Positions 1 to 64,000 of a stretch of DNA of 64,000 bases are shown in pieces. Under the pieces are notes generated by a model that saw nothing but the letters and a program-made list of their open reading frames with translations, was not told where the DNA came from and made no database searches. Source of the DNA: Sulfurimonas sp. (lineage in GTDB: Bacteria > Campylobacterota > Campylobacteria > Campylobacterales > Sulfurimonadaceae); NCBI RefSeq assembly GCF_019429335.1, contig NZ_JAHYJB010000001.1, positions 62,001-126,000 on the forward strand, written 5' to 3'. How positions within the stretch are numbered: the first letter of the stretch is position 1; every line of letters begins with the position of its first letter. The translations under genes and the position numbers were made by a program.

Positions 1-2
1 CT

Positions 3-110
3 GTTTTTCTTGAAGAAAATTCAGAGGGGAAGCCAATGCACTCAATGACCGATTGGGATGAGCCAGATTGCCCGTTAGAAGAAGAATACCAAGTGGGGGT
101 TTTAAGATGA
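3..110 (+). CDS. C-terminal end of an unknown protein (partial)
   Basis: An open frame runs in from the left edge and stops with TGA at 108-110, giving about 35 acidic residues. The stop overlaps the ATG of the next gene (ATGA), which is the usual spacing in this gene train and supports it as a real gene end. Too little is visible to suggest a function. Confidence 0.5.
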   Translation, partial: VFLEENSEGKPMHSMTDWDEPDCPLEEEYQVGVLR

Positions 111-325
111 GCGTCTACTATGAAAGAAACGGTATGAAAATTACTCGACTTAGAGATAGTGGCAGTGAATTTTTTCCTACGCTTGTATTTAAAGTCGAAA
201 TTGAAGGGCAGAAGCCTAGAATAGACAAAGTTTCTTCTGTTAATGAAATACAAAAATTTATGTATATCGCTACAGAGGCAAAAACAAGAAATATGGCAGA
301 GGTTTACTACGATATGATTTTATAA
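107..325 (+). CDS. Small hypothetical protein
   Basis: This 72-residue protein begins MSVYYERNGMK. The ATG at 107 is chosen over an upstream ATG at 68 because it makes an ATGA overlap with the preceding frame and has a G-rich Shine-Dalgarno just upstream. It is soluble and mixed-charge, with no motif I recognise. It is the last gene before a strong hairpin and T-run, so it probably ends an operon. Confidence 0.6.
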   Translation: MSVYYERNGMKITRLRDSGSEFFPTLVFKVEIEGQKPRIDKVSSVNEIQKFMYIATEAKTRNMAEVYYDMIL

Positions 326-349
326 ATCTGCTTGTATAAAACTTCACAT

Positions 350-418
350 TAGGCATTTAGCCGCAAACTTAGAGTTAAATCTATAGTGGCTAATGCCTAC
401 TATAGTGCTCTTTTTTTT
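350..418 (+). terminator. Hairpin plus T-run in the leader before the 529-aa gene
   Basis: TAGGCATTTAGCC at 350-362 pairs with GGCTAATGCCTA at 388-399 (one bulge). A short spacer and eight T residues at 411-418 follow. It has the form of an intrinsic terminator or attenuator. About 60 nt later a good Shine-Dalgarno (AAGGAGAAA) precedes the ATG at 482. It is the first of the hairpin-rich leaders on the plus strand of this region. Confidence 0.6.
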
Positions 419-481
419 GTGGCTATCAATATTTAATTTAGCAATAAATTTACATTATTTTTTAGCACATAAGGAGAAACT

Positions 482-2071
482 ATGGGTGCTTATTTATATT
501 TTAAAACAACTTCTAATCCAGACGAGGTTAATGATTATTTGGAAACAAATGTTATTCAAAAAAAGTTATCTGAATTGGATGAGCAGGGCATATTTGTTGT
601 AGATGGAAAACATCTTGAATGGGTAAAAGAAAACAGACCTGATCTTTTGGATTTTGAAGCGCAAAAATTCGGAACTGGAGATTTAAAAACCTCTGGCGGC
701 ATCTCTTTCAAAGCAGATGAAGCAGGTTATGATGAAGAAAAACTGCTTGAGATGTGGACGCAGATTTTCGAGGAGCTGAACAAGCGATTTGAAATGAAGT
801 ATTACGCTCACTCTTGCGCTTTTAGTGAAGATGGGCATTATTTCTCTATCGAGCAAATGAAGCGCATTACTCAAGACGGCAAGCTTCTAAGCGGCAAAAC
901 AAGTTCAAAAGAGCATGTGATCGAACTATATAATAAATACTATTCTCTATTATCTCAACCGGAGGCGGAGACGTTTGATATGTCGATTGTCGAAGAGAAG
1001 GACGAGATAAAAGTAGAGGGAGTATGGTACACCGTTAAAGATAGTTGGAAAGGTCTCTGTATTCAAATAGTGTATAACACTATACCTATTGAAGATATAG
1101 AAGAGATACAAGACTTCAAAAAACATGTACCTAAGATTAGATACAACGGCGCAGTTGCAGACATGGAAGCCTATATATTAGACAATGGCACTTTGCTTTA
1201 TGTAGAATGTGTAGGTCAGGAGTCAATGGTTAAATCTGTTACCTCTGTTTTGATGCAAGGTCGTATGCAAATGAACAACCACACGGTTGATGCAAGTTTT
1301 GGATATTTTTCCATTAACAAAGCCGGAAACAGAAGAAAAATAGTCTCTCTTGAAGATGGTGTTGCTCATGCAATACTTTATCACTCTCCGTCAATACAAG
1401 ATACAAATTTTAGTGTTCTTATAGGTAGAGATAAAGATGAGATAATGGTTTCTTTTTCTACATGGATGGAAAAGAGTCAACCGTTGCCATACCCGAAAGA
1501 ACTAACCTCTCAAATTTTTGTTTCTCTTCAAAACAAAGAAAAACTAATCGAGCTTACAACATTCAATATCGAGGCTGTTAAGATTGATTTGTCTATCCTA
1601 GAAGATGAGTATCATGATTTGCAAGAGGTTATCTTGGAGGTATGTAAAACAAACGGATTGATTGACCCAAATGCAGAACCAATGAAACAAAAAGCTCCTC
1701 TTCCTAAATCTCCGATACTTTCTGAAAAGCAAGTAGAGTTGATTTATGAAACCCTCTCAAAAATGCCAAAGACAAAAGAAACAGAAGATACGGCAATCAA
1801 GCCTATTGGATTAAAGTTATTCACAAGCGGAATGACTTGGTACGTTGTTGAGGCGGATAAGGGTAGTGAGGATGATGAGTTTACAGGTTTGCATCCACAA
1901 GCTTTCGGATATGTTAAAAATGAAGCTGACGAATGGTGTAGTGAATGGGGTTACATAAATATAGAAGATGTTATTTCGGTTGGTGCTGAAATGGATTTGT
2001 ACTTTGATGATATGTATATCAAAGGCAAAACTATCGGCAGACTAGAAGAATTAGCTAAGGAGGCAGCATGA
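482..2071 (+). CDS. Hypothetical protein, 529 aa
   Basis: A soluble acidic protein starting MGAYLYFKTTSNPDEVNDYL, preceded by AAGGAGAAACT, which fixes the start. No catalytic motif or membrane segment is visible. The central part (about residues 170-330) is rich in beta-like segments. It follows a terminator-like leader, so it probably opens an operon, and its stop overlaps the next start by four bases (ATGA at 2068). The length and clean codon use argue for a real gene. It may be a plasmid-encoded protein of unknown function typical of mobile elements. Confidence 0.75.
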   Translation: MGAYLYFKTTSNPDEVNDYLETNVIQKKLSELDEQGIFVVDGKHLEWVKENRPDLLDFEAQKFGTGDLKTSGGISFKADEAGYDEEKLLEMWTQIFEELNKRFEMKYYAHSCAFSEDGHYFSIEQMKRITQDGKLLSGKTSSKEHVIELYNKYYSLLSQPEAETFDMSIVEEKDEIKVEGVWYTVKDSWKGLCIQIVYNTIPIEDIEEIQDFKKHVPKIRYNGAVADMEAYILDNGTLLYVECVGQESMVKSVTSVLMQGRMQMNNHTVDASFGYFSINKAGNRRKIVSLEDGVAHAILYHSPSIQDTNFSVLIGRDKDEIMVSFSTWMEKSQPLPYPKELTSQIFVSLQNKEKLIELTTFNIEAVKIDLSILEDEYHDLQEVILEVCKTNGLIDPNAEPMKQKAPLPKSPILSEKQVELIYETLSKMPKTKETEDTAIKPIGLKLFTSGMTWYVVEADKGSEDDEFTGLHPQAFGYVKNEADEWCSEWGYINIEDVISVGAEMDLYFDDMYIKGKTIGRLEELAKEAA

Positions 2072-2463
2072 CTACGGTAGTAACAACTCAAGAGTTTTAT
2101 GACAAAGAACATGCGCAAGATTATCTTAATAATGAGATGGGATACATCGAAATAGGAGAAAAAATTTGCATTTCTTGCACTCTTGGTGATATTACTTTGA
2201 CCAAAGAGCCATCTTTGTTTTATTTAGAAAAGTCAATAGACGAATGGAGAACACCTCCTTTCTCTGATCTACCTTTTTCACAAGGTTATGCGATTCAAGA
2301 GATTATAAACTCTATGCAGATACCAAATGTTGAAAAAGTTGGTTGGGGCACTCTTAACAGCAAAACTTTGTTGTGTGTAAAAACACCAAAACAACATCTG
2401 TTTTTTACAGATGATGGATGCAAGATTGAGGCTTTGTATTTTGAGGAGGTTTCAGGTGCTTGA
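2068..2463 (+). CDS. Hypothetical protein, 131 aa
   Basis: Translationally coupled to the 529-aa gene (ATGA overlap) and to the next gene (GTG at 2456 lies inside its last codons). It begins MTTVVTTQEFYDKEHAQDYL. It is soluble with no transmembrane segment; two Cys lie close together near residue 35. No family is recognised. Confidence 0.65.
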   Translation: MTTVVTTQEFYDKEHAQDYLNNEMGYIEIGEKICISCTLGDITLTKEPSLFYLEKSIDEWRTPPFSDLPFSQGYAIQEIINSMQIPNVEKVGWGTLNSKTLLCVKTPKQHLFFTDDGCKIEALYFEEVSGA

Positions 2464-2722
2464 TTTAGAAATGTTGGAAAAACAGCTCGATGAGCAAGGA
2501 GAGATTGTGTTTAAGCACAACGGTACAACTATCTCTATTTGGGAAACGGACCAAGGAGACGAAAACATCAGAGGAGAGGATTATATGAATTATATGTATA
2601 ACCTTTTTGATACTGAAGAGTTTGAATCTGAGGGCGAAGATGCAGTCGAATATGACGGCGGGCTTTGTGAAGGTGCTCCCGAAGATGCTATTGAGATGGC
2701 GATTGAACAAGTAGCAAAATAA
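2456..2722 (+). CDS. Small acidic hypothetical protein (GTG start)
   Basis: An in-frame ATG exists at 2411, but the GTG at 2456 is preceded by a consensus AGGAGG and overlaps the preceding stop, so it is the better start (88 aa). The product is very acidic, especially in its last third (stretches of Glu, Asp and Gly). Such small acidic proteins on mobile elements are sometimes DNA mimics, but nothing here proves that. It ends just before the first copy of a conserved structured leader. Confidence 0.6.
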   Translation: MLDLEMLEKQLDEQGEIVFKHNGTTISIWETDQGDENIRGEDYMNYMYNLFDTEEFESEGEDAVEYDGGLCEGAPEDAIEMAIEQVAK

Positions 2723-2728
2723 TAGTTT

Positions 2729-2811
2729 AACTCCATACGGAGTTTATGCGCTAGCATAGGACTCCGTATGGACTCCTATGCCTAATTTTTAGTCTGGGAG
2801 GACTTATTATT
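2729..2811 (+). promoter_or_regulatory. Structured leader, copy 1 of 3
   Basis: Three nested elements precede the ATG at 2812. First is a hairpin AACTCC-ATAC-GGAGTT (2729-2744). Second is a 28-nt near-perfect palindrome at 2754-2781: outer stem GCATAGGA/TCCTATGC, inner stem TCC/GGA, loop GTAT. Third is a small stem AGTC/GACT (2791-2804) whose loop holds the Shine-Dalgarno GGGAGG. About 46 bases are identical to the leader at 4376-4467, and the element is also found at 4998-5084. Exposing the ribosome site in a hairpin loop suggests control of translation by an RNA-binding protein or by folding. Confidence 0.7.
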
Positions 2812-3117
2812 ATGAAAAAAGAGAAATTATTAAACATCAGTTCTGTGGAATATGACAAAGCGGAGGCGACTGCATTTTTTCATGCAGTAGTGGCTCCTGT
2901 ACTTATGGCTATGCTCTCATATCTAGTTAGCGCAGATCCTATTATCATAGGACTTACCTACACATTGTTGGCAACGGCAATAAACCTCCATAGAAGCTTC
3001 AGCGATGACGCTTTCGTAGAGGAAAAAAGCAGAATGTATTTCGAGCATTTGAGATACCTTTTTGTTTTTGGATTACTTGTTGTTGCGTATATGTTCACAG
3101 GAGGCTCAAATGTATGA
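2812..3117 (+). CDS. Small membrane protein, 101 aa
   Basis: About three hydrophobic segments (roughly residues 25-42, 46-60 and 84-97) with a charged loop between the second and third. It begins MKKEKLLNISSVEYDK. It lies directly after structured leader copy 1, whose hairpin-loop Shine-Dalgarno serves this ATG. The downstream 34-aa ORF overlaps its stop. No family is recognised. Confidence 0.65.
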   Translation: MKKEKLLNISSVEYDKAEATAFFHAVVAPVLMAMLSYLVSADPIIIGLTYTLLATAINLHRSFSDDAFVEEKSRMYFEHLRYLFVFGLLVVAYMFTGGSNV

Positions 3118-3214
3118 TTACATGAACTCCGACTATGAAGAACTAAACGAGCTCTTGAACGAAGTGGCAATTGATGAAATCAACTGGCTCTTTACAGAAG
3201 CATTTCAAAACTAA
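3110..3214 (+). CDS. Very small acidic protein, 34 aa
   Basis: The ORF starts at ATG 3110 inside the end of the membrane-protein gene (8-base overlap) and ends at TAA 3212-3214. GGAGG lies 9 bases before the start. The product is acidic and helical (MYDYMNSDYEELNELL...). The tight overlap and the following Shine-Dalgarno for the next gene support it, although it is short. Confidence 0.45.
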   Translation: MYDYMNSDYEELNELLNEVAIDEINWLFTEAFQN

Positions 3215-3224
3215 AGGAGGCACT

Positions 3225-3392
3225 ATGCTAAAAATTGTAAAAAAAGCATCTAATAAACAAATTGGTTGCGATTTAACAAAGGTTACTTCTGCTCCTTTGG
3301 TGAGTGAAAAGAAAAATAGCCAAAGCTATAAAATGGAGTGCGGTCTAAACGCTTTTGTTTGTGGCAATCGAAAAATGAGGAGAGTATCATGA
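3225..3392 (+). CDS. Small basic hypothetical protein, 55 aa
   Basis: Starts at ATG 3225 after a strong AAAGGAGGCAC. It is Lys-rich at the N terminus and has two Cys near the C terminus. Its stop overlaps the primase start (ATGA at 3389), so it is probably co-translated with it. No family is recognised. Confidence 0.5.
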   Translation: MLKIVKKASNKQIGCDLTKVTSAPLVSEKKNSQSYKMECGLNAFVCGNRKMRRVS

Positions 3393-4372
3393 GAGAACAG
3401 ATGGCTTCGGCTTTAATTTCTCTTGGTTATGAAATCAATAGATCCTGGCAATTCAAGCTAAGGGATGAACAAACACCGTCTGCCAAAATAAATACAGATG
3501 GAAGAGTTCACGACTTTGGAAGTGGATTTCACGGCGATCTTATTGATGTTCTTCAAGAGTATCACAATATGGATTTTAAAGCTGCAAAAGATGAAGCCAA
3601 TAGATTATTAGGGATAGAGGTTCAAATTGATTTCACAAAGTTTGATTCATCAAATGGAGAAGTTGACAAAAGACCTTTACCCGATGATTTTATGATCCCC
3701 CATAGAATAGATGCACAAAATAATCGTCAAGTTTATCTTGCGGAGTTAAAGCAACTATTTCTAGGAGATTATGATGGTAGAAAACTTTTAGCGGTAGAGT
3801 GGCAAAAAATTCTCGAAGTGGCAAAAAAATACGACATAGGCTTTAACAAAAAGTCTGGTCGATTAATCATGCCAATTAGAGATATTGACGGCAAAATACG
3901 AACATTTTGGAAGTATAAGAAAAACGGTGCTGATTTTGTTAAAGAAGATGGAAAGGTGATTAAACATCGTAAAGTCCTCTACACAAAAAATAGACCTCGT
4001 CCTCCTTTTGCGATATTGGACTCGATAGAGTTTGCAAAAACTCCTGATATTCCGGTTTTAATAACAGAGGGCGAGAAAGACGCACTTATTGCAAATGCCA
4101 ACGGCTTAAGAGCTATTTGTATAGGCGGTGCAGGCGCTTCCAAAAGAATAAAAAATGAATATCTCCGTCTATTTAGTGGTTTAAAAATCATAATAGCAGG
4201 AGATTACGACAAAGCAGGTATCGAGTTTAATCAAAACATTCTTGAGCAACTAAAGCCTATTGCTAAATCTGTAACCGTCTTAAGATGGGAGCAGAAATCA
4301 AAGCAGGATGGTTTTAAATTGCACAAGAAATTTGATATAGCCGACTACTTCGCATGGAAAAACAATAAATAA
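3389..4372 (+). CDS. DnaG-like primase / TOPRIM protein
   Basis: This 327-aa protein has the layout of a mobile-element primase. An N-terminal region (about residues 12-72) resembles a CHC2 primase zinc-ribbon domain that has lost its Cys/His ligands: it keeps the DEQTPSAKI, DFGSGFHGDLIDV and DFKAAKDEA pattern. The C-terminal half is a TOPRIM domain with ITEGEKDAL (catalytic Glu) and AGDYDKAG (DxD metal site). The start at 3389 is preferred over 3338 because of GAGGAG and the ATGA overlap. Proteins of this kind lay RNA primers during plasmid replication or transfer; whether this one is active without zinc ligands is unknown. Confidence 0.8.
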   Translation: MREQMASALISLGYEINRSWQFKLRDEQTPSAKINTDGRVHDFGSGFHGDLIDVLQEYHNMDFKAAKDEANRLLGIEVQIDFTKFDSSNGEVDKRPLPDDFMIPHRIDAQNNRQVYLAELKQLFLGDYDGRKLLAVEWQKILEVAKKYDIGFNKKSGRLIMPIRDIDGKIRTFWKYKKNGADFVKEDGKVIKHRKVLYTKNRPRPPFAILDSIEFAKTPDIPVLITEGEKDALIANANGLRAICIGGAGASKRIKNEYLRLFSGLKIIIAGDYDKAGIEFNQNILEQLKPIAKSVTVLRWEQKSKQDGFKLHKKFDIADYFAWKNNK

Positions 4373-4375
4373 GTA

Positions 4376-4467
4376 AACTCCACTAGGAGTTCAACCGCAT
4401 ATTTAATATGTGTGGCTAGGACTCCGTATGGACTCCTATGCCTAATTTTTAGTCTGGGAGGACCGTT
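4376..4467 (+). promoter_or_regulatory. Structured leader, copy 2 of 3
   Basis: Hairpin AACTCC-ACTA-GGAGTT (4376-4391) has the same stem as copy 1 with a different loop. The palindrome at 4414-4442 carries changes at its edges that preserve pairing (GGC...GCC), and AGTC-TGGGAG-GAC contains the Shine-Dalgarno. Bases 4418-4463 are identical to 2758-2803. It begins four bases after the primase stop and serves the ATG at 4468. Confidence 0.7.
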
Positions 4468-4800
4468 ATGATAAATTTCATTTTTAAAATTTATTTTACA
4501 ATAGATCCTGCTTCTTAGTTTATTATAATCACGAGTATCTTTCTGGTGCTAAGCGGTACAACTAGAAAATTTGCAGTATTTATTCTCAAACATCCTTTTA
4601 GTCTCAGAGTTTCTGAACTGATTGGAAAACTTACTTGGGGATTAGGTATTTCAGTTTCTGGTGCTGCTGTTTACACAAACCCAACTTGGAGTGTTATAAG
4701 TGACAATGTTTTTATACTTGGCGCATTTATGATGATACTTGGAGTTGTCATAGAAGAACTATCAATTATGATAAGAGAAAAGAAGAAGGAGAAAAAGTAA
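4468..4800 (+). pseudogene. Membrane protein gene interrupted by an amber codon
   Basis: The ATG at 4468 has the conserved leader and Shine-Dalgarno. The frame reads 16 residues (MINFIFKIYFTIDPAS), hits TAG at 4516-4518, and then continues open without a frameshift for 93 further codons to 4800. The first residues after TAG (FIIITSIFLVLSG) form a membrane segment that lies upstream of the only later start (GTG 4546), so the codons around the stop look like former coding sequence. The downstream part has two more hydrophobic segments and a Lys-rich tail. It could be a nonsense mutation, a sequencing error or readthrough; TAG ends several other genes here, so reassignment is unlikely. Confidence 0.6.
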
Positions 4801-4880
4801 TGGAAATTGGAGCAAATGTCGTTTTAGTGTCATTAACACTATTGGCTATCAGCTTGGCGCAAGGTTATTTTTACAATTAA
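4800..4880 (+). CDS. Tiny membrane protein, 26 aa
   Basis: MEIGANVVLVSLTLLAISLA starts at ATG 4800, sharing its A with the preceding TAA (TAATG). It is a single transmembrane helix. Its stop lies in a TTAA at 4877-4880 that also provides the stop of a tiny ORF on the other strand. GGAG in the end of the upstream gene serves as ribosome site. Confidence 0.45.
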   Translation: MEIGANVVLVSLTLLAISLAQGYFYN

Positions 4881-4960
4881 GCCTTAATGCTATTTGCCTG
4901 ATAGAGCACAACTGCCAATAAAAAAACAGATGATAAGAGAGTGATTACAATGGTTTCCAT
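4877..4960 (-). CDS. Tiny membrane protein, 27 aa, antisense
   Basis: On the minus strand METIVITLLSSVFLLAVVLY... starts at 4960 with AAGGA seven bases upstream, and is one hydrophobic helix. It faces the 26-aa plus-strand ORF and shares its TTAA stop. Convergent tiny hydrophobic ORFs can be type I toxin-like or membrane regulators, but no antisense RNA promoter was identified. Confidence 0.35.
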   Translation of the reverse strand: METIVITLLSSVFLLAVVLYQANSIKA

Positions 4961-4997
4961 TTAAAATCCTTTTTTATCTGGATTATAACATAAGTTT

Positions 4998-5084
4998 AAC
5001 TCCATGCGGAGTTTATGCACTAGCATAGGACTCCGTATGGACTCCTATGCCTAAAATTTTTAGTTTCGTTAGGAGGAACTTATT
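4998..5084 (+). promoter_or_regulatory. Structured leader, copy 3 of 3
   Basis: Hairpin AACTCC-ATGC-GGAGTT (4998-5013) and the 28-nt palindrome at 5023-5050, identical to copy 1. The ribosome-site stem has changed to AGTT/AACT (5062-5080), so pairing is kept although the bases differ from AGTC/GACT in copies 1 and 2; the loop still contains AGGAGG. This covariation supports a conserved RNA structure. It serves the ATG at 5085. Confidence 0.7.
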
Positions 5085-5798
5085 ATGAATTCAAGAAACT
5101 TTTTGAAGCCAAAGAACTTCAACATCAAAGCGAAATCGCTAAGTTTTGAATCAGTTGAATTTATGACTGATTTAGAGAAAAAAAAGATTTACATTAACTT
5201 TGTAAAACTTCTAAACAACCATTTTAAACGCACTCTCTTTAAGAAAAATCTATACGAACATTTCCATTGTCATTGTGGCTTTATTGCCCACAACAACATT
5301 CATGGGTTCTATGGAGAGTATTTTGAAACTGCCGCAAACTTTCATTTTAATGTAAATGGCTATACAAATCCTATGCACGAGTGCGGTGGAAATCTGAATA
5401 GCAAATCTACATTATCTCACGGAGAGCAGTTTTATGCGATCTATGAAGAGTTAAACGGAAGCAGGTACAGCTTAGGTGCGTTTCACAACCAGATTTGTGG
5501 AAACATGAATTATGGTGACTACAGAGACTTAGATGATGCAATAAAAGATGCTTTTAGTGAGTATATGGAAATCTGGAGAGAAGAGATCAAAAAAGCTATT
5601 AAGGCTTGGGATAAATTCAATGCAGGTCAAAAGGTACAAGAGCTAAGAGAAGAACAAGAAAAAATCAAAACTCAAAAATTAGAGCTAGAGTCAAAAGAGA
5701 AAGTGCCGGAAGTTGCATTGGTAAAAGAGAGTGTTAAAACACAATCAAAGCCAATAACGCAAAAAGAGCAACCAACTCTATTTGACTTTGTAGCTTAA
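5085..5798 (+). CDS. Unknown protein with C-terminal clamp-binding peptide
   Basis: A 237-aa soluble protein. The middle (about residues 60-150) is rich in Cys and His (HFHCHCGF, MHECGG), which could form a metal site. A coiled-coil-like charged stretch (about 165-205) follows. The extreme C terminus is QPTLFDFVA, matching the bacterial sliding-clamp binding motif QxxLF. Since the window encodes its own clamp, this protein is probably a clamp client in DNA replication or repair; that is inference. The enzymatic role is not recognised. Confidence 0.7.
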   Translation: MNSRNFLKPKNFNIKAKSLSFESVEFMTDLEKKKIYINFVKLLNNHFKRTLFKKNLYEHFHCHCGFIAHNNIHGFYGEYFETAANFHFNVNGYTNPMHECGGNLNSKSTLSHGEQFYAIYEELNGSRYSLGAFHNQICGNMNYGDYRDLDDAIKDAFSEYMEIWREEIKKAIKAWDKFNAGQKVQELREEQEKIKTQKLELESKEKVPEVALVKESVKTQSKPITQKEQPTLFDFVA

Positions 5799-5819
5799 TA
5801 CAAAACAAGGATTGAGCTA

Positions 5820-6006
5820 TGACTGAAAAACAAGATATAAAAGTTACAAAAAACTAAAAACTTCACACTGGTATTATATAGGAGACTGTGGAAATTAGAG
5901 CGTATATGAAACATGTGATTGTGTTTTATTTGCTGTCTCAAAAGTTTCTGAAAAGGTCTCTTTTGAAGTCTATTTTGATGAAGATGAAGAGTTTGTAATT
6001 TATTAA
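5820..6006 (+). pseudogene. Decayed small gene
   Basis: ATG 5820 opens a 12-codon frame ending in TAA. A different frame then reads KTSHWYYIGDCGN, an amber codon, and SVYETCDCVLFAVSKVSEKV followed by an acidic tail, ending at TAA 6006. The composition of the pieces (aromatics, Cys pairs, acidic tail) looks like protein coding. The simplest reading is one small gene broken by a frameshift and a stop. No family is recognised. Confidence 0.35.
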
Positions 6007-6030
6007 TAAAAAATAAAAAAGGAGTCTATC

Positions 6031-6114
6031 ATGACTTATATAGAGTTATTAACAGTTGCTAAACTTAGCCAACCAGTAAACAATACGGATTACAAATGTC
6101 CGATAGGAGCTTAA
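6031..6114 (+). CDS. Short ORF, 27 aa, in front of the methyltransferase
   Basis: MTYIELLTVAKLSQPVNNTD... begins after AAAAAAGGAG and stops one base before the next ATG. Its last codons contain the GGAG used by the downstream gene, so it could act as a translational coupler or leader peptide. It is small and unproven. Confidence 0.35.
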   Translation: MTYIELLTVAKLSQPVNNTDYKCPIGA

Positions 6115-6115
6115 A

Positions 6116-7132
6116 ATGGCAAGATTAGCATGTGAAACTAAAATGGGATATTACCCCACTTCCACAAAAACAATCCAAAAAGTTATAGATAAAACAATAT
6201 CTTTTCCAGAAGATAAAGTTGTCTATGCTTTAGATTGTTGTGCAGGAGAAGGTGAGGCGATAGATTTTATCGGAAGTACTTACAACTGCAAAACTTTTGC
6301 AGTTGAATTGGATGATAACAGAGCTAAAGTTGCAGTGGCGAAACATATTAACAAGGTGCTAAACGCTGATGCTTTAAGTGGTGTTAGAAAAAGCAATCAT
6401 TGGGTAGGTCTGAATTTTTTAAACCCTCCGTATGATGTTAGTGCATCTGGTACTAGATTAGAGTTGGACTTTATCGAAAGATGGGGATTGACAACTTCGA
6501 TTGGCGGGGCTTTGATTCTTGTAATCAATCCATCGAGCGCAGATGACAAGATGACAGAAAAGCTTAGACTGCAAGGGTACAGACCTGTAGTTTCTTTTTA
6601 TGATCCCGAAAATGAGGATTATAAAAACTACGGGCAGTTTTTTATGGTATTGCATCAGCAACTACCTAATTTTAGAGCTAGTTTGGAGAAGTTCTATTCT
6701 CTCTTTGAGAATCCTTTAAACATAAATGATGATATTGATTTTGAAAAAATCTCTATCAAAACAGGCGCAGAGCCTCAGCTGTTTAAGGAGATCGAACTTC
6801 CAAGATGGAAAGTTGAAGAGCATCTTGCAAAATCAAAACTCAAAAAAGTTTTCTTTGATGAGTTAAGACAAGCAAGCATGATTAATTCTTCGATAGAACA
6901 TCCAAACGAAGGGCAGGCGGCGATACTTATCGCATCAGGCGCTCTAAATAAAAAGCTTACCTTAGCTGACGGCACTGAAGTAATTTTAAAAGGTACTTCG
7001 ACAAAAGAAAAGACGCAAAGTGCTCAGACAAACGACGATGGAATAGTTGACAAAGTAAAACTTGTCGATCATTACAAAACGGTTGTATATGGGTTAAGTT
7101 TAACTCATGGGCAGTTTGTAAAATATGCTTAA
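6116..7132 (+). CDS. DNA methyltransferase-like protein (DUF6094-like)
   Basis: A 338-aa Rossmann-fold methyltransferase-like protein. VVYALDCCAGEGEAIDF (about residue 38) fits the SAM-binding motif I, and LNFLNPPYD (about residue 100) is the NPPY catalytic motif of N6-adenine methylases. This arrangement matches the DUF6094 family found on integrative elements and phages. No restriction partner is next to it, so it may modify the element's own DNA or protect it on entry into a new host. No separate target-recognition domain is evident. Confidence 0.75.
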   Translation: MARLACETKMGYYPTSTKTIQKVIDKTISFPEDKVVYALDCCAGEGEAIDFIGSTYNCKTFAVELDDNRAKVAVAKHINKVLNADALSGVRKSNHWVGLNFLNPPYDVSASGTRLELDFIERWGLTTSIGGALILVINPSSADDKMTEKLRLQGYRPVVSFYDPENEDYKNYGQFFMVLHQQLPNFRASLEKFYSLFENPLNINDDIDFEKISIKTGAEPQLFKEIELPRWKVEEHLAKSKLKKVFFDELRQASMINSSIEHPNEGQAAILIASGALNKKLTLADGTEVILKGTSTKEKTQSAQTNDDGIVDKVKLVDHYKTVVYGLSLTHGQFVKYA

Positions 7133-7138
7133 ATAAAA

Positions 7139-7207
7139 CACCCTAGCAGGGAACATATTTCCCTGTATAGGAGAATACTGTTCCTTGCTTATTAACTGGA
7201 GGACAGT
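7139..7207 (+). promoter_or_regulatory. Structured leader with sequestered ribosome site
   Basis: CCC-TAGCA-GGG (7141-7151) overlaps GGGAA-CATAT-TTCCC (7149-7163), so the two hairpins exclude each other. CTGTTCC (7178-7184) can pair, with one bulge, with GGACAG (7201-7206), partly hiding the GGAGG that serves the ATG at 7208. The sequence differs from the three-copy leader but the plan is the same. Confidence 0.5.
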
Positions 7208-7507
7208 ATGTTAAATAAAATAAAAGACATCCTTACTACCGCTACAAATAACCTTAAAACTAAAATCAAAACAAACCCACGCTTTATGGCGACACAACAC
7301 TTCCAAGAAAGGCTTTTACAAAGATTTCAAGATGAGGATTTACCTCGCCTTGAAAGAACGATTGAAAAGGCATTTCTACAAGCAGAATGTGGATCTAAAA
7401 TAAGATACACACATCCGGCTTATGGGATTACGGTTGTTGGGCAAAAGTTAGGCTTAAATGGTTTTGAATTGGTTACTTGTTGGCAGAAAGAAGAGGATGC
7501 AGAATGA
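7208..7507 (+). CDS. Small hypothetical protein, 99 aa
   Basis: A basic N terminus is followed by a compact domain with HFQERLLQRF and a YTHPAYGITVVGQ region ending in ELVTCWQ. The shape recalls small phage/plasmid proteins of the DUF4258/BrnT type, but the match is loose. It is the first gene after a structured leader and its stop overlaps the next start (ATGATGATG). Confidence 0.55.
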   Translation: MLNKIKDILTTATNNLKTKIKTNPRFMATQHFQERLLQRFQDEDLPRLERTIEKAFLQAECGSKIRYTHPAYGITVVGQKLGLNGFELVTCWQKEEDAE

Positions 7508-7677
7508 TGATGGAAATGATTAGTTGGTTAGTAGTGGTATACATAGCAGTTGCCTTTGTAATGGCGATAGCTGTATTAATTACGAACTATAAAAAATTGA
7601 AAAGACTAAATTGGTGGCAGCAAATTTTATTTTTTGTACTACAACCAATTTTAATAATAAGAGAAGGAATAAAATGA
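7504..7677 (+). CDS. Small membrane protein, 57 aa
   Basis: Starts at ATG 7504, overlapping the preceding stop. It has a long hydrophobic helix (about residues 5-25), a basic loop (NYKKLKRLNWWQQ) and a second hydrophobic stretch. Its stop overlaps the ATG at 7674. No family is recognised. Confidence 0.5.
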   Translation: MMMEMISWLVVVYIAVAFVMAIAVLITNYKKLKRLNWWQQILFFVLQPILIIREGIK

Positions 7678-7928
7678 ATAACAACCCATTAAAAATTAGA
7701 CCAAAAGAACATTTTTTCGTTCAAGGTCTAAAGAGAGCTTTTGAGTTAAGTGCAATACCCGCTATTTATGAGTTTGTTTCTAAAAATCTTGATTCTATCA
7801 GGAGAAATGAACCAAATGAGTGGTGTATCGGCACTTCGACAATTGTTTATTCAGTAGATGATAACAACACCATCCATCTTATTACAGGGTGGGTTGGTAG
7901 CAGGAATAAGGAGGCTAAAAATGGCTAA
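7674..7928 (+). CDS. Small hypothetical protein, 84 aa
   Basis: MNNNPLKIRPKEHFFVQGLK starts in an ATGA overlap. It is soluble, with a basic and aromatic N terminus. GGAGG near its 3' end serves the next gene, which overlaps it by eight bases. No family is recognised. Confidence 0.5.
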   Translation: MNNNPLKIRPKEHFFVQGLKRAFELSAIPAIYEFVSKNLDSIRRNEPNEWCIGTSTIVYSVDDNNTIHLITGWVGSRNKEAKNG

Positions 7929-8478
7929 GCTGATGATGTATGATGGAAAAATTACTGACATCTTCAATCTTCAAAAAGAAGATGTTGATAAAGAAGTAAT
8001 AATAAGAGGTTCAATTAGAATCAATAGATTTCTGGGGCAAACAAGTTATGCTTATCCTGTTGCCAGTCATTTGATTGGCGGGTGGAGATATCTTAATGAC
8101 ATAGGGGCAGACATTCTTTTAAAGAAGCAATGGCTCATCCATGAAGCATTTGAGTCCTACTCAGGTGTGGATCTGCCATCTCCTTTAAAAGCTATGCTTC
8201 CGGACTATAAAGATGCAGAGAAAAGAGCTTTAAAAATTATCGCAGAAGCGTTTGGAGTTAATCCTGCGGAGAGCGATGAAATCAAACATCTTGACAGAAG
8301 CATAATGGTTTCAGAAGCATTATGGCTTATGCCAAATAGAGAATATTGGGAGTTGTTCGCTTTAGAGCAAGACATTCATCCAATATCTCAAAAATATGTG
8401 CTAGAAGCATATGAGCCAGAAAAGCTAAAAACAATGCTGGAGAGCATCTGGTATGAGACTTTCGGAGGCGAAAGATGA
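7921..8478 (+). CDS. HD-superfamily phosphohydrolase-like protein
   Basis: A 185-aa all-helical protein. YPVASHLIGGW (about residue 42), WLIHEAFESYSGVDLPSPLK (about residues 69-88) and HLDRSIMVSEAL (about residue 123) line up with the H...HD...D metal-binding pattern of phage and YfbR-like HD nucleotidases. The usual HD pair reads HE here, a conservative change. Such enzymes remove phosphate from nucleotides and help phages and plasmids adjust nucleotide pools. It is translationally coupled on both sides. Confidence 0.65.
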   Translation: MAKLMMYDGKITDIFNLQKEDVDKEVIIRGSIRINRFLGQTSYAYPVASHLIGGWRYLNDIGADILLKKQWLIHEAFESYSGVDLPSPLKAMLPDYKDAEKRALKIIAEAFGVNPAESDEIKHLDRSIMVSEALWLMPNREYWELFALEQDIHPISQKYVLEAYEPEKLKTMLESIWYETFGGER

Positions 8479-9833
8479 GCTGTTGCACAATTAAAAAAGA
8501 AATATCTTCGTCAATAAAAGAGCTTGATATATTAAAGTCAAAATTTGATGAAGTAGTGTTAGAGAATATGCAAGAGTATAGACTCTTAACGCTTAGAGAT
8601 AAAGCAAACAGATCTAATTACGATTGGATTGTGTGGCTAGAAGTAAAAATACCCTATGCTTCAAAGAGTAGCGGATATGGTTCTTCTTGGTCAGACAATG
8701 ACTATCTCAAAGGAGTGTGCGGAAGTATCTGCGATTGGGTAGAAATACTCAAAAATTTTGAAAAATCCGATAAAGGCAAACAGTTGTCATTGTTTGAGGA
8801 TGATTCAGAAGAAGAGTTTGAGAAAGAACCGGAGATGCCAAGCGGAGAGAGCGGCAATTGGAATAAATATTTCAAGGATTGCTACAATGTAAGGAGAAGA
8901 AATTTGATGAAGCAATATAGCTTTTTTGAATTATGCGACTTTACTATCGCTTGGTATAGCTATAAAGAGCCTTGGGTTGTTGATAGTTGGAGGAAACAAC
9001 TACCAAAATCAAATAAAGAGATGATTGAGCTTGTAAAAGATGCAATTATTAAAGGAACTACTACTGATGAAGGTCATGGAAGATTTGATGATTTTTGGTG
9101 GGATGATGAATATGGTTATATGACTTGTGATGGCGCATTAAGCAATATAGAGCTGATAAATAGAGTTAAATCTTTAATTAGACTATATCTTGTGCCATAT
9201 ACAAGCTATTTTCATGTGAGTACAGATTTATCTTGCTCTCATTGGATTTTTGAAGAGCAAACACGCTATCGCTATTGGTTTGACGGTAAAAAAATTCAAG
9301 GCTCCTCTTGGAGTGGCGAGAAAGATTTACCGTCCTATGAACTTTATGATTTAGAGTTTATAGATTGGCTAAGAAATCATTTCAACATTTCATATAAAGA
9401 CGTTGTGAGTGATGAACATGTTCTTAAACAAAACCTTCGCCACTTTTTTAGTTCCATACTTTGGTATGCCAAAGATGAATATGACTATGAAGCAAAAATC
9501 AATACTTTTAAAGATTGGAAGCAGTTCAAATCTGATATTTTTTCTTTTTTGAAGAAAAAAGATATTGATAAAAGCAACGGCGGAGGAAGTGGCTACTCTA
9601 TTGATGGCTTTAGTAGTAGTTATGATCTATGTAGCAAAGGCTCTATCGTAGTCAGACAAAACAGAGATCTAAGAATTACTCTAAACAGAGCTATGGATGA
9701 GTCAACGCTTGACGATTATGGATATGTCGAAGTATTCAATTTACAAGGCGATGAGATATATGGAGAAGCCTTTAGGGTGTTTAAGAAAGAAACCATAAAA
9801 CAAACTTCACTGTTTGATTTTATGGCAGCATAA
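8475..9833 (+). CDS. Unknown 452-aa protein with two clamp-binding peptides
   Basis: A large acidic, aromatic-rich soluble protein of no recognised family. It carries two sliding-clamp motifs: an internal QLSLF followed by an acidic stretch (about residue 97) and a C-terminal QTSLFDFMAA. Two copies would allow it to engage both sites of one clamp ring or two clamps. It overlaps the HD-protein gene by ATGA. A Gly/Ser-rich segment (about residues 375-390) may be a flexible loop. Role in DNA metabolism is inferred from the motifs and the nearby dnaN only. Confidence 0.7.
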   Translation: MSCCTIKKEISSSIKELDILKSKFDEVVLENMQEYRLLTLRDKANRSNYDWIVWLEVKIPYASKSSGYGSSWSDNDYLKGVCGSICDWVEILKNFEKSDKGKQLSLFEDDSEEEFEKEPEMPSGESGNWNKYFKDCYNVRRRNLMKQYSFFELCDFTIAWYSYKEPWVVDSWRKQLPKSNKEMIELVKDAIIKGTTTDEGHGRFDDFWWDDEYGYMTCDGALSNIELINRVKSLIRLYLVPYTSYFHVSTDLSCSHWIFEEQTRYRYWFDGKKIQGSSWSGEKDLPSYELYDLEFIDWLRNHFNISYKDVVSDEHVLKQNLRHFFSSILWYAKDEYDYEAKINTFKDWKQFKSDIFSFLKKKDIDKSNGGGSGYSIDGFSSSYDLCSKGSIVVRQNRDLRITLNRAMDESTLDDYGYVEVFNLQGDEIYGEAFRVFKKETIKQTSLFDFMAA

Positions 9834-9842
9834 GGAGAAGAG

Positions 9843-10043
9843 ATGCAAATATATGAGCTTGAAACAAAAAACGGAAGAGTGTTCAGCGTTGCGGTTGCAA
9901 ACAAAAGTCAACAGGCGAGGCTAACAAAGGTCATCCATGACAACAAGAGCAAATCTTATGAAGTTTTTGTACGCATTGAGGTCATTAAAAGTGGCATACA
10001 CGACATTAAGCAATTTGAAAAACTTGCAGATAGCTTGGTGTAG
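9843..10043 (+). CDS. Small hypothetical protein, 66 aa
   Basis: Starts after AAGGAGAAGAG, nine bases past the previous stop, so it belongs to the same transcript. It is soluble and basic, with beta-rich spacing (ELETKNGRVFSVAVANKSQ). No family is recognised. It ends just before another structured leader. Confidence 0.55.
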   Translation: MQIYELETKNGRVFSVAVANKSQQARLTKVIHDNKSKSYEVFVRIEVIKSGIHDIKQFEKLADSLV

Positions 10044-10057
10044 AATTAATAAATAAC

Positions 10058-10140
10058 AAGTTACTCATAAGAGCTTACCCATGAGGGAATCACTTCCCTT
10101 ATGGGAGGTATTCTCTCTTAGATTATCTGAGGAGATAATT
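10058..10140 (+). promoter_or_regulatory. Structured leader with the ribosome site in a hairpin loop
   Basis: A strong hairpin at 10078-10105 pairs CCCAT.AGGGAA with TTCCCT.ATGGG around the loop TCAC. A second perfect hairpin at 10122-10139 pairs ATTATCT with AGATAAT around the loop GAGG. That loop and the start of the right arm are the Shine-Dalgarno (GAGGAGA), and the ATG follows at 10141. Translation should depend on opening or binding of this hairpin, as in RNA thermometers or CsrA-type sites. Confidence 0.65.
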
Positions 10141-10413
10141 ATGACAACAAAAAAAGAAACTAAAAAACTGATATTAATTGCTATGCTAAAAGGATTTATC
10201 CATGCAACAGTTATACCAGTTGTATTTATGTTTGTGATTGCACACATAAGCCAAAGTGTATATTCGCTTGCAACACCGATACTTTATGTATTGATTGCTA
10301 GTTGGATTTATATGAAGTCGGAAAATAAAGATATATCAAAAACGATATTCTTTAGAACTCTAGGCGTGGTTTTTGCGGGATTGATGATCTATTTGATACT
10401 TATAGTGTCTTAA
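10141..10413 (+). CDS. Small membrane protein, 90 aa
   Basis: An ATG exists at 10081, but that start would lie inside the leader hairpin; ATG 10141 follows the GAGGAGA ribosome site. Lys-rich start, then about three hydrophobic helices (roughly residues 10-30, 37-55 and 70-89). It resembles the 101-aa membrane protein at 2812 in size and layout. Its stop lies in a TTAA shared with an opposing ORF. Confidence 0.6.
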   Translation: MTTKKETKKLILIAMLKGFIHATVIPVVFMFVIAHISQSVYSLATPILYVLIASWIYMKSENKDISKTIFFRTLGVVFAGLMIYLILIVS

Positions 10414-10583
10414 AACGCATCGTCAATAAAAGTATAAAGCTTTGGAAATTTTCCACTTCGGACAACGATAGAGTAGAAGCCTATTAAAAGGATTGCTACT
10501 AGAATATGCCCATAGGCTTGAAAGCCAATAAGAAGTAAGAAGCAAAAAGCAATAACGAACAAAGCAAAGTGATTATAGTTCAT
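10410..10583 (-). CDS. Small membrane protein, 57 aa, antisense
   Basis: MNYNHFALFVIAFCFLLLIG starts at 10583 on the minus strand and forms two hydrophobic helices followed by a basic tail. It faces the 90-aa membrane protein and shares its TTAA stop (10410-10413). A weak AGG lies before the start. It could be co-regulated with or antagonistic to its partner; no family is recognised. Confidence 0.4.
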   Translation of the reverse strand: MNYNHFALFVIAFCFLLLIGFQAYGHILVAILLIGFYSIVVRSGKFPKLYTFIDDAF

Positions 10584-10811
10584 CAATAACCTAAGTGTTT
10601 TTGAAGAATTATACCAAAAATAAAAGAGTTATTTTAGAGAACACTCTAATATAGCTTAATCAAAAAAATCAAACTTCCTCTTAACACCTCCACAAACACC
10701 TCAAAAGTAAAAGCATAACGATTTAATAATGCTGAGACCGAAATAATGTAGGCTCACTTTTAAACAGGTAAATAGTGGTTTTGGTTAATTGGATAATCAA
10801 AGGAAAAACAG
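10584..10811. other. Intergenic region upstream of dnaN
   Basis: These 228 bases contain no ORF of note. The plus strand ends with TCAAAGGAAAAACAG as ribosome site for dnaN. A 13-base stretch GCTGAGACCGAAA (10731-10743) also occurs in the tracrRNA body (26468-26480). I could not define a confident -35/-10 pair. Confidence 0.4.
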
Positions 10812-11912
10812 ATGAAAACAATTACAGTAAACACAAACGGATTATTAAACGCAGTTGCAGTAGCTAACAATTTTATGCCAGCAAATGGCGACTTTGTTGG
10901 TAAGTTGGTTCTAGTTGGAAATAGCGGAAAGCTAGAAGTTAAATCTTCTGATTACGAAAGAGCAATTATCTTTAAGGAGATAGACTTTGTTTCTTCTGAT
11001 CTAACGGATGCTGATTTTGCTCCTATGTCAATAGATGGCAAAAAGCTTCTAACTACGTTAAGAGCGGCTAAGACCGATGAAGCAATGATTGAACTACACG
11101 CTGAACATATTATTGTTAAAAGCGGCAGAAGTAAAATCAAAATTGAAACATTAGCCAATACCCAAAACATTGAAATAGCTACCGGGAACGGAAGCAGTTT
11201 TAATCTTGGTAGCAAAATAGGTCAATTTGAGCAGATTTTACACTCTGTAGATACAAATAATCCAAAGTTTGAGCTAAACGGTGTTCTGGTGCAAGTAAAT
11301 AACGGTGTGTTTAATATCGTTGGTACAGACACTAGAAGATTGGCGGCAATAACGTCTGAAACAGATATTGAGAACACTAGCATTATTGTTCCAAAAAGCG
11401 CAATTAGCAACATCGTAAAGTTGTTTGCGGGCTTTGATGTTTCAGCGGAGATTGACGATTCAATACTTACTGTATATACAGCAAATGTTTCATTCCAAAC
11501 AAGACTAATCAATGGCAAATTTCCAGAGTGGCAAAGAATAATGCCACAAAGTTTTTCTCAAACCATAACAATGGGAAGAGAGAAACTCTCAGAGCTTGTC
11601 AAAGAAGCTTCACTCTTCGATCAGCAAATCAAGATCACAATAAAAGACTCAACGATTCTTTTAGAAGATTTTGAGGGCGCTACAAAAGTTGAAGATGCTT
11701 TTAGTGATGAAAATGCGGACATTATGTTTGCGGTGAACGCTAAATCAATTCTTGACTTCCTCGGCTCTTTTGATGACGATAATGTACAAATTGGCTTTAA
11801 CGGTGCAAATCTGCCTGTTATGCTGATCGCTAGTCCATCATATAGAGAAGTGGTTATGCCCATTATAATGGCTGACACAAAAGAGGAAGAAGTAATAGAA
11901 GATGCTGCATAA
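10812..11912 (+). CDS. dnaN: DNA polymerase III beta subunit (sliding clamp)
   Basis: A full-length 366-aa clamp, the normal size. It shows the three-domain pattern and the pocket signatures: FELNGVLVQV, GTDTRRLAA, INGKFPEWQRIMP and the C-terminal EVVMPIIM. An acidic tail of about 15 residues (DTKEEEVIEDAA) follows the usual end. Clamps encircle DNA and hold polymerases, mismatch and repair proteins through QxxLF peptides. A chromosomal copy should exist in any host, so this is an accessory clamp. Several neighbours carry QxxLF peptides, suggesting a dedicated set of partners. Confidence 0.93.
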   Translation: MKTITVNTNGLLNAVAVANNFMPANGDFVGKLVLVGNSGKLEVKSSDYERAIIFKEIDFVSSDLTDADFAPMSIDGKKLLTTLRAAKTDEAMIELHAEHIIVKSGRSKIKIETLANTQNIEIATGNGSSFNLGSKIGQFEQILHSVDTNNPKFELNGVLVQVNNGVFNIVGTDTRRLAAITSETDIENTSIIVPKSAISNIVKLFAGFDVSAEIDDSILTVYTANVSFQTRLINGKFPEWQRIMPQSFSQTITMGREKLSELVKEASLFDQQIKITIKDSTILLEDFEGATKVEDAFSDENADIMFAVNAKSILDFLGSFDDDNVQIGFNGANLPVMLIASPSYREVVMPIIMADTKEEEVIEDAA

Positions 11913-11921
11913 GGAGTGGTT

Positions 11922-12191
11922 ATGTTTGATGAAAACCAATTAAATAAAATATTTGGTTTTTTTCTAAATAAAAAGGGAGTTGTTCCTAAATTTAGAAAAA
12001 CCAAATACGGATATAGGACATATAACAGTGCTTGGAAACTCTTCAAAAATACTTTATCAATTGTCTACACAAAGCCTACAAAGATTTATAATGGCTGCGA
12101 CTATGACAATGGTACGGAAGAGACTAGGTATCAAATAATAAAAAGAGAGGCATCAATAGATATTGTCTTTCTTTATACAAAAATAATATAA
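11922..12191 (+). CDS. Small hypothetical protein, 89 aa
   Basis: ATG 11922 is preferred to GTG 11916 because AAGGAG is correctly spaced from it. It is a basic, Tyr/Lys-rich soluble protein (FRKTKYGYRTYNSAWKLF). It lies nine bases after dnaN and is probably co-transcribed. No family is recognised. Confidence 0.55.
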   Translation: MFDENQLNKIFGFFLNKKGVVPKFRKTKYGYRTYNSAWKLFKNTLSIVYTKPTKIYNGCDYDNGTEETRYQIIKREASIDIVFLYTKII

Positions 12192-12201
12192 GGAGATAAA
12201 A

Positions 12202-13137
12202 ATGCAAACATCTAATTTCTCAAAAAGCTCAGTGGTATCACACTCTGAGCGTGGCAATGGCGGTAAAAGCAGTTACAGAGGTAATGCAGGCGCAAACTTT
12301 ATGCGTGATGTTATGCTTTTTGGAATCGAAAATACTAAGTCAACTCCTCAAAATTTCTACTTTGTAGATGCAAACGAGGGTTCCGGTACAAGTAGAGATG
12401 TCGCAAAAGAATTAGGAATTATCTATACAGGTCTTGACTTGCATGGGATGGTTCCCACAATTCAAAACGACTTTACAAAAGACAGTATTACCAATAAATT
12501 AAGCCGTCCTGTCGAAATGGTGTTCACACACCCTCCTTATGCAGATATGATTCAGTATAGTGGCTCTCAATGGGGAAATAAAATCTTACAAACTGATACT
12601 TCAAATCCGACTCTTACTAAAGAGCAGTTTTTAGAAATGTCGCAAGTAATGCTTTTAAACCAAAGAGAAGCCACAAGAGACGGTGGTTTATACGCTACCC
12701 TCATTGGAGATATGAGACGCAAAGGTGAGTTTTGGAGCTTTCAAGCAGACTACCAATTAATGATGCCAAAAAGCGAGTTGATTAGCGTTGCAATAAAAAT
12801 GCAACATAATTGCCAAAGCAATGGCAGAAGCTACGGTGGTTCGTTTGTTCCCATAACTCATGAGTACTTACTAATTTGGAAAAAGAAAGCTGCTTCTCTC
12901 TTTGCTATAGGCTTTGAGACAGCATCACAAATTCAAAAGAAAGTAGGGCAGACTTGGCGCTCTGTTATACGCATAGCGATGATGAAGCTTGGTAAAGCAT
13001 CTTTACAAGAGATATATGCCGAAGTAGAAAAAGTAGCATCTCATTTGATTGCTAAAAATCAAAACTGGCAAGCAAAAATTCGTCAACAGTTACAACTACA
13101 TTTTACGAATGTAGAACGTGGCGTGTGGGCGGTATAA
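12202..13137 (+). CDS. DNA methyltransferase-like protein with C-terminal helix-turn-helix
   Basis: A 311-aa protein. FYFVDANEGSGTSRDVA (about residue 52) resembles a SAM motif, and EMVFTHPPYADMI (about residue 109) is the (N/D/S/H)PPY catalytic motif of amino-methyltransferases, with His in the first position. The C-terminal 75 residues (WRSVIRIAMMKLGKASLQEIY...) look like a winged helix of the kind used to read DNA. QLQLHF near the end fits the six-residue clamp-binding variant QxxLxF but lies inside the predicted fold. It is in the dnaN transcript and no restriction enzyme is adjacent. Confidence 0.7.
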   Translation: MQTSNFSKSSVVSHSERGNGGKSSYRGNAGANFMRDVMLFGIENTKSTPQNFYFVDANEGSGTSRDVAKELGIIYTGLDLHGMVPTIQNDFTKDSITNKLSRPVEMVFTHPPYADMIQYSGSQWGNKILQTDTSNPTLTKEQFLEMSQVMLLNQREATRDGGLYATLIGDMRRKGEFWSFQADYQLMMPKSELISVAIKMQHNCQSNGRSYGGSFVPITHEYLLIWKKKAASLFAIGFETASQIQKKVGQTWRSVIRIAMMKLGKASLQEIYAEVEKVASHLIAKNQNWQAKIRQQLQLHFTNVERGVWAV

Positions 13138-13147
13138 AAGGACAATT

Positions 13148-13222
13148 ATGGATTTAATTTTTTTATTACTCCCACTGGGAGTAGCTTTTATAAGCTATCT
13201 GTATTACAAGAGATTACTATAA
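13148..13222 (+). CDS. Tiny membrane protein, 24 aa
   Basis: MDLIFLLLPLGVAFISYLYY... starts 11 bases after the methyltransferase with AAAGGA upstream. It is one hydrophobic helix and a basic end. Part of its coding RNA (ACTCCCACTGGGAGT) is itself a hairpin. Similar to the other one-helix ORFs of this region. Confidence 0.4.
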   Translation: MDLIFLLLPLGVAFISYLYYKRLL

Positions 13223-13318
13223 GAAAAGAATTGAGATTACATTATTTTTTTGTGTAGCTATCTTGGTAATGAACACAATAGTTTAGTTGCTTCATAGAAG
13301 CTAATCCCAAACAGGGGC

Positions 13319-13365
13319 AAGACATACCATGTTAAATCCCTGTAGGGATTGGTATGTCTTTTTTA
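13319..13365 (+). terminator. Intrinsic terminator or attenuator
   Basis: AAGACATACC (13319-13328) pairs perfectly with GGTATGTCTT (13351-13360). Nested inside, AATCCC pairs with GGGATT, and the stem runs into TTTTTTATT. The element lies 21 bases before the next ATG, so it may be an attenuator for that gene as well as the end of the dnaN transcript. Upstream, GCTTC-ATA-GAAGC adds another hairpin. Confidence 0.75.
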
Positions 13366-13385
13366 TTCTCATAAAGGAGATTGTT

Positions 13386-13517
13386 ATGGCAATTGCAAAA
13401 GAAATAAATGTTGAATATGACTCTGAAACAGAGCATTATGATGGCTATTACGATTCAGAAGAGCATAACGATGCGTGTGATAGTGCTCATGTTACTTGGA
13501 AGGTGCTTAATGTCTAA
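13386..13517 (+). CDS. Very acidic small protein, 43 aa
   Basis: Starts after AAAGGAGATTGTT. The product is strongly acidic with repeated DSE/YYDSEEHND residues. Its 3' end overlaps the next ATG by eight bases. It could be a DNA-mimic-like or regulatory peptide but nothing specific can be said. Confidence 0.45.
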   Translation: MAIAKEINVEYDSETEHYDGYYDSEEHNDACDSAHVTWKVLNV

Positions 13518-13704
13518 AAATGAAGCACTAATTATGCTGCAAGACAAAAGACAAAAGTGTATCGTCTACACTAGAGTTATGGGCTATCACAGACCTACCG
13601 AGAGTTTTAATACTGGTAAGGTCGGTGAGCATAAGCAAAGAAAACAATTCAAGGAATCTTATGGATATAATCAAAAAAATAGATGCGGAAATCTCTGCAC
13701 CTAA
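13510..13704 (+). CDS. NrdD C-terminal-like small protein
   Basis: A 64-aa product from ATG 13510. The segment CIVYTRVMGYHRPTESFNTG resembles the short conserved C-terminal segment of class III (anaerobic) ribonucleotide reductases, CxVYxRVxGYxRPVxxWNxGK. A pair of Cys near the end could complete a metal site. The rest of NrdD is absent, so it is either a stand-alone domain or a remnant. It overlaps the helicase start by 44 bases. Confidence 0.45.
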   Translation: MSKNEALIMLQDKRQKCIVYTRVMGYHRPTESFNTGKVGEHKQRKQFKESYGYNQKNRCGNLCT

Positions 13705-15676
13705 AAAAACCAAAAAACCAATTCATCTCACTTTAACAAAAAAAGAAGACGGCTCTTACAGGTCATTACTTCCTTTTAAAATAGAAAGTGGCGAATATAT
13801 TCTCAATAGCTCGTCTATAAAAGATAAGGCGGTTGTATTGGAATATGAAGATGGAGTGATAAGAATAGAGTTGGATAGCGAAGAAGAGCAAATTAACGCT
13901 TTCCTCTCAAAAGATGAGAATGCTATCTTGAAAGCGATTAAGGGTGTTATTTCAAACGATAACTTTTGCCATGAGCCATCTTTTATAGTTGGTCCCCCTG
14001 GAACAGGTAAAACAAAGGTAATCACAAAAATTCTTGAAAAGACTGTTGAAAATAATCTCAGGGTCCTTGTGGTTTCACCTACAAATAAAGCTGTTGAAAA
14101 TGTGTTTGAGAGAATAGATCTTGAAGCACTTGATTTGATCCTTGGGGATGTTGTTGTATCCATAACGACAGACCACAAGGATATTCAGCAACTTTCGCCT
14201 GAAAATTTGAAACTAAAAAAACTTCAACCTATTGAAGATGAGATTCAAATACTAGAAGAGACAAAACAAGATGCCTTAAAACAAAAAAGAGATTATCAAC
14301 CAAAACTGAGATCTCTTGAGTTAGAGCAAGAATCTAACCATACTGCGCTAAGCAACATCAAAAGAGACATTGAAGCTAAAAAACACACTTTAAAAAGTGT
14401 GAAAAGCATCTTGTCTGACCTAGATTTCAGAATCAAGGTTTTGACGGGAAATGAAATGTTAAGGAGCGTTGCTAGTGCCATTATGGGCAGAAAACTTACA
14501 GAGCTTGATAGTGAAAAAAAGGCAGAAGAATTGAGAAAAAAAGAAGTGGAAAAAGAGATTCTCACTCTTGATCAAAAAGCTTTAGAGACTGAAAGCACAA
14601 CTTCCACTACAAAGAAAAGCGTTGATACTGTAATGAAAGAATTTGGAGAGCTAAACAAGCTTATTCAAATGATTGATAAACAGCTTCAAGAGCTTAAGAA
14701 AAAAAGGGAGCAGCTAAAAAAGAATGACGTTTTTGCAACAGCTAAAATAGTTGGCGCAACGCTTTTTGGTGCTGCTTTAAATCAAAAAATTCAACAAGGA
14801 AATTTTGATATAGTTATAGTAGATGAAGTCTCTATGGCTATATTGCCCTTACTTATAACTGCTTCGCAGGCATTAAATGACCGACAGATTGATTTTGCAT
14901 GTGCAAATGACTCTTCGTTGTATGATGCTCAAAACAAAGCAGTTGCATTGGCTCTAAAATCAAAATTTGTTCTCGTCGGAGATCCAAAACAACTTCAGCC
15001 CATAGCAAAAACATGGGATTTAAAACAATCCGTTTTTTCATTCTATGGTATTGAAGAAATGTTTAAAGGGAATGCAGTAAAAAACACTGTTCTACTTGAC
15101 ATTAATTTTCGCAACCATCCACATATCACGTCTTTATCATCAAAACTCTTTTACGGGGGCATGCTGAAAAGTGGTAAAGAGGATTCCGCTACAAAGAGCC
15201 TATACATTAGAAAAAGCACATCTAAGATGGTCCATTCTAATGGTAGCTTTATAAACCATGGAAACATGAAAATTGTAGTGGAGCAAGTAACCAAAGCTCT
15301 TGAGAGAGGCAGAAGAAGCATAGGGATAATAACCCCTTATAAAAAACAAGCCGCTCTTATAGACGAGGCACTATCCCCATTAAAAAAAGAGTATCCAGAT
15401 GCAGATATCCAAGCAGGCACCGTACACGTTTTTCAAGGCAAAGAAGCTGAAATCATAATTTATGATTTAACTTTTTCGCCATCTGAAAAAAGCGATTACA
15501 TCCCGCCTGCTTACGATGGAGACATAGCATCAGATACCGCGAAACTGCTTAATGTCGCTATGACAAGAGCAGAAAGCTTTTTTATTGTTGTGGGAGATGT
15601 TGAGGGAATTTTAAATCTTAAAAACAGAGGGCTAGTCCTTAAAGATTGGGTTTTTGAAATCAATGAATTAAAATAG
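13661..15676 (+). CDS. Superfamily 1 helicase (UPF1/DNA2-like)
   Basis: A 671-aa helicase. ATG 13661 is chosen because AAGGA precedes it; an upstream GTG is possible. Motifs in order: FIVGPPGTGKTKVITKIL (Walker A), VIVDEVSMA (motif II), LVGDPKQLQPIA (III), LDINFRNHPHI (IV), GTVHVFQGKEAEIIIYDL (V) and LNVAMTRAESFFIVVGD (VI). A long charged coiled-coil insertion (about residues 190-365) sits between Walker A and motif II, as in UPF1-like helicases with an arm. It should unwind DNA or RNA in an ATP-dependent way; the dnaN context favours DNA. Confidence 0.88.
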   Translation: MDIIKKIDAEISAPKKTKKPIHLTLTKKEDGSYRSLLPFKIESGEYILNSSSIKDKAVVLEYEDGVIRIELDSEEEQINAFLSKDENAILKAIKGVISNDNFCHEPSFIVGPPGTGKTKVITKILEKTVENNLRVLVVSPTNKAVENVFERIDLEALDLILGDVVVSITTDHKDIQQLSPENLKLKKLQPIEDEIQILEETKQDALKQKRDYQPKLRSLELEQESNHTALSNIKRDIEAKKHTLKSVKSILSDLDFRIKVLTGNEMLRSVASAIMGRKLTELDSEKKAEELRKKEVEKEILTLDQKALETESTTSTTKKSVDTVMKEFGELNKLIQMIDKQLQELKKKREQLKKNDVFATAKIVGATLFGAALNQKIQQGNFDIVIVDEVSMAILPLLITASQALNDRQIDFACANDSSLYDAQNKAVALALKSKFVLVGDPKQLQPIAKTWDLKQSVFSFYGIEEMFKGNAVKNTVLLDINFRNHPHITSLSSKLFYGGMLKSGKEDSATKSLYIRKSTSKMVHSNGSFINHGNMKIVVEQVTKALERGRRSIGIITPYKKQAALIDEALSPLKKEYPDADIQAGTVHVFQGKEAEIIIYDLTFSPSEKSDYIPPAYDGDIASDTAKLLNVAMTRAESFFIVVGDVEGILNLKNRGLVLKDWVFEINELK

Positions 15677-15685
15677 GGAGATGGT

Positions 15686-15928
15686 ATGAATCATTACATC
15701 TATAACAAAGAAGGAGTTGCAGCCGCATTGGGCTTATCTAAATCGCATCAAGTAAATCGATATAAGGATAACGCTATTAAAGCTGGAGTGCAACCATCGA
15801 TAATAACAGGAGGAGTGGAATTATTTGATATTGACATATTAACAAATCCACAAAAATACATACAAGCAAATACGAAGCCTTTTTTTCAACAGCAAAAAAA
15901 GGCTCGTGTTCAATTGTCATTATTTTAA
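15686..15928 (+). CDS. Small helix-turn-helix-like protein ending in a clamp-binding motif
   Basis: An 80-aa protein. The N-terminal half (NKEGVAAALGLSKSHQVNRY) resembles a MerR/excisionase-type helix-turn-helix. The C terminus is KARVQLSLF, the exact consensus sliding-clamp peptide QLSLF as the final residues. It directly follows the helicase (9 bases), so the helicase, this protein and the clamp may work together. The combination of a DNA-binding head and a clamp tail suggests an adaptor that brings something to the clamp. Confidence 0.7.
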   Translation: MNHYIYNKEGVAAALGLSKSHQVNRYKDNAIKAGVQPSIITGGVELFDIDILTNPQKYIQANTKPFFQQQKKARVQLSLF

Positions 15929-15946
15929 AAACAAAAGGAAAAAACA

Positions 15947-16207
15947 ATGAAAAAAACAATAAGTGTGCTAATCGTAGTATCGTTAGTTGGAACAAGTTGT
16001 TTTGCAGATACCGATGTTTCTGTAGTTCCGGAAAGCAATAGCTCAGAAGCAACCGCAGGTAATGTAGCAAAGCATGTAGTTTTATCACCGCTTTATGTTG
16101 TTTTTGGGGCAGCAGCCTTGGCAAAGACATTAGCCGTAGGAACGCTTGTAGTTGGAAAAACGGCTGTTGATGGAGCAATTAGCTTTGTTGAGCAGGACAG
16201 CAAATAG
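15947..16207 (+). CDS. Small exported protein, 86 aa
   Basis: A signal peptide (MKKTISVLIVVSLVGTSCFA) is followed by a short acidic stretch, a hydrophobic Ala/Val-rich segment (about residues 45-70) and an acidic end. It could be a periplasmic or membrane-anchored protein. Its ribosome site (AAGGAAAAAACAATGAAAAAA) is nearly copied at the next gene. Confidence 0.55.
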   Translation: MKKTISVLIVVSLVGTSCFADTDVSVVPESNSSEATAGNVAKHVVLSPLYVVFGAAALAKTLAVGTLVVGKTAVDGAISFVEQDSK

Positions 16208-16248
16208 TTTGCCGAAAAAGCAGACCAAATTAAACAAAGGAAAAAACA

Positions 16249-16728
16249 ATGAAAAAATGGATCAATAAAAGAACAGGGGAAGAGTTTGTGGGCGATACAC
16301 TTGGACTTATGAGTGTTAGCTACAATGAACACACAAATGAAAGCTCTTTTTATCTCGGAAGTCTTAACGCCGTAGTGTTGACTGTTAACGGAGAATTGGA
16401 CGATATTGATGTAGAGCAATATATTCAAGACTACCTTGCTGATTGGCAGGTGGCAGAAGAAAATAAAACTACTTCTTTTCAGAAGCTCTCTGATGTTCTA
16501 CAGCAAAGACTCTCCGCAAACAATATGTTTTTCAGAGTTGGCGATAGTGTTGTAATAAACAAAGACGCTGATTTTTCAGAAGGAGATCCGATAATTAAGT
16601 TTGTTGGAAAAAGAGTAACAATAAAAACTCTTGATGAAGAAAAAGAAAAATATACGGTAGAAGAACTTCCGCATGAGTTTATAGATGCTGATTTTGATAC
16701 ATCTACTTGTATATTAGCAAGCAATTAA
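16249..16728 (+). CDS. Hypothetical protein, 159 aa
   Basis: Starts MKKWINKRTGEEFVGDTLGL. It is an acidic soluble protein with beta-rich spacing in the second half. The start has the same AAGGAAAAAACA upstream box as the preceding gene. No family is recognised. It is followed by the most complex leader of the region. Confidence 0.6.
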   Translation: MKKWINKRTGEEFVGDTLGLMSVSYNEHTNESSFYLGSLNAVVLTVNGELDDIDVEQYIQDYLADWQVAEENKTTSFQKLSDVLQQRLSANNMFFRVGDSVVINKDADFSEGDPIIKFVGKRVTIKTLDEEKEKYTVEELPHEFIDADFDTSTCILASN

Positions 16729-16908
16729 CTACTCCATGCCCTCCTAGCGGGCATTTCATAACTAACCACTCGAAATAGGTGCATTTGCAATAATGTAGAA
16801 GAGTGGCTGGTATTCCTAAGTGTGGCACTTAATATAGTCAAAGGAGTCATTTAGCTAAATGGTCTGGATGGCTACCAGACTATATTAAACCACACAAAGG
16901 GATACCCC
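16729..16908 (+). promoter_or_regulatory. Complex structured leader RNA with alternative pairings
   Basis: This 180-base stretch holds a series of perfect inverted repeats: ATGCCC/GGGCAT (16736-16754), CCACTC/GAGTGG (16766-16806), TAAGTG/CACTTA (16817-16831), ATTTAGCTAAAT (16849-16860) and GTCTGG/CCAGAC (16862-16880). In addition TTAATATAGTC (16829-16839) pairs over 11 bases with GACTATATTAA (16878-16888), which competes with two of the smaller stems. Mutually exclusive stems are the hallmark of a switch. The segment 16809-16837 also resembles the CRISPR repeat. The element ends at GGGATACCCC before the ATG at 16909. Confidence 0.55.
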
Positions 16909-17040
16909 ATGAAAACACTAATCACGGTAATTGTACTTTCTGTATTTGCTTACGCATCAGTTGGAGCATTAATGCAAACTGTTGAAACCAAAAAAGCTCA
17001 CGCTGAACGCATTGATAATGCGCTAGCGTTGATTAACTAG
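16909..17040 (+). CDS. Small membrane-anchored protein, 43 aa
   Basis: MKTLITVIVLSVFAYASVGA... has one N-terminal hydrophobic helix, then a charged helical tail. The start follows CAAAGGGATACCCC, the end of the structured leader. It is short, but the elaborate leader suggests it is expressed under tight control. Confidence 0.45.
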   Translation: MKTLITVIVLSVFAYASVGALMQTVETKKAHAERIDNALALIN

Positions 17041-17054
17041 GCAAGGAGTAGATT

Positions 17055-17252
17055 GTGAAAGCAGCAATTAATACAGATGTAAAAAACGCACTAGCTCATA
17101 GTAGCAAGTTGAAATCTCCGAAAATCGATCTTTTGAAGTATCAAGATTTGATGCAAAATGATGGTTTTTTGAGAGCAGATTGTTACTACGAAAATAGTGC
17201 GATGTTTGCTATTGACAACAATAAAGCAATAGAGGAAAGATGTCATGGTTAA
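17055..17252 (+). CDS. Small hypothetical protein, 65 aa (GTG start)
   Basis: GTG 17055 follows AAGGAGTAGATT. It is a soluble protein of mixed charge without a recognised motif. It overlaps the next ORF by eight bases, indicating co-translation. Confidence 0.5.
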   Translation: MKAAINTDVKNALAHSSKLKSPKIDLLKYQDLMQNDGFLRADCYYENSAMFAIDNNKAIEERCHG

Positions 17253-17406
17253 AGTAGTTCAATATACAATCATTGAAAATGATTTTTATTTCTTTGTAGA
17301 GGGCAATAATCGCGCTCTTACTAAACGTGAAATTGAAACACTTCTTGGCATGGGCTTAGTAAATCTAAGCCAAAAGCAATATGAGCAAATTGTGACATCA
17401 AGATGA
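17245..17406 (+). CDS. Small hypothetical protein, 53 aa
   Basis: ATG 17245 (MVKVVQYTIIENDFYFFVEG) has AGAGGAAAG upstream within the preceding gene. It is the last gene of the plus-strand train, ending before a terminator region. No family is recognised. Confidence 0.5.
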   Translation: MVKVVQYTIIENDFYFFVEGNNRALTKREIETLLGMGLVNLSQKQYEQIVTSR

Positions 17407-17534
17407 TTCAAAGCTTTAAATTGTCAACAGTACAGTTTTGTTCTTGCTTGAAAAAAGCAAGCACATCAACCTAGAGAAAAACCAAAAAACTTAAAGTTTT
17501 TACGGTTTTCGCCCAAGCGGTTTTTTCTTTTTTT
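17407..17534. terminator. Terminator region between converging transcripts
   Basis: GCTTG-AAAAAA-CAAGC-like pairing near 17450 and CGC-CCAA-GCG near 17511, followed by TTTTTTCTTTTTTTT, form intrinsic terminator signals for the plus-strand genes. A/T runs in the same stretch can serve the minus-strand MoxR gene that ends at 17535. No ORF is seen here. Confidence 0.55.
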
Positions 17535-18866
17535 TCAATTTCCCTTCAACGCTCTTTGGTTGTTGTAATCATAAAGCTCGTTCGTTTCATTCAACCATTT
17601 TTCTAATTTTCTTAAGACCAATGTAATGTCAGAATCAAGCTCGAATATTTCGTCTTTGCTAACTTTTTTTTCTCCAACAGTGTCTTCTCTATGATATATG
17701 TGGTCTTTGTAGTTCTGTAAAAAAATATTGCGCTCTATTCGCCCTTCAATATTCTTGGCAAAAAGATAATTATCTTTAAGCGATTTGATGTTTTGACTAA
17801 TTGTTAAGATAGATATTTTGATTTCATCTATTGCTTGCCTGCTTTTTTGAAACTCTTCATCTGCATTGTTGCCATAAAAATTATAAGAATAATTCAAAAC
17901 ATTAGATATCTGAGAACGCATTTTTGATACAACATGTTTATATGCATCTTGATTTGCTTTTAGAACTTCTGCGACTTCAGATGGATTTCCAAAAATGGTA
18001 TCAAAGATAACTCTCTTGGTTCTGCTGATATCGTCGTAATGCTTCCATGCGATATCAAGCAAGATAAACAAATCAGATAAATCAACATAATCTCTACCAT
18101 TAATATACGCCGATACCTGAAATATATCTAGGGAACTTTGTAGTTTCCTGTCAGAAACTCTTACCTTTTCAGCTTTCAATTTTTCTTTAACTAAAGCGTA
18201 AAGTCCCACAAAGTCATCATGAATAAAGACTTCAGAAGCATTTACTCTTATGGCTTTAATCTCTTCTATTGTCATAGAAGCTGAAAAATCTTGAGTTCTA
18301 TCAAACTCTCTCTTCGCAAAGCGTTTAAAATTTTCAGAATCAGAGATTTCATTAACCCAAAATCTAAAAAGCAATCTATCGTCAAATGCGTCAACAGCAT
18401 CATTGTCAGGCAATTCGTTTGAAGCAGCAAACATTGATAGCATAGGAGATCTTAATTTCCCTCTACCTCTTTGAAAAAAACTTCTACTTGAATGAGTAAT
18501 GCCAAGTTGAGAATTTAAAAGTTGAGATGGTCCTTTAAAAATCTCATCATTAAAAACTATATGCGAATCAAGCATTGACTGCTCAATATTATATGTGACA
18601 CTACCGTCAGACTCTGTGATTTTTGTGCCAAACAGCTCTTCTATTGTTGTTGTGGGAGTAATAAGATATTCAAAATATTTTACTTCCTCCACAAAATGCT
18701 TAATAAGCTCAATAGCATATGTCTTACCTACACCCGGAGGTCCCAAAAGCAGCATGTGTTGCTGAGAGTAGAGCGTAAGTAAAATCATAGGTACAATATG
18801 CTCTCTCTCAATGAGCTTGTTGTTCATCTCTTGTATTATTATTTGGGTTTTTTCTTTTATTGTCAT
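17535..18866 (-). CDS. MoxR/RavA-type AAA+ ATPase
   Basis: A 443-aa AAA+ protein. ATG 18866 is used (AGAGGAA upstream). Motifs: MLLLGPPGVGKTYAIELI (Walker A), HIVFNDEIFKGPSQLLNSQL (Walker B with DE), MFAASNELPDNDAVDAFDDR (sensor 1 and the Arg region typical of MoxR). The C-terminal half is helical and charged like the LARA/triple-helical part of RavA. RavA-type ATPases act as chaperones with a VWA partner such as ViaA; none is seen next to it. Substrate unknown. Confidence 0.82.
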   Translation of the reverse strand: MTIKEKTQIIIQEMNNKLIEREHIVPMILLTLYSQQHMLLLGPPGVGKTYAIELIKHFVEEVKYFEYLITPTTTIEELFGTKITESDGSVTYNIEQSMLDSHIVFNDEIFKGPSQLLNSQLGITHSSRSFFQRGRGKLRSPMLSMFAASNELPDNDAVDAFDDRLLFRFWVNEISDSENFKRFAKREFDRTQDFSASMTIEEIKAIRVNASEVFIHDDFVGLYALVKEKLKAEKVRVSDRKLQSSLDIFQVSAYINGRDYVDLSDLFILLDIAWKHYDDISRTKRVIFDTIFGNPSEVAEVLKANQDAYKHVVSKMRSQISNVLNYSYNFYGNNADEEFQKSRQAIDEIKISILTISQNIKSLKDNYLFAKNIEGRIERNIFLQNYKDHIYHREDTVGEKKVSKDEIFELDSDITLVLRKLEKWLNETNELYDYNNQRALKGN

Positions 18867-18918
18867 ATTTATTCCTCTAAATAGCTTCAGCCCCAATCCT
18901 CTTTAAGGATTGGGTAGT

Positions 18919-19143
18919 TCACATAGACATGGTTAATTCATCTTCATTGATAACAATCAAGCCATAATCCGTCAAATTTACATTAAAATATTGCTGAATT
19001 GCATCGCCAATTTCTTGATTGACTTCTTTTAAAATACCCTCTGTATGTTCCTGTATTTCATTGTCTTTAAAATCATACGCAAGCAGTAGTTTGTTTTCTT
19101 CGTCTTTTTTGATCGCCATATTGTGTTTTTTTATTATCAACAT
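18919..19143 (-). CDS. Small hypothetical protein, 74 aa
   Basis: Acidic soluble protein beginning MLIIKKHNMAIKKDEENK, with AGGAAAAAA before the ATG. It lies upstream of the MoxR gene on the same strand and may be co-transcribed. No family is recognised. Confidence 0.5.
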   Translation of the reverse strand: MLIIKKHNMAIKKDEENKLLLAYDFKDNEIQEHTEGILKEVNQEIGDAIQQYFNVNLTDYGLIVINEDELTMSM

Positions 19144-19210
19144 TTTTTTTCCTAATTTTAAATTTTCTATACAATGCGCCGAAGTGCACTGTGGTAAAAA
19201 CTCACTGCAA

Positions 19211-19234
19211 CAAGTAGCGAAAATTCGCTACTTG
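19211..19234 (-). terminator. Hairpin at the end of the HU gene
   Basis: CAAGTAGCGAA pairs perfectly with TTCGCTACTTG (11 bp, 2-base loop) across the HU stop codon. On the minus strand a T-run appears about 12 bases later. It is probably a terminator or a 3' stabilising hairpin. Confidence 0.5.
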
Positions 19235-19512
19235 CCTGCCGCGACACGATCTTTAAGTGTTTTACCAGATTTGAACTTTGGTACAATTTTGTCCTGAGTC
19301 GTATAAGTTTTGTCCGTTCCCGGAACCTTACCGCTTTTGCCTTTTTGCAATGCTGTCTCAAAGCTTCCAAAGCCTACTAAAGAAACGGACTCTTTGTTTA
19401 CCAGTGCAGATGTGACTGCCTCCGTAAAAGCTTTAACAGCAACTTCCGCTTCCTTTTTTGTTTTGTATTCGCCTGTATCTTGCACTAGCTCTATGAACTG
19501 ATCTTTTGTCAT
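19228..19512 (-). CDS. hup: HU-family DNA-binding protein
   Basis: A 94-aa HU/IHF-family protein of standard length. It begins MTKDQFIELVQDTGEYKTKK, contains SVSLVGFGSFE (the strand before the DNA-embracing arm), the GTDKTYTTQDKIVPKF arm region and ends FKSGKTLKDRVAAGK. HU bends and compacts DNA and assists replication and recombination. A strong AAGGAGAGA lies before the ATG. Part of its coding sequence is duplicated at 23929-23961. Confidence 0.93.
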   Translation of the reverse strand: MTKDQFIELVQDTGEYKTKKEAEVAVKAFTEAVTSALVNKESVSLVGFGSFETALQKGKSGKVPGTDKTYTTQDKIVPKFKSGKTLKDRVAAGK

Positions 19513-19615
19513 TAATATCTCTCCTTGTCAGGGTTCTAGTTGATTTTTTTATTTTTTGCTATACCCATTGGCAGGGAGCAAGTTTGCTTCTATTGATTTT
19601 TTTAAGAACAATAGA

Positions 19616-19813
19616 TTAATTACGATATTCATTGTAAATATACTCACTCATTCCTATGTGTTCTAAAATCTCTTCTATAGAAAAATCATCAAGCGTTTTT
19701 TCTTTTTGCTCAAATACCTCTGTTAAAACTTCATCTACATTATCAATTATGCCATAAGGATGCGTTTCTGTTTTTTCGATTTTTATCTTAGCTTTCGCTT
19801 CTTCTAGCGTCAT
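19616..19813 (-). CDS. Small acidic hypothetical protein, 65 aa
   Basis: MTLEEAKAKIKIEKTETHPYG... overlaps the end of the upstream secreted-protein gene by four bases (ATGA), so the two are coupled. It is acidic and helical, without a recognised motif. Confidence 0.55.
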   Translation of the reverse strand: MTLEEAKAKIKIEKTETHPYGIIDNVDEVLTEVFEQKEKTLDDFSIEEILEHIGMSEYIYNEYRN

Positions 19814-20223
19814 TTTAAACCGTACCTTTCTGGACTAGGAAGAGCACCTTTGCCACAGTTCACAAAGTTATAAGTATTAATTAGCTCGTTGTATCCATTG
19901 TCTCTTGCATCTTCTTTTTTATCACTGTTTAGAGTGCTTAATGCAATTAAAACACCGTATGTAGGGCTTGATGATGCAAACTCTTGCACATCATACATAG
20001 TAATTTCATTGTAAAACTCTTTATTACAAGTTTTTGCCTCGTAATAATCTTTTACGACTTTTGCAGCGGATGGAAGTAAATTCTCAAACCCAGCTAAAAA
20101 GCCTCTCATCTCTTCACTTTTTACTTTGTTTAAATCAAACAATTTGCTTTCAAACTTTACCGCTTTATCTGATGCTAAAAGCATACAACCAGATATCAAT
20201 GTTCCAACGATTATTTTTTTCAT
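19810..20223 (-). CDS. Exported hypothetical protein, 137 aa
   Basis: It has a signal peptide (MKKIIVGTLISGCMLLAS) that may include a lipobox-like ISGC. The mature part is helical with two further Cys (TCNKEF and VNCGKG), which could form a disulphide in the periplasm. The stop overlaps the following 65-aa gene. No family is recognised. Confidence 0.6.
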   Translation of the reverse strand: MKKIIVGTLISGCMLLASDKAVKFESKLFDLNKVKSEEMRGFLAGFENLLPSAAKVVKDYYEAKTCNKEFYNEITMYDVQEFASSSPTYGVLIALSTLNSDKKEDARDNGYNELINTYNFVNCGKGALPSPERYGLK

Positions 20224-20291
20224 TATTTTGTTCCTTTTATAATTTTATTTTCTTCGATGATGCGCTCTTCACACATTTTGCAAATAGTCAT
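20223..20291 (-). CDS. Tiny CxxC peptide, 22 aa
   Basis: ATG 20291 reads MTICKMCEERIIEENKIIKG and ends where the next gene starts (TAATG). It has a single CxxC pair and the downstream gene's AAAGGAAC lies in its 3' end. It is too short to be sure of; it may be a coupling ORF. Confidence 0.3.
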   Translation of the reverse strand: MTICKMCEERIIEENKIIKGTK

Positions 20292-20313
20292 CAACTCTTT
20301 TTTTCATTTGTCA

Positions 20314-20559
20314 TTAAATATCATCCCAATATCCTTTTTTGAATTTAAGCTCTACAAGCTTTTTTAACCGCAAAACAGCAACATCAAGTGCATCAAAGTA
20401 CTCATCGATTTTGCCAGTAGGCTTACTGTTTCTAATACTTCCGTACTCCCTTGTTAGCGTAAAATCTCCAAAGAGAGTAGGGCGAATTTTAATGCTGTAA
20501 TAACGCACTCTGTTTCCTATTCTTCGATATATTGTTTTTTGGTTGTTTATGATATGCAT
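20314..20559 (-). CDS. Small basic hypothetical protein, 81 aa
   Basis: MHIINNQKTIYRRIGNRVRY... is Arg/Lys-rich and beta-like, with TLTREYGSIRNSKPTG in the middle followed by an acidic helix. The layout resembles WGR-domain proteins (an aromatic/basic beta sheet then EYGRIG-like motif), but the Trp is missing. It starts two bases after the nuclease gene. Confidence 0.5.
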   Translation of the reverse strand: MHIINNQKTIYRRIGNRVRYYSIKIRPTLFGDFTLTREYGSIRNSKPTGKIDEYFDALDVAVLRLKKLVELKFKKGYWDDI

Positions 20560-20560
20560 T

Positions 20561-21235
20561 TTATTTCATCAATCTCTTGCATGCAATTTCATAATCGCTA
20601 ACATTTTTATTTGAATCTACAATAGGTTTGTTCTCAAAATAAAAACATCTTTGAAAATTCTGTTCTTTATTGTAATATATTTTCCAAAAAGCAGTAGGAA
20701 TGGCAATCTGATTATGTCCTATGCGCTTAGGATTATTAGAGTAGATTACGCCATTAAGAACATTAACTTTACCCATTTTTGTTGCCATGACTCTTCCAAA
20801 TCGCTCTAAACCTGCCCAAGCTTTTTTATCTCTGTTTACTGTGAAATATTGTGGAATAATATTACTCATAACATAAATTGCATTTAGGCTTCGTTGAGAA
20901 TAGTCAAACGACGCATCTTCCGCCATATGTCCTCTATCCATTTTGTAGCGATTATTCGTATAATCGGAATACTCACTTCTGTATTGGTTCGGTATGTTTT
21001 TGTCTAAATAAAAGCGAGGACGTTCCTTAATATTATTCTTGTTTACCAAATCGCCCTTTATTGTATAAGCAACATATTTTGCACCCTTTACCTTGTAGTC
21101 ATAACAAGTCTTGAAATAGCCATTATTTTCAAGGATTTGATCGCATACTTTATTATTAAAAAATTGATGTAAAAAAGTATCAGTTGCTAAGGTTAATGAT
21201 GTAGCAAATATTAATATTAATAGCGTTTTTTTCAT
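20561..21235 (-). CDS. Secreted DNA/RNA non-specific endonuclease
   Basis: A 224-aa protein with signal peptide MKKTLLILIFATSLTLA. It has the beta-beta-alpha-metal nuclease signature DRGHMAEDASF (about residue 101), with the catalytic His, and MSNIIPQYFTVNRDKKAW (about residue 122), with the metal-binding Asn. This is the NucA/EndA/NUC1 family. It should cut DNA or RNA in the periplasm. On mobile elements such enzymes occur near conjugation genes and may act on incoming or extracellular DNA; that role is inference. Confidence 0.85.
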   Translation of the reverse strand: MKKTLLILIFATSLTLATDTFLHQFFNNKVCDQILENNGYFKTCYDYKVKGAKYVAYTIKGDLVNKNNIKERPRFYLDKNIPNQYRSEYSDYTNNRYKMDRGHMAEDASFDYSQRSLNAIYVMSNIIPQYFTVNRDKKAWAGLERFGRVMATKMGKVNVLNGVIYSNNPKRIGHNQIAIPTAFWKIYYNKEQNFQRCFYFENKPIVDSNKNVSDYEIACKRLMK

Positions 21236-21261
21236 TTTGTTTTTCCTCTACACTAAGTTAC

Positions 21262-21939
21262 TCAAGTATTTCCATTAGGATATTCTTGTTGTAACCTGTT
21301 TAAAATTTCATCACTTGACAAATTTGGATTAGATTGAATAATCTCAAGCATCACTTCATTATCTTCCTTTTCATTCCATATTTTGATATACGTACCATCC
21401 TTATAACCATTATCTTGACGGAACTTATTTAAGATATTCTTTCCCAAATATTTAATATATAGTTCATCAAAACTTAACCCGATCAAAGCGCATGTGTTAA
21501 AAAATTGAGACACAATCGCATTAATTTTAGGGCAATTTTTTGTTGCTTCGTTTAGCATCTCCTCAGCCATTTTGATTGTATTCTCATGTTTTTCATCATA
21601 ACTATATTGCGAATAAGAAACAGCAATGACATGCTTATATAAATTATCAATACGCTTTTGATAATCAACTCTAAGCATTTCACTCAAAAGAAAGTGCCAG
21701 ATATCAACAAGCTCTATCTTTGCATTTTCTATATTGGGCTCGGCATCAATATTTTTCCAATGTTTCCATGGGAAGGAGTCAATAAATTCCACTGCTTCCA
21801 TATATATACAACGATGCCAGTTAATAATTTTACCATTTTTAGTAATACCTTTTTCCCAATCTAAGCCATTTGTTTCATCATTGAGTTTTTGCTGTAAATC
21901 CAGCATTCTTTGAAGTTTTTGTATATTTTCTATATGCAT
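21262..21939 (-). CDS. Dimeric dUTPase (dUTPase_2 family)
   Basis: A 225-aa all-helical protein. ATG 21939 is chosen because AGGAAAAAGAGA precedes it. The family motifs are present: MLDLQQKLNDETNGLDWE, GKIINWHRCIYMEAVEFIDS, FPWKHWK and NAKIELVDIWHFLLSE. The EAVEF and ELVD acidic groups bind Mg. It hydrolyses dUTP to dUMP, lowering uracil in DNA. The same family serves as chromosomal dUTPase in Campylobacter. Here it accompanies HU and the nuclease. Confidence 0.88.
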   Translation of the reverse strand: MHIENIQKLQRMLDLQQKLNDETNGLDWEKGITKNGKIINWHRCIYMEAVEFIDSFPWKHWKNIDAEPNIENAKIELVDIWHFLLSEMLRVDYQKRIDNLYKHVIAVSYSQYSYDEKHENTIKMAEEMLNEATKNCPKINAIVSQFFNTCALIGLSFDELYIKYLGKNILNKFRQDNGYKDGTYIKIWNEKEDNEVMLEIIQSNPNLSSDEILNRLQQEYPNGNT

Positions 21940-21949
21940 TCTCTTTTTC

Positions 21950-22195
21950 CTATAAATCATTAAGAGGAAGATTTTTCTCTCTTTCTTCACGAAACTTATT
22001 CATAAACTCATTTTCCGCAATAATTGCATCTATTGTCTCTCCTAATATTTTTGGAGTAATTTTACCATCTTCATCAAGCTCAAGTTTTATAGCTTTAATT
22101 TTTATTGCTTTATAAGATTCTTGTGAAATCTGGAACCTTTTTGAAACAACATCCTTGTTAGCCATTTTTTTTTGTTTTAAATCTTTATCTTCCAT
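21950..22195 (-). CDS. Small hypothetical protein, 81 aa
   Basis: Lys-rich N terminus (MEDKDLKQKKMANKDVVSKR) then a helical body with RFQISQESYKAIKIKA, which resembles the ribbon-helix-helix/antitoxin style of small DNA-binding proteins. A TATAAT box with flanking TGTATT/AATACA palindrome is only 15 bases before the ATG, so it may repress itself. First gene of the minus-strand group. Confidence 0.5.
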   Translation of the reverse strand: MEDKDLKQKKMANKDVVSKRFQISQESYKAIKIKAIKLELDEDGKITPKILGETIDAIIAENEFMNKFREEREKNLPLNDL

Positions 22196-22526
22196 TTTTG
22201 CCCTTTTTGTATTATAAAATACATTTAAGTTAAATTCAGATACAATAATACAGTTTATTTAATTAAATGTCAATAGATAGGCTTTTTTTGCAATTTATTG
22301 AACTTAATATTTTAAATGATACATAAAATTATTTCTCTAGGATTGATTTTATGTTTTTTATCTGTAGTTATGCTAGTGTTAAACGCTTTTAGCAGTGGTA
22401 CATAATATACATTATGTACCATTCAATATAATATATTTAAAATGCTAATTCAGAAATGGATATATATAGTATTTTTTCATATATTAAAAATTCAATATAT
22501 GCAACAAGGAAAGGATAATTACAAAA
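22196..22526. other. Divergent AT-rich control region
   Basis: A very AT-rich gap between divergent gene groups. On the minus side a TATAAT (22211-22216) lies within the palindrome TGTATT-ATAA-AATACA. On the plus side there is a long palindrome at 22397-22420 and several TATAAT-like boxes (near 22427 and 22465). No direct-repeat iterons were seen, so I do not call an origin, though the composition would suit one. Confidence 0.5.
22397..22420. promoter_or_regulatory. Palindromic operator-like site
   Basis: GGTACATAAT and ATTATGTACC form perfect 10-base arms around ATAC. It lies about 105 bases before the ATG at 22527. A degenerate half-like sequence GATACATAAAATTAT is near 22318. The shape fits a dimeric repressor binding site. 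Confidence 0.55.
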
Positions 22527-22796
22527 ATGACAAAAAAAGCTCAAATTACACTACTACATAAAACATTCAATGAAATTGTTAGTTTCTGCAAAGACTATGA
22601 TGTTTCGGCATTAAATAAAGAAAAAGAAGAAATTGTCAAATTAATTGAAGAAATTAAAACTTATGCCACTACAGACACAAAATATCTGCAAAATGTAAAA
22701 AAAGTTGCAATAGAAACAAAAAAGTCTATATCTTTAAAAATAGATGAACTTGAAAAAAAAGAGTTCTATAGTGACAAGTTCAGCTATGCAAGTTGA
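22527..22796 (+). CDS. Small helical hypothetical protein, 89 aa
   Basis: MTKKAQITLLHKTFNEIVSF... is Lys/Glu-rich and predicted almost fully helical, with heptad-like spacing consistent with a coiled coil. First gene of a five-gene group reading into the NYN operon. No family is recognised. Confidence 0.55.
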   Translation: MTKKAQITLLHKTFNEIVSFCKDYDVSALNKEKEEIVKLIEEIKTYATTDTKYLQNVKKVAIETKKSISLKIDELEKKEFYSDKFSYAS

Positions 22797-22977
22797 TATT
22801 ACAAAAGTTGGTAAAGTTATTCAAGATTTCTCCAATAAATGTATCGAAATAAAAAGCAAGGAGGGTTTTTCAATGTGGAAGCAGAACTATAAAAGCAAAG
22901 AAGTATTCAATAGGGCTTTTAGAAAAATAGATAAAAAGTTTTCAGAAGAACTAAAAAGAAGGGAGAAGGAGCAATGA
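22786..22977 (+). CDS. Small basic helical protein, 63 aa
   Basis: ATG 22786 overlaps the previous gene by 11 bases; the longer frame from 22744 would overlap more and has no ribosome site. Contains FSMWKQNYKSKEVFNRAFRK and a Lys/Arg-rich end. Its stop overlaps ATG 22974. Confidence 0.45.
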   Translation: MQVDITKVGKVIQDFSNKCIEIKSKEGFSMWKQNYKSKEVFNRAFRKIDKKFSEELKRREKEQ

Positions 22978-23327
22978 GCACTTCAACACAAAAAAACTAT
23001 ATGGATTTAATGGATGAGTTCTTTTTTGAGACGAGCAAGCTCAAAAGCAATGCAACAAATCAAGAAGTTGTGGAGCTGCTACAAGAGAATAAATTGCTCA
23101 TCAATGAGATTGCAGCTCTTGCAAAGGCTACCGAGCTTTTTTGGCTCTCTAAGCATAAATACGAAGAGTTTAAAAAAGAGATGTTTGAGAACAGAGAAAA
23201 AGGTATGGAGAGGATCGTATTCGCATATCAACAGTTACTAAAAAGAATAACACGGTCTCTAAGTAATATACACATGAGGGGTGCTATTGTAATAGCTATG
23301 CCATTATTGGCAGATGCCCTATCTTAA
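22974..23327 (+). CDS. Helical hypothetical protein, 117 aa
   Basis: Starts in an ATGA overlap with AGAAGGAG upstream. Helical, Lys/Glu-rich in the first two thirds, with a hydrophobic end (GAIVIAMPLLADAL). No family is recognised. Confidence 0.55.
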   Translation: MSTSTQKNYMDLMDEFFFETSKLKSNATNQEVVELLQENKLLINEIAALAKATELFWLSKHKYEEFKKEMFENREKGMERIVFAYQQLLKRITRSLSNIHMRGAIVIAMPLLADALS

Positions 23328-23342
23328 GAAGAGGGGGAATAG

Positions 23343-23879
23343 ATGAGAAATATAGATCCAAGATTAGAAGCAAGACTCAAAAAACTTTATGTTCTTGCAA
23401 AGCAGGGAGTAGGTGGTGAAGCTATTAATGCTCAAAAGCTCTTAGAGGATCTGCTTGAAAAGCACGATATGACTTTAGATATGCTCATCGATACCGAAAC
23501 CAAAAAATACTTTTTTAACTATAAAACCGAATTTGAGAAAGATATACTTTTTAGAATTGTATCAAATATCAAAGAGGAGTCGAATTTTTCATATCTTCAA
23601 AGAAAAGGACGAAGAAAAATCGGCTTTGAATTGACGGCTTATGAGTACATCGAAGTAGAGATACAACGAGAAGCTTACACGGAGAGCTGGAGAAAGTATC
23701 TTGAGCAGGCTCAAAGTGCTTTTATAGTTGCAAATCGACTTACATATTACAGTTCTGGAGAGAGAAAGCCAAAAGATGATAAACCACTCACTCCAGAGGA
23801 GCAAGCAGAGATACAAAGAATACTCCAGATGAGTGTCGGAGTACCTGATCCTAAATTTAAAAGAAATCTACTTAAATGA
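23343..23879 (+). CDS. Hypothetical protein with DUF2786-like N terminus, 178 aa
   Basis: RLKKLYVLAKQGVGGEAINAQKLLEDLLEKHDM... resembles the DUF2786 pattern (KI..LLALA....G.EAE.A...A..LL..H) found in phage and plasmid proteins. The rest is mixed helix/strand. AGAGGGGGAA precedes the ATG. The stop overlaps the next short ORF (ATGA). Confidence 0.55.
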   Translation: MRNIDPRLEARLKKLYVLAKQGVGGEAINAQKLLEDLLEKHDMTLDMLIDTETKKYFFNYKTEFEKDILFRIVSNIKEESNFSYLQRKGRRKIGFELTAYEYIEVEIQREAYTESWRKYLEQAQSAFIVANRLTYYSSGERKPKDDKPLTPEEQAEIQRILQMSVGVPDPKFKRNLLK

Positions 23880-23986
23880 AGGAGTTGAAATTGTATATCA
23901 GAAGCGCTAAAGAAAAAGAAACCGTTTCTTTAGTGGGCTTTGGAAGCTTTGCGTCTGATGCAATAGCCAAAGAACTAGTGGCTTAA
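23876..23986 (+). pseudogene. Short ORF carrying an HU fragment
   Basis: A 36-aa frame whose middle reads ETVSLVGFGSF. This matches ESVSLVGFGSF of the HU protein at 19228-19512, and the DNA (23929-23961) differs from the hup sequence at only three of 33 positions. The flanks are not HU. It is either a remnant of a second hup gene or the footprint of recombination. It starts by ATGA overlap, so it may still be translated. Confidence 0.5.
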
Positions 23987-24022
23987 TTGCCACACACAGA
24001 AACTACTGACAAGGAGTAATAA

Positions 24023-25183
24023 ATGGTAGCGGTATATTATGATGTTGAAAATCTAATGGAATGTAAAAATTACGAATTAGCAATATCTAAAGTTAAAGAA
24101 ATAGTAGCAAATTTGGAAGCTATTCAATTCGCTTATGCGGAGTGGGGGAGATTCGACAATGCTTCAAGAGAGCTATTTGTGTCTAATGGTATAGGTATGA
24201 AGCAAGTAGTCAATGGAGTAGGGTATTATGCAAATATTAAAAATATTTCTGATATTGCAATTACTGTTGATGTCATAGAAATTCTTTTTAAAAATGCAAA
24301 AATAGACCATTTTATTTTAGTCAGTGGTGATGGGGGCTTTATACCTTTGGTTATGAAACTTAGAGAATATGGAAAAAGAGTAAGTATTGTTGCATTAAAT
24401 AAAAATATGAGTAAAAACATTATCAGCTATGTTAATGACTATTTTATTATTGATAAAGAAGATGAATTAGCACCTAGTGAACAAGAAGCACAACCCACAA
24501 CAAATGAGTATGAGCATTATCAAAAAACTATATGGGCTATCATGTGCAGTAGCAAAAACGGGCATGAAGCAGTAACAAATATTTTTAAAAGCAAAGAAAT
24601 TAAAACACGTATCCAAGAGCATGGGTTATCCATAGCCTATCTTAAAAAGACCTACTATAAAACATGCTATGGCAATCCAAAGCAAAGAGAATTATCACAA
24701 GACTTCAAAAAATTTCTTGATCGGAAAATCAAACTTTCATATAGCAAAAAAGATGGGATTATTTTTCCTAAAAGTCAAACAAACGAGGAAGTTGAGGAAG
24801 AGGCGCAAGAGGGTATAGCTCTTACAGACAAGGAGGTTAGAGAGATTTGCAAGGAGTATGGATTAGCTTTTTCGACTTACTCCATATCAGCTGGTTTGTT
24901 TTTAGAGGTTATTTTGAACAAGGAGGAGTGTTTATATAAATCAATAGCAGAGATTATGGATTTTCTTGCGCAGGACAGAAAACGGAAAACAATATATATC
25001 GAAGGAGTGGCAAGAACCATATCGCTTCTGAGTGAAAAAGACAAGGATGTTATATCTCTTCAAAATTACCAATCAATATTGTCAGCTACTTTATCAACTT
25101 TTATTAACGCCGTTTCAAAAGGCGAGAAGAGGGGGATAAATAAATATTCTATTGCCAGTATGTTAAAATGGGAGATACAATGA
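24023..25183 (+). CDS. NYN-domain (PIN-like) nuclease
   Basis: A 386-aa protein. The N-terminal 150 residues form a NYN/LabA-type PIN-like domain: VAVYYDVENLMECK (first catalytic Asp and Asn), SDIAITVDVIEIL (second acidic patch) and HFILVSGDGGFIPLVMKLREYGKRV (third acidic patch). The rest (about residues 165-386) is helical and charged and may hold OST-HTH-like RNA-binding repeats. NYN proteins usually cut RNA. It ends in ATGA with the tyrosine recombinase, and that gene ends in ATGA with cas2, so the three are co-translated. Confidence 0.8.
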   Translation: MVAVYYDVENLMECKNYELAISKVKEIVANLEAIQFAYAEWGRFDNASRELFVSNGIGMKQVVNGVGYYANIKNISDIAITVDVIEILFKNAKIDHFILVSGDGGFIPLVMKLREYGKRVSIVALNKNMSKNIISYVNDYFIIDKEDELAPSEQEAQPTTNEYEHYQKTIWAIMCSSKNGHEAVTNIFKSKEIKTRIQEHGLSIAYLKKTYYKTCYGNPKQRELSQDFKKFLDRKIKLSYSKKDGIIFPKSQTNEEVEEEAQEGIALTDKEVREICKEYGLAFSTYSISAGLFLEVILNKEECLYKSIAEIMDFLAQDRKRKTIYIEGVARTISLLSEKDKDVISLQNYQSILSATLSTFINAVSKGEKRGINKYSIASMLKWEIQ

Positions 25184-26127
25184 CTAATACAACCTTTTGC
25201 CAACAGATCGAAACTTATGCTAAGTCATTACAAACAAAGCTAAAGATAGAAAAGAAGTCAAAGAACACAATTTCTTCTTATATGCAAACATACAAGAGCT
25301 TTATAGAGTTCTGTAAACAGCACTACAAAGAGCTAAGTTTTCAGAACCTCAGAGAAGATGATATATACGCTTTTATAGAGTACAAGTCTGCCACGATGAA
25401 CAAACAGGGCGATATTGCTACGAGTACAGCCAACGGCATCATCTCGCATTTAAAAAGACTATTTAAACATATCGAGAGAAATGCAACAGATGAGGCATAT
25501 AATTTTGATAAGGTATTTGAAGACATAAAACTAAAGCAACCAAAAAGAGTGCCAAAAGGGATAGATGGAAAAGAAGTCAAGAAAATATTGACATATCTTG
25601 AGAGTCTAAAACAAAAAGAAATATTCACGAACTTTAGAAACATTATGCTTTTTAAATTAATGCTCTTTGGAGGATTAAGGGCAAGCGAAGCGGTATCTAT
25701 TAAGTTATCTGATATAAATTTAACGGAAGAGGGTGATTTGTACAAAATTACCTTTAAAGGTAAAGGAGATAAAAGCAGATTCACATATATTGATGTTGAT
25801 GCGATAGAAGATGAAATAAATATGTTCGTAAACGTTTTCAAGTTATCAAAAGATGAGTTTATCTCAAAAACATCTACCGGCAAGCATATGGATAGAATAC
25901 AGCTTAGTAAGATGGTAAATTCTGTTTATAAGAGAGCAGATGTTGATATATCTGGCGTTCATATATTAAGGCACACAGCAGCAAAAAAACTAAAAACACA
26001 AGTGCCTCTTGAGGTGCTAAAAAATTTGTTGGGGCATAGTTCAATTGAGACAACTTCTATCTACATCAATCCAACGGAAGATATGGTTAAGAAACAAATG
26101 TCGGGAGTTAAGCTATACGGTTTATGA
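25180..26127 (+). CDS. Tyrosine recombinase (Xer-like integrase)
   Basis: A 315-aa protein with SAM-like N-terminal core-binding domain and C-terminal catalytic domain. ATG 25180 is used because GGGAG precedes it and it makes ATGA with the NYN gene. Catalytic residues: Arg in GGLRASEAV, Lys in KGKGDKSRFTYID, His-x-x-Arg in VHILRHTAAKKL, His in LLGHSSIETTS, and the Tyr nucleophile in SIYINP. It cuts and joins DNA at specific sites, for integration or dimer resolution. The stop overlaps cas2. No attachment site was identified. Confidence 0.88.
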   Translation: MTNTTFCQQIETYAKSLQTKLKIEKKSKNTISSYMQTYKSFIEFCKQHYKELSFQNLREDDIYAFIEYKSATMNKQGDIATSTANGIISHLKRLFKHIERNATDEAYNFDKVFEDIKLKQPKRVPKGIDGKEVKKILTYLESLKQKEIFTNFRNIMLFKLMLFGGLRASEAVSIKLSDINLTEEGDLYKITFKGKGDKSRFTYIDVDAIEDEINMFVNVFKLSKDEFISKTSTGKHMDRIQLSKMVNSVYKRADVDISGVHILRHTAAKKLKTQVPLEVLKNLLGHSSIETTSIYINPTEDMVKKQMSGVKLYGL

Positions 26128-26429
26128 GGATTTTGGTGTTTTTTGATTTGCCAACGAGGACAAAGAAGAATAGAAAAGATGCAGCAAAATTCCGCTCTTT
26201 TCTGATAAAAAATGGTTTTGATATGCTTCAATTTTCGGTGTATATGAGAGTTTGTAAAGGAAGGGCGTGTGTTGATACTTTTAAACGAAGAGTCAAAGAA
26301 AACACGCCAAAAAAAGGGAATGTAAGAATTCTGCCAGTTCCAAACAGCTTTTACGAAAAAATGGATATTATAATTGGGAAACAAACGGAAATTAAAAAAA
26401 TAGGAAAACGAGGAATTTTAGATTTATAG
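26124..26429 (+). CDS. cas2: CRISPR-associated protein Cas2 (type II)
   Basis: A 101-aa Cas2 of the type II style: MRILVFFDLPTRTKKNRKDA, FRSFLIKNGFDMLQFSVYMR, and the C-terminal VRILPVPNSFYEKMDIIIGK. Asp8 after the first beta strand is kept. Cas2 dimers bridge two Cas1 dimers in the spacer-integration complex. It lies on the plus strand, ATGA-coupled to the recombinase, and is separated from cas1 by the tracrRNA and the array. This is unlike the usual cas9-cas1-cas2 operon. Confidence 0.93.
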   Translation: MRILVFFDLPTRTKKNRKDAAKFRSFLIKNGFDMLQFSVYMRVCKGRACVDTFKRRVKENTPKKGNVRILPVPNSFYEKMDIIIGKQTEIKKIGKRGILDL

Positions 26430-26435
26430 AATCGG

Positions 26436-26517
26436 TTTTGAGGAGATAACCCTTGGATTAGTGCTCCGCTGAGACCGAAAACTCATTGTCGTATTTGACC
26501 TGCCACAGTTAGATACC
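26436..26517 (-). ncRNA. tracrRNA
   Basis: Read on the minus strand, 26516-26491 is an anti-repeat that matches the CRISPR repeat over about 25 bases with one substitution and one inserted A. The body then forms TGAG-loop-CTCA (with TTTTCGGT in the loop) and a larger hairpin at 26467-26442 pairing GGAG..TAATCC with GGGTTA..CTCC. A matching extended promoter lies just upstream. The 3' end is uncertain because no clean T-run follows. It lies in the gap between cas2 and the array. Confidence 0.85.
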
Positions 26518-26521
26518 TGAA

Positions 26522-26550
26522 ATCATAGCAAAAGAAAAAGAAAAAAGCAA
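26522..26550 (-). promoter_or_regulatory. Promoter of the tracrRNA
   Basis: On the minus strand TTGCTT (26550-26545), 17 bases, then TATGAT (26527-26522), with TG one base before the -10 (extended -10). Transcription would start around 26515-26517, at the beginning of the anti-repeat. This agrees with the tracrRNA assignment. Confidence 0.75.
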
Positions 26551-26557
26551 GAGTTTT

Positions 26558-26989
26558 GCGAAAAAATATCTAAGTGTGGCAGGTCAATACAGTGTTGAAA
26601 CCTTTATTATTTATCATGATGCGATTATACCGTATCTAAGTGTGGCAGGTCAATGCAGCAACTGAGGAGTATTCCTTTTACACAATATATTATACCGTAT
26701 CTAAGTGTGGCAGGTCAATACAGTTATCACTTTGACAGAATACCGATCCTATCCATTATACCGTATCTAAGTGTGGCAGGTCAATACAGTAAACATGTCA
26801 ATAAAGGGCAATTTATTTTTTATTATACCGTATCTAAGTGTGGCAGGTCAATACAGTTGATGGTTATGATGAGTGTGTGGTTGTTTGATTATACCGTATC
26901 TAAGTGTGGCAGGTCAATACAGTTCGCTAGCTAGTTTATTTCTTTGACTTTTAATTATACCGTATCTAAGTGTGGCAGGTCAATACAGT
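26558..26989 (-). CRISPR. Type II-C CRISPR array, 7 repeats, 6 spacers
   Basis: 36-base repeats start at 26558, 26624, 26689, 26755, 26822, 26888 and 26954, separated by spacers of 29-31 bases. Repeats 3-7 are identical. Repeat 2 has two changes at its right end. Repeat 1 has lost its first nine bases (GCGAAAAAA instead of ATTATACCG). On the minus strand each full repeat contains TTGACC, 18 bases, TATAAT: a promoter inside the repeat, as in Neisseria type II-C arrays. crRNAs are therefore read leftwards, repeat 1 is the old distal end, and new spacers should enter next to cas1. Only 13 bases separate the array from the cas1 stop. No spacer matches elsewhere in the window by eye. Confidence 0.96.
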
Positions 26990-27002
26990 AGCCAAATTTC
27001 AG

Positions 27003-27905
27003 CTATAAATCGCCCAAAATGGGCTGTTTCAGCATATTTTCACCGCTTAAAAAACTTTTCCTAAGTGAATCAACGCAAATGCCGATGGCATCGGAGGTTG
27101 TGTGGGTTTTTGAATCTATTGAAATTTTTGATTGTAAAATGGCAAGTAGCTCTAGTTTTTCTTTTTTGTAGATGGTGGGTTGGTCTGGTTTTGTATGAAA
27201 TATATTTTGCACTATTATATCCACCAAAGGGCGGAATGGCTCAATTATATCATCTGCGAGATTGCCAGAGTTGAGATTGCTTGAGTGCCAAATACCAACC
27301 ACTGGCAGAAGTCCACTTGCAGCAATATAGCGGAGAATCGCGGCTCTTAGTATCGCGTAGCCGTAGTTGAGAGCATCGTTTCTCGCATCTATTTCGGTAT
27401 TGCTTTTGCGAATCAGATTTGGAAAAAGTGTCTTGAAGTAGAGGGAAGCAGCATATCCTTCGAGCGCTACTGTGTCGCCATGATAGATTCTGTTTGCAAT
27501 TTCTATGAGCTCTTGGGATTCTTTTTTGTGATTGTATGTAGCCAATACAAAAGACTGATTAAATATTTTTTGATGTAATATGGCTTGCCAAAGTTCATCT
27601 TTTTTCTTTTGTGAAAATTGAAGCTGCGCTTTTGCAAATTGACCATGCCGAATATTTGTACCAATGGGGTTGATGATTCCTGACGGCTGATAGTAGTTGT
27701 CGCACACTACTACAGCTATATTTTGAGATGCCAACCTACCAAGCAGTGCGGAGGTTATAGATATTTGTTGATTTTCGATAACAACTATATCTATATCAAT
27801 AAGAGGAAGCAAAATTGGTTCTTTGGATTCTTTTTTGACTACGAGACTATTATTCGCCAAGCTAACTCTGCTTGGTTCAGAAAGAAGGAGAACCCGCCAA
27901 CCCAA
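27003..27905 (-). CDS. cas1: CRISPR-associated endonuclease Cas1 (type II)
   Basis: A 300-aa Cas1. The start is TTG at 27905, one base after the cas9 stop; MGWRVLLLSE is the usual start of type II Cas1. The metal-binding residues appear intact: Glu149 (ALEGYAASLYF), His207 (VGIWHSSNLN) and Glu222 (DIIEPFRPLVD). Cas1 integrates new spacers together with Cas2. Its preservation suggests that adaptation is, or was recently, active even though Cas9 looks nuclease-dead. Confidence 0.95.
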   Translation of the reverse strand: MGWRVLLLSEPSRVSLANNSLVVKKESKEPILLPLIDIDIVVIENQQISITSALLGRLASQNIAVVVCDNYYQPSGIINPIGTNIRHGQFAKAQLQFSQKKKDELWQAILHQKIFNQSFVLATYNHKKESQELIEIANRIYHGDTVALEGYAASLYFKTLFPNLIRKSNTEIDARNDALNYGYAILRAAILRYIAASGLLPVVGIWHSSNLNSGNLADDIIEPFRPLVDIIVQNIFHTKPDQPTIYKKEKLELLAILQSKISIDSKTHTTSDAIGICVDSLRKSFLSGENMLKQPILGDL

Positions 27906-27906
27906 A

Positions 27907-30900
27907 CTATTTTCTTTTTTGCTTGAGTGTTGGCATACGAGGTTCTGACTTTACAGGATAGTAAAAGCCAAGTGGATCAACTGTGTATTTTACAATCTCG
28001 GCCGTACCACCACCAATAGTAAGCGGCGTGTCCGCTATGATATCAAGAGCCAATGTTGCTCTGTTGAAACTTGTATAATATCCTATTCTCATGTTTCCTT
28101 TTTGCATTATCCCTATCAGATCATTTCGATACAGGGTAAACTTAAATTCCTCGCCGCTAACAACGTCGGTATTGCCTCTTGAATCAATCAAAGCTACATC
28201 AGAAAGAGGCTTTTTTGTGTCAGCTATATATATTGGAATAAAGGCATTTTTCTTTCCGTTTTTGAATACATCTAATCTGAATATAGACTTGTGTGCAGCT
28301 AATGCTGTTCCATCTCTAACAACAACACCTTTTGCATTTTCTCCAAAACCTTTAATCGAAGAAACTCCCGCATCGTGCGCAGGACCAGTCGTACTCTTTC
28401 TTGGAGTTTTTGCTATAAGTAGCCTTTTTCTAAGCACCCCGTTTCGATCATATTCGCTTCTATCGTATTGAAGCAGCTTTATAGCATCTGTTTTAAATTC
28501 AGGATAAGGCTTGTCAAAACGCTTTTTTTCTTTTTCCCAACTAACCGCTTCTTCTCCTTTGTCTCTTTTTGATTGAAGCCACTCTTTAGTCCATTTTGTC
28601 TCTTTCCATTTAAAATGTTGAGTTAAATTTTTAATCATATGCTCAGTGCTAAATGCAACAAGAATAGCGTTTAAGACACTTATCCTATCGGCATGTTCTT
28701 GATATGTCTCAAATCCAATCCATTGTCTGCGTAATTCTGCCGTAAGCCAAGCATTTCGAGTAAATACTTGTATTTTGCCACCCAGTGGAGATTTTGGCAT
28801 ATCAAGATAATCTTCAAAAAGCTGTTTAATGACTCTTGCTGCATATTGTCTTGATTTTTCAAGTCGTTTTGAAGCCGCATCTGCTGCACTTTGATCATTA
28901 AAATTTTCTTTTAATAGGCGATTGACTTTCCCCCTGCCAAGTTTTGCAAAAAACATAGGCGAGGAGACAAGTGATTTAAACGATTCCCACTTGTCGCTGT
29001 TATCACCAAGCCACTCAAAAGGAGTTTTATCCTCTTTGTCAATTTTTTGTTCCGCAAAGGTTAATACCTTGTTGCCGAATGTTTCATCAAAACTGCGACT
29101 TCTAGGAAGTATGTAATCAACTGCTGCATAGCCATCTTCATAGAGACGCTCAATTTCAAACTTTTTACCTGTATATAAATCCATTTCGTTTTGTTGAGTG
29201 AAGAGCATCATCTTCTCAATATTTCTTCGATTTTCATGATTGATCTTTTCTCCAAACAGCTCTTTTATTTTGGTTTTAGCTATGTTCTTTTGTGCTTCAC
29301 GCTCCCTTTGTGCAGCGTCAATCATCTTTTTTTCTGCATTGGTGTTCATATCGGAACCAAGCTCTATATGTACTTTATGAAATGAGCCGTGAAAACGAAT
29401 AACTTCATTCACGATGGTACGAAGCTTTGCAACAACGCGTAAGACTATTGGGTTATTAACTTCAATATTTGTATTAATTAAGGCAGGTAAAAAATGACTT
29501 TTATCAAATGTCGTCACCCCTAGTTCGAGAACTGATTGGTCATAACGCATGCCCTCTCTCATTTTTGGCAAAACAACATCAAGTGCCTTATGAGAAAGAT
29601 TTATTGTCTCTTTGAAAATTTTAGGGTCTGCCTTCTCAATAAGCTTTTCGATAATGCTTTCTTTTAAACCTAACTTTTGCAAGCGAGTTTTGATGCTATT
29701 TTCTCCACGCTCCACCGTAAGGACAAATGCCACATCATTATAAACACCCTCAATAGCCTTAAAGTCATCCATAAGAGCATTCTTGAGAGTGTGATATGCT
29801 TTCATCTCAACAAGAGCTTTTTTCTCATATTTATAATCTAAAACTATCTCGTCCTCAGGTTCTTCATTGAACAGTCCTGTTTTTGCTATAGCAGCTTTTT
29901 TTGAAGCTTTTTTAGTCTTTGTGTCATATTTAACGCCTTTAAAAATCCATTCATCGCCGAGAGATAGTCGTTTTCTAATGTCAGAATGAGAGATTGAAGC
30001 TTTTTCTTTTGCCATCGTCATTAGCTCATCCAATGGCATTAGCTCTGTTATTTTTTTTTCAATACCTGTTCCAGACATCTCAAGTACACAATTTATAAAA
30101 CGAGTAAGAGCAACAAACTCTTCGGCATCCAAAGAAGCTTTGACTGCTCTTGTCTCATTGGGAAAAAATGTACATTTGCCAAGCAGTCTTTCCGTGCTTT
30201 GCGGATCAGGCATAAAAAACGCTAAATCTTTAAATTCTTTTTTAAGTTCATTTGTTGTTATTTTACTCCCAAGTGATTGCTGTGTTGTAAAAATTACATC
30301 AATTTCTTGTTTGAGTAGCCAACGAGGAGTAGAACGATCATAGGTTGCTTCTTTGGAAGTCTTCCCTTTTTTATCAACAACAGCTATGTGTGTATTTCTT
30401 TTTCTGTCCAGTTTGGCTAAATATTCCCCAACTGTTTTGCTACTAGATTCCTCGATGGCACTAACCAATGCTCTTCCAGCTTCTTTAATTTTTCCACTCT
30501 CTCCATCATGCATGTCTATTTCTTCTGCACGCGTGAATTGATATCCTCTTTTGCCGCCGATATGATATAGTATTCTTGCAAGTTCTTCACCATCTAACAG
30601 TTCACCAAGGGCCTTGGCTCTAAGATGCCAAGGAGAGATGTTTTGAGAGATAAATACCTCAAAATCAATGTCTTTGTTAAGTAAATCATATTCAACAAAA
30701 AGGGAACGCATAGCAGCTTTGCGTTTGCGTTTTTTCTTAATTGTTCGACGTGCAAGTCTTGCGTCTCTGCGTGGTTTGTTTGGGGATTCGCCGGTCTTTG
30801 GAATCTCCCCCGCATTAAAATCAAAACCACCGCAGTCAACAATTAGATTTTCACTTGTATCTTTTGGATTATGCTCTATTAAAGCCCATCCAATTCTTTT

Positions 30901-30936
30901 TTTTGTGATGTCTAATCCTAAGATTCTTTCTGTCAT
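27907..30936 (-). CDS. cas9: Cas9, type II-C size, with degraded nuclease centres
   Basis: A 1009-aa Cas9, close to the size of Campylobacter Cas9. RuvC-I keeps Asp9 (ILGLDITKKRIGWAL), an Arg-rich bridge helix follows (RRDARLARRTIKKKRKRK), and RuvC-II keeps Glu525 (VHIELGSDMN). The HNH centre reads VDYILPRSRSFDETF: the catalytic His is Tyr608, and the Asn 23 residues later is Lys631. RuvC-III reads ISVLNAILVAF where HHAIDAVIIA is expected: the His is Ser753 and the Asp is Asn756. The frame is intact and the rest is well conserved, so binding of guide RNA and DNA is expected but not cutting. It is followed directly by cas1. Confidence 0.93.
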   Translation of the reverse strand: MTERILGLDITKKRIGWALIEHNPKDTSENLIVDCGGFDFNAGEIPKTGESPNKPRRDARLARRTIKKKRKRKAAMRSLFVEYDLLNKDIDFEVFISQNISPWHLRAKALGELLDGEELARILYHIGGKRGYQFTRAEEIDMHDGESGKIKEAGRALVSAIEESSSKTVGEYLAKLDRKRNTHIAVVDKKGKTSKEATYDRSTPRWLLKQEIDVIFTTQQSLGSKITTNELKKEFKDLAFFMPDPQSTERLLGKCTFFPNETRAVKASLDAEEFVALTRFINCVLEMSGTGIEKKITELMPLDELMTMAKEKASISHSDIRKRLSLGDEWIFKGVKYDTKTKKASKKAAIAKTGLFNEEPEDEIVLDYKYEKKALVEMKAYHTLKNALMDDFKAIEGVYNDVAFVLTVERGENSIKTRLQKLGLKESIIEKLIEKADPKIFKETINLSHKALDVVLPKMREGMRYDQSVLELGVTTFDKSHFLPALINTNIEVNNPIVLRVVAKLRTIVNEVIRFHGSFHKVHIELGSDMNTNAEKKMIDAAQREREAQKNIAKTKIKELFGEKINHENRRNIEKMMLFTQQNEMDLYTGKKFEIERLYEDGYAAVDYILPRSRSFDETFGNKVLTFAEQKIDKEDKTPFEWLGDNSDKWESFKSLVSSPMFFAKLGRGKVNRLLKENFNDQSAADAASKRLEKSRQYAARVIKQLFEDYLDMPKSPLGGKIQVFTRNAWLTAELRRQWIGFETYQEHADRISVLNAILVAFSTEHMIKNLTQHFKWKETKWTKEWLQSKRDKGEEAVSWEKEKKRFDKPYPEFKTDAIKLLQYDRSEYDRNGVLRKRLLIAKTPRKSTTGPAHDAGVSSIKGFGENAKGVVVRDGTALAAHKSIFRLDVFKNGKKNAFIPIYIADTKKPLSDVALIDSRGNTDVVSGEEFKFTLYRNDLIGIMQKGNMRIGYYTSFNRATLALDIIADTPLTIGGGTAEIVKYTVDPLGFYYPVKSEPRMPTLKQKRK

Positions 30937-30985
30937 ACTTTTGTCTCCATAGTTTTTTTACATTAGTGTAATAACTTAGAAGATG

Positions 30986-31975
30986 TCACTTATAAAACAA
31001 CCCGCTTGCCATCACGTCAGCATCATATTTATAATCTTTATAAACACCACCGACATATACATAGTAACTATCTACTCCAGTTATACCACTAATATATTCA
31101 ATTTTAGTTTCTTTGGTTGCAGGATTGTAGATTTTTACCTCTGATTTATATCCTGAAAGTTCTGAAGCTTTCTTGCTCCCACTACCACTCAAGACATCTA
31201 TCATTACCCCAACGGTCGCAAGAGCTATTCCTGCTTTTGCATTTCCAGTTTGAGACATTGTTGCACCAGTTTGTATACCATGCGAACTAAGATTTCCTGT
31301 TTTTCTTTCATTTTTTGTGATATTGTTTTCGACAACTTCTTCATCTGTTGCCACAAGGTTTTCTTCGGTAAGAAGTGTTTTTATATGCTCTGGTACATAT
31401 TTGTATTTATATTTTTGTTCAAAAACATTAAAATAGTTTTTAATGTTTTTTGCATCATAATATTTTTGTAGCTTCTTTAAAGACTCCTCGTCTTCTTTTT
31501 CTATCTGCTCAGGTGTAATATTTAGCTCATATTTGTCGTTACTAATAATAAAAGCATTGTAATAAACCCTATCTTTTAAAGGTATATTCCTGTGACTTTT
31601 TTTCAACCACTTTTCTGCGTATCCACAATAAAGAACCGATGTATAAACATGATAGTCTGCTTCTTCTTTATTCTTTGTAATCTCCCATCCATGTTCCGTT
31701 AAAACATCAGTAAGCTCAGGAAGTGAATCACACTGCATAATGTTTTGAGCAACCTCCGTATCAAAACCATACAGTAGTGAATTTAGAGGTGTAACATTTT
31801 GCGTATCTTTTGCGGTTGTTGATTCCAAATATATTTTCCCGGTTTTTTTCGGAAAAGGGATTCCTTTTATAGAATGGTAAGAATATGCAACTGAATCAAC
31901 AACTCCGTTTGTAACTGAACAACCACTAAAAAACAACGCACCAATTGCCAACAATAACAAAGTAACTTTTTTCAT
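30986..31975 (-). CDS. TraT-like outer-membrane lipoprotein
   Basis: A 329-aa protein with lipoprotein signal (MKKVTLLLLAIGALFFSGCS). HGWEITKNKEEADYHVYTSV resembles the TraT pattern (a region on length-wise ageing of beta strands with GY.V...P..A.Y.L), and a Gly/Ala-rich hydrophobic segment (about residues 245-265) follows, as in TraT. TraT is the surface-exclusion protein of F-type plasmids, preventing entry of a second copy. It is longer than TraT (about 240 aa). It has its own promoter and lies next to the tra operon, so surface exclusion is a reasonable but unproven guess. Confidence 0.5.
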   Translation of the reverse strand: MKKVTLLLLAIGALFFSGCSVTNGVVDSVAYSYHSIKGIPFPKKTGKIYLESTTAKDTQNVTPLNSLLYGFDTEVAQNIMQCDSLPELTDVLTEHGWEITKNKEEADYHVYTSVLYCGYAEKWLKKSHRNIPLKDRVYYNAFIISNDKYELNITPEQIEKEDEESLKKLQKYYDAKNIKNYFNVFEQKYKYKYVPEHIKTLLTEENLVATDEEVVENNITKNERKTGNLSSHGIQTGATMSQTGNAKAGIALATVGVMIDVLSGSGSKKASELSGYKSEVKIYNPATKETKIEYISGITGVDSYYVYVGGVYKDYKYDADVMASGLFYK

Positions 31976-32007
31976 GAACATATTTTTTCCTTTTTTTGTT
32001 TGACTGT

Positions 32008-32036
32008 ATTATTTCATTTTATATCAAAACTGTCAA
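32008..32036 (-). promoter_or_regulatory. Promoter for the TraT-like lipoprotein
   Basis: On the minus strand TTGACA (32036-32031), 17 bases, AATAAT (32013-32008): a near-consensus sigma-70 promoter right after the upstream gene's stop and 33 bases before the lipoprotein ATG. It indicates separate expression of the lipoprotein from the tra operon. Confidence 0.65.
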
Positions 32037-32043
32037 TACTTTT

Positions 32044-33222
32044 TCACTGTTTTCTATTTTTTGAAACCGCCATCATTTTATAAAAAGAATTTTCGGGACA
32101 AATTTCACTTGCAAGGTCATATTGCCTTATTGCTTCTTCTCTTGATTTGTGAACTCCCATATAGCCATTACTATAAAATTCTGCCATCATATATGTACTA
32201 TAACAAGCCTTATTTGTTTTTACTCCATTTTGTAAAACATTGATTACTGTGCTTTTATACTCTTCATAAGAGAGAGAGGTGTCTTTTTTAAGAAGATCAA
32301 CTAAATACCAATTAGGTTTTTTAGATTTATAATTAGTTCTTTTCAACAGAAAATCTAAAAGTTTGTCGGATGCAATAGCATTTCCGTTTGCCGATGAAAT
32401 ACTCAATAATTCAATTGCTTTTTTATAGTCAGGCTTTTTGACATCAATAGTTTTTATGGCAACGCTTGATTTGTCTGTATCTTCGCTTGCGCATTTATCA
32501 TAAGGACAATTAGCTAGTTCTATTTTTAAAATTTCCGCACCTTTTTCTCCCTCAAGGTACATAATTCCCTCGAGTAGATTTGTATCGTTTTTCCATCTTG
32601 TAAAGTCTGATTCTTTCTGCTCCTGAGCATACGCTGCTTGTGAGCACAATGCAATTAAAAAAATAATAGCAAGTACCTGAATGTTATTTGTTTTAAAGTT
32701 AAGCATTTTTGATATAACTCCTCTTGATTTGTTTTCTTGATATATTGCTGTCACTATATGGAGAAGCAAAGAAGCAATGAATATCCAGTAGCCATACTGG
32801 TGTATTTTCTTCAATAAGCCAAAAATCTCTTCTTCTAGTGGATAATAGAGCCTAAGAAACATCATTGTGCCTGTTACCGTTAAAATAATCCCGCTTGTGA
32901 AAAAAATAGCTCGTGTGAAATATCTTCCAAATTGTTTTTTGTAAATAGAGATTATTGCCCATAAAAAAATAAGGGATCCAAAGGCAGCTCCAAAATAAAA
33001 GTGAACATCCCATGTATCTCGTCTTGCGATTCTTGCGATAAAGAACTGATCAGCGGGAGCGATATCTATATTTAATAACGGCAAGGATTTCTGAAAGCTA
33101 TCCATAATTGCTTCTTTGCTAAAAAAGAATTCTGCGGCTAATGCAGTTGCTGCCAATCCCAAAAAAGATAAAAATAGAGACCAATGAATTATTTTTTCAG
33201 TTGTGGAAATTTTTTTATGCAT
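32044..33222 (-). CDS. Cytochrome b (b561-like) fused to Sel1-like repeats
   Basis: A 392-aa protein. The N-terminal 190 residues have four membrane helices with His in the positions expected of a di-haem b-type cytochrome: IIHWSLFLSF, TWDVHFYFGAAF, KIHQYGYWIF and LLLHIVTAIY. A fifth hydrophobic segment ending AAYA (about residue 200) leads into a periplasmic region of Sel1-like helical repeats (AIELLSISSANGNAIASDKL, MAEFYSNGYMGVHKSREEAI). A haem electron carrier inside a conjugation cluster is unexpected. It might feed electrons to periplasmic disulphide enzymes or anchor a complex; that is speculation. Confidence 0.65.
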   Translation of the reverse strand: MHKKISTTEKIIHWSLFLSFLGLAATALAAEFFFSKEAIMDSFQKSLPLLNIDIAPADQFFIARIARRDTWDVHFYFGAAFGSLIFLWAIISIYKKQFGRYFTRAIFFTSGIILTVTGTMMFLRLYYPLEEEIFGLLKKIHQYGYWIFIASLLLHIVTAIYQENKSRGVISKMLNFKTNNIQVLAIIFLIALCSQAAYAQEQKESDFTRWKNDTNLLEGIMYLEGEKGAEILKIELANCPYDKCASEDTDKSSVAIKTIDVKKPDYKKAIELLSISSANGNAIASDKLLDFLLKRTNYKSKKPNWYLVDLLKKDTSLSYEEYKSTVINVLQNGVKTNKACYSTYMMAEFYSNGYMGVHKSREEAIRQYDLASEICPENSFYKMMAVSKNRKQ

Positions 33223-34057
33223 TTGCTGCTACTCCGTATATTAGATTTGGGTACATCATAGGGTAGGGCAAAGGAACGAGATACACTCTGTCTTTATAGT
33301 CTATTGTGATATTGGCTATATAGTTGTTATTCTCCTTTTCTTCGCCCTCTGTGTCATTAAGAATATTACCAACTTCGACAAAAGAATGGCTAGAGAGGCT
33401 TCCTTGTAACTCCTCGTTTGACTTTAATCTCATAGGAGTGTTATTTTTGAAGAACTGCTTGAATGTGTATAAGATATTATCATTGTTGTCATAGAGCCTT
33501 ACTGTTGCTTCGCCTTCTCTCGGCAAAATCAATCCCGCCTGAACAACAGAATTGTCAAATAGATGATAGTAATTATATAAACTACCATTAATATCTTCTC
33601 TTTGTACCATAGGGATTTCGTCTTCTGCAAACCATAGCGGATAATTCGGAACAGAATTGTATTCCGGCATTAGAGCAGGGAGAAATAGCTGATTGTTAAA
33701 ATACAAACTTTCGCTTTTGTAGTGGGTGCGAATACGTTTTGAAGAATGAGCTTCTTCACGCTCATTCGCAAGCATTACAAGATAGATTTCGTTGTCCGTT
33801 ATGTTGTAATGTTTTTTAAAATCTATAAAGCCGGGAATATGGATTGAATTGTAAAATCTTCCAGAGTACTGGAACTTATTACTTGGATTGTGCATCTGAA
33901 AAATATCTTTAATTTGAACATCTTGCGGGGTTGCCTTAATGACTATCAGATCATCATCAAGATCGCCATGCATTTTTAATTTAAAATTATTCTGTTTTAA
34001 ATTACTGCCAAAAAGTACCGATGTGCAAACAAATGATAAAAATAATCTTCTATTCAA
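33215..34057 (-). CDS. Exported hypothetical protein, 280 aa
   Basis: It has a signal peptide (MNRRLFLSFVCTSVLFGS), then a beta-rich mature part. The C terminus DRVYLVPLPYPMMYPN resembles the end of the 687-aa protein upstream (TYTVIPLVYPLGYPN), suggesting a shared C-terminal domain. The stop overlaps the cytochrome gene by eight bases. No family is recognised. Confidence 0.55.
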   Translation of the reverse strand: MNRRLFLSFVCTSVLFGSNLKQNNFKLKMHGDLDDDLIVIKATPQDVQIKDIFQMHNPSNKFQYSGRFYNSIHIPGFIDFKKHYNITDNEIYLVMLANEREEAHSSKRIRTHYKSESLYFNNQLFLPALMPEYNSVPNYPLWFAEDEIPMVQREDINGSLYNYYHLFDNSVVQAGLILPREGEATVRLYDNNDNILYTFKQFFKNNTPMRLKSNEELQGSLSSHSFVEVGNILNDTEGEEKENNNYIANITIDYKDRVYLVPLPYPMMYPNLIYGVAANA

Positions 34058-34125
34058 AATATATAACCTTATATATTAATTAATGTATTATACAACAATC
34101 ACAAGCACCAAGCAAACCCCTTCTA

Positions 34126-34497
34126 TCAATCCATATCTATTTTCTCAAAGTTCTTTTTGTCTGCAAACATTTTACAATGATTTCTATAGCTCATCATTTT
34201 TTTAAAAATATCATCACCCTCTATGCTTTTGAACCTATTCTCATCTTTTGCAATATTTTCAATGCATTTAATCATATTTTCACACCTATTATCAAAAGCA
34301 TAGAACAAGTTAAGCCACTCTTTTACTTTTGGGCAGTCTGTGTTTGCAATTTGACCAAAACTTTTTCTTGGATTCATTCTCGAAAGCTCTACCTTTCTAT
34401 AATAAAACGAGCTATAAACACTGCTTATGCGAACGAGGGCAGAAGAATATTCACCCTTTTGTATGCTTCTGCCTATCTCTCTTAAATTTTTTTCCAT
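34126..34497 (-). CDS. Small helical hypothetical protein, 123 aa
   Basis: ATG 34497 (MEKNLREIGRSIQKGEYSSA) follows GGAGATTAAAGAAG and lies after the TraN-like stop. It is a basic helical protein, with Cys residues at three places (TDCPK, NRCEN, NHCKM). No signal peptide, so it is probably cytoplasmic. No family is recognised. Confidence 0.55.
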   Translation of the reverse strand: MEKNLREIGRSIQKGEYSSALVRISSVYSSFYYRKVELSRMNPRKSFGQIANTDCPKVKEWLNLFYAFDNRCENMIKCIENIAKDENRFKSIEGDDIFKKMMSYRNHCKMFADKKNFEKIDMD

Positions 34498-34502
34498 CTT
34501 CT

Positions 34503-36641
34503 TTAATCTCCAACTCTTGGTCCCCATGGATCATCACCAACAGGCATCGAGTCTATAGCCATATCTGTTAATGACTGTGCATCAAAGCCTTTTGTAGTTT
34601 GTTTCATTATCGCTAAATTCAACTCTTCCCATTTGTCAGCAGGAAAACATTTGTCTTTAGCAGGTTCTTCGTTATTGAGACATTTTCTAAAAGAGATGTT
34701 TTTTAGATCTCCTAACTCTATATCAGAGCATACGTTTCTTCGCCACCCCCTTGGAATTTGAGCCTTTGTTCCTTCGACAAATATTCTAGTCATTTCTTGA
34801 TCGTAGCAACAGTAATAATGCTTATCTCTCATACATGAACCCCAAAACCACTTAGCAGCACACTCCGAATCAGTATAGTGGCATTGATTAAAAGCGAGTG
34901 CTTTTTGTGTTTTATATTGTTGTATTCCCCATTTCATTGCTATATCTTCGTCGTGACAAGCATCTCCATCTGAAATGGCTGTAAATATTTTTAACGCAAT
35001 ACTTGCCATTAAATTGTATGGTGGTGGTAAATATGTTAACGCTTGATTTAGTACAGCAGTTGCCATGGCTTCCACATTTATGCCGCTGTTATCGTTTGCA
35101 ATTTGGCTGTTAACATTGATTGCTAAGGCGATACGACCGTTACCGCAGATTACTTGCCCTGCTTGTTGATACCCAAGTGATGTAATTGCTATATAATTTC
35201 CGATATCTCCATTATGACTTATTTGAATATAGGTCGCTCTAACAAAAGCTTCGCTGGTTGCGTTCATTAAATATGCAAGTTGATTATCAGACATTGTTAT
35301 TATATTTTTCCAAGGCTCCCTTAGCTCCGTAGACATTGCTCCATCACTATCTATTGCGTGCCCCATCATATTTGGAAAACTAAGACCTACCGCCGCCATA
35401 CATTGCGCATAATTCACTGCTGCAATAGATGCATCTGTGGCACCAAGTTGAGCTTGCATATATTCATCTGCGATTTGAAAATCATCTTCAGTCGGTTTAC
35501 TAAAAGCAGCCATAGCAACAGCAGCGATATCCATTGTTGCACTTCCGTATGTTACAGCGGTTGTATAACTAGTTGCACCGATAAGTTCTGTATCGAGAAA
35601 ATTTTGAATATTTGCCCATTCGCTATTTAATACTGTTTCAGTTGCGTTATATGCTACGGTCGCAGCCTGCCCAACCTCTGTCGCTGTATCAACAGCTTCG
35701 GCACTATCGCTTACGAGTTGTCCGGCAGATTGAGAAGAAAACCCTACTGCATCCGTTGCGTTTGAAACCGCATCGCCGACACCAGAAACAGCGTTGCTTA
35801 CCGCATTAGAAGCCGATGTAGCGGCTCCAGAAATGCTAGCTGCTGCTGCATCAAAATTTGATAATACAGTATTTGTAGCATTAGCTGCCATGTCTGTTGC
35901 CGCTTGACCATAAGCCCCAGACAACGCCCCTGTATAAGCCATACTAGCAAAGGAAAGCAGTGTCATCGGATCTGACAAGAACGAACTATCGAACTGAATC
36001 CCATCTTCACACATACCATCCCAGCCACTCCAGATGTGCTGAAATTGCTCCATTCCTGCAACCGCCGCCATTGCCTCCTCATGACCATTAAACTCTTTAC
36101 TCTCCCATCCAATTTGACTCAAATCAAATGTTGTATCGTCATCTATTATTTGTATCTCATATGCCAAACATCCTCCAAAGAGAGTCTCTGTGCTTTTGCA
36201 ATCCCAAGAGATGTTATATCTAGTAAAAACTGTTTTACCAGTCCAATCAGAAACAGGATTTGATTTATCAAAAGAGACGGGCGTACAATCTGGATTGTCC
36301 GTCCATGGAATACAGTTTTTTTGTAAGTAACATTTCGTGTTACAGGTACTTTGATTTGAAAAAACATTAAGATCTACATCTCCTCCTAAATCAGTGTTTG
36401 CTTCGTACAAAGGGCATGTAAAGCCTCCCACAGCACTGTTTGTGCAAACTTCAGTTGTACGGCATGCACTTTTGCAGGATGTTATATCTGCATATTTTGT
36501 TAAAACCGTATCATCATTAACATCAACCTCTTCTTGCATAAGCCAATCTTGAAATGCCTGATCGGTTGAACATATGTATTGTGCGTTTAAGTTCAATGTC
36601 AATGTTAAAAATATTAATAACTTTATGGCTGTTTTCATCAA
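34503..36641 (-). CDS. TraN-like mating-pair stabilisation protein
   Basis: A 712-aa exported Cys-rich protein (signal MMKTAIKLLIFLTLTLNLNA). The C-terminal third carries the TraN signature: SECAAKWFWGSCMRDKHYYC and CYDQEMTRIFVEGTKAQIPR, then DIELGDLKNISFRKC. The middle (about residues 225-350) is a low-complexity Ala/Ser/Val-rich helical region not seen in F TraN. TraN is the outer-membrane adhesin that recognises the recipient. The many Cys would need the DsbC-like protein of this operon for folding. Confidence 0.7.
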   Translation of the reverse strand: MMKTAIKLLIFLTLTLNLNAQYICSTDQAFQDWLMQEEVDVNDDTVLTKYADITSCKSACRTTEVCTNSAVGGFTCPLYEANTDLGGDVDLNVFSNQSTCNTKCYLQKNCIPWTDNPDCTPVSFDKSNPVSDWTGKTVFTRYNISWDCKSTETLFGGCLAYEIQIIDDDTTFDLSQIGWESKEFNGHEEAMAAVAGMEQFQHIWSGWDGMCEDGIQFDSSFLSDPMTLLSFASMAYTGALSGAYGQAATDMAANATNTVLSNFDAAAASISGAATSASNAVSNAVSGVGDAVSNATDAVGFSSQSAGQLVSDSAEAVDTATEVGQAATVAYNATETVLNSEWANIQNFLDTELIGATSYTTAVTYGSATMDIAAVAMAAFSKPTEDDFQIADEYMQAQLGATDASIAAVNYAQCMAAVGLSFPNMMGHAIDSDGAMSTELREPWKNIITMSDNQLAYLMNATSEAFVRATYIQISHNGDIGNYIAITSLGYQQAGQVICGNGRIALAINVNSQIANDNSGINVEAMATAVLNQALTYLPPPYNLMASIALKIFTAISDGDACHDEDIAMKWGIQQYKTQKALAFNQCHYTDSECAAKWFWGSCMRDKHYYCCYDQEMTRIFVEGTKAQIPRGWRRNVCSDIELGDLKNISFRKCLNNEEPAKDKCFPADKWEELNLAIMKQTTKGFDAQSLTDMAIDSMPVGDDPWGPRVGD

Positions 36642-36652
36642 TTTTCCCCTTG

Positions 36653-38716
36653 TTAGTATGGTGCGGAAATAACAGGCTCTTCATAACAAAAATACTCTCT
36701 ATTCTCATAGAGTTTTAATTTTGAAATAAACACACGGTTTGGATATCCAAGCGGATAGACAAGAGGAATGACTGTATAAGTACTGGTAAGCATGTCTTTT
36801 ATAATAACTCTTTTAATTGCTTTTGATTTTGAGTAAGTGCCACTTGCCTGCGCTTGGCAATATTCTCCGGTTTTAGAACCTTTATTCCCATAAACACCTC
36901 CACCATAATCAACAAAGTTATCTTGAAGGCATAAAGAGTCTTCGTTGTTTGCGTTTAATTCTGGTGCAGTTTCAAATTGATCGGCTAAAAACAATTGCTT
37001 AAAACTAATACTGTTTGTTAATAAATCAAAATCGCTACCTGCAATATCTTGTTGTGCAACCAACTCTCCATCATTGTTATAAAAATAAAGCTTGTAATAG
37101 CCCACGTATGGAAACATTATCGCTAGAGAACCGAGGGTATTGTCCCATAGTTTCAAGTATGTTTCGCTATATTTTGGATAATATGGGAAGTCTTCTTTGT
37201 AGACGGATGGGGTTGCCTCTATATTATCAATAACAACTTTGGAAGAGATATAATGATTTCTCGCACTAAAAGAACCTTCAAATCCATTTAACCCACTATC
37301 TTCGAATTCGCTTGCCTGCTGAACCGAAACTATATCTCCTTCGTTAATAGTTACTTGTTGGTTAAAGCTATAATGCCCACTATTTGGTATACACTGTACA
37401 ACCCCTCCCATTTCAGCAAAATTCAATTTACTCCCTTGATTTGCGTTGTGCTGTTGATTGCAATAGACAACGCTATGAGTGTCATCCGCATGATGTACAG
37501 TTAGATAAATATCATCATCAAGATAACCAGATCCTTTTGCCATAATATATGTTACATCTTCTCTACTTTCCTCTATCGTGTTTGACCTAACACAATCTTC
37601 TCTTGTGGCATAGACATCAACGGCACCGGATAGAACATTTGCATCATGAACTGTATAATGCAAGTCATAAGATTGGTCGATTATATCTGTTGTCGTGTTT
37701 GTAATCGTTGCTCCTTGCTCGGTACAAACATTTCTAGTTTGTCTGAAACTATCAACCCTGCATGTGACTTCAAATGCTTGCCCGTTGTTTGATGCTTCCA
37801 CTGGGCATGTACCAACAAAACCGACAATGTTGCCGGTAGTAATATCTCTAACGGGCTGATTCTCATCACAATACTTCATAATGCTATCATCCAGTGGAGT
37901 GCTTGGATCATCAGGTTTACATTCATAAGGATGCATAGCAACTGTAACTTCATCGATACAATTAGCAAAATTAGTAAAGCTTCCTCCGGGACAAACAAAC
38001 TGTTCTGTGACTAAATCAACCTTGCTCTCGTATGTTTGTGGTGTTGCTGAAGATATTTCTACGTTATAAAGCGATTCAACTTCATATCCAATTGACCTGC
38101 CGCTTCGTTCACAATTTTCTTCAACCCAAGTTCCGCAGTTGTTTTTTTTGCATTGTGCTTGAATAGGATTATTAAAGCACTCGTCGCTGATTGTTTTGTC
38201 ATAATATGTTGTGCAGGTTACTTTTCCGCTAGGGAGTTGAGCTGAAGACTGCCAAGCATTACAAACAGATACGTTTTTCGGAGGTCTAGGTCTTTGCATA
38301 GTGGCAATAAAAGCTCTAAAATCATCTCCTTGAACACCCGTATCTTTCTCGATAGCATATTCTCTTTCAACTCTCCACCAAGGCAGACATACTGATATAT
38401 TGTTCTCTTGTCCTGTGACATCAGGAGTAAAGACTTTGCAATCTTCCCCCGTGGGATCAATAGATCCATATCCTACAAATATCTTTTTCCCTTCCAAGGC
38501 AGACATGTCTTTGTTTTTATAAATATCGATTGAAATTTCATTAGGAAGATTCTCTTTAAACTCATAATATTGCAATGCTGTCGGCTCTGCCGTATTTGAT
38601 GTAACTTTGGAGTTTAAAAAATACGCAGAATCTCTTTCAACTGACTCTACACCATCATTAGCACTTAGCGCAAAGGTAAAAATAAATAATAAATTAAAAA
38701 TTATATTTTTTTTCAT
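36653..38716 (-). CDS. Large exported Cys-rich protein, 687 aa
   Basis: It has a signal peptide (MKKNIIFNLLFIFTFALSA) and about twenty Cys in the first 450 residues, in short spacings (FVCPGGSFTNFANC, CKKNNCGTWVEENC). The second half is beta-rich, with the TVIPLVYPLGYPN motif near the end. It lies next to the TraN-like gene and resembles it in style but lacks the TraN C terminus. It could be a surface component of the mating apparatus. Function not recognised. Confidence 0.6.
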   Translation of the reverse strand: MKKNIIFNLLFIFTFALSANDGVESVERDSAYFLNSKVTSNTAEPTALQYYEFKENLPNEISIDIYKNKDMSALEGKKIFVGYGSIDPTGEDCKVFTPDVTGQENNISVCLPWWRVEREYAIEKDTGVQGDDFRAFIATMQRPRPPKNVSVCNAWQSSAQLPSGKVTCTTYYDKTISDECFNNPIQAQCKKNNCGTWVEENCERSGRSIGYEVESLYNVEISSATPQTYESKVDLVTEQFVCPGGSFTNFANCIDEVTVAMHPYECKPDDPSTPLDDSIMKYCDENQPVRDITTGNIVGFVGTCPVEASNNGQAFEVTCRVDSFRQTRNVCTEQGATITNTTTDIIDQSYDLHYTVHDANVLSGAVDVYATREDCVRSNTIEESREDVTYIMAKGSGYLDDDIYLTVHHADDTHSVVYCNQQHNANQGSKLNFAEMGGVVQCIPNSGHYSFNQQVTINEGDIVSVQQASEFEDSGLNGFEGSFSARNHYISSKVVIDNIEATPSVYKEDFPYYPKYSETYLKLWDNTLGSLAIMFPYVGYYKLYFYNNDGELVAQQDIAGSDFDLLTNSISFKQLFLADQFETAPELNANNEDSLCLQDNFVDYGGGVYGNKGSKTGEYCQAQASGTYSKSKAIKRVIIKDMLTSTYTVIPLVYPLGYPNRVFISKLKLYENREYFCYEEPVISAPY

Positions 38717-39309
38717 TTCATAAATCCTATGGGGAGATAGTTGATTATTTTTGTATTACATCTTAACTCACATATCAAAAGAATAAATGAAAGTAAAATA
38801 AAAGATGAAGGGGAAAACACCCCTTTAAAAAACATTTTTATATCTTGAGAAGAGAGTGTGCTTGCCCAAATTAACTGTAGAGCAATGTATATTAAGAGCC
38901 AGTTGCTTAGTGAAAAAAAACTAGAATAATCCGCACTAAAATATATATTTCCATTTTCAAAGCCCAATGATATATATCCATAATGTGAGAGAATATAATA
39001 TAAAGCCACAATCCAAACCAGAGGTGCTGCTGATATAAAAACGAGAGCTATATCAAATTTTGGAATTGATAGAACATGCCCGTAAACAACCTGATCCTTT
39101 TTAATTTTCGGAATTATGGTAAATCCTGAAACGGTTTTGTGAATTTTATTACCGTTTTCATCTTCATCCTCGATGATTGCTTTTGTCGGAGTATGCGAAA
39201 AGGTTAATTTTGCAACTATCCAATGCGCTGCTTCATGTAAGAAAGTCCCCGGCAAATAAAAAAGGAATTGTGTAAAAACACTAATATAAAGATAAACTCT
39301 ACTCAACAT
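38713..39309 (-). CDS. Membrane HExxH protease-like protein
   Basis: A 198-aa multi-helix membrane protein. ATG 39309 overlaps the preceding stop; an upstream ATG at 39378 is possible. PGTFLHEAAHWIVAK contains the zinc-protease motif HEAAH at the end of the first membrane helix, as in M50 site-2 proteases. A second NPDG-like motif was not found. A soluble loop (about residues 33-75) separates it from further helices. It may process or anchor proteins in the membrane; its place among the secreted adhesin-like proteins suggests those as substrates. Inference only. Confidence 0.6.
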   Translation of the reverse strand: MLSRVYLYISVFTQFLFYLPGTFLHEAAHWIVAKLTFSHTPTKAIIEDEDENGNKIHKTVSGFTIIPKIKKDQVVYGHVLSIPKFDIALVFISAAPLVWIVALYYILSHYGYISLGFENGNIYFSADYSSFFSLSNWLLIYIALQLIWASTLSSQDIKMFFKGVFSPSSFILLSFILLICELRCNTKIINYLPIGFMK

Positions 39310-40702
39310 CGCATGCCCCATCTCTATTTTCAACATATCCATCAGGACATTGAAGCTGAAGGCATGTGACTTCTCCACCGCCTATATCTTTTTGAGTTGC
39401 TTCTGGAGGGCATACATCTTGATAGCAGTTACCATTTTCTTCATAAACTCCAAAAGATGTAGGACACCTAGACTCTCCTCCACACCTTCCAAGTTTTTCA
39501 AAAACAGCGGCATCACAGATAGTGTCATTACAAATCTGAGATAAATCCACTCCAATCAGAGGAGAATTATCAAAATCTACCCCACCTGGTTGCGCCACTC
39601 CATTTGTGCATTGTGCAATTCCGCACTCTTGATTTGCATCACACAAATATGGACTGCATTGCCATTGATTGTCAACCCAAGCAGGCTCTCTTACATCAGA
39701 ATTACATGTATATTTAAGTGCTTTACAGTTATCATCTGGCGGTGTTTCGCCGTTACAAGGATCATCTAAAGTAGATGTATTATCAAGTGTAAGATTTGGA
39801 TCTGTTTTTAAGCAGTCTCCGCCATCGTCAATAACCGTTCCTGTAGAGCATAGATAGTTGTAGTATGTGTAACTTACTGTCTTTTTACAGTTCGTGCCGT
39901 TATCGGTGTAGCCTGTGGGGCAGGTTGTACATGTAGTTCCTGAGAGAGTTCCGCCACTAGGGCATAAGTAAGTAGATGCTCCTTGATTTTTAATTACTTT
40001 TCCCTGAGTAGTGGAACTCCAGCTACCGTTTCTGTTGCTGGTACTCCAATATGCAATTTTCGTAATCACATTATCACTTTTTATTACGGGCGGGATGTCA
40101 CTCCAAGTTCCATCAGAATTCTTAATTTGGAATTGTCTGTCCGATAACATTCTTTTATATGTATATGTGTATTGCGTCACATAGCATCTACAACTTCTGC
40201 TATATACTTTTTTAGAAGTTCGACCTGCTTTCCACACACTCCCTATGTACCAATCTCCAATTTCATCATCCATGCCGTCTTCACTATAAACAATGTGCCG
40301 CAATAGGAGCGTATATGTGGGAGGAGGAGTATATTCTGTTGCTACATAACTTACCTTCGCCGTATAATCAACAACAGTTCCCGTCTTCGCCACACTATAC
40401 GCATCACTATAATCCCAATAGGTGTCAGCAGGGGCTAGGGCTTCGGGGCAATATATATTACTGTAAGAATCTGATTTACATTGATGTATGATAGTGTCTC
40501 TTGGGTACACCGCCAATATCTTATCAATCTCTACCGTTATTTTTTTCACTTCTATCATAATCATAGGAATAGAGGATTCTATGGTAGTTGGATCTTTCGT
40601 TATATCAAACACTGTGGAGGTTGGATTATTCAACTGCTGAATTGTATATGAATGTATTATCGACACAAAAAATAAAAAAAGAAAGATTGATTTTTTTAAC
40701 AT
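39299..40702 (-). CDS. Exported Cys-rich repeat protein, 467 aa
   Basis: It has a signal peptide (MLKKSIFLFLFFVSIIHS). The C-terminal half has repeated cysteine motifs of the type CPxGxxxxxGxC (CPSGGTLSGTTCTTCPTGYT, CPDGYVENRDGACD), as in EGF/TNFR-like extracellular modules. The N-terminal half is beta-rich with many Tyr and Thr. It is probably a surface adhesin or pilus-associated protein. Not recognised as a standard Tra protein. Confidence 0.6.
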   Translation of the reverse strand: MLKKSIFLFLFFVSIIHSYTIQQLNNPTSTVFDITKDPTTIESSIPMIMIEVKKITVEIDKILAVYPRDTIIHQCKSDSYSNIYCPEALAPADTYWDYSDAYSVAKTGTVVDYTAKVSYVATEYTPPPTYTLLLRHIVYSEDGMDDEIGDWYIGSVWKAGRTSKKVYSRSCRCYVTQYTYTYKRMLSDRQFQIKNSDGTWSDIPPVIKSDNVITKIAYWSTSNRNGSWSSTTQGKVIKNQGASTYLCPSGGTLSGTTCTTCPTGYTDNGTNCKKTVSYTYYNYLCSTGTVIDDGGDCLKTDPNLTLDNTSTLDDPCNGETPPDDNCKALKYTCNSDVREPAWVDNQWQCSPYLCDANQECGIAQCTNGVAQPGGVDFDNSPLIGVDLSQICNDTICDAAVFEKLGRCGGESRCPTSFGVYEENGNCYQDVCPPEATQKDIGGGEVTCLQLQCPDGYVENRDGACDVE

Positions 40703-40713
40703 TGCATATCCTT

Positions 40714-43164
40714 TTAGTACATAAAAATATAGATAAATCCGTTTTTACCTATATCAGCCGCTCTTGGTTTTATCCTGACTTTTAAACTATTATTATTAGC
40801 TGGTCCATATTGAAAAATTTCTATATCATTATTTGTTTCAACATTATCGCCCTTGATAAATTTATCATAACTGTGCCCGTTTACCATCTCATATATTTTA
40901 GCTCCATAGTTATTAACTTGATTGGTTTTTGGATTGCTATTATCTATTGCATTTATTTGATTAATTAAATCTGTGTATGTTAAGTTTGTTGGTGACAACA
41001 TAGTATATATTTGAAATGAAGCCACACCTTCTCCGGTGCCATCAAACTCTCCTATATAATAATTTGTATTATACCCGCCAGCGGCAGACTCTTTTCTTCT
41101 AATAATTCCGGGTAGTGCATAATGCATTTCCCCTAATGAATCAAATATCTTGTACTCATACCAATATTTATCGGGGGCAAAAGCTTCTGTTGCAAAAGAA
41201 GGAGCAAGTCCGGATGCAGATAACTCTATCCACGTATTTCCGTTAAATGTCTCAAGATTAAATGTGGTTGCATTATTATAATTTAACACTGGATTAATTT
41301 TCCCATTCCCAATATCTGCCACAGATGCAGTAGCATAATCTTTTGCTCTCATAAAAGGTTTAAATGAATCAGTAATAGATGTTTTAATGTACCATACTTG
41401 ATCTCTAACCATTTGATTCCCGGTAAAAGTGTAATAATATTTTTCAATATCGACTTTTACAACAGAATAGAGCTTGTAGTTATTTCCGTCATTATAAAAA
41501 AGCGCATTTGGTTTTAGCCTCCAAACCATTTCACGCCTAGATGTTGCCGTAATGTTTCCATATGCCGCACCGTTAGCAAGATTAATATAATATGCGAAGC
41601 GTGAAGGAGTTTCTTCTCCTAACCCAACAACACTAGATGAATATGTTCCAGAATGAAGCATATTTTCATAAGCACTATCTTTCCACTCTTCCCTTTTTTG
41701 TATTTCATAACTTAGATTTGTAGCAGAAGATATTCTCGGTCTGTCGGTATTTGGTACCAATGAACCATTGAGTACAGTTTGAAAAGGTGTGTTTTTTGCA
41801 TCAAAAACAATCTCGTTCAAAACTCTTTCCTTAGTTAGTCTAGCATTTGTACAATCAACATCTGCGACTATTGCATTCATATCAGCAGATGTATACTCAC
41901 CGTCACTCGTAATTCTTCCAATTCTTCCTTCTCTAAACTGTTCAAATATTGTTGCATCAAATGAACCGAACTCGACATTACATTTTTTTGGAATATTGCA
42001 AGTGCTTTTACATTTTTTTCGGTCTGAATAAGTTCCATCAGGATTGTCTCCTGCATAAACGCCCTCTGAGCATATCTCAAACCCATTAAACCCTGTAATT
42101 GTTCCGCTGGGGCATCTGTCGCCAAATTCTTCAGAGCCTCTAAGCATTGCTACATCTTGAAGTCCTGCACAAATATACTTGGAACCATCTTCGTAATCAA
42201 TTAACACGCTTGTTAGCTTCATATTTGATGTTGTATTGTTATCAAGAGATTTAAAACTAAAAGTTAATTCATTAATAGCCTCTCCCACATATATTTGTTC
42301 TTTCCCTCTGAGTAATTCTATCCAGACATCTTTTACTAAAAAAATATTTTGATTTTTTATATTTATATATGAGATATCCATGTAAATTCTAGGACTCTCT
42401 ATATCACTATTATCTATATTGCTGATTGAACTCACATTTAACTCAAAGTTTAGATATTTTATTTTCTTGGTGCTGTCTAATTGTGTGTATTGTTCAGTAT
42501 GTGTAATACTAGAATCAAAATTAAAAATTTTGTCTTCAAAAACAACGCTATTTGCAGGATTGTTTTCAACTTCCAAACAGTCAACTTCTCTTTTGCAATT
42601 TTCACGACAAAGATTTAATGCCTCCTTACCAGACATTCCGTCCATATTCAATACTTCGCCATTAGCAACTTGCGCAACAGTAGAACCTCCATACACTAGG
42701 TTTGTCTCTTCACATCGATACCTAAACGGGAGGTCTCTTGCAGTAAAACATCTTAATGTGTTTTGATCAGGTGTTTGATTTGGTTGATATGTTGCATTAG
42801 ATACCACGTTAGACTTGACTTGGGAGTTATAGTTGTCTGTATATCCAGAAGCTGCTTCGGATGCATTGGCATCAGAATTAAAAGATTCTACGGTAAGTTT
42901 TGACGTATCGGATGTCATGCCTCTTTTCAGGAATGGGCTATCATTCATAAATAGCATTGTGTTTCCGACCGCTCCATTTGTTGAACCCTTAAGCGTTTCA
43001 TCCCAATTTTTAATGTTCCAATTAGACTCGTTTGGGTCCACTACGGATGTAGACGGAAGATTGTGTGTTACTCTTGTGCTAGATATATCGTTTGTTATGT
43101 TTTGGTCTGCGTATAAAATATTTATAAAAACAAATAAATAGGTTAAAAAAGTTTTTTGCCACAT
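40714..43164 (-). CDS. Very large exported Cys-rich protein, 816 aa
   Basis: It has a signal peptide (MWQKTFLTYLFVFINILYA). The first 400 residues carry clustered Cys (CRENCKREVDC, CKSTCNIPKKC) with CPSGTITGFNGFEIC, a style similar to TraN-family N termini. The C-terminal half is beta-rich and without Cys. It lies directly downstream of trbC, where F plasmids have traN. It could be the true TraN equivalent or a partner. The function is inferred from context. Confidence 0.6.
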   Translation of the reverse strand: MWQKTFLTYLFVFINILYADQNITNDISSTRVTHNLPSTSVVDPNESNWNIKNWDETLKGSTNGAVGNTMLFMNDSPFLKRGMTSDTSKLTVESFNSDANASEAASGYTDNYNSQVKSNVVSNATYQPNQTPDQNTLRCFTARDLPFRYRCEETNLVYGGSTVAQVANGEVLNMDGMSGKEALNLCRENCKREVDCLEVENNPANSVVFEDKIFNFDSSITHTEQYTQLDSTKKIKYLNFELNVSSISNIDNSDIESPRIYMDISYINIKNQNIFLVKDVWIELLRGKEQIYVGEAINELTFSFKSLDNNTTSNMKLTSVLIDYEDGSKYICAGLQDVAMLRGSEEFGDRCPSGTITGFNGFEICSEGVYAGDNPDGTYSDRKKCKSTCNIPKKCNVEFGSFDATIFEQFREGRIGRITSDGEYTSADMNAIVADVDCTNARLTKERVLNEIVFDAKNTPFQTVLNGSLVPNTDRPRISSATNLSYEIQKREEWKDSAYENMLHSGTYSSSVVGLGEETPSRFAYYINLANGAAYGNITATSRREMVWRLKPNALFYNDGNNYKLYSVVKVDIEKYYYTFTGNQMVRDQVWYIKTSITDSFKPFMRAKDYATASVADIGNGKINPVLNYNNATTFNLETFNGNTWIELSASGLAPSFATEAFAPDKYWYEYKIFDSLGEMHYALPGIIRRKESAAGGYNTNYYIGEFDGTGEGVASFQIYTMLSPTNLTYTDLINQINAIDNSNPKTNQVNNYGAKIYEMVNGHSYDKFIKGDNVETNNDIEIFQYGPANNNSLKVRIKPRAADIGKNGFIYIFMY

Positions 43165-43167
43165 CTA

Positions 43168-43935
43168 CTACTCCCGTCCTTCAAGCACGTTGATGAATTT
43201 TTCATAATACTTATCCTCTCTGATAATAATTTCAAGTGCAGCATGTAATGGGATATCGCCTCTGACTAAATATTTATTTTCACATTTTTTATATTGAAAT
43301 TCGCCGGAAGAGCATTTTGAAAACAGATATGCAGGTACTCGGTTAAGTTCTAAATCTTTAAAAATAAGCGGATGCATCTTGATTATAGCTTTTGTACCAA
43401 GTTCCTCATCGAACTTAAAGGGCTTATAAAGAGATTCAAGCTCTTTATTGTTTAGAATGCCTTGCACAACGCCATAATATTTAATCTCTTTTTCGACAGT
43501 TTCAAGGCTTGAAGCATCTGAGACAAAATTAAATAAATTTGTTGCATCTTGAGACATAGAGAAGAGGTAAAATATTGTGTCTACTTTTTCATTGTTTTGT
43601 GAGTTGTTTTTATTTATTGCATCAACCGCCTTTTGAATCTCTTTGTCGTATTCGCCGTCGAGCATATTTTGACTTATCCATGGCAGAGATTTTAATATCG
43701 CCTTATCACTTTTATATTTTAAATCATCAAGCACTTCCTCGTGCTGTTGGGTTATTTCAGTCAAGTTGCTTGAAAAATCCATTTTTTGTAAAAAATCATT
43801 TTTTGTTTTCTTGGATGTATTAATATCCGTATAGCTCTTTACCTGCTGCTTCATATCTTGAATAAAAGAATTGAAATCAGCAAATAAAATTGAGCAATTT
43901 AAGAAGAGTAAAGCAATCAAAACTTTAAGCATCAT
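43168..43935 (-). CDS. trbC: TrbC, F-type pilus assembly protein
   Basis: A 255-aa exported protein (signal MMLKVLIALLFLNCSILFA). ATG 43935 overlaps the traU stop. The TrbC_Ftype region shows IFYLFSMSQDATNLFNFVSD, YYGVVQGILN, MHPLIFKDLELNRVPAYLFS and VRGDIPLHAALEII. It helps pilus assembly in the periplasm. Position next to traU and traW fits the F order. Confidence 0.8.
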   Translation of the reverse strand: MMLKVLIALLFLNCSILFADFNSFIQDMKQQVKSYTDINTSKKTKNDFLQKMDFSSNLTEITQQHEEVLDDLKYKSDKAILKSLPWISQNMLDGEYDKEIQKAVDAINKNNSQNNEKVDTIFYLFSMSQDATNLFNFVSDASSLETVEKEIKYYGVVQGILNNKELESLYKPFKFDEELGTKAIIKMHPLIFKDLELNRVPAYLFSKCSSGEFQYKKCENKYLVRGDIPLHAALEIIIREDKYYEKFINVLEGRE

Positions 43936-44912
43936 CGTACCCCTGAAAATGTACTCATACAATCATATGCCCCAGCGCATTGATCTCTTTTTCTCCATAC
44001 CCAAAAAACCAAGTCTTCCGATTTGTCTTTTCCAAGCTTATAATCAGCCCAATCGACTCGCATCGCACCTATTCGTTTCGCATCCCAATTTACGGGGTAT
44101 GCCAGTTGTAATCTATATTGAGTTTTCAAAACAAGTGGAAAATAGGTCTCTTTACACATGGAATTTTTCAAAATTGCATTAGAGGTAGTTGAACTAAAAG
44201 AAGCATTTGAAGTTTTTGTAAGAGCAAAAGTAGCATGCATGTTGTCAAGAAGCCTAGTTGCTAGTGTTCCAGCCTCTGTTACAGGTTGATCGCCGGAAGT
44301 CCACCCCGTATTTGTACTCAAAGGTTCCCAACATCCTGCGCAAAAATATAAAGAGTTCATAGACTCATGCGTCGTTGAAGCTGCACAGTCTAAAACACAA
44401 GAGGGAGATGCAAGGGCAAACAATAATTTATGAGGGTTCAAGAAAGAAGCAATAGTGTCATTGTTGTGAGCAGGATTGATTTCCGCCATATATCCAAAAG
44501 TTAAAGCAGATAATCGCTCAAAGCATACAAAGTCTGTTGCGAGATTGATTATAGAAAAAATTGGATAAATTATAAAGTGCGTATACCTAAAAGCAGTCGC
44601 ACCACTCTTAGAGCTTCTAGTAGTTCCTTGTTTTCTTCCTAAACTGTTTGATAAACTCAAACCGATTGATGGAAAATTCCAAGGAGTTGCCGTTACGTCT
44701 ATCAGCGCAATCGGCTCATAAAAAGAGAGCTCAAAACCTGCTTTTTGCAATCCAGTGTCTCCAAGCTGACAACTGCATAGTTTTGTTTTCCACTCAAATG
44801 TATCTCCAAAAAATTCCCAATCTATCGTTGTGAATGGATTATATGCGGGTCTTACGGCACCTGCGAAAGATAGTGTAGAGAGTATTAATATTGAAATAAA
44901 TATTTTTTTCAT
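43932..44912 (-). CDS. traU: TraU, conjugal transfer protein
   Basis: A 326-aa exported TraU of standard length. It begins MKKIFISILILSTLSFAGAV, with NPFTTIDWEFF, CSCQLGDTGLQKAGFELSFY, EPIALIDVTATPWNFPSIG, YFCAGCWEPLSTNTG and the Cys-containing end DQCAGAYDCMSTFSGVR. TraU is a periplasmic protein needed for DNA transfer rather than for pilus growth. Coupled by ATGA to traW and trbC. Confidence 0.92.
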   Translation of the reverse strand: MKKIFISILILSTLSFAGAVRPAYNPFTTIDWEFFGDTFEWKTKLCSCQLGDTGLQKAGFELSFYEPIALIDVTATPWNFPSIGLSLSNSLGRKQGTTRSSKSGATAFRYTHFIIYPIFSIINLATDFVCFERLSALTFGYMAEINPAHNNDTIASFLNPHKLLFALASPSCVLDCAASTTHESMNSLYFCAGCWEPLSTNTGWTSGDQPVTEAGTLATRLLDNMHATFALTKTSNASFSSTTSNAILKNSMCKETYFPLVLKTQYRLQLAYPVNWDAKRIGAMRVDWADYKLGKDKSEDLVFWVWRKRDQCAGAYDCMSTFSGVR

Positions 44913-45538
44913 TCAGAATCCTTTGTGGCAGACTCTACTAAATCATCTGGTTTGTATTCATAAACAGCCATTTGATTTCCATCTTGAATAATAATTGACG
45001 GAACGCACTTTGCGTCAAATTTCCCTATTGTCAAAAAGTCTGCTTTAAAAGCCTTTGTTGTTGTGATTTTCTCGTACTCTTCGATAGAACCATTTGTAAT
45101 ATATGTAAAACCTTGATTTTTATATCTATATGAAAGCTGCACTTGAATAGGATCTTCTGCGTCAATGAACATCATATACTTGTTTATGACAATGTTATTT
45201 TTCTTCATCACATCAAGCGTATTCATAACTTCTCCGGCTCTTGCGATAACTTTTCCATTTGGCAAAACAATATCAGCAGGAACTATAAAGGTTGGAGTAA
45301 AAAATCTTTTTTTACTCTCAGTACACGTAGGAAGTAATTTTTTTATATTTAAAAATTCTTTTTGACTTAAATAAAACTGATCCTGAATTAACGATGTATT
45401 TAAATCTTTGGCATGTTTTTCGACTTTATTTATAAAATTCTCTTCTTTGATTGAATGTGTAGCGCCATAAGTACCTAGATCTTCTAGGGCAAAAATGGAA
45501 CTCAAAACAAGTGAAGCGAAAAATGCAACTTTAATCAT
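44909..45538 (-). CDS. traW: TraW, F-type pilus assembly protein
   Basis: A 209-aa exported protein from ATG 45538 (MIKVAFFASLVLSSIFALED). It shows the TraW layout: LGTYGATHSIKEENFINKVE, RFFTPTFIVPADIVLPNGKV, MFIDAEDPIQV and CVPSIIIQDGNQMAVYE. It cooperates with TrbC and TraU in pilus assembly. The start lies directly after the upstream Sel1 stop. Confidence 0.85.
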   Translation of the reverse strand: MIKVAFFASLVLSSIFALEDLGTYGATHSIKEENFINKVEKHAKDLNTSLIQDQFYLSQKEFLNIKKLLPTCTESKKRFFTPTFIVPADIVLPNGKVIARAGEVMNTLDVMKKNNIVINKYMMFIDAEDPIQVQLSYRYKNQGFTYITNGSIEEYEKITTTKAFKADFLTIGKFDAKCVPSIIIQDGNQMAVYEYKPDDLVESATKDSE

Positions 45539-45539
45539 T

Positions 45540-46145
45540 TTATTTGTTTTTTGTGTTGTTAATTCGCATTTGCAGTACTGTTTTATACCAGCCCACATCG
45601 CATACTTCCGAGCCTTGCTCATATATAGCAAGAGCTCTGCCGTAGTCAGGTTTTATTCCTATTCCTTTTCCAAAAATATCTCCATAGTTGATAAAACCAT
45701 CGCAACTCTGATCTTCATACAAAACTTTACTAAATTTTGTATATTCGTTTATTCTTTTAGAAGCCAGTGCGCCTGCGGTAAAAGTATTAATAATATACAA
45801 ACCCTCCCATGCCGCAATTGGATTTTCCGATTGATTTACGCATTCATAAAGAGCATTAAGTGCACTCTCGTAATCAGGATATTTAACAGTTGTTTTTTTC
45901 TGCTCTGTTTTTTGATGCGGATCTCCTTCGTTTATTTCAATATCTTTTTGCTTTTGTGTGTTATATATAAATTCATTTGCTTTTATAAAACACTCATCTT
46001 GAAGAAAATTTCTATTCTCCTGAGGAGCTTTTCCAGCTTTATGTTGCTTAAAGTAGGCATCTACAATAGAGATATCGCTTGCCGTTGTCTCACTTATAAT
46101 TAATATACAGATTAGTAACTGTCTTATCTTCATGTGATTTCTCAT
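45540..46145 (-). CDS. Exported Sel1-like repeat protein, 201 aa
   Basis: ATG 46145 has GAGGAG 11 bases upstream; a second in-frame ATG is four codons in. A signal peptide precedes a charged linker and Sel1-like helical repeats with paired Cys (CDGFINYGDIFGKGIGIKPD, YGRALAIYEQGSEVC). Sel1 proteins scaffold complexes, often with disulphide-stabilised repeats. One of three Sel1-like proteins in this cluster. Confidence 0.65.
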   Translation of the reverse strand: MRNHMKIRQLLICILIISETTASDISIVDAYFKQHKAGKAPQENRNFLQDECFIKANEFIYNTQKQKDIEINEGDPHQKTEQKKTTVKYPDYESALNALYECVNQSENPIAAWEGLYIINTFTAGALASKRINEYTKFSKVLYEDQSCDGFINYGDIFGKGIGIKPDYGRALAIYEQGSEVCDVGWYKTVLQMRINNTKNK

Positions 46146-46233
46146 TTTTTAATTTTCTCCTCAATGCCGCAGTTATTGATATTTTATCTTAAGTTTAATT
46201 TTTATTAACTTAAAATATACTTATTGTATTATT

Positions 46234-46968
46234 TCATAAAATAATATTTTTCCTATTTATATCTTTCATCATTGGCTCTGGTTCCCCAACATAAAAACCT
46301 TGTGAATAATCAATATCCATTCTTGAAACTTTTTTGTGAAGATCAATATTTTCAACATATTCTGCAATTGTTTTTATCTTATTATCTTTTGAGTATTCTG
46401 TAATAAACTTAACAATTGCTATGTTGCTTTTGTGAAATAAATTGCAAATAATACTTCCATCAATTTTTATATAATCAAAATTAATTTTGGAAAGAGAAGA
46501 AAAGTTTGCATAACCGCTTCCGAAATCATCCAAAGAAATCTTAACTCCTGCTTCTTTTAATGCTTGTAAAAAAAATATTACTCTACTAAAATCAATTTTT
46601 TCATGCTCAACCATCTCAACTGTCACACGGCTCGCCTTATCAATAGTCTTTAATTCGCTCATAAACAGGCGAATGTATTCTAGGTCAAGCATCTCTTCCA
46701 TGCCTATATTGATAGATACATGCATTTTTGAAAAAAATCTTAAATCTGAGAAAATTTTCATTAGTATTTTTTTTGCGATAATATTATAGAAACCTATTTT
46801 TTTTGAGTATGGGAAAAAATAATCAGGCAAAAGAATTTTATTTGAATACTGTAGTCTAGCAAGAGCTTCATACTTATGAATTAAGCTTGTTTTATTATCG
46901 ATGATGGGTTGATAATAGACTAAAACATTTGATTCCCGTATTGCGTCGGCTATAAATTTTTTTGTCAT
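46234..46968 (-). CDS. EAL-domain cyclic-di-GMP phosphodiesterase
   Basis: A 244-aa protein that is almost only an EAL domain. The signature residues are kept: VLVYYQPI, HKYEALARLQ (EAL at residues 34-36), VSINIG, VEMVEHE, ISLDDFGSGYANFSSL (DDFG metal site), YIKIDGSII, IAEYVEN and SQGFYVGEPEP. It should hydrolyse c-di-GMP to pGpG. No sensor domain or membrane anchor is present. It lies inside the tra operon between dsbC and the Sel1 gene, and TraC of the same operon has a degenerate EAL domain. Confidence 0.88.
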   Translation of the reverse strand: MTKKFIADAIRESNVLVYYQPIIDNKTSLIHKYEALARLQYSNKILLPDYFFPYSKKIGFYNIIAKKILMKIFSDLRFFSKMHVSINIGMEEMLDLEYIRLFMSELKTIDKASRVTVEMVEHEKIDFSRVIFFLQALKEAGVKISLDDFGSGYANFSSLSKINFDYIKIDGSIICNLFHKSNIAIVKFITEYSKDNKIKTIAEYVENIDLHKKVSRMDIDYSQGFYVGEPEPMMKDINRKNIIL

Positions 46969-47015
46969 ATTTTTTCAACCTTCATAAAAAAGAATTTTAT
47001 CTTCATGCTTCGATA

Positions 47016-48179
47016 TTAATTTTCAATAATATTTCCGTTTTCATCAATTGTTATAAATTCAACATCTGGTTTAATCTTCATTTTCTGCATAATGTAATAC
47101 ACAGGAAGATATTTTGTTTCATCATCTTTACTCATCTTGCTTGATTCTTGCAATATTTTCTCATCTGGAAGTTGGTTTTTTAAGAGTTGCGTGATTAACG
47201 CAACTCTCTCTTTATTGTCTTTTTGATGATAAATCGCCTTAGTCACATCAATAGACTTTTTACTTTCTGCTTTTGAAATCAAGTACAGATATAATGAATT
47301 TGTCTTTTTAAGCTTTTCAATAGTCTCATCCAATTGCTTTAAGTTTTTTTCGCCATCCGGTAACACAAAAATATGAAGAGGTTTTTGTGGATTAGCAGAG
47401 CTTAATTCAATTTGTAGGTTATTTTTCTTTAAAAAATCTATGCCTTGCATATCTATAGCCTCTTGAATGTTGTATTTTTGTAAAAGACTTACCCACTGAA
47501 CGTCTTGCCCATCAGTGTTAAATACAGCGGGTGTTCCACTTACACCTAGAAGCGAAGCTACCTGCATTTGTTCTTGAAGCTGTTTATCCAAATCCGCCAT
47601 TTCTTTAACAGAGAACTTACTTGTTTTATAATTATCAGAACCATTTGCTATTTGATGCATTGCCTCTTGCTTTTTACCTAAGCTGTTTTGACTAAGAATA
47701 TGATAGCTCATCTGTTTTGCATTTTTATGAAAACTAAGTGGATATAAAAATACATGAAATTTTGCATGCTTTGCCAAAGAAGGTAATAACTTCTCTAGTT
47801 TTTGACAATAAGGGCACTCAGGGTCGGTAAAGAGCAGATACTCTTCCTTTCCATCGCCTACGCTATATGCGGCTTTGCTTAAGTGCTCTTTCATATCAAT
47901 AGATACTTTTAATTGTGTTTGTGTTTTAGCATCAAAACCTTTGCCAATAATAATCTCTTCAAGGTCTTTAGTTATAAAAGCTTCGAATGAACTATTTTGC
48001 CCTCGATTATTTACGATAGCTTTAATTTGATAAGTACTTTTATTTTCCTGCATACCCACGATTTTTATATTTGGACTAGCAAACATCTTTAGTTTTTTAA
48101 TTTTTTCGAGTTCCGTGTTAGCTGAAAGCGCCACACAAGCGAGAAGAGAAAGTGTTGTTACTGTTTTTAATAAATTCAT
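47016..48179 (-). CDS. DsbC-like periplasmic disulphide isomerase
   Basis: A 387-aa exported protein (signal MNLLKTVTTLSLLACVALS). Thioredoxin-fold part: YLLFTDPECPYCQKLEKLLP (CPYC active site) and SLLGVSGTPAVF (cis-Pro loop), preceded by a DsbC-like dimerisation region. An extra C-terminal domain of about 130 residues is not part of DsbC. It should isomerise disulphides in the Cys-rich Tra proteins. Its coding sequence includes one copy of the GTTGCGT palindrome (47183-47207). Confidence 0.82.
   Translation of the reverse strand: MNLLKTVTTLSLLACVALSANTELEKIKKLKMFASPNIKIVGMQENKSTYQIKAIVNNRGQNSSFEAFITKDLEEIIIGKGFDAKTQTQLKVSIDMKEHLSKAAYSVGDGKEEYLLFTDPECPYCQKLEKLLPSLAKHAKFHVFLYPLSFHKNAKQMSYHILSQNSLGKKQEAMHQIANGSDNYKTSKFSVKEMADLDKQLQEQMQVASLLGVSGTPAVFNTDGQDVQWVSLLQKYNIQEAIDMQGIDFLKKNNLQIELSSANPQKPLHIFVLPDGEKNLKQLDETIEKLKKTNSLYLYLISKAESKKSIDVTKAIYHQKDNKERVALITQLLKNQLPDEKILQESSKMSKDDETKYLPVYYIMQKMKIKPDVEFITIDENGNIIEN
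47183..47207. repeat. GTTGCGT palindrome, copy inside dsbC
   Basis: AGAGTTGCGT and ACGCAACTCT form 10-base arms around GATTA. It lies in coding sequence (residues VALITQL), so it is not simply a terminator. The other four copies are between or at the ends of tra genes. Confidence 0.7.
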
Positions 48180-48196
48180 TTTTTTCCTTTATTTCA

Positions 48197-48221
48197 AAAG
48201 TTGCGTTAATCACGCAACTTT
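48197..48221. repeat. GTTGCGT palindrome, dsbC leader copy
   Basis: AAAGTTGCGT and ACGCAACTTT around TAATC, lying between the stop of the SH3 gene and the dsbC start. It could form a transcript hairpin that weakens readthrough into dsbC. Confidence 0.7.
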
Positions 48222-48711
48222 ATTTCTGTTGCCCAAAAGAGAGCGTATAATCTCTAATGTAAGAGGACTTCGTGTTTGATAATTTACACCAACCTTCATG
48301 TTCTTCATTGGTAGCACAACTTCCAATTTCAAGAATAGTATTTTTTCTTACGATTCGTTGAACCTTGGAGTTTGTACTTGGTTTCTCTCTTATATTTGTA
48401 TATGGAAATCTAGTTATTGCAGAATTCACTATACTGTTCTTGCCTGACGTTGATAGTGGTTTCAATATGTCGTTAGCAACTTGAGGATTTATTTGTTTTT
48501 CTAGCTTATTAATTTCCTTTTGCATTTTTTTGATTTCTGAAAGTATATAATCATTATTTGCCTTCATCTCTTGTTGATTTAAAATTGTTTTACCAAGAGC
48601 TCTCTTTATCTCAATATTATTAGCGACCGCATCTTGATTGTAAATAAGTGAATCCGATGCCTCACAAAAGGCAAATGTTATCAATAGTACGGATAATTTT
48701 TTAAGTATCAT
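48220..48711 (-). CDS. Exported SH3-like domain protein, 163 aa
   Basis: It has a signal peptide (MILKKLSVLLITFAFCEA), a helical coiled-coil-like region (about residues 28-75) and a C-terminal bacterial SH3 domain (FPYTNIREKPSTNSKVQRIV, TILEIGSC, GWCKLSN). Such SH3b domains bind cell wall or proteins. It lies next to the transglycosylase, consistent with a cell-wall role in building the secretion channel. Overlaps the preceding gene by ATGA. Confidence 0.7.
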   Translation of the reverse strand: MILKKLSVLLITFAFCEASDSLIYNQDAVANNIEIKRALGKTILNQQEMKANNDYILSEIKKMQKEINKLEKQINPQVANDILKPLSTSGKNSIVNSAITRFPYTNIREKPSTNSKVQRIVRKNTILEIGSCATNEEHEGWCKLSNTKSSYIRDYTLSFGQQK

Positions 48712-49166
48712 TTTAAGTCACCCTCGTATGCAAAATCTTTTATAATCGCATCATACTCGGAAGGAGTGTTCTCAACGTTCTTAGTTCTTACATTGTTTGA
48801 TTCTGCGCAAGAGCAAGGCGCTTGAAGAGCTTCAGCTTTTTTAATCTCTTTTTCTAGATCATCAATTTTTTTAGTCATATTCAATGACTGTTTTTTTTGT
48901 TCCGCTATATCTTGCGTGACTGATTCGAGTTTGTCATTTATCCGAGCAGCGTTATCACTATTGCTTGACACTTCTGTTCCTAAATCCTTAGTTTTTTTAA
49001 TAAGAATTGCAACGGCTTTTTTTATATTGTCGTCATGAGGTATTAAAACCTCTTTTGTCGTCCTTATTGTTTCTTTTTCAATTTGTGGTTTTACCTCTAA
49101 GCCACTACATCCATTTATGAACATTGCTCCTGCTAACAACACTGTGCCTTTTAAAATTTTCTTCAA
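48708..49166 (-). CDS. Coiled-coil lipoprotein, 152 aa
   Basis: It has a lipoprotein signal (MKKILKGTVLLAGAMFINGC), then a long predicted coiled coil (about residues 45-112) and a CSC pair. It is coupled by ATGA to genes on both sides. It could bridge outer membrane and cell wall for the channel. No family is recognised. Confidence 0.6.
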   Translation of the reverse strand: MKKILKGTVLLAGAMFINGCSGLEVKPQIEKETIRTTKEVLIPHDDNIKKAVAILIKKTKDLGTEVSSNSDNAARINDKLESVTQDIAEQKKQSLNMTKKIDDLEKEIKKAEALQAPCSCAESNNVRTKNVENTPSEYDAIIKDFAYEGDLK

Positions 49167-49696
49167 GATTGATCTCCTTTTATTTTTATATATGATGCCT
49201 TTAGTCGCTCAGCATATTGTTTGTTGTGCTCTGGTGTCTTAGAGTGATATCTTGCAATCGTTTTCCAATCCCAAGTGCCTGTCTCTTCGTAATGCCCATA
49301 AACAATTCTACAAGCATTATTATAACTTTTTTCTAAATTAAAGTATTCATTTTTATCTTTAAAAAAATACCATTTTTGATTTATCTGATATGCTCCTAAG
49401 TCTAAATTATAAATATCAAGCAAATTAATTGAAGCAAGAGTGTTTTCACAGATATCGATACCTTTGCAGTCTACGGTTCTGCCATCTAGCCAATTCAAGT
49501 CTGATATTTTTTCTTTTGCTTTTTTAGAGTCATTCGGATTATTAAAAGATATTAAATAAGGATATCCTATATCTCTTTTTTCGTGCATCTCATTTTTCGC
49601 TATAAGATACATTACCGAATAATCAACTAAGCATTCAGCTTGAAGCATGGAAGCTAAAAGCAAAGAAAAACTAAAACTTTTGGCAGCTTTGTTCAT
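49163..49696 (-). CDS. Lytic transglycosylase (VirB1-like)
   Basis: A 177-aa exported protein. VMYLIAKNEMHEKRDIGYPY (Glu candidate for catalysis), LDLGAYQINQKWYFF (the GxxQIN motif of SLT domains) and WDWKTIARYHSKTPEHNKQY support a goose-type lysozyme/transglycosylase fold. It would open peptidoglycan for assembly of the conjugation channel. Confidence 0.75.
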   Translation of the reverse strand: MNKAAKSFSFSLLLASMLQAECLVDYSVMYLIAKNEMHEKRDIGYPYLISFNNPNDSKKAKEKISDLNWLDGRTVDCKGIDICENTLASINLLDIYNLDLGAYQINQKWYFFKDKNEYFNLEKSYNNACRIVYGHYEETGTWDWKTIARYHSKTPEHNKQYAERLKASYIKIKGDQS

Positions 49697-50375
49697 CTTG
49701 ACTTCCTAGCTTTTTGATTTGTTCACAAGTTTCTTTCATTTCCTCATGAGTGCAACTCTTGTTTAAATAAAAGTTTGCAGCGTCCATGTTCTGTAACTTT
49801 TGATACATAAAAGCTAAGATAAGTTGCATTTTTGGAGTAGGGCGCTTTTTTTCTGCCTCATAAAGCCACTTTGCTGCAACCTCTATGGAATTTGCGGATG
49901 AAACATTATAATCAAGTATAAAGCTTGCGAGCATCATCGAGAAATAATCTTTTTCCATCGTCGGCACTGAGGAAGCCTGAATGGATTTTGTCGTTTTTGT
50001 CATCATTTCAACATCTTTTAGTTCAAGGCTTTTTGCCATAAGAAAAGCAGCGGCTTCTTTTGAACCCAAAGAAATTGCTTTATTTAGCAATTCCTTTGCT
50101 TGTTCTTTATCCGTTTTGGTTTTTGTGCCATCTTTGAGCTCAACTCCTTCAAAATATATAAATCCTAGATAAAAAAGAGAGTTCACATCGCCAAGAGATG
50201 CCCCTTGTTTCAAATCTGTAATCATTTTATCAAAGTCTTTTTTCGTGTTGAGTTCTTTTTGAGTCACAGAACTATTATTTGTCAAAACATCATTATTCAA
50301 AGAATTAAAGCTTGCAAACAAAGTAGTGCTTAACAACAGTAAACTTCCTATTGTAAATATTGTTTTTTTTATCAT
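49671..50375 (-). CDS. Exported Sel1-like repeat protein, 234 aa
   Basis: It has a signal peptide (MIKKTIFTIGSLLLLSTTLF) and Sel1 repeats (LGDVNSLFYLGFIYFEGVEL, QAKELLNKAISLGSKEAAAF). It overlaps traH by ATGA and the transglycosylase by 26 bases. It is probably a periplasmic scaffold for the channel. Confidence 0.7.
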   Translation of the reverse strand: MIKKTIFTIGSLLLLSTTLFASFNSLNNDVLTNNSSVTQKELNTKKDFDKMITDLKQGASLGDVNSLFYLGFIYFEGVELKDGTKTKTDKEQAKELLNKAISLGSKEAAAFLMAKSLELKDVEMMTKTTKSIQASSVPTMEKDYFSMMLASFILDYNVSSANSIEVAAKWLYEAEKKRPTPKMQLILAFMYQKLQNMDAANFYLNKSCTHEEMKETCEQIKKLGSQDEQSCQKF

Positions 50376-52147
50376 CTGTTTGTCTTTACGCTTTCAATTC
50401 TTTGTTCTCTTTCAATCTTCTCAAACTCTTCCATAAAGCCGGTTCTTCCAATTTCCTCTTCCATCTCTTTAAGCAGCTTTCTTATCTCGCTTGAAATAGT
50501 TCTTATCTGTTTCGAAAAATCATTCACGGCAGTAACCTCTCCTTTGGTTCCATCCACTAAAGAAAGAACTCTGGACTCCATTCCACCAATAAGCTCTCTT
50601 GAATAAAGTATTGCATTTGTTTTTGCAAGATTTACTTTAAGCATTTCTGTAAAAGGGGTTGATTGTCCCGCCCTTTTTTCAAGCAAAACAATTACGTTTA
50701 TATATTTTTGAATACCGGAAACCAAAAGCGGCAGATTGCTAGTCGTAACACTAGAGGTATCATATTCATCATAATTTATACCGCTTGCAGTGAAATTCGT
50801 TTGTGCCTGAACGCCATCTCTGATGTTCTTCAAACTTTCAAGAAAAGCACCGTTCCAAACGATATTATCAGCAGGAAATATTTCTTTCTTTTCGGAAAGC
50901 AAAACAGTGCGCATTTTACTTAACGGATTGCCATTTTCATCTCTTCCGTTTGCAATATCTAAATAAACCATTTTTCTATCAGGAACAGATATCGTATTGC
51001 CGGTAACTTGTGAATATTTTTCATTAATTTTACTTCCACCAAACACTAGCATTTGTGCTGCATCTTTTGGATCCGAGATAACAGGCTCTATCTTTGCATA
51101 TTCAGGTGTTGGGAAAATGGAATCATTTCCTGTTGTCACTGCCTGTGCTATGTCGGCAGATATAACATCATACTTAATGCGACAGCTTTCATTGTCAATT
51201 TTACTTTCAAAACTTTGTATTGTTTCATCATTTGTTCCTATGTCTCCGAAAAATATATATTTTAAGGATTCAAAAAGCTTAATTTCACTGCTTGGCTGCA
51301 CCATAGTAAACCCCGAACATCCATTCCCGGCAGTGCCACTATAAAGAGAACTTAGGCTTGTGATAAGAGCTATGTCTTGACTCGCTGATGAAGATGCATG
51401 TGTTAGCATTACGTTGGCTGAGACAGAACTCGCAGAAGCTGCTACATCTTTGTTTTTTTTCTTCTTTTCCTCTATCTCTTTGCCTAGCGCTTTATTTGCC
51501 GAATCTTTTAATTTGCAATTCGGGTCGTCTTCATTACCGTTACAATTTGCGAGCTCCTGAAGCCATTCAAGTCCGCTATTCCCATCCGAAATGTATGTAT
51601 TCATCGCTTTAAAAGGTCCCTCTATAGCATCACTTAAAGTACTACTATGAAAAGCCTCTGAAAGCCCATTTGCTCCAGCGATTGCTTTTCCGATATTGCA
51701 TCCATTTTGCAATAATCCTTGAAGAGCGTTTGCCCAAGCCCTGATTTTTGCGAACACAGCGCCAACAGCAGGAAGTGAAAACTCAATTCCCAAGAATATG
51801 CCCATTACTAAACTTGAACCCGCGTTACTAAGCATCTCTTGCAGATTGCTTAAGCCAAGATAAGATAAAAAGCCCCCCTCTATCGAAATTCCACTACAGC
51901 CTCTTTTTGCCGAAGGAAGTTTGTATTGAAAAATGGGGGCATTGGACACACTGTTTTTCAGTTTAAACTTAAAATCTCCGCCATAGATATAAGTACCGCC
52001 GCCAAGCGGATCAGACCAACTTCCCGCTGATGTGCTTGTGCTTAATACAAAATCATCTAGGTTTGCTGCTTGCATAACAGATGGTGTAATCAATATAAGA
52101 GACAGAGACAGACTGATAGGTGCCAATATTTTTTTATTTGTAATCAT
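50372..52147 (-). CDS. traH: TraH, pilus assembly protein
   Basis: A 591-aa exported TraH, somewhat longer than F TraH (about 458). Characteristic segments: GGTYIYGGDFKFKLKNSVS, KRGCSGISIEGGFLSYLGLS, and MLSNAGSSLVMGIFLGIEFS followed by NALQGLLQNGCNIGKAI. It works with TraF, TraG and TraW in pilus extension. It starts two bases after traF. Confidence 0.9.
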   Translation of the reverse strand: MITNKKILAPISLSLSLILITPSVMQAANLDDFVLSTSTSAGSWSDPLGGGTYIYGGDFKFKLKNSVSNAPIFQYKLPSAKRGCSGISIEGGFLSYLGLSNLQEMLSNAGSSLVMGIFLGIEFSLPAVGAVFAKIRAWANALQGLLQNGCNIGKAIAGANGLSEAFHSSTLSDAIEGPFKAMNTYISDGNSGLEWLQELANCNGNEDDPNCKLKDSANKALGKEIEEKKKKNKDVAASASSVSANVMLTHASSSASQDIALITSLSSLYSGTAGNGCSGFTMVQPSSEIKLFESLKYIFFGDIGTNDETIQSFESKIDNESCRIKYDVISADIAQAVTTGNDSIFPTPEYAKIEPVISDPKDAAQMLVFGGSKINEKYSQVTGNTISVPDRKMVYLDIANGRDENGNPLSKMRTVLLSEKKEIFPADNIVWNGAFLESLKNIRDGVQAQTNFTASGINYDEYDTSSVTTSNLPLLVSGIQKYINVIVLLEKRAGQSTPFTEMLKVNLAKTNAILYSRELIGGMESRVLSLVDGTKGEVTAVNDFSKQIRTISSEIRKLLKEMEEEIGRTGFMEEFEKIEREQRIESVKTNR

Positions 52148-52148
52148 T

Positions 52149-53219
52149 TTATTCCTCTATGTTCCAAATTTTATAGTCACTTAGAGCACCTCTTTTTACA
52201 AACTCTTCTTGCTCTAACCATTCATATATTTTTTCATTTAAAGAATCTTTTGAGACTCTTCCGATTGCAACTGCCTGTTTCTTTAGGTTTTCTTCTTTTA
52301 AGATATCATTTTCTTTGTAAGCTGCTACATAAGTCGGTGTCATATGAATATTATTTACATCAAACGAATCGCTATTAACTATTGATGACACGCCATTAAA
52401 TCCACCTTCTATAAGAGGATTCCCTTTTGTTGCTTCAAAAAAATCTTTTTTATCTTTTTCAGATTTAAACACGAAAGAGAGTGAAGTTTTTGGTTCAGTA
52501 TTTCTTACTATTTCTGAAAGCTCTCTGATTGAAAAATAATCTAATGCATCAGCTTGTAAAAATATATACAATGCCAAAGATTTATCCTTGTACATCTCAT
52601 TTAATAAAATGGTTCTGGCTTTCTCTCTTTTTTTAGATAGTAGATTTGTGTTGGAATTAGCATCAGGGCGAGACAAATTGATTGGATACGCTTCATTTCC
52701 GTAGGTGTTCATTGCGTATTCAAATGAGCGTCCTATCTTAAATGGACCGGAATTTAGATATTTTGCTTGCCATTGCAGATAATCCCTTGCTGTTTCGGGA
52801 CTTGGATTTACAAGAAGATTTTTAATAACGGGGATTTTTTGAGCATCTTTAGTTAAGGGCATGACGAAACAGTCTGCGCTAGAATTGGCAACACATTCCT
52901 TTCCGTTAATAACTACTTTTTGCGGAGTAGGGTTAAACTCCCCATTTAAAACGTCCAATATCTTCTGCTGTATATCTCTTTGCTCTTTTGCAACTTCAAG
53001 AAGTTCTTTTAAAACACCTGCCACATCCGCCGTTTTCACACTTGAATTAATTCCGTTTGTAGAAGATTTGTTTTGATTTTGGGGCTGTTTGGTTGAGTTT
53101 GTGTCTTCAAATTCATAAAACTGTGTACCACGCTCTGCCGTGCTAGCTTTTGGTCTATCATGAGGGGCAGCTATCAGAAGTGTAGAAGATATTATGCCTA
53201 TCGCAATATTTTTTAGCAT
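52149..53219 (-). CDS. traF: TraF, pilus assembly protein
   Basis: A 356-aa exported protein. ATG 53219 is chosen because GAAGGAAG precedes it. The C-terminal half has the TraF thioredoxin-like layout without an active-site Cys pair: YLQWQAKYLNSGPFKIGRSF, TPTYVAAYKE and the helical end. A coiled coil (about residues 60-85) is in the N-terminal part. It lies in the order G-F-H as read here, consistent with the F-type set. Confidence 0.75.
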   Translation of the reverse strand: MLKNIAIGIISSTLLIAAPHDRPKASTAERGTQFYEFEDTNSTKQPQNQNKSSTNGINSSVKTADVAGVLKELLEVAKEQRDIQQKILDVLNGEFNPTPQKVVINGKECVANSSADCFVMPLTKDAQKIPVIKNLLVNPSPETARDYLQWQAKYLNSGPFKIGRSFEYAMNTYGNEAYPINLSRPDANSNTNLLSKKREKARTILLNEMYKDKSLALYIFLQADALDYFSIRELSEIVRNTEPKTSLSFVFKSEKDKKDFFEATKGNPLIEGGFNGVSSIVNSDSFDVNNIHMTPTYVAAYKENDILKEENLKKQAVAIGRVSKDSLNEKIYEWLEQEEFVKRGALSDYKIWNIEE

Positions 53220-53251
53220 TTGCTTCCTTCGTTTTCTTTTAAAAAAAATCA

Positions 53252-56200
53252 CTATGTGTAAAATAGTATAATATCTTTTCTTAATTTAACATTATTGTAT
53301 TTTTTAACATCAGGATCACTCAAATCAAAATCATCAGGCACATGTATTCCACTGCTTGTAGTTTTATACCCCTTGACACTTTCGTTTTTATTTGGCATAC
53401 TATCTTTATCTGAATTAAAGGATTTATCATGATTACTTTTATTGTTTACCTTGCTATCGGGGCTACTATCATTGCTGTGACTGGTTGGGTTTTCAGGGTT
53501 TCTGTTAGTCTTATTAAGAGGGTTTGGGAGAGCGTCCCACATTTTTCCCACAAAACTCCCTCTACCTGAAATCCTGCTGGTCGCTTCTGCAATCGCAACT
53601 GCTCCTGCCACACCAACACCGGGTGATGCAATCGTGTTGTAGAGTTCTTCTGCTTCTTTCTCGTCGAAACCTATGGCTTGCAGTGCTTCCACTCCTTTAT
53701 TATGCCCCTTTGCGGCGATTCCTTTAACCCACTCTTTTGGACTCATGGCAAACTCTGCTGCTTCTGATGCAGCTGCACCTTTAAGGTCTTCTTGGAGATG
53801 CTCTCCTTTCCATCCTGCATCTAGTTTTTTACCTGTAGAAGCTTTGATTTGATCATCGAATTTACCGGAAAAGCCAGAGGATAAAGTTCCTGAAAGTTCA
53901 CCATCTTGAGAGAGCCCACCTGAAAACACATGCCCACCTCCAAACAGCATAGAATTGCTTGCTGAAAAAGAGCCTGCTTTAAGTTCTGCTTGCTTGTTCC
54001 AAAAGTCTTGCCCGGTTAGAATATTGCCTTTTGCGTCCAAGAACGGAGCCATAGTTTTATTAGCGGCTACATTAGCTTTAAAGCTATCACCGCTTTTTGA
54101 CATTTCTAAGCTAAAAGCCTTATCTCCGGCTTGTCTTACAATCTCTTCGGCTTTTTCCCCTAAAATGCGCTTACCTTTTAAAGCGCTTGCTTGCTCACCA
54201 GGAGTGATAGCAAATGCTTTTTCTCCTTCACTTGTCATATTTCCATTGCTATCTAAAAAGCCGGCTGATTGATTAGCATTAACACTTGCCATAGACTGAC
54301 CCGTTTTCATAGCTGAACTGGCTTTTTGAAGTGCCACAAAGCCACTTTCACCACCTGCTGTTTTAATAGCTTGGGTTGAAGCAGTGAAATTTGCCATCTC
54401 CTGTGCCTGAACCATAGAGCTATACGACTGTCCGTTTAAGGTTTGATCAAGATTGTTTCCAAAGCTTTTTTGAAGAGAGTTCCCTTTGGCTACAAGTGCT
54501 TTTACGTTAGCTTGTTCTGTTCTTTTAACATCTGCCATATCATCATGAGTTAAGTCTTCTTTACCTGCACCCATCACTTTATTAGCCGCTATTCTTGATT
54601 GATTTGAAATACCTTTAGCGTATTCAGCAAACTCGGTAGAATCTCCTTTCGTTCCATCTTTATTGAAAGCCATTGAAGCTACAAGACCTGCCGCATTCTC
54701 AACACCTTTCACAAGTGCGTCATTCGCCATTACTTTAGCGGCATCTATTTGAGCATCCCTGCTGTAGTCTTTATTGTCTTTCGAGAACTTACCTTTAGCC
54801 GCTTGAGATTCTATTGAGGCTTCTGAATCAGTCTGTGTTTGGTACTGAAAATTGTCCCCGATGCCATCTTTTGAAAATGCTTCTCTCGCCCCAAGCCCAG
54901 AACCAACGGTTTTTCTTAAGCTCATCTCGGCATTGCCTTTCGCCGCTTCGATCTGATTCTCTCTGCTAAGCTTAGAGTTATTTAGTGATAGTTCACCTTG
55001 ATGTGCTTGTGCCGCAAAGCCTGAAGCGGCATTAGTTCCCGCTTGATGCATAAAATCACTAACGCTACCCGGTTTACTATTAACTTGATTTAACAATGCT
55101 GAACCAGAACCAATTTCAGATGCTAGATTTTGAATACCCGTACCGGTTGCCGCACCTGATCTAGCTTGTGAAAACTTCTGCCAATCACCGCCATATTCTC
55201 CGTCAACCATTCTTTGCGAAGAGTATGAGGAACCTAATGCCGCTGCTTCTGATGATATTTGATTAAGATACTTTGAAGCAAGCATATCTTTTGGTATAGA
55301 TGTAATTCCATAGCCTCCTTCGAGCTCTCTTCTAGCCGCTGCTTCTTCCCACGCTGCTGCTTCAGCATTATGTAGCCCGCCGGTTTTTACCGTCGAATCC
55401 AAAGCTGTTTGCCCACCGGCATCGCCTTTATATTTACCCATAACACTACCATATGCACCCATAGCGGCGGCAGTTTCTCCTTTAAAAACAACTCCGACAA
55501 CGATAGGTACGACAATAACAGCTGCCAACCCCATCATTCCACTCATATAAGCCATCTCTTGCATATATGCGGGAATGCCGCTTGCCGTGAATGGATTATT
55601 ACCAAGCGCTATAACGACATCTGCCATTTTGTTTTTATAATAATAAAGAGAGATGGCTTGTACTATTGCCAATGCAACATCAATAAAAGAAAAAGCAATA
55701 AGACCAAAAGTATAGTTCATAAGCATTTTACCGCCTTTTTCTGCCCCACTTATTCCTGCCACAATTCCCATAGGAATTGCCAAAAAGAGTAAGATACCAA
55801 ATATTAAAAACTCTAACACAGGTACTACTCTAATCATCCACTTGAACTGTCCTGTTGAATCTGTCATATTTTGAAGCAATGATTGTTGCGCGGTCATTTC
55901 ATTGGAGAGATCTATTCCTGAAAGCCCTACACCCGACTTTGAAAAAGCATTCATAACTACGGCAGAACTTGCTATATTTAACATAGCTTTTTGCATATTA
56001 GAGAGTGCAACTGCTGCATCGGACTCAAGCCCCGCCACAAATGTTAAGCTTTCTGCCATGGCAGAAACATCTACGTCAGTATTTTTTAGTTGCAGATTTT
56101 CAAGCATCTCATTTTTTACCGTGTTTATTTGTCCTAATATATTAGCATTCCAAAAGTCTGTACAAGTTGTATCTTGACCACGCAAATCAGGAATATGCGT

Positions 56201-56944
56201 GGTATTAAATCCGGGAAAATTCGCAGGCTTTAAAGCTTCAAGCTGTTCAATTTTCGGATCCATAACTTTATGAACCTGCGTTTGATCTATATAGAGTGCA
56301 TTTTCTACAATACACTTCTCTGTGTAGTGAGAAAGTGCCTGACCGAATATCGGAGCTATATATTGATCATCTTTTGAGTATTTAAAAGAAGCGGTTGCAA
56401 TCATATCTTCTGCGAGTGTCATTGGTGTAGCAAATCCGCTATCTCTAAGAGAGCCGCCGTCAATGGGTGACAGAGCGTCTGTTGATGCATCAATAATATG
56501 ATATTTAATTGACGTAGCAAACGAAGCGGAAACAGCTATATAAAACGGTATATTATCTGTTTTTGAATATCCTGCATAATCTCCCGTCGTTGCACCATTA
56601 ATATCTTCTTGAACATACCCGTGAAGAGTTCTTACATCTAACACATGAACAGTAGCTGACGGATAGAGCAACATTGATATAAAACCAATGCTTGCCGCAG
56701 TATTCCACGATACATCAGAAATGTTTTGTTGATAAAATCCCCGTGCAATAAAAATAGTGGACGCAAGGGCAACAAAGCCTAGCACTGGATTCATAAATGC
56801 ATCGTTTTGTATAATCATGGCTATTGCATCGAAGATTAACTTGTAATATGAAGCATCGCCGTAAACATAGATCGGCCATTCATCGTCATACGATGTGGCA
56901 TATGCCATACCTGTCATCAACAAAAGAAGTAAAAAGATTCTCAT
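53252..56944 (-). CDS. traG: TraG, mating-pair stabilisation and pilus assembly protein
   Basis: A 1230-aa protein. The N-terminal half is membrane-embedded (IFIARGFYQQN, FLIFGILLFLAIPMGIVAGI, MGLAAVIVVPIVVGVVFKGE) as in TraG_N. The C-terminal 650 residues are Ala/Gly/Ser-rich with long helices facing the periplasm, ending in a highly charged low-complexity tail. TraG has roles in pilus assembly and in entry exclusion through its C-terminal part. Size and domain order fit F TraG (about 940 aa) with a longer C terminus. Confidence 0.88.
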   Translation of the reverse strand: MRIFLLLLLMTGMAYATSYDDEWPIYVYGDASYYKLIFDAIAMIIQNDAFMNPVLGFVALASTIFIARGFYQQNISDVSWNTAASIGFISMLLYPSATVHVLDVRTLHGYVQEDINGATTGDYAGYSKTDNIPFYIAVSASFATSIKYHIIDASTDALSPIDGGSLRDSGFATPMTLAEDMIATASFKYSKDDQYIAPIFGQALSHYTEKCIVENALYIDQTQVHKVMDPKIEQLEALKPANFPGFNTTHIPDLRGQDTTCTDFWNANILGQINTVKNEMLENLQLKNTDVDVSAMAESLTFVAGLESDAAVALSNMQKAMLNIASSAVVMNAFSKSGVGLSGIDLSNEMTAQQSLLQNMTDSTGQFKWMIRVVPVLEFLIFGILLFLAIPMGIVAGISGAEKGGKMLMNYTFGLIAFSFIDVALAIVQAISLYYYKNKMADVVIALGNNPFTASGIPAYMQEMAYMSGMMGLAAVIVVPIVVGVVFKGETAAAMGAYGSVMGKYKGDAGGQTALDSTVKTGGLHNAEAAAWEEAAARRELEGGYGITSIPKDMLASKYLNQISSEAAALGSSYSSQRMVDGEYGGDWQKFSQARSGAATGTGIQNLASEIGSGSALLNQVNSKPGSVSDFMHQAGTNAASGFAAQAHQGELSLNNSKLSRENQIEAAKGNAEMSLRKTVGSGLGAREAFSKDGIGDNFQYQTQTDSEASIESQAAKGKFSKDNKDYSRDAQIDAAKVMANDALVKGVENAAGLVASMAFNKDGTKGDSTEFAEYAKGISNQSRIAANKVMGAGKEDLTHDDMADVKRTEQANVKALVAKGNSLQKSFGNNLDQTLNGQSYSSMVQAQEMANFTASTQAIKTAGGESGFVALQKASSAMKTGQSMASVNANQSAGFLDSNGNMTSEGEKAFAITPGEQASALKGKRILGEKAEEIVRQAGDKAFSLEMSKSGDSFKANVAANKTMAPFLDAKGNILTGQDFWNKQAELKAGSFSASNSMLFGGGHVFSGGLSQDGELSGTLSSGFSGKFDDQIKASTGKKLDAGWKGEHLQEDLKGAAASEAAEFAMSPKEWVKGIAAKGHNKGVEALQAIGFDEKEAEELYNTIASPGVGVAGAVAIAEATSRISGRGSFVGKMWDALPNPLNKTNRNPENPTSHSNDSSPDSKVNNKSNHDKSFNSDKDSMPNKNESVKGYKTTSSGIHVPDDFDLSDPDVKKYNNVKLRKDIILFYT

Positions 56945-57008
56945 GGTATTGCCTTTTTCAATTCAAATAAATTATTTTACCTAAAAAATAATTTATATAG
57001 TCTTATTC

Positions 57009-60000
57009 TTATCTTAACGTATTTTTGTTTGTCTCTAGCGGTACAGGCTTGCCGACTAGGAAACCTTGCACATAATCAATTCCGAGGATTCTTGCTAATT
57101 CCAACGTACTTTCTCTTTCTACATGAATTGCAACAGTTCTTATGTTGGTTTTTTTACAAAAGCCGACAAGCATTTCGGCGAAAATATAAGCTTCCGTGTT
57201 CTCTTCAATTTCTCTTATTAGTGTATTGTTTAGTTTGATGTAATCAACATCTATCGCAAATATTTGATTGAAATCAGCATTTTTAATACCTATGCCGTCA
57301 AGCGCAATTTTTACATTATAATCTTTTAATTTCTTAACGAAATCCTTTACTGTATTGAAATCTTCAACAACTTCATTACCGCAATCAACATCTATTTCAA
57401 TAATAAATCTGTTGCTCGCACTAGACGAAGACACCTTATCTATTATATATTTGCTTAATTCAGAATTGTTAATATCACAAATAGATATATTTATCGAGAA
57501 TTGCTCCTGTTCGTTTTCATAACTTTCAAATACTTTATCTATAACTATTTTACTAATAGAAGTATAAATACCAAGTTTTTTTGCATCATCAAGGAATAGG
57601 GCAGGAGACAACAGCTCTTTATTCTCTTTTTCTATTCGTATTAGATTTTCATACATCGGCTCATTAATATCTTCTTCAATGGATTGAATTTTTTGTTTAT
57701 AAACCAAAACTTTATCCGTATTAATAGCATCTTCAAGAGTATTTAACATTTTTTCTAAGCGCTCTTTTTCTTCAATTTCGCCTACCATTTCGGCGCTATC
57801 ACCTTTAAGCATCTTGTAGGCTTCGTCATCTTCGAGATTATTTTCAAGTTTTAAGGCGGCAACTCTTACCGCATCATGTATGCTTAACTTATATTTTTGA
57901 GCCAAATACTCTAAAAATGGTCTTTCTTGCGGTCCCATGCCTGCATATGTGTAATGCGACAAAGGATCGGTTTTCAATTTGCTTACCATAATCATTTTTT
58001 CACTACGTATCATCGCCTCTCCGACTTTTAAGGTCTTATTATTCCTGATGGATTTCATTAATCTAACAATTATTTCAGGCAAATATACTTTTTTTGCATT
58101 TACCGCTTGTTCAAGTCCGTCACTCCCAATTTGTAAAAAATATTTCCAGTTTGCATTGTTATACATCGCTTCTGTCATTCTATTAAGAAAGAAATCCTGA
58201 ACCCCCTGCGTAATTGTGATCGCAATTCCATTATATTTTCTAATTCTTCTATAGAGATCGTTTAAAAAAGCAACAACAATCATATTGTCAAAAATCATCC
58301 ACGCTTCATCCACAAAAAAAATCTTTGGTGTTCTTCTGTCTCCAAAAAATTCAGCCATTACTGTTTGTGCGAATGCCATAAGAACTACATTATAGAGCTC
58401 TCCTTTGCTTTTTAAATCATCAAGTTCAGCAATAACATAGGCAGATTTGAAATCAATATTATTTGGTCCATTGAAATACTTATAAAACATCCCCTGTGGA
58501 ACACAATACGAAGATATCGAATCTATAAATCTACTAAGGATTTCTGCATCTTTATTTCTATTTTTAGCCAATAATTCTTTTACTGTGTCTTTCAATGCTC
58601 TATATACCGTCTCCATTCCGGCATTTTCGCCCAATTGCCAGTATGATTCTTGGATTGCCCCTTCGACGCTTGAAGCTATAAATTTTGTTGTAAGATCATT
58701 TATAATATTTGAATTTTCTGATGTTGTCGATGCCAATCGCACACCCGCCATTTGTCCGATGATGGGAACGATTGTTTTATACTCATCTGCGTGAATGACA
58801 CTTCTTAAGATGCCTTTCTCGTCTTTAACCTGTAAAATCTCATCGGTTTCTATCGGCTGGTCATTTTCATCAAGAACCATTTCTCCATTTTCGTCTGTCA
58901 AGATTTTTCGCTGCATAATAATTTTTGTAAAAAAATTCAGACAAATATCGTTACCATCAGAAAATTCTATATACTGCCCACCTATAAAATCATTAAGATA
59001 TTTGTAAGAGTGCCCTGCGTCAATGCCTCTTACGTTGTACCCGGCCGCAAGAACCATGGCGTGAATATCATTTTGCGTATAAGACTTACCGGAACCAGAT
59101 TCTCCGGCTGCTACAACATTGTAATTGGTGTCACTATCATAAAAATCAAAACCAAACAATTGTCCGCTTCTTCCAAAATAAGGAATAACCATTCTCGAAC
59201 CAGACGCATCTGAAATCAAAGGAGCAATTTGAGTGTTGTTTGATAGGAAAAGAACTCTAAACCTTTTCAGTAGCTTTTTAACGTTCTGATTAAAATTTAA
59301 GGGCAATGTCGCCATTAATGAAAGCAGGGCTATATTTCCAAAACTTTCTTGAATTAAACTCCAGTTCTTTTTTTTAAATTGGGCAATCGCTTTTCCATAA
59401 TACTCATCGAGCCTACTTTTATTATCGTCGAATATTACAAATGTCCACATGGCTCTTAATGGAACTTGCCCTGCATCTTGATATTTCGTAACAAGTCTTG
59501 CTTCTTCTGCTCTTTTTTGTACATCAGGAAAAGAATCTCTTATGGTACTGTTTAACTTGTTTGTTTCTTTAATGTTCCAAGTAGCAATATTTGCTAGTTT
59601 TTTATTAGTTTCTTCTACATTGTCATAGGAAATTACGAGGGAGACCAAAAACGGAGATGGAACTGTATTTTGGACAGAAGTACCAAAACGATCATAAAAT
59701 AAGCCGGTAAATTCAGAAAGTGAGATGGATTCAGGAAAATTTTTAGTAGTAATCGTTTTTGCATACCACTTTTCCCCAATAAGAATTTCTCCATTGGTGG
59801 TAGTTCTTATTCTTGTTCCTTCACTCGTCATTTGGGTACTCATATCAATAGAGTAATCAGCGGGAGAGTCCCATGATTCAATCTCAGGAGAAAGAATTTC
59901 TTTTACCATTGTAATCATCTCTTTACCACTAAATTCTTTTGGATGCAGCTCCGACAAAGTACCTTTTATCTGAGCAAAATATGAATCGAGTTTGTCTTGC

Positions 60001-60689
60001 GGCGTTCCTTTGGGAAAAGAAAAAGAGACTAAGTTTATAAAATCTCTGATTCTTAAATCAACCCCTTTTAACATAGATTTATGAGTCCATTTCCTTAGAT
60101 GTCTTGCTCTTGATCTAATCATATCGTGAAGAATATCAGGGTGCGCAACATTAATATTACTATCTAGATGTATCTCTTCAAATTCTTTAATTTTATTTTC
60201 AACATTTCTACTTGCAAAAGTAAAAAAATTAGCAACCGCCCCTTCTACGCTAATTGTTTCCAAACAAGAAGTTAATATAGATTCTACATTTGAACCAATA
60301 AATGCACCCGGATGAACTCTAAATACGAAACCCCTTCTTCCATCTCTCATTGTGTAGTAGCCCAAGCCGTCTTTTTCACCGTATGCTCTATATTCTAAAA
60401 AATCAGAAACGGTCCTTCTTTTTAAAAGAGCCGTTAAGTTTTTCTCTTGTAGCCCTTCTGTACTTTTAAAAATCTCTTTTGGCTCAAGTAATATTTTTCT
60501 AATAGCATTAGAGCGTGTAGACAAATTATAAAATAAAAAACTCAACACAAAAGATATAATTCCGGTTGAGACAAGACTTAAATCATTAATTGCATACGCC
60601 AATGCCCCGAAAAAAAAACCTAAACCAAAACTACTTATTGCTATTGATTTACTATCTTCTTCTGTTAAATTTTTATTTTTTCCAATCAT
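57009..60689 (-). CDS. traC: TraC ATPase fused to a degenerate EAL domain
   Basis: A 1226-aa protein; ordinary TraC is about 850-880. Residues 20-60 hold two hydrophobic segments that TraC normally lacks (perhaps a fused TraL/VirB3-like part). The ATPase core shows NVVAAGESGSGKSYTQNDI (Walker A), KIFFVDEAWMIFDN (Walker B) and AITITQGVQDFF. From about residue 975 the chain follows the EAL fold and resembles the stand-alone EAL protein: DKVLVYKQKI, YENLIRI (EAL changed to ENL), FSINIS, IALDGIGIKNADF (DDFGSGY lost), VDYIKLN and YVQGFLVGKPVP. It powers pilus assembly; the EAL part is probably a c-di-GMP or protein sensor, not an enzyme. Confidence 0.88.
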   Translation of the reverse strand: MIGKNKNLTEEDSKSIAISSFGLGFFFGALAYAINDLSLVSTGIISFVLSFLFYNLSTRSNAIRKILLEPKEIFKSTEGLQEKNLTALLKRRTVSDFLEYRAYGEKDGLGYYTMRDGRRGFVFRVHPGAFIGSNVESILTSCLETISVEGAVANFFTFASRNVENKIKEFEEIHLDSNINVAHPDILHDMIRSRARHLRKWTHKSMLKGVDLRIRDFINLVSFSFPKGTPQDKLDSYFAQIKGTLSELHPKEFSGKEMITMVKEILSPEIESWDSPADYSIDMSTQMTSEGTRIRTTTNGEILIGEKWYAKTITTKNFPESISLSEFTGLFYDRFGTSVQNTVPSPFLVSLVISYDNVEETNKKLANIATWNIKETNKLNSTIRDSFPDVQKRAEEARLVTKYQDAGQVPLRAMWTFVIFDDNKSRLDEYYGKAIAQFKKKNWSLIQESFGNIALLSLMATLPLNFNQNVKKLLKRFRVLFLSNNTQIAPLISDASGSRMVIPYFGRSGQLFGFDFYDSDTNYNVVAAGESGSGKSYTQNDIHAMVLAAGYNVRGIDAGHSYKYLNDFIGGQYIEFSDGNDICLNFFTKIIMQRKILTDENGEMVLDENDQPIETDEILQVKDEKGILRSVIHADEYKTIVPIIGQMAGVRLASTTSENSNIINDLTTKFIASSVEGAIQESYWQLGENAGMETVYRALKDTVKELLAKNRNKDAEILSRFIDSISSYCVPQGMFYKYFNGPNNIDFKSAYVIAELDDLKSKGELYNVVLMAFAQTVMAEFFGDRRTPKIFFVDEAWMIFDNMIVVAFLNDLYRRIRKYNGIAITITQGVQDFFLNRMTEAMYNNANWKYFLQIGSDGLEQAVNAKKVYLPEIIVRLMKSIRNNKTLKVGEAMIRSEKMIMVSKLKTDPLSHYTYAGMGPQERPFLEYLAQKYKLSIHDAVRVAALKLENNLEDDEAYKMLKGDSAEMVGEIEEKERLEKMLNTLEDAINTDKVLVYKQKIQSIEEDINEPMYENLIRIEKENKELLSPALFLDDAKKLGIYTSISKIVIDKVFESYENEQEQFSINISICDINNSELSKYIIDKVSSSSASNRFIIEIDVDCGNEVVEDFNTVKDFVKKLKDYNVKIALDGIGIKNADFNQIFAIDVDYIKLNNTLIREIEENTEAYIFAEMLVGFCKKTNIRTVAIHVERESTLELARILGIDYVQGFLVGKPVPLETNKNTLR

Positions 60690-60708
60690 GAATATCCTTT
60701 TTTTTAAA

Positions 60709-60729
60709 AGTTGCGTTAATCACGCAACT
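60709..60729. repeat. GTTGCGT palindrome, traC leader copy 1
   Basis: AGTTGCGT and ACGCAACT around TAATC, 20 bases before the traC start as read on the minus strand. Together with the copy at 60765 it brackets a short AT-rich spacer, giving two hairpins in the traC leader. Confidence 0.7.
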
Positions 60730-60764
60730 CTGTTTTTATGTTTATTTTGACACTCTGTTTTAAA

Positions 60765-60785
60765 AGTTGCGTGATTAACGCAACT
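60765..60785. repeat. GTTGCGT palindrome, traC leader copy 2
   Basis: AGTTGCGT and ACGCAACT around GATTA, inverted in loop sequence relative to the copy at 60709. It overlaps the stop of the 97-aa gene. It could act as attenuator or processing site between that gene and traC. Confidence 0.7.
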
Positions 60786-61068
60786 CTGTTTTTGATACTA
60801 TTTTGGGCAATTCAGACTTGTTGTCATTGACATATTGGGCTATATATAACGATAACTCATCGTCATTTTTGCCTTGAGCCAACTGAAGGTTGTTTTCAAG
60901 AGTTTTCAAGCTTTCTTCTGCTTTTTTATTTTTAAGAATAAGCTTGTAAACGGCTTCTTTTACATCTCCCATGGTCGCATGAGAATTGTCTCCTGCCTGC
61001 AAAAGAGAGGCGCAAGCAAAAATACATACCACAACTGCTATTTTTTTTACATTACTCTTCTTTTGCAT
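60775..61068 (-). CDS. Small exported helical protein, 97 aa
   Basis: It has a signal peptide (KKIAVVVCIFACASLLQA), then a Lys/Glu-rich helix of coiled-coil type. It is in the position of small periplasmic or pilin-like genes upstream of traC. It overlaps the preceding gene by 17 bases. Not recognised; a pilin is unlikely because the mature part is hydrophilic. Confidence 0.5.
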   Translation of the reverse strand: MQKKSNVKKIAVVVCIFACASLLQAGDNSHATMGDVKEAVYKLILKNKKAEESLKTLENNLQLAQGKNDDELSLYIAQYVNDNKSELPKIVSKTELR

Positions 61069-61300
61069 CGTTTAATCCTTCCGTCTTGTCTTGCATTCCG
61101 ACATTTAACATAGATGCGAAAACGATAAATGCAGTTGTTAAGCTAACAAAAAGCACATTCTCCTCTACCACTGGCGCTAAAGCCACGACAATTAAAGCAA
61201 CCGCTACCGATACTATTCCCGCCTTAAAAATTACTTTATCTGCTTTTTTGGGGTTTTCTTTTCTTAGTTTTTCCAACTCTTTATATTTTAAAATTTTCAT
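61052..61300 (-). CDS. Small two-helix membrane protein, 82 aa
   Basis: A basic N terminus (MKILKYKELEKLRKENPKKA) then two hydrophobic helices (about residues 25-45 and 50-66) and an acidic tail. This resembles TraL-type or pilin-like small conjugation proteins in topology, but the sequence is not diagnostic. It is in the tra operon between the TraV-like lipoproteins and traC. Confidence 0.5.
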   Translation of the reverse strand: MKILKYKELEKLRKENPKKADKVIFKAGIVSVAVALIVVALAPVVEENVLFVSLTTAFIVFASMLNVGMQDKTEGLNDAKEE

Positions 61301-61319
61301 TTCGTTTCTCCTTTAATTC

Positions 61320-61344
61320 AAAGTTGCGTGAATCACGCAACTTT
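61320..61344. repeat. GTTGCGT palindrome, longest arms
   Basis: AAAGTTGCGTGA and TCACGCAACTTT are perfect 12-base arms around one A. On the plus strand a run of T follows, but the genes here are on the minus strand. It lies between the TraV-like lipoprotein and the two-helix membrane protein. Confidence 0.75.
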
Positions 61345-61356
61345 TTTAAATTTTTC

Positions 61357-61899
61357 TTATTGATCGAGAAATTTTTTAATTTCACTATCAAAAACGGTTG
61401 TTTTTTCCAATCTTTTTACGGACTCGTTTGTATCATTTTGTTGCTGATATACAATGTTGTTATATTTGATAATCTCCTCCTCTTCAATTTTATTTGCGTT
61501 ATCTAGTTCAGAGTCCCTAAACAAAAACGGTATTTTATTCTCCGGAGCTACAAGACCTTTCCAGTTTTTATTCGGAACTGATTCGCCAATAATAAAATCC
61601 GGTGCTTGTGCAACTACATAATTGTCATGAGAGCTGACTAGAGTTTTCCCGTCTTTATATGGAGCCACCCATACTTTAATAATCTTCCCCATATCCATAA
61701 CAACTTTAGCATCGTCTTGTCTTGTTCCTATAATTGGTGTGATTTTAAGCTGATATGGTTTTGTATGAATCTTATCTCTCTCGATATCACTAATCATATC
61801 TGGTATAACATCTTTTTTTTGTGAGCAACCGCCAAATACCAATAAGACGGAAATACCTATAAACGCACGGAACCATATTATTTTGAGTAGCCTATTATT
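61357..61899 (-). CDS. TraV-like lipoprotein, larger part
   Basis: A 180-aa protein from ATG 61899 with lipoprotein signal (FIGISVLLVFGGCS). The segment KIIKVWVAPYKDGKTLVSSH resembles the TraV core (V.RIWIAPY.D..G), the outer-membrane lipoprotein that forms the channel core with TraK and TraB. Overlaps the 78-aa lipoprotein gene and sits right after it, the F-type position being after traB. Confidence 0.6.
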   Translation of the reverse strand, partial: NNRLLKIIWFRAFIGISVLLVFGGCSQKKDVIPDMISDIERDKIHTKPYQLKITPIIGTRQDDAKVVMDMGKIIKVWVAPYKDGKTLVSSHDNYVVAQAPDFIIGESVPNKNWKGLVAPENKIPFLFRDSELDNANKIEEEEIIKYNNIVYQQQNDTNESVKRLEKTTVFDSEIKKFLDQ

Positions 61900-62131
61900 C
61901 ATCTTCTTTTGCCTTTCTTGCGATTTCATTTCTTAGTTTTAATTCTCTTAAATCATTCTTGTTCTGTAGTATCTCGATTGGATTGGCACAAACACCGACA
62001 TCTGTATAATCGCATCCAATTTCGTCGCAACGACTTTTCTCTTCGCCAACCGAAAAAAATTGACTTGCGCTACTACAACCATTTAGAAAAAACAGAGATA
62101 GCACCAGTACTAAAATTACTTTAAAAATCAC
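61895..62131 (-). CDS. Small Cys-containing lipoprotein, 78 aa
   Basis: It has a lipoprotein signal (MIFKVILVLVLSLFFLNGCS), then a short Cys-rich part (RCDEIGCDYTDVGVC) and a charged helix. It resembles the N-terminal part of some TraV proteins, so TraV may be split in two genes here. ATGA overlap with traB. Confidence 0.5.
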   Translation of the reverse strand: MIFKVILVLVLSLFFLNGCSSASQFFSVGEEKSRCDEIGCDYTDVGVCANPIEILQNKNDLRELKLRNEIARKAKEDE

Positions 62132-63690
62132 TTTTTCTCCTTTATTGAAACATCCAATTTTTCATCGATGTCAAATCCGTTATATCTTGACGGCTCAAGT
62201 GTTTCTCCGCCTTTTAGATGCAGCGTTACTTTCTTCCCTGACATAACAGATATCGTTGGATACATTCCTGTCAAAATTTGGCTATAGTGCTCAAAAGTAC
62301 GATCAAGACCAGAGCTTATACCCTTTCCGAGCCCTTGTTGTGTAGCAGAACTATATGTTAAGTCGGTTCCCGTACCCAAGCCACCAAACGTCGATGTTCC
62401 CTCTGGCATTGATTTTGCAACCATTGCATCGGAAATTGCGCCTATTATTTCAAGAGCTATCATTTTTGTAATGACTTTTCCCGAGCTATCCAATAGTCTC
62501 CCTTGCAAGCCAAAGCTTCCATTTTCACCTATTACCCAACCTTTTATCTGTTCTTCAATGCGAACCTTGTTGCCCTCTTGATCATATCCGCTACAACTTA
62601 TTTCCGTAAGTAAAATATCCGCTTTAGATGTATTGACATTTCCGGTTGCAGAACCCGAGATGAGACAATTTTCAATGTTCCCAACTTCGTCATTAGCTAT
62701 TAGAGTTTCGCCGTCAACCGAAAATAAAACCGGAGCAGGGTTCTTGCTATTGCTGCCACCAAAAGTAGGCGCATTAATTCCGGTAAGCAATGTTGCATTT
62801 ACCAGTCCTTTCATAATATGGTATTTTTTAATATTTTTTTCTTTTTCTTCGTTTTCTAAATACAGAGAAGTTACTATTTCACCACTTTGAACCTCTAAGG
62901 AATCTATCGATACTTCTTGATAGGAATATTCTTCGCTATCCGGCTCAATAATCCTACTTTGCACTTCTTCTTTTTTAACTTCTTCTTTTTTTACGATAAC
63001 GTTTTTGGGCTTCGGTATTTCAGAGAGAGGAGGCGGAAGCAATTTTGAATTTTCATTTAATATGGTGTGTTTATTTTTTATATCTGATAAATCTTTAACC
63101 GCAGCAGCATTACTTTTTATTTTTTTATCAACATTTTTCAATGTCTGATCTAGCTGTTCTGATATGTTAAACTTCAGCTCATTCATATTCAAGCTTAATT
63201 GGTCTACATATCCTTTTACAATATTTCTTGTTTCATTCAAATCATCTTTTACTGCTTTTGTAAGTGCCTCGGAGTTTTCTTGTATCTCTTTTTTTGTTGC
63301 CTCTAAACTTTTTTGTGTGTTTTCAGCCAGCATATCAATTCTTTTGCTTTGAAAATGTTTCCATCCTTGCTCGTCAATTGATATTTGTACATCAGGTTCT
63401 TTTGTTTTATTTTCATCAACAGTACTTCTTTTGTCGTCGGCTTTTGAAATTTGGGTTGACCATGTTACAAAAGACATTACAATAATGATAAGCGCACTGA
63501 AACCAATAACAAGAACACCGAGTTTTTTAGGGATTTTTTCATGAGCAACCCTAATATCGTCAATGCCTATGTCATACCTTTCTTCCCGAGGGCTGTCTTT
63601 TTTAATACTGCCAACTATACTGCCGGACACAGCATTGTAAAGAGACGTTGTAAAAGATTTTATTTCTGTAATTATGTTTTTTATTTGCAT
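62128..63690 (-). CDS. traB: TraB, channel scaffold protein
   Basis: A 520-aa VirB10-like protein. One inner-membrane helix (about residues 54-72), a long periplasmic coiled coil (about 100-210) and a C-terminal beta-barrel domain with LVNATLLTGINAPTFGG, PAPVLFSVDGETLIAN, GWVIGENGSFGLQGRLLDSS and MIALEIIGAISDAMVAKS. It spans both membranes and links TraK/TraV with the ATPases. Standard for F-type systems. Confidence 0.92.
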   Translation of the reverse strand: MQIKNIITEIKSFTTSLYNAVSGSIVGSIKKDSPREERYDIGIDDIRVAHEKIPKKLGVLVIGFSALIIIVMSFVTWSTQISKADDKRSTVDENKTKEPDVQISIDEQGWKHFQSKRIDMLAENTQKSLEATKKEIQENSEALTKAVKDDLNETRNIVKGYVDQLSLNMNELKFNISEQLDQTLKNVDKKIKSNAAAVKDLSDIKNKHTILNENSKLLPPPLSEIPKPKNVIVKKEEVKKEEVQSRIIEPDSEEYSYQEVSIDSLEVQSGEIVTSLYLENEEKEKNIKKYHIMKGLVNATLLTGINAPTFGGSNSKNPAPVLFSVDGETLIANDEVGNIENCLISGSATGNVNTSKADILLTEISCSGYDQEGNKVRIEEQIKGWVIGENGSFGLQGRLLDSSGKVITKMIALEIIGAISDAMVAKSMPEGTSTFGGLGTGTDLTYSSATQQGLGKGISSGLDRTFEHYSQILTGMYPTISVMSGKKVTLHLKGGETLEPSRYNGFDIDEKLDVSIKEKK

Positions 63691-63692
63691 CT

Positions 63693-64000
63693 TTACTCCA
63701 TTCCCCCGTTTGTTCTTACGACAAAAACTCTTATGCTTTCACTGTTTTTTATAAAATTATCTTCAAGAGAAATAGCAAAAATACCTTTTTCATAGAAAGA
63801 TTCTTCATGAATAATGGTGTCATCGTTGTCTTTGTTTGTTAAAATCCACTCTTCAGCCAAATATTTTTTACCAATCAACTCTCTGTTTGAGCGTATTAAA
63901 AAACCGTTGGATTCAAATGAAACATCTTTAGAACTGCTTTTGTATCCTTTTGGCAGTGTTTGATTAAATAAATGGACCATTAACATATTTATTGTCTCTT
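63693..64000 (-). CDS. traK: TraK, C-terminal part (partial)
   Basis: The frame is open to the right edge of the window and ends two bases before traB. LAEEWILTNKDNDDTIIHEE, FYEKGIFAISLEDNFIKNSE and the end RVFVVRTNGG match the C-terminal domain of TraK (VirB9-like secretin). Only about 100 residues are visible. Confidence 0.7.
   Translation of the reverse strand, partial: ETINMLMVHLFNQTLPKGYKSSSKDVSFESNGFLIRSNRELIGKKYLAEEWILTNKDNDDTIIHEESFYEKGIFAISLEDNFIKNSESIRVFVVRTNGGME

What the first reader, a model, noticed from the sequence alone, without database searches (positions are those of the whole stretch)
27907..30936. Natural nuclease-dead Cas9: both HNH and RuvC catalytic centres altered
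Seen: where Cas9 HNH domains have VDH/IDH, this protein has VDY (Tyr608, codon TAC at 29115-29113). The HNH Asn exactly 23 residues later (Campylobacter jejuni H559 and N582) is Lys631. In RuvC-III the HHAID motif reads ISVLN, so the His is Ser753 and the Asp is Asn756 (AAC at 28671-28669). RuvC-I Asp9, RuvC-II Glu525 and the Arg-rich bridge helix are kept, and the 1009-codon frame is uninterrupted. Known: changing any one of these His/Asp/Asn residues abolishes or strongly reduces cutting of the respective strand. Inference: four separate losses with everything else preserved imply selection for guide-directed binding without cleavage, e.g. a transcription regulator or a replication/conjugation roadblock carried by a mobile element.
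Basis: partly seen in the sequence, partly recalled or inferred. Interest (0 to 1): 0.93.

Follow-up and report, generated by a model that had tools for sequence, protein, structure and literature searches.

The report
Naturally dead Cas9 on conjugative elements
A complete CRISPR immune system carried by a self-transmissible DNA element has a Cas9 whose two cutting sites were both lost long ago yet which is still kept intact by selection, so it probably silences rival mobile DNA by sitting on it rather than cutting it.

Summary
The 1009-aa Cas9 at 27907-30936(-) has HNH His to Tyr608 and Asn to Lys631, and RuvC-III His to Ser753 and Asp to Asn756. D9 and E525 are kept.

It is not a recent lesion. 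A 67%-identical Cas9 in another genus (G049) has the same losses (Tyr, Lys, Gly, Asn) and the same unusual cas9-cas1-array-tracrRNA-cas2 layout. All other well-aligned Cas9s retrieved are catalytic except one unrelated orphan. The dead pair is one clade (100/100) nested among catalytic Cas9s. Synonymous sites between the two are saturated, while HNH and RuvC stay under purifying selection. tracrRNA and repeat have co-varied, Cas1 is catalytically intact, and the two arrays share no spacer, so spacer uptake very probably continued after the nuclease died.

The window lies inside a 98-kb integrative conjugative element (ICE); the relative also sits among F-type conjugation genes. Five spacers have identified targets, all on integrative mobile elements. 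In both genomes some target lies in the same assembly.

Best reading: a binding-only type II-C variant that silences competing elements, working like Cas12m (V-M) or type IV-A. Binding and silencing are inferred, not measured. I found no published equivalent in the held library.

The parts
27907..30936 (-). cas9, 1009 aa, both nuclease centres altered
29113..29115 (-). Tyr608 in place of HNH catalytic His
29044..29046 (-). Lys631 in place of HNH Asn
28678..28680 (-). Ser753 in place of RuvC-III His
28669..28671 (-). Asn756 in place of RuvC-III Asp
30910..30912 (-). Asp9 (RuvC-I), retained
29362..29364 (-). Glu525 (RuvC-II), retained
27003..27905 (-). cas1, type II; active-site E/H/E retained
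   Evidence: TIGR03639 272.7 bits; alignment to solved Cas1; same residues in the G049 relative
26124..26429 (+). cas2, on the far side of the array and convergent with cas9-cas1
   Evidence: TIGR01573 81.1 bits; same placement in G049, co-oriented cas9-cas1-cas2 in catalytic sisters
26558..26989 (-). CRISPR array, 7 repeats of 36 bp and 6 spacers; read on the minus strand
26954..26989 (-). leader-proximal repeat ACTGTATTGACCTGCCACACTTAGATACGGTATAAT, carries TTGACC-18-TATAAT
26558..26593 (-). terminal repeat, 3' end (the -10 box) degenerate
26924..26953 (-). spacer 1, no target found
26858..26887 (-). spacer 2, no target found
26791..26821 (-). spacer 3, targets an integrative island in the same genome (2 mismatches) and in G089 (3 mismatches)
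26725..26754 (-). spacer 4, no target found
26660..26688 (-). spacer 5, no target found
26594..26623 (-). spacer 6, targets the same island: 3 mismatches in the own genome, 1 in G089
26430..26525 (-). tracrRNA: anti-repeat 26490-26523 followed by a stem-loop tail
   Evidence: predicted, not annotated by Rfam
25168..26127 (+). tyrosine recombinase overlapping the start of cas2 by 4 bases; a distant relative lies near the G049 locus
34503..63690 (-). F-type conjugation genes of the host ICE (TraN, TraU, TraW, TraC, TraB)

Best explanation
A type II-C CRISPR-Cas variant whose Cas9 binds DNA under crRNA:tracrRNA guidance but cannot cut it. It is carried by conjugative elements (here an ICE) as a programmable silencer of other mobile elements that enter or already live in the same cell. 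Cas1-Cas2 add spacers; each repeat carries a promoter that drives a crRNA; tracrRNA pairs with it and loads Cas9; the complex sits on promoter or 5' regions of the rival element and blocks its genes. Because nothing is cut, integrated targets in the host chromosome are tolerated. Shown from sequence: loss of catalytic residues, conservation of everything else, intact adaptation genes, covarying guide RNAs, targets on mobile elements. Inferred: DNA binding, silencing, benefit to the carrier.
For: Four catalytic positions altered. The same losses occur in a 67%-identical Cas9 of another genus; the pair is one clade, 100/100, nested in catalytic Cas9s. Between the pair pS is 0.91 (saturated) but pN/pS is 0.10 RuvC-I, 0.11 RuvC-II, 0.15 RuvC-III and 0.18 HNH; a neutral 1009-codon frame always gains stops. 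Cas1 E/H/E are intact in both. Cognate repeat:tracrRNA duplexes are -37.8 and -30.9 kcal/mol against -20.1 and -14.4 for swapped pairs. The arrays share no spacer although the losses predate the split. Six of seven repeats carry an 11/12 sigma-70 promoter. Targets: spacers 3 and 6 hit one tRNA-Arg island in the same genome, and spacer 3 covers the -35 of its 12/12 consensus promoter. In G049 one spacer matches its own assembly 30/30; two others hit a TrwC-relaxase element in G081, one inside its coupling-protein gene. Two catalytic sister arrays show no self-target at E<=1e-4. The window lies in a 98-kb ICE with 20-bp att repeats next to rnpB.
Against: No biochemical data. Only two members are known. 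Placement of the five protospacers near gene starts is not significant with mechanically called genes (Fisher p 0.11 and 0.27). All five have the same sense as the neighbouring gene, which for SpCas9 is not the best strand for blocking elongation (own knowledge). The own-genome matches of spacers 3 and 6 have 2 and 3 mismatches. The G049 self-target lies on a separate 9.4-kb contig, so co-residence rests on the assembly. No PAM is settled (G at +3 in three of three G049 targets; T at +3 in both window targets).
Confidence: 0.72

Rival explanations
1. Decaying pseudogene: the Cas9 lost its sites by drift and is on its way out.
For: Catalytic residues are lost; an unrelated orphan Cas9 in G326 really does look like decay.
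Against: The same losses are held in two lineages that diverged to synonymous saturation without a stop; HNH and RuvC pN/pS is 0.10-0.18; guide RNAs covary; arrays have near-identical repeats and unshared spacers.
Confidence: 0.03
2. Cas9 is kept only for spacer acquisition (PAM choice with Cas1-Cas2), and another nuclease uses the crRNAs.
For: In type II systems Cas9 is needed for acquisition and a cleavage-dead Cas9 still supports it (PMC6990116); Cas1-Cas2 are intact here.
Against: Neither genome has a second Cas9; tracrRNA and repeats match this Cas9; an array with no effector would not be selected.
Confidence: 0.07
3. Anti-CRISPR decoy: the dead Cas9 sequesters crRNAs of a resident type II system, as proposed for the phage II-C2 Cas9.
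For: Catalytic Cas9s are common in the genus, and a mobile element would profit from disarming them.
Against: This locus has its own array, cas1 and cas2, while the phage variant has none (PMC10910872); its repeats are unlike the resident ones (searches returned no match in G000); the two carrier genomes have no other Cas9; the spacers hit mobile elements.
Confidence: 0.06
4. RNA targeting or residual nicking through a rearranged site.
For: D9 and E525 remain; some II-C Cas9s cut RNA (PMC6990116).
Against: All five identified spacers have the same sense as the neighbouring gene or promoter, so their crRNAs cannot pair with those mRNAs; HNH, the RNA-cutting site of II-C Cas9 (own knowledge), is dead.
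Confidence: 0.05
5. Regulator of host genes rather than of rival mobile elements.
For: Targets can lie in the carrier's own genome; Francisella Cas9 represses its own genes (PMC6990116).
Against: All five targets are on mobile elements; both own-genome hits of the window array fall on one 10.7-kb island, 0.5% of the genome.
Confidence: 0.07

Closest known systems
Type V-M CRISPR-Cas (Cas12m)
   Same: Array-bearing class 2 system, often on plasmids, whose single effector lost double-strand cleavage and protects by binding that blocks transcription or replication (PMC11013384, PMC10442227, PMC11656645).
   Different: Effector is Cas12 with one nuclease site; here it is Cas9 with tracrRNA, and both HNH and RuvC are altered. 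The effectors belong to different families.
Type IV-A CRISPR-Cas
   Same: Carried by conjugative elements, nuclease-independent, aimed at competing elements (PMC11656645, PMC11551745).
   Different: Multi-subunit complex with DinG and often no cas1-cas2; here a single Cas9 with its own cas1-cas2.
Type II-C2 phage Cas9
   Same: Type II-C Cas9 with an inactivated nuclease on a mobile genome, with tracrRNA (PMC10910872, PMC12669027).
   Different: There only RuvC is dead, HNH is active, and there is no array; proposed anti-CRISPR.
Catalytic type II-C systems of the same family (L033, L034, L035)
   Same: Closest Cas9 relatives outside the dead pair (34-39% identity), with array, cas1 and cas2.
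   Different: Intact H/N/H/D, co-oriented cas9-cas1-cas2, no self-target found in the two arrays tested.
Francisella scaRNA-Cas9 repression
   Same: Natural Cas9 used to repress transcription without cutting (PMC6990116).
   Different: There Cas9 is catalytic and cutting is avoided by partial guide pairing.

Membership tests
Type II-C CRISPR-Cas | Cas9 with split RuvC, HNH, bridge helix and REC/WED/PI | tested here: met
   TIGR01865 433.8 bits; best solved matches are II-C Cas9s; model pLDDT 77, pTM 0.47
Type II-C CRISPR-Cas | cas1 and cas2 of type II, no csn2 or cas4 next to them | tested here: met
   neighbours are a tyrosine recombinase and a lipoprotein-like gene
Type II-C CRISPR-Cas | 36-bp repeats with promoters inside, and a tracrRNA | tested here: met
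   (predicted from sequence)
Type II-C CRISPR-Cas | nuclease-competent HNH and RuvC centres | tested here: not met
   H to Y, N to K, H to S, D to N; hence filed as a variant, not an ordinary member
Type II-C2 (phage, RuvC-dead) | RuvC inactive with HNH active, no CRISPR array | tested here: not met
   HNH altered; 7-repeat array present
Type V-M (Cas12m) | Cas12 effector | tested here: not met
   effector is Cas9
Type V-M (Cas12m) | target binding without double-strand cleavage | not testable with these tools
   expected from residues only
Type IV-A | Csf complex and DinG helicase | tested here: not met
   no such match among the neighbouring genes scanned; not every gene of the element was scanned
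Integrative conjugative element (carrier) | integrase, att repeats, conjugation genes within a chromosome | tested here: met
   20-bp direct repeat at G000:C63 33579 and 131828, integrase 34330-35253, TraN/U/W/C/B/E

The most novel reading that the evidence does not exclude
A natural, fully nuclease-dead type II CRISPR-Cas that still updates its memory: conjugative elements use it as an adaptive CRISPR-interference system to silence rival mobile elements, including integrated residents of the same cell that a cutting Cas9 could not address without killing the host.
Probability: 0.6. Interest if true: 0.93.

Novelty: new variant of a known kind. Interest (0 to 1): 0.88.

Why it matters
dCas9 is an engineered tool; a conserved natural counterpart with its own array, tracrRNA and adaptation genes would show that evolution reached the same solution in type II, as it did with Cas12m in type V and with type IV-A. 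It would make two open questions testable: whether binding alone is selected as immunity or competition between mobile elements, and how spacers are chosen when a wrong choice is not lethal. It may also supply a compact, naturally non-cutting Cas9.

Tried and rejected
Close relatives in genome contigs and viral contigs, from the single protein and from the pair: none. Plasmid and phage collections: only distant Cas9s. Rfam on the window at gathering thresholds: no hit, so the tracrRNA was found by anti-repeat. Spacers 1, 2 and 4 as exact partial patterns in viral contigs: no match. Arrays against phages and plasmids: no convincing hit. Enrichment of targets at gene starts: not significant, not claimed. 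A formal dN/dS could not be given because dS is saturated; pN/pS is used. More dead members at order, phylum and sister-family level: none. Organism name not established. Structure model is good locally but its global arrangement is weak (pTM 0.47), so no active-site geometry is claimed.

Full report
1. The observation. The minus-strand frame 27907-30936 encodes 1009 residues and is Cas9 by TIGR01865 at 433.8 bits. Solved II-C Cas9s align along most of the chain. The coordinates given are right. No shifted catalytic residue lies next to them. A model has the HNH strands and helix (604-608, 623-627, 628-634) and matches Nme1, Hpa, Thermo and Geo Cas9 best; its pTM is only 0.47, so I claim fold, not geometry.

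2. It is conserved, not a lesion. In 228 genomes of the family one other Cas9 stands out: G049, another genus, 67% identity. It has Tyr, Lys, Gly and Asn at the same places. Well-aligned Cas9s from the family, order and phylum searches all keep H/N/H/D, apart from one unrelated orphan listed under things noticed and a sister (L003) with Gly at the RuvC-III His; fragments and the weakest hits were not examined. In a tree of 44 Cas9s the two dead proteins form one clade (100/100) on a long stem, inside a catalytic clade. Of 129 otherwise invariant columns 29 are changed in both dead proteins, most of them to the same residue in both, with clusters at RuvC-I (11-14), HNH (608-632), 687-696 and RuvC-III (745-756); six pairs of catalytic relatives show 0-3. 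One ancestral inactivation followed by long conservation is the simplest reading.

3. Selection. Between the pair pS is 0.91, saturated, and pN is 0.23. By domain pN/pS is 0.10 (RuvC-I), 0.11 (RuvC-II), 0.18 (HNH), 0.15 (RuvC-III), 0.22 (REC) and 0.50 (WED/PI). The dead nuclease domains are therefore held; the fastest part is the one that should read repeat and PAM. Neutral simulation of the frame at 0.05 substitutions per site gave stops in every replicate.

4. The rest of the system is intact. Cas1 keeps E/H/E in both. The array has seven 36-bp repeats with spacers of 29-31 bp. Read on the minus strand, six repeats hold TTGACC-18-TATAAT, 11 of 12 consensus matches, and the terminal repeat has lost the -10 box: the known II-C design of promoters inside repeats (own knowledge). 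Beside it on the same strand lies an anti-repeat with a stem-loop tail, the tracrRNA; the G049 counterpart aligns with it. Cognate repeat:tracrRNA duplexes score -37.8 and -30.9 kcal/mol, swapped ones -20.1 and -14.4: the pairing has been kept while both partners changed. In both dead loci cas2 lies beyond the array, facing cas9-cas1; in three catalytic sisters cas9-cas1-cas2 are co-oriented.

5. Where it lives. The window is part of a 220.7-kb chromosomal contig. A 20-bp direct repeat (TTCAAGAGAATTTACATTAT) at 33579 and 131828, the first copy about 150 bases 3' of rnpB, bounds a 98.3-kb element with an integrase at one end and F-type genes TraN, TraU, TraW, TraC, TraB and TraE. The whole window lies inside this ICE. 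The G049 locus lies on an 80.9-kb contig with homologues of the window's TraN, TraU and TraC genes.

6. What it targets. The two arrays share no spacer, although the losses predate their split; so the spacers of at least one lineage, probably both, were acquired after the Cas9 was dead. Window spacers 3 and 6 both match an island at tRNA-Arg: 2 and 3 mismatches in the same genome (G000:C73), 3 and 1 in G089. The flanking genes of C73 are chromosomal. Spacer 3 covers the -35 of the only 12/12 consensus promoter in the stretch scanned; spacer 6 covers a Shine-Dalgarno and ATG. In G049 one spacer matches a contig of the same assembly 30/30, on a small element with a similar recombinase; two more match a G081 element with TrwC relaxase, topoisomerase and coupling protein (1 and 0 mismatches), the perfect one inside the coupling-protein gene. 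Two catalytic sister arrays showed no self-target at E<=1e-4. That two of six spacers fall on 0.5% of the own genome is not what random self-DNA would give.

7. Mechanism. Shown: inactive sites, conservation, adaptation genes, guide-RNA coevolution, mobile-element targets. Inferred: DNA binding and silencing. All five guides have the same sense as the neighbouring gene or promoter, so they cannot pair with those mRNAs, which argues against RNA targeting. The same fact means elongation block is not the obvious mode (SpCas9 blocks best on the other strand, own knowledge); block of initiation at promoters and 5' regions, or of excision or replication, fits better. Nearness to gene starts was not significant and is not used as proof.

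8. Known relatives. The 2025 classification mentions, for inactivated type II effectors, a phage variant (II-C2) with dead RuvC and live HNH (PMC12669027, passages read); that variant has no array (PMC10910872). Natural binding-only systems are known in V-C and V-M (PMC12669027, PMC11013384, PMC10442227) and in type IV-A (PMC11656645). Text searches found no natural Cas9 with both centres dead plus its own array; the library holds no preprints and few subscription papers. I rate it a new variant of a known kind.

9. Limits. Two members only; no experiments; co-residence of target and carrier rests on assemblies (G000 1.48% contamination; the G049 target lies on its own 9.4-kb contig); PAM unknown; host species not named by the data.

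Noticed in passing
L101-L102 (G326:C1:692324-695533 + and 716135-719344 -): Second, unrelated Cas9 with altered centres: RuvC-I D to E, RuvC-II E to A, HNH N to S, RuvC-III D to N; two copies in inverted orientation, no CRISPR-like repeats in the 48 kb read, next to a catalytic relative in the tree with a longer branch. Looks like an orphan in decay, or an independent exaptation.
   Followed up: partly
window 57009-60689 (-): TraC, the F-type secretion ATPase, carries a C-terminal EAL domain (c-di-GMP phosphodiesterase type, residues about 971-1221), an unusual fusion that could link conjugation to c-di-GMP.
   Followed up: no
window 24023-25183 (+): NYN-domain gene (Pfam 4.3e-21; PADLOC NYN model) directly upstream of the tyrosine recombinase and cas2; may be a further defence gene of the ICE.
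   Followed up: no
L058:15340-20000 and L059; L068: Two related small integrative elements targeted by the two dead-Cas9 arrays: in G000 next to tRNA-Arg with a divergent recombinase (no Pfam hit), HTH excisionase-like gene and replication-initiator-like gene (phrog_2562); the G049 one with a related recombinase (phrog_1). Possibly a family of mobilisable islands or satellites.
   Followed up: partly
G000:C63:33579 and 131828: ICE attachment repeats lie just 3' of the RNase P RNA gene, an uncommon integration site.
   Followed up: partly
L003 (G022:C23:12287-15208): A close sister Cas9 with intact HNH and RuvC Asp has Gly at the second RuvC-III His (THHGADAV), possibly an alignment shift around a one-residue insertion.
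   Followed up: no
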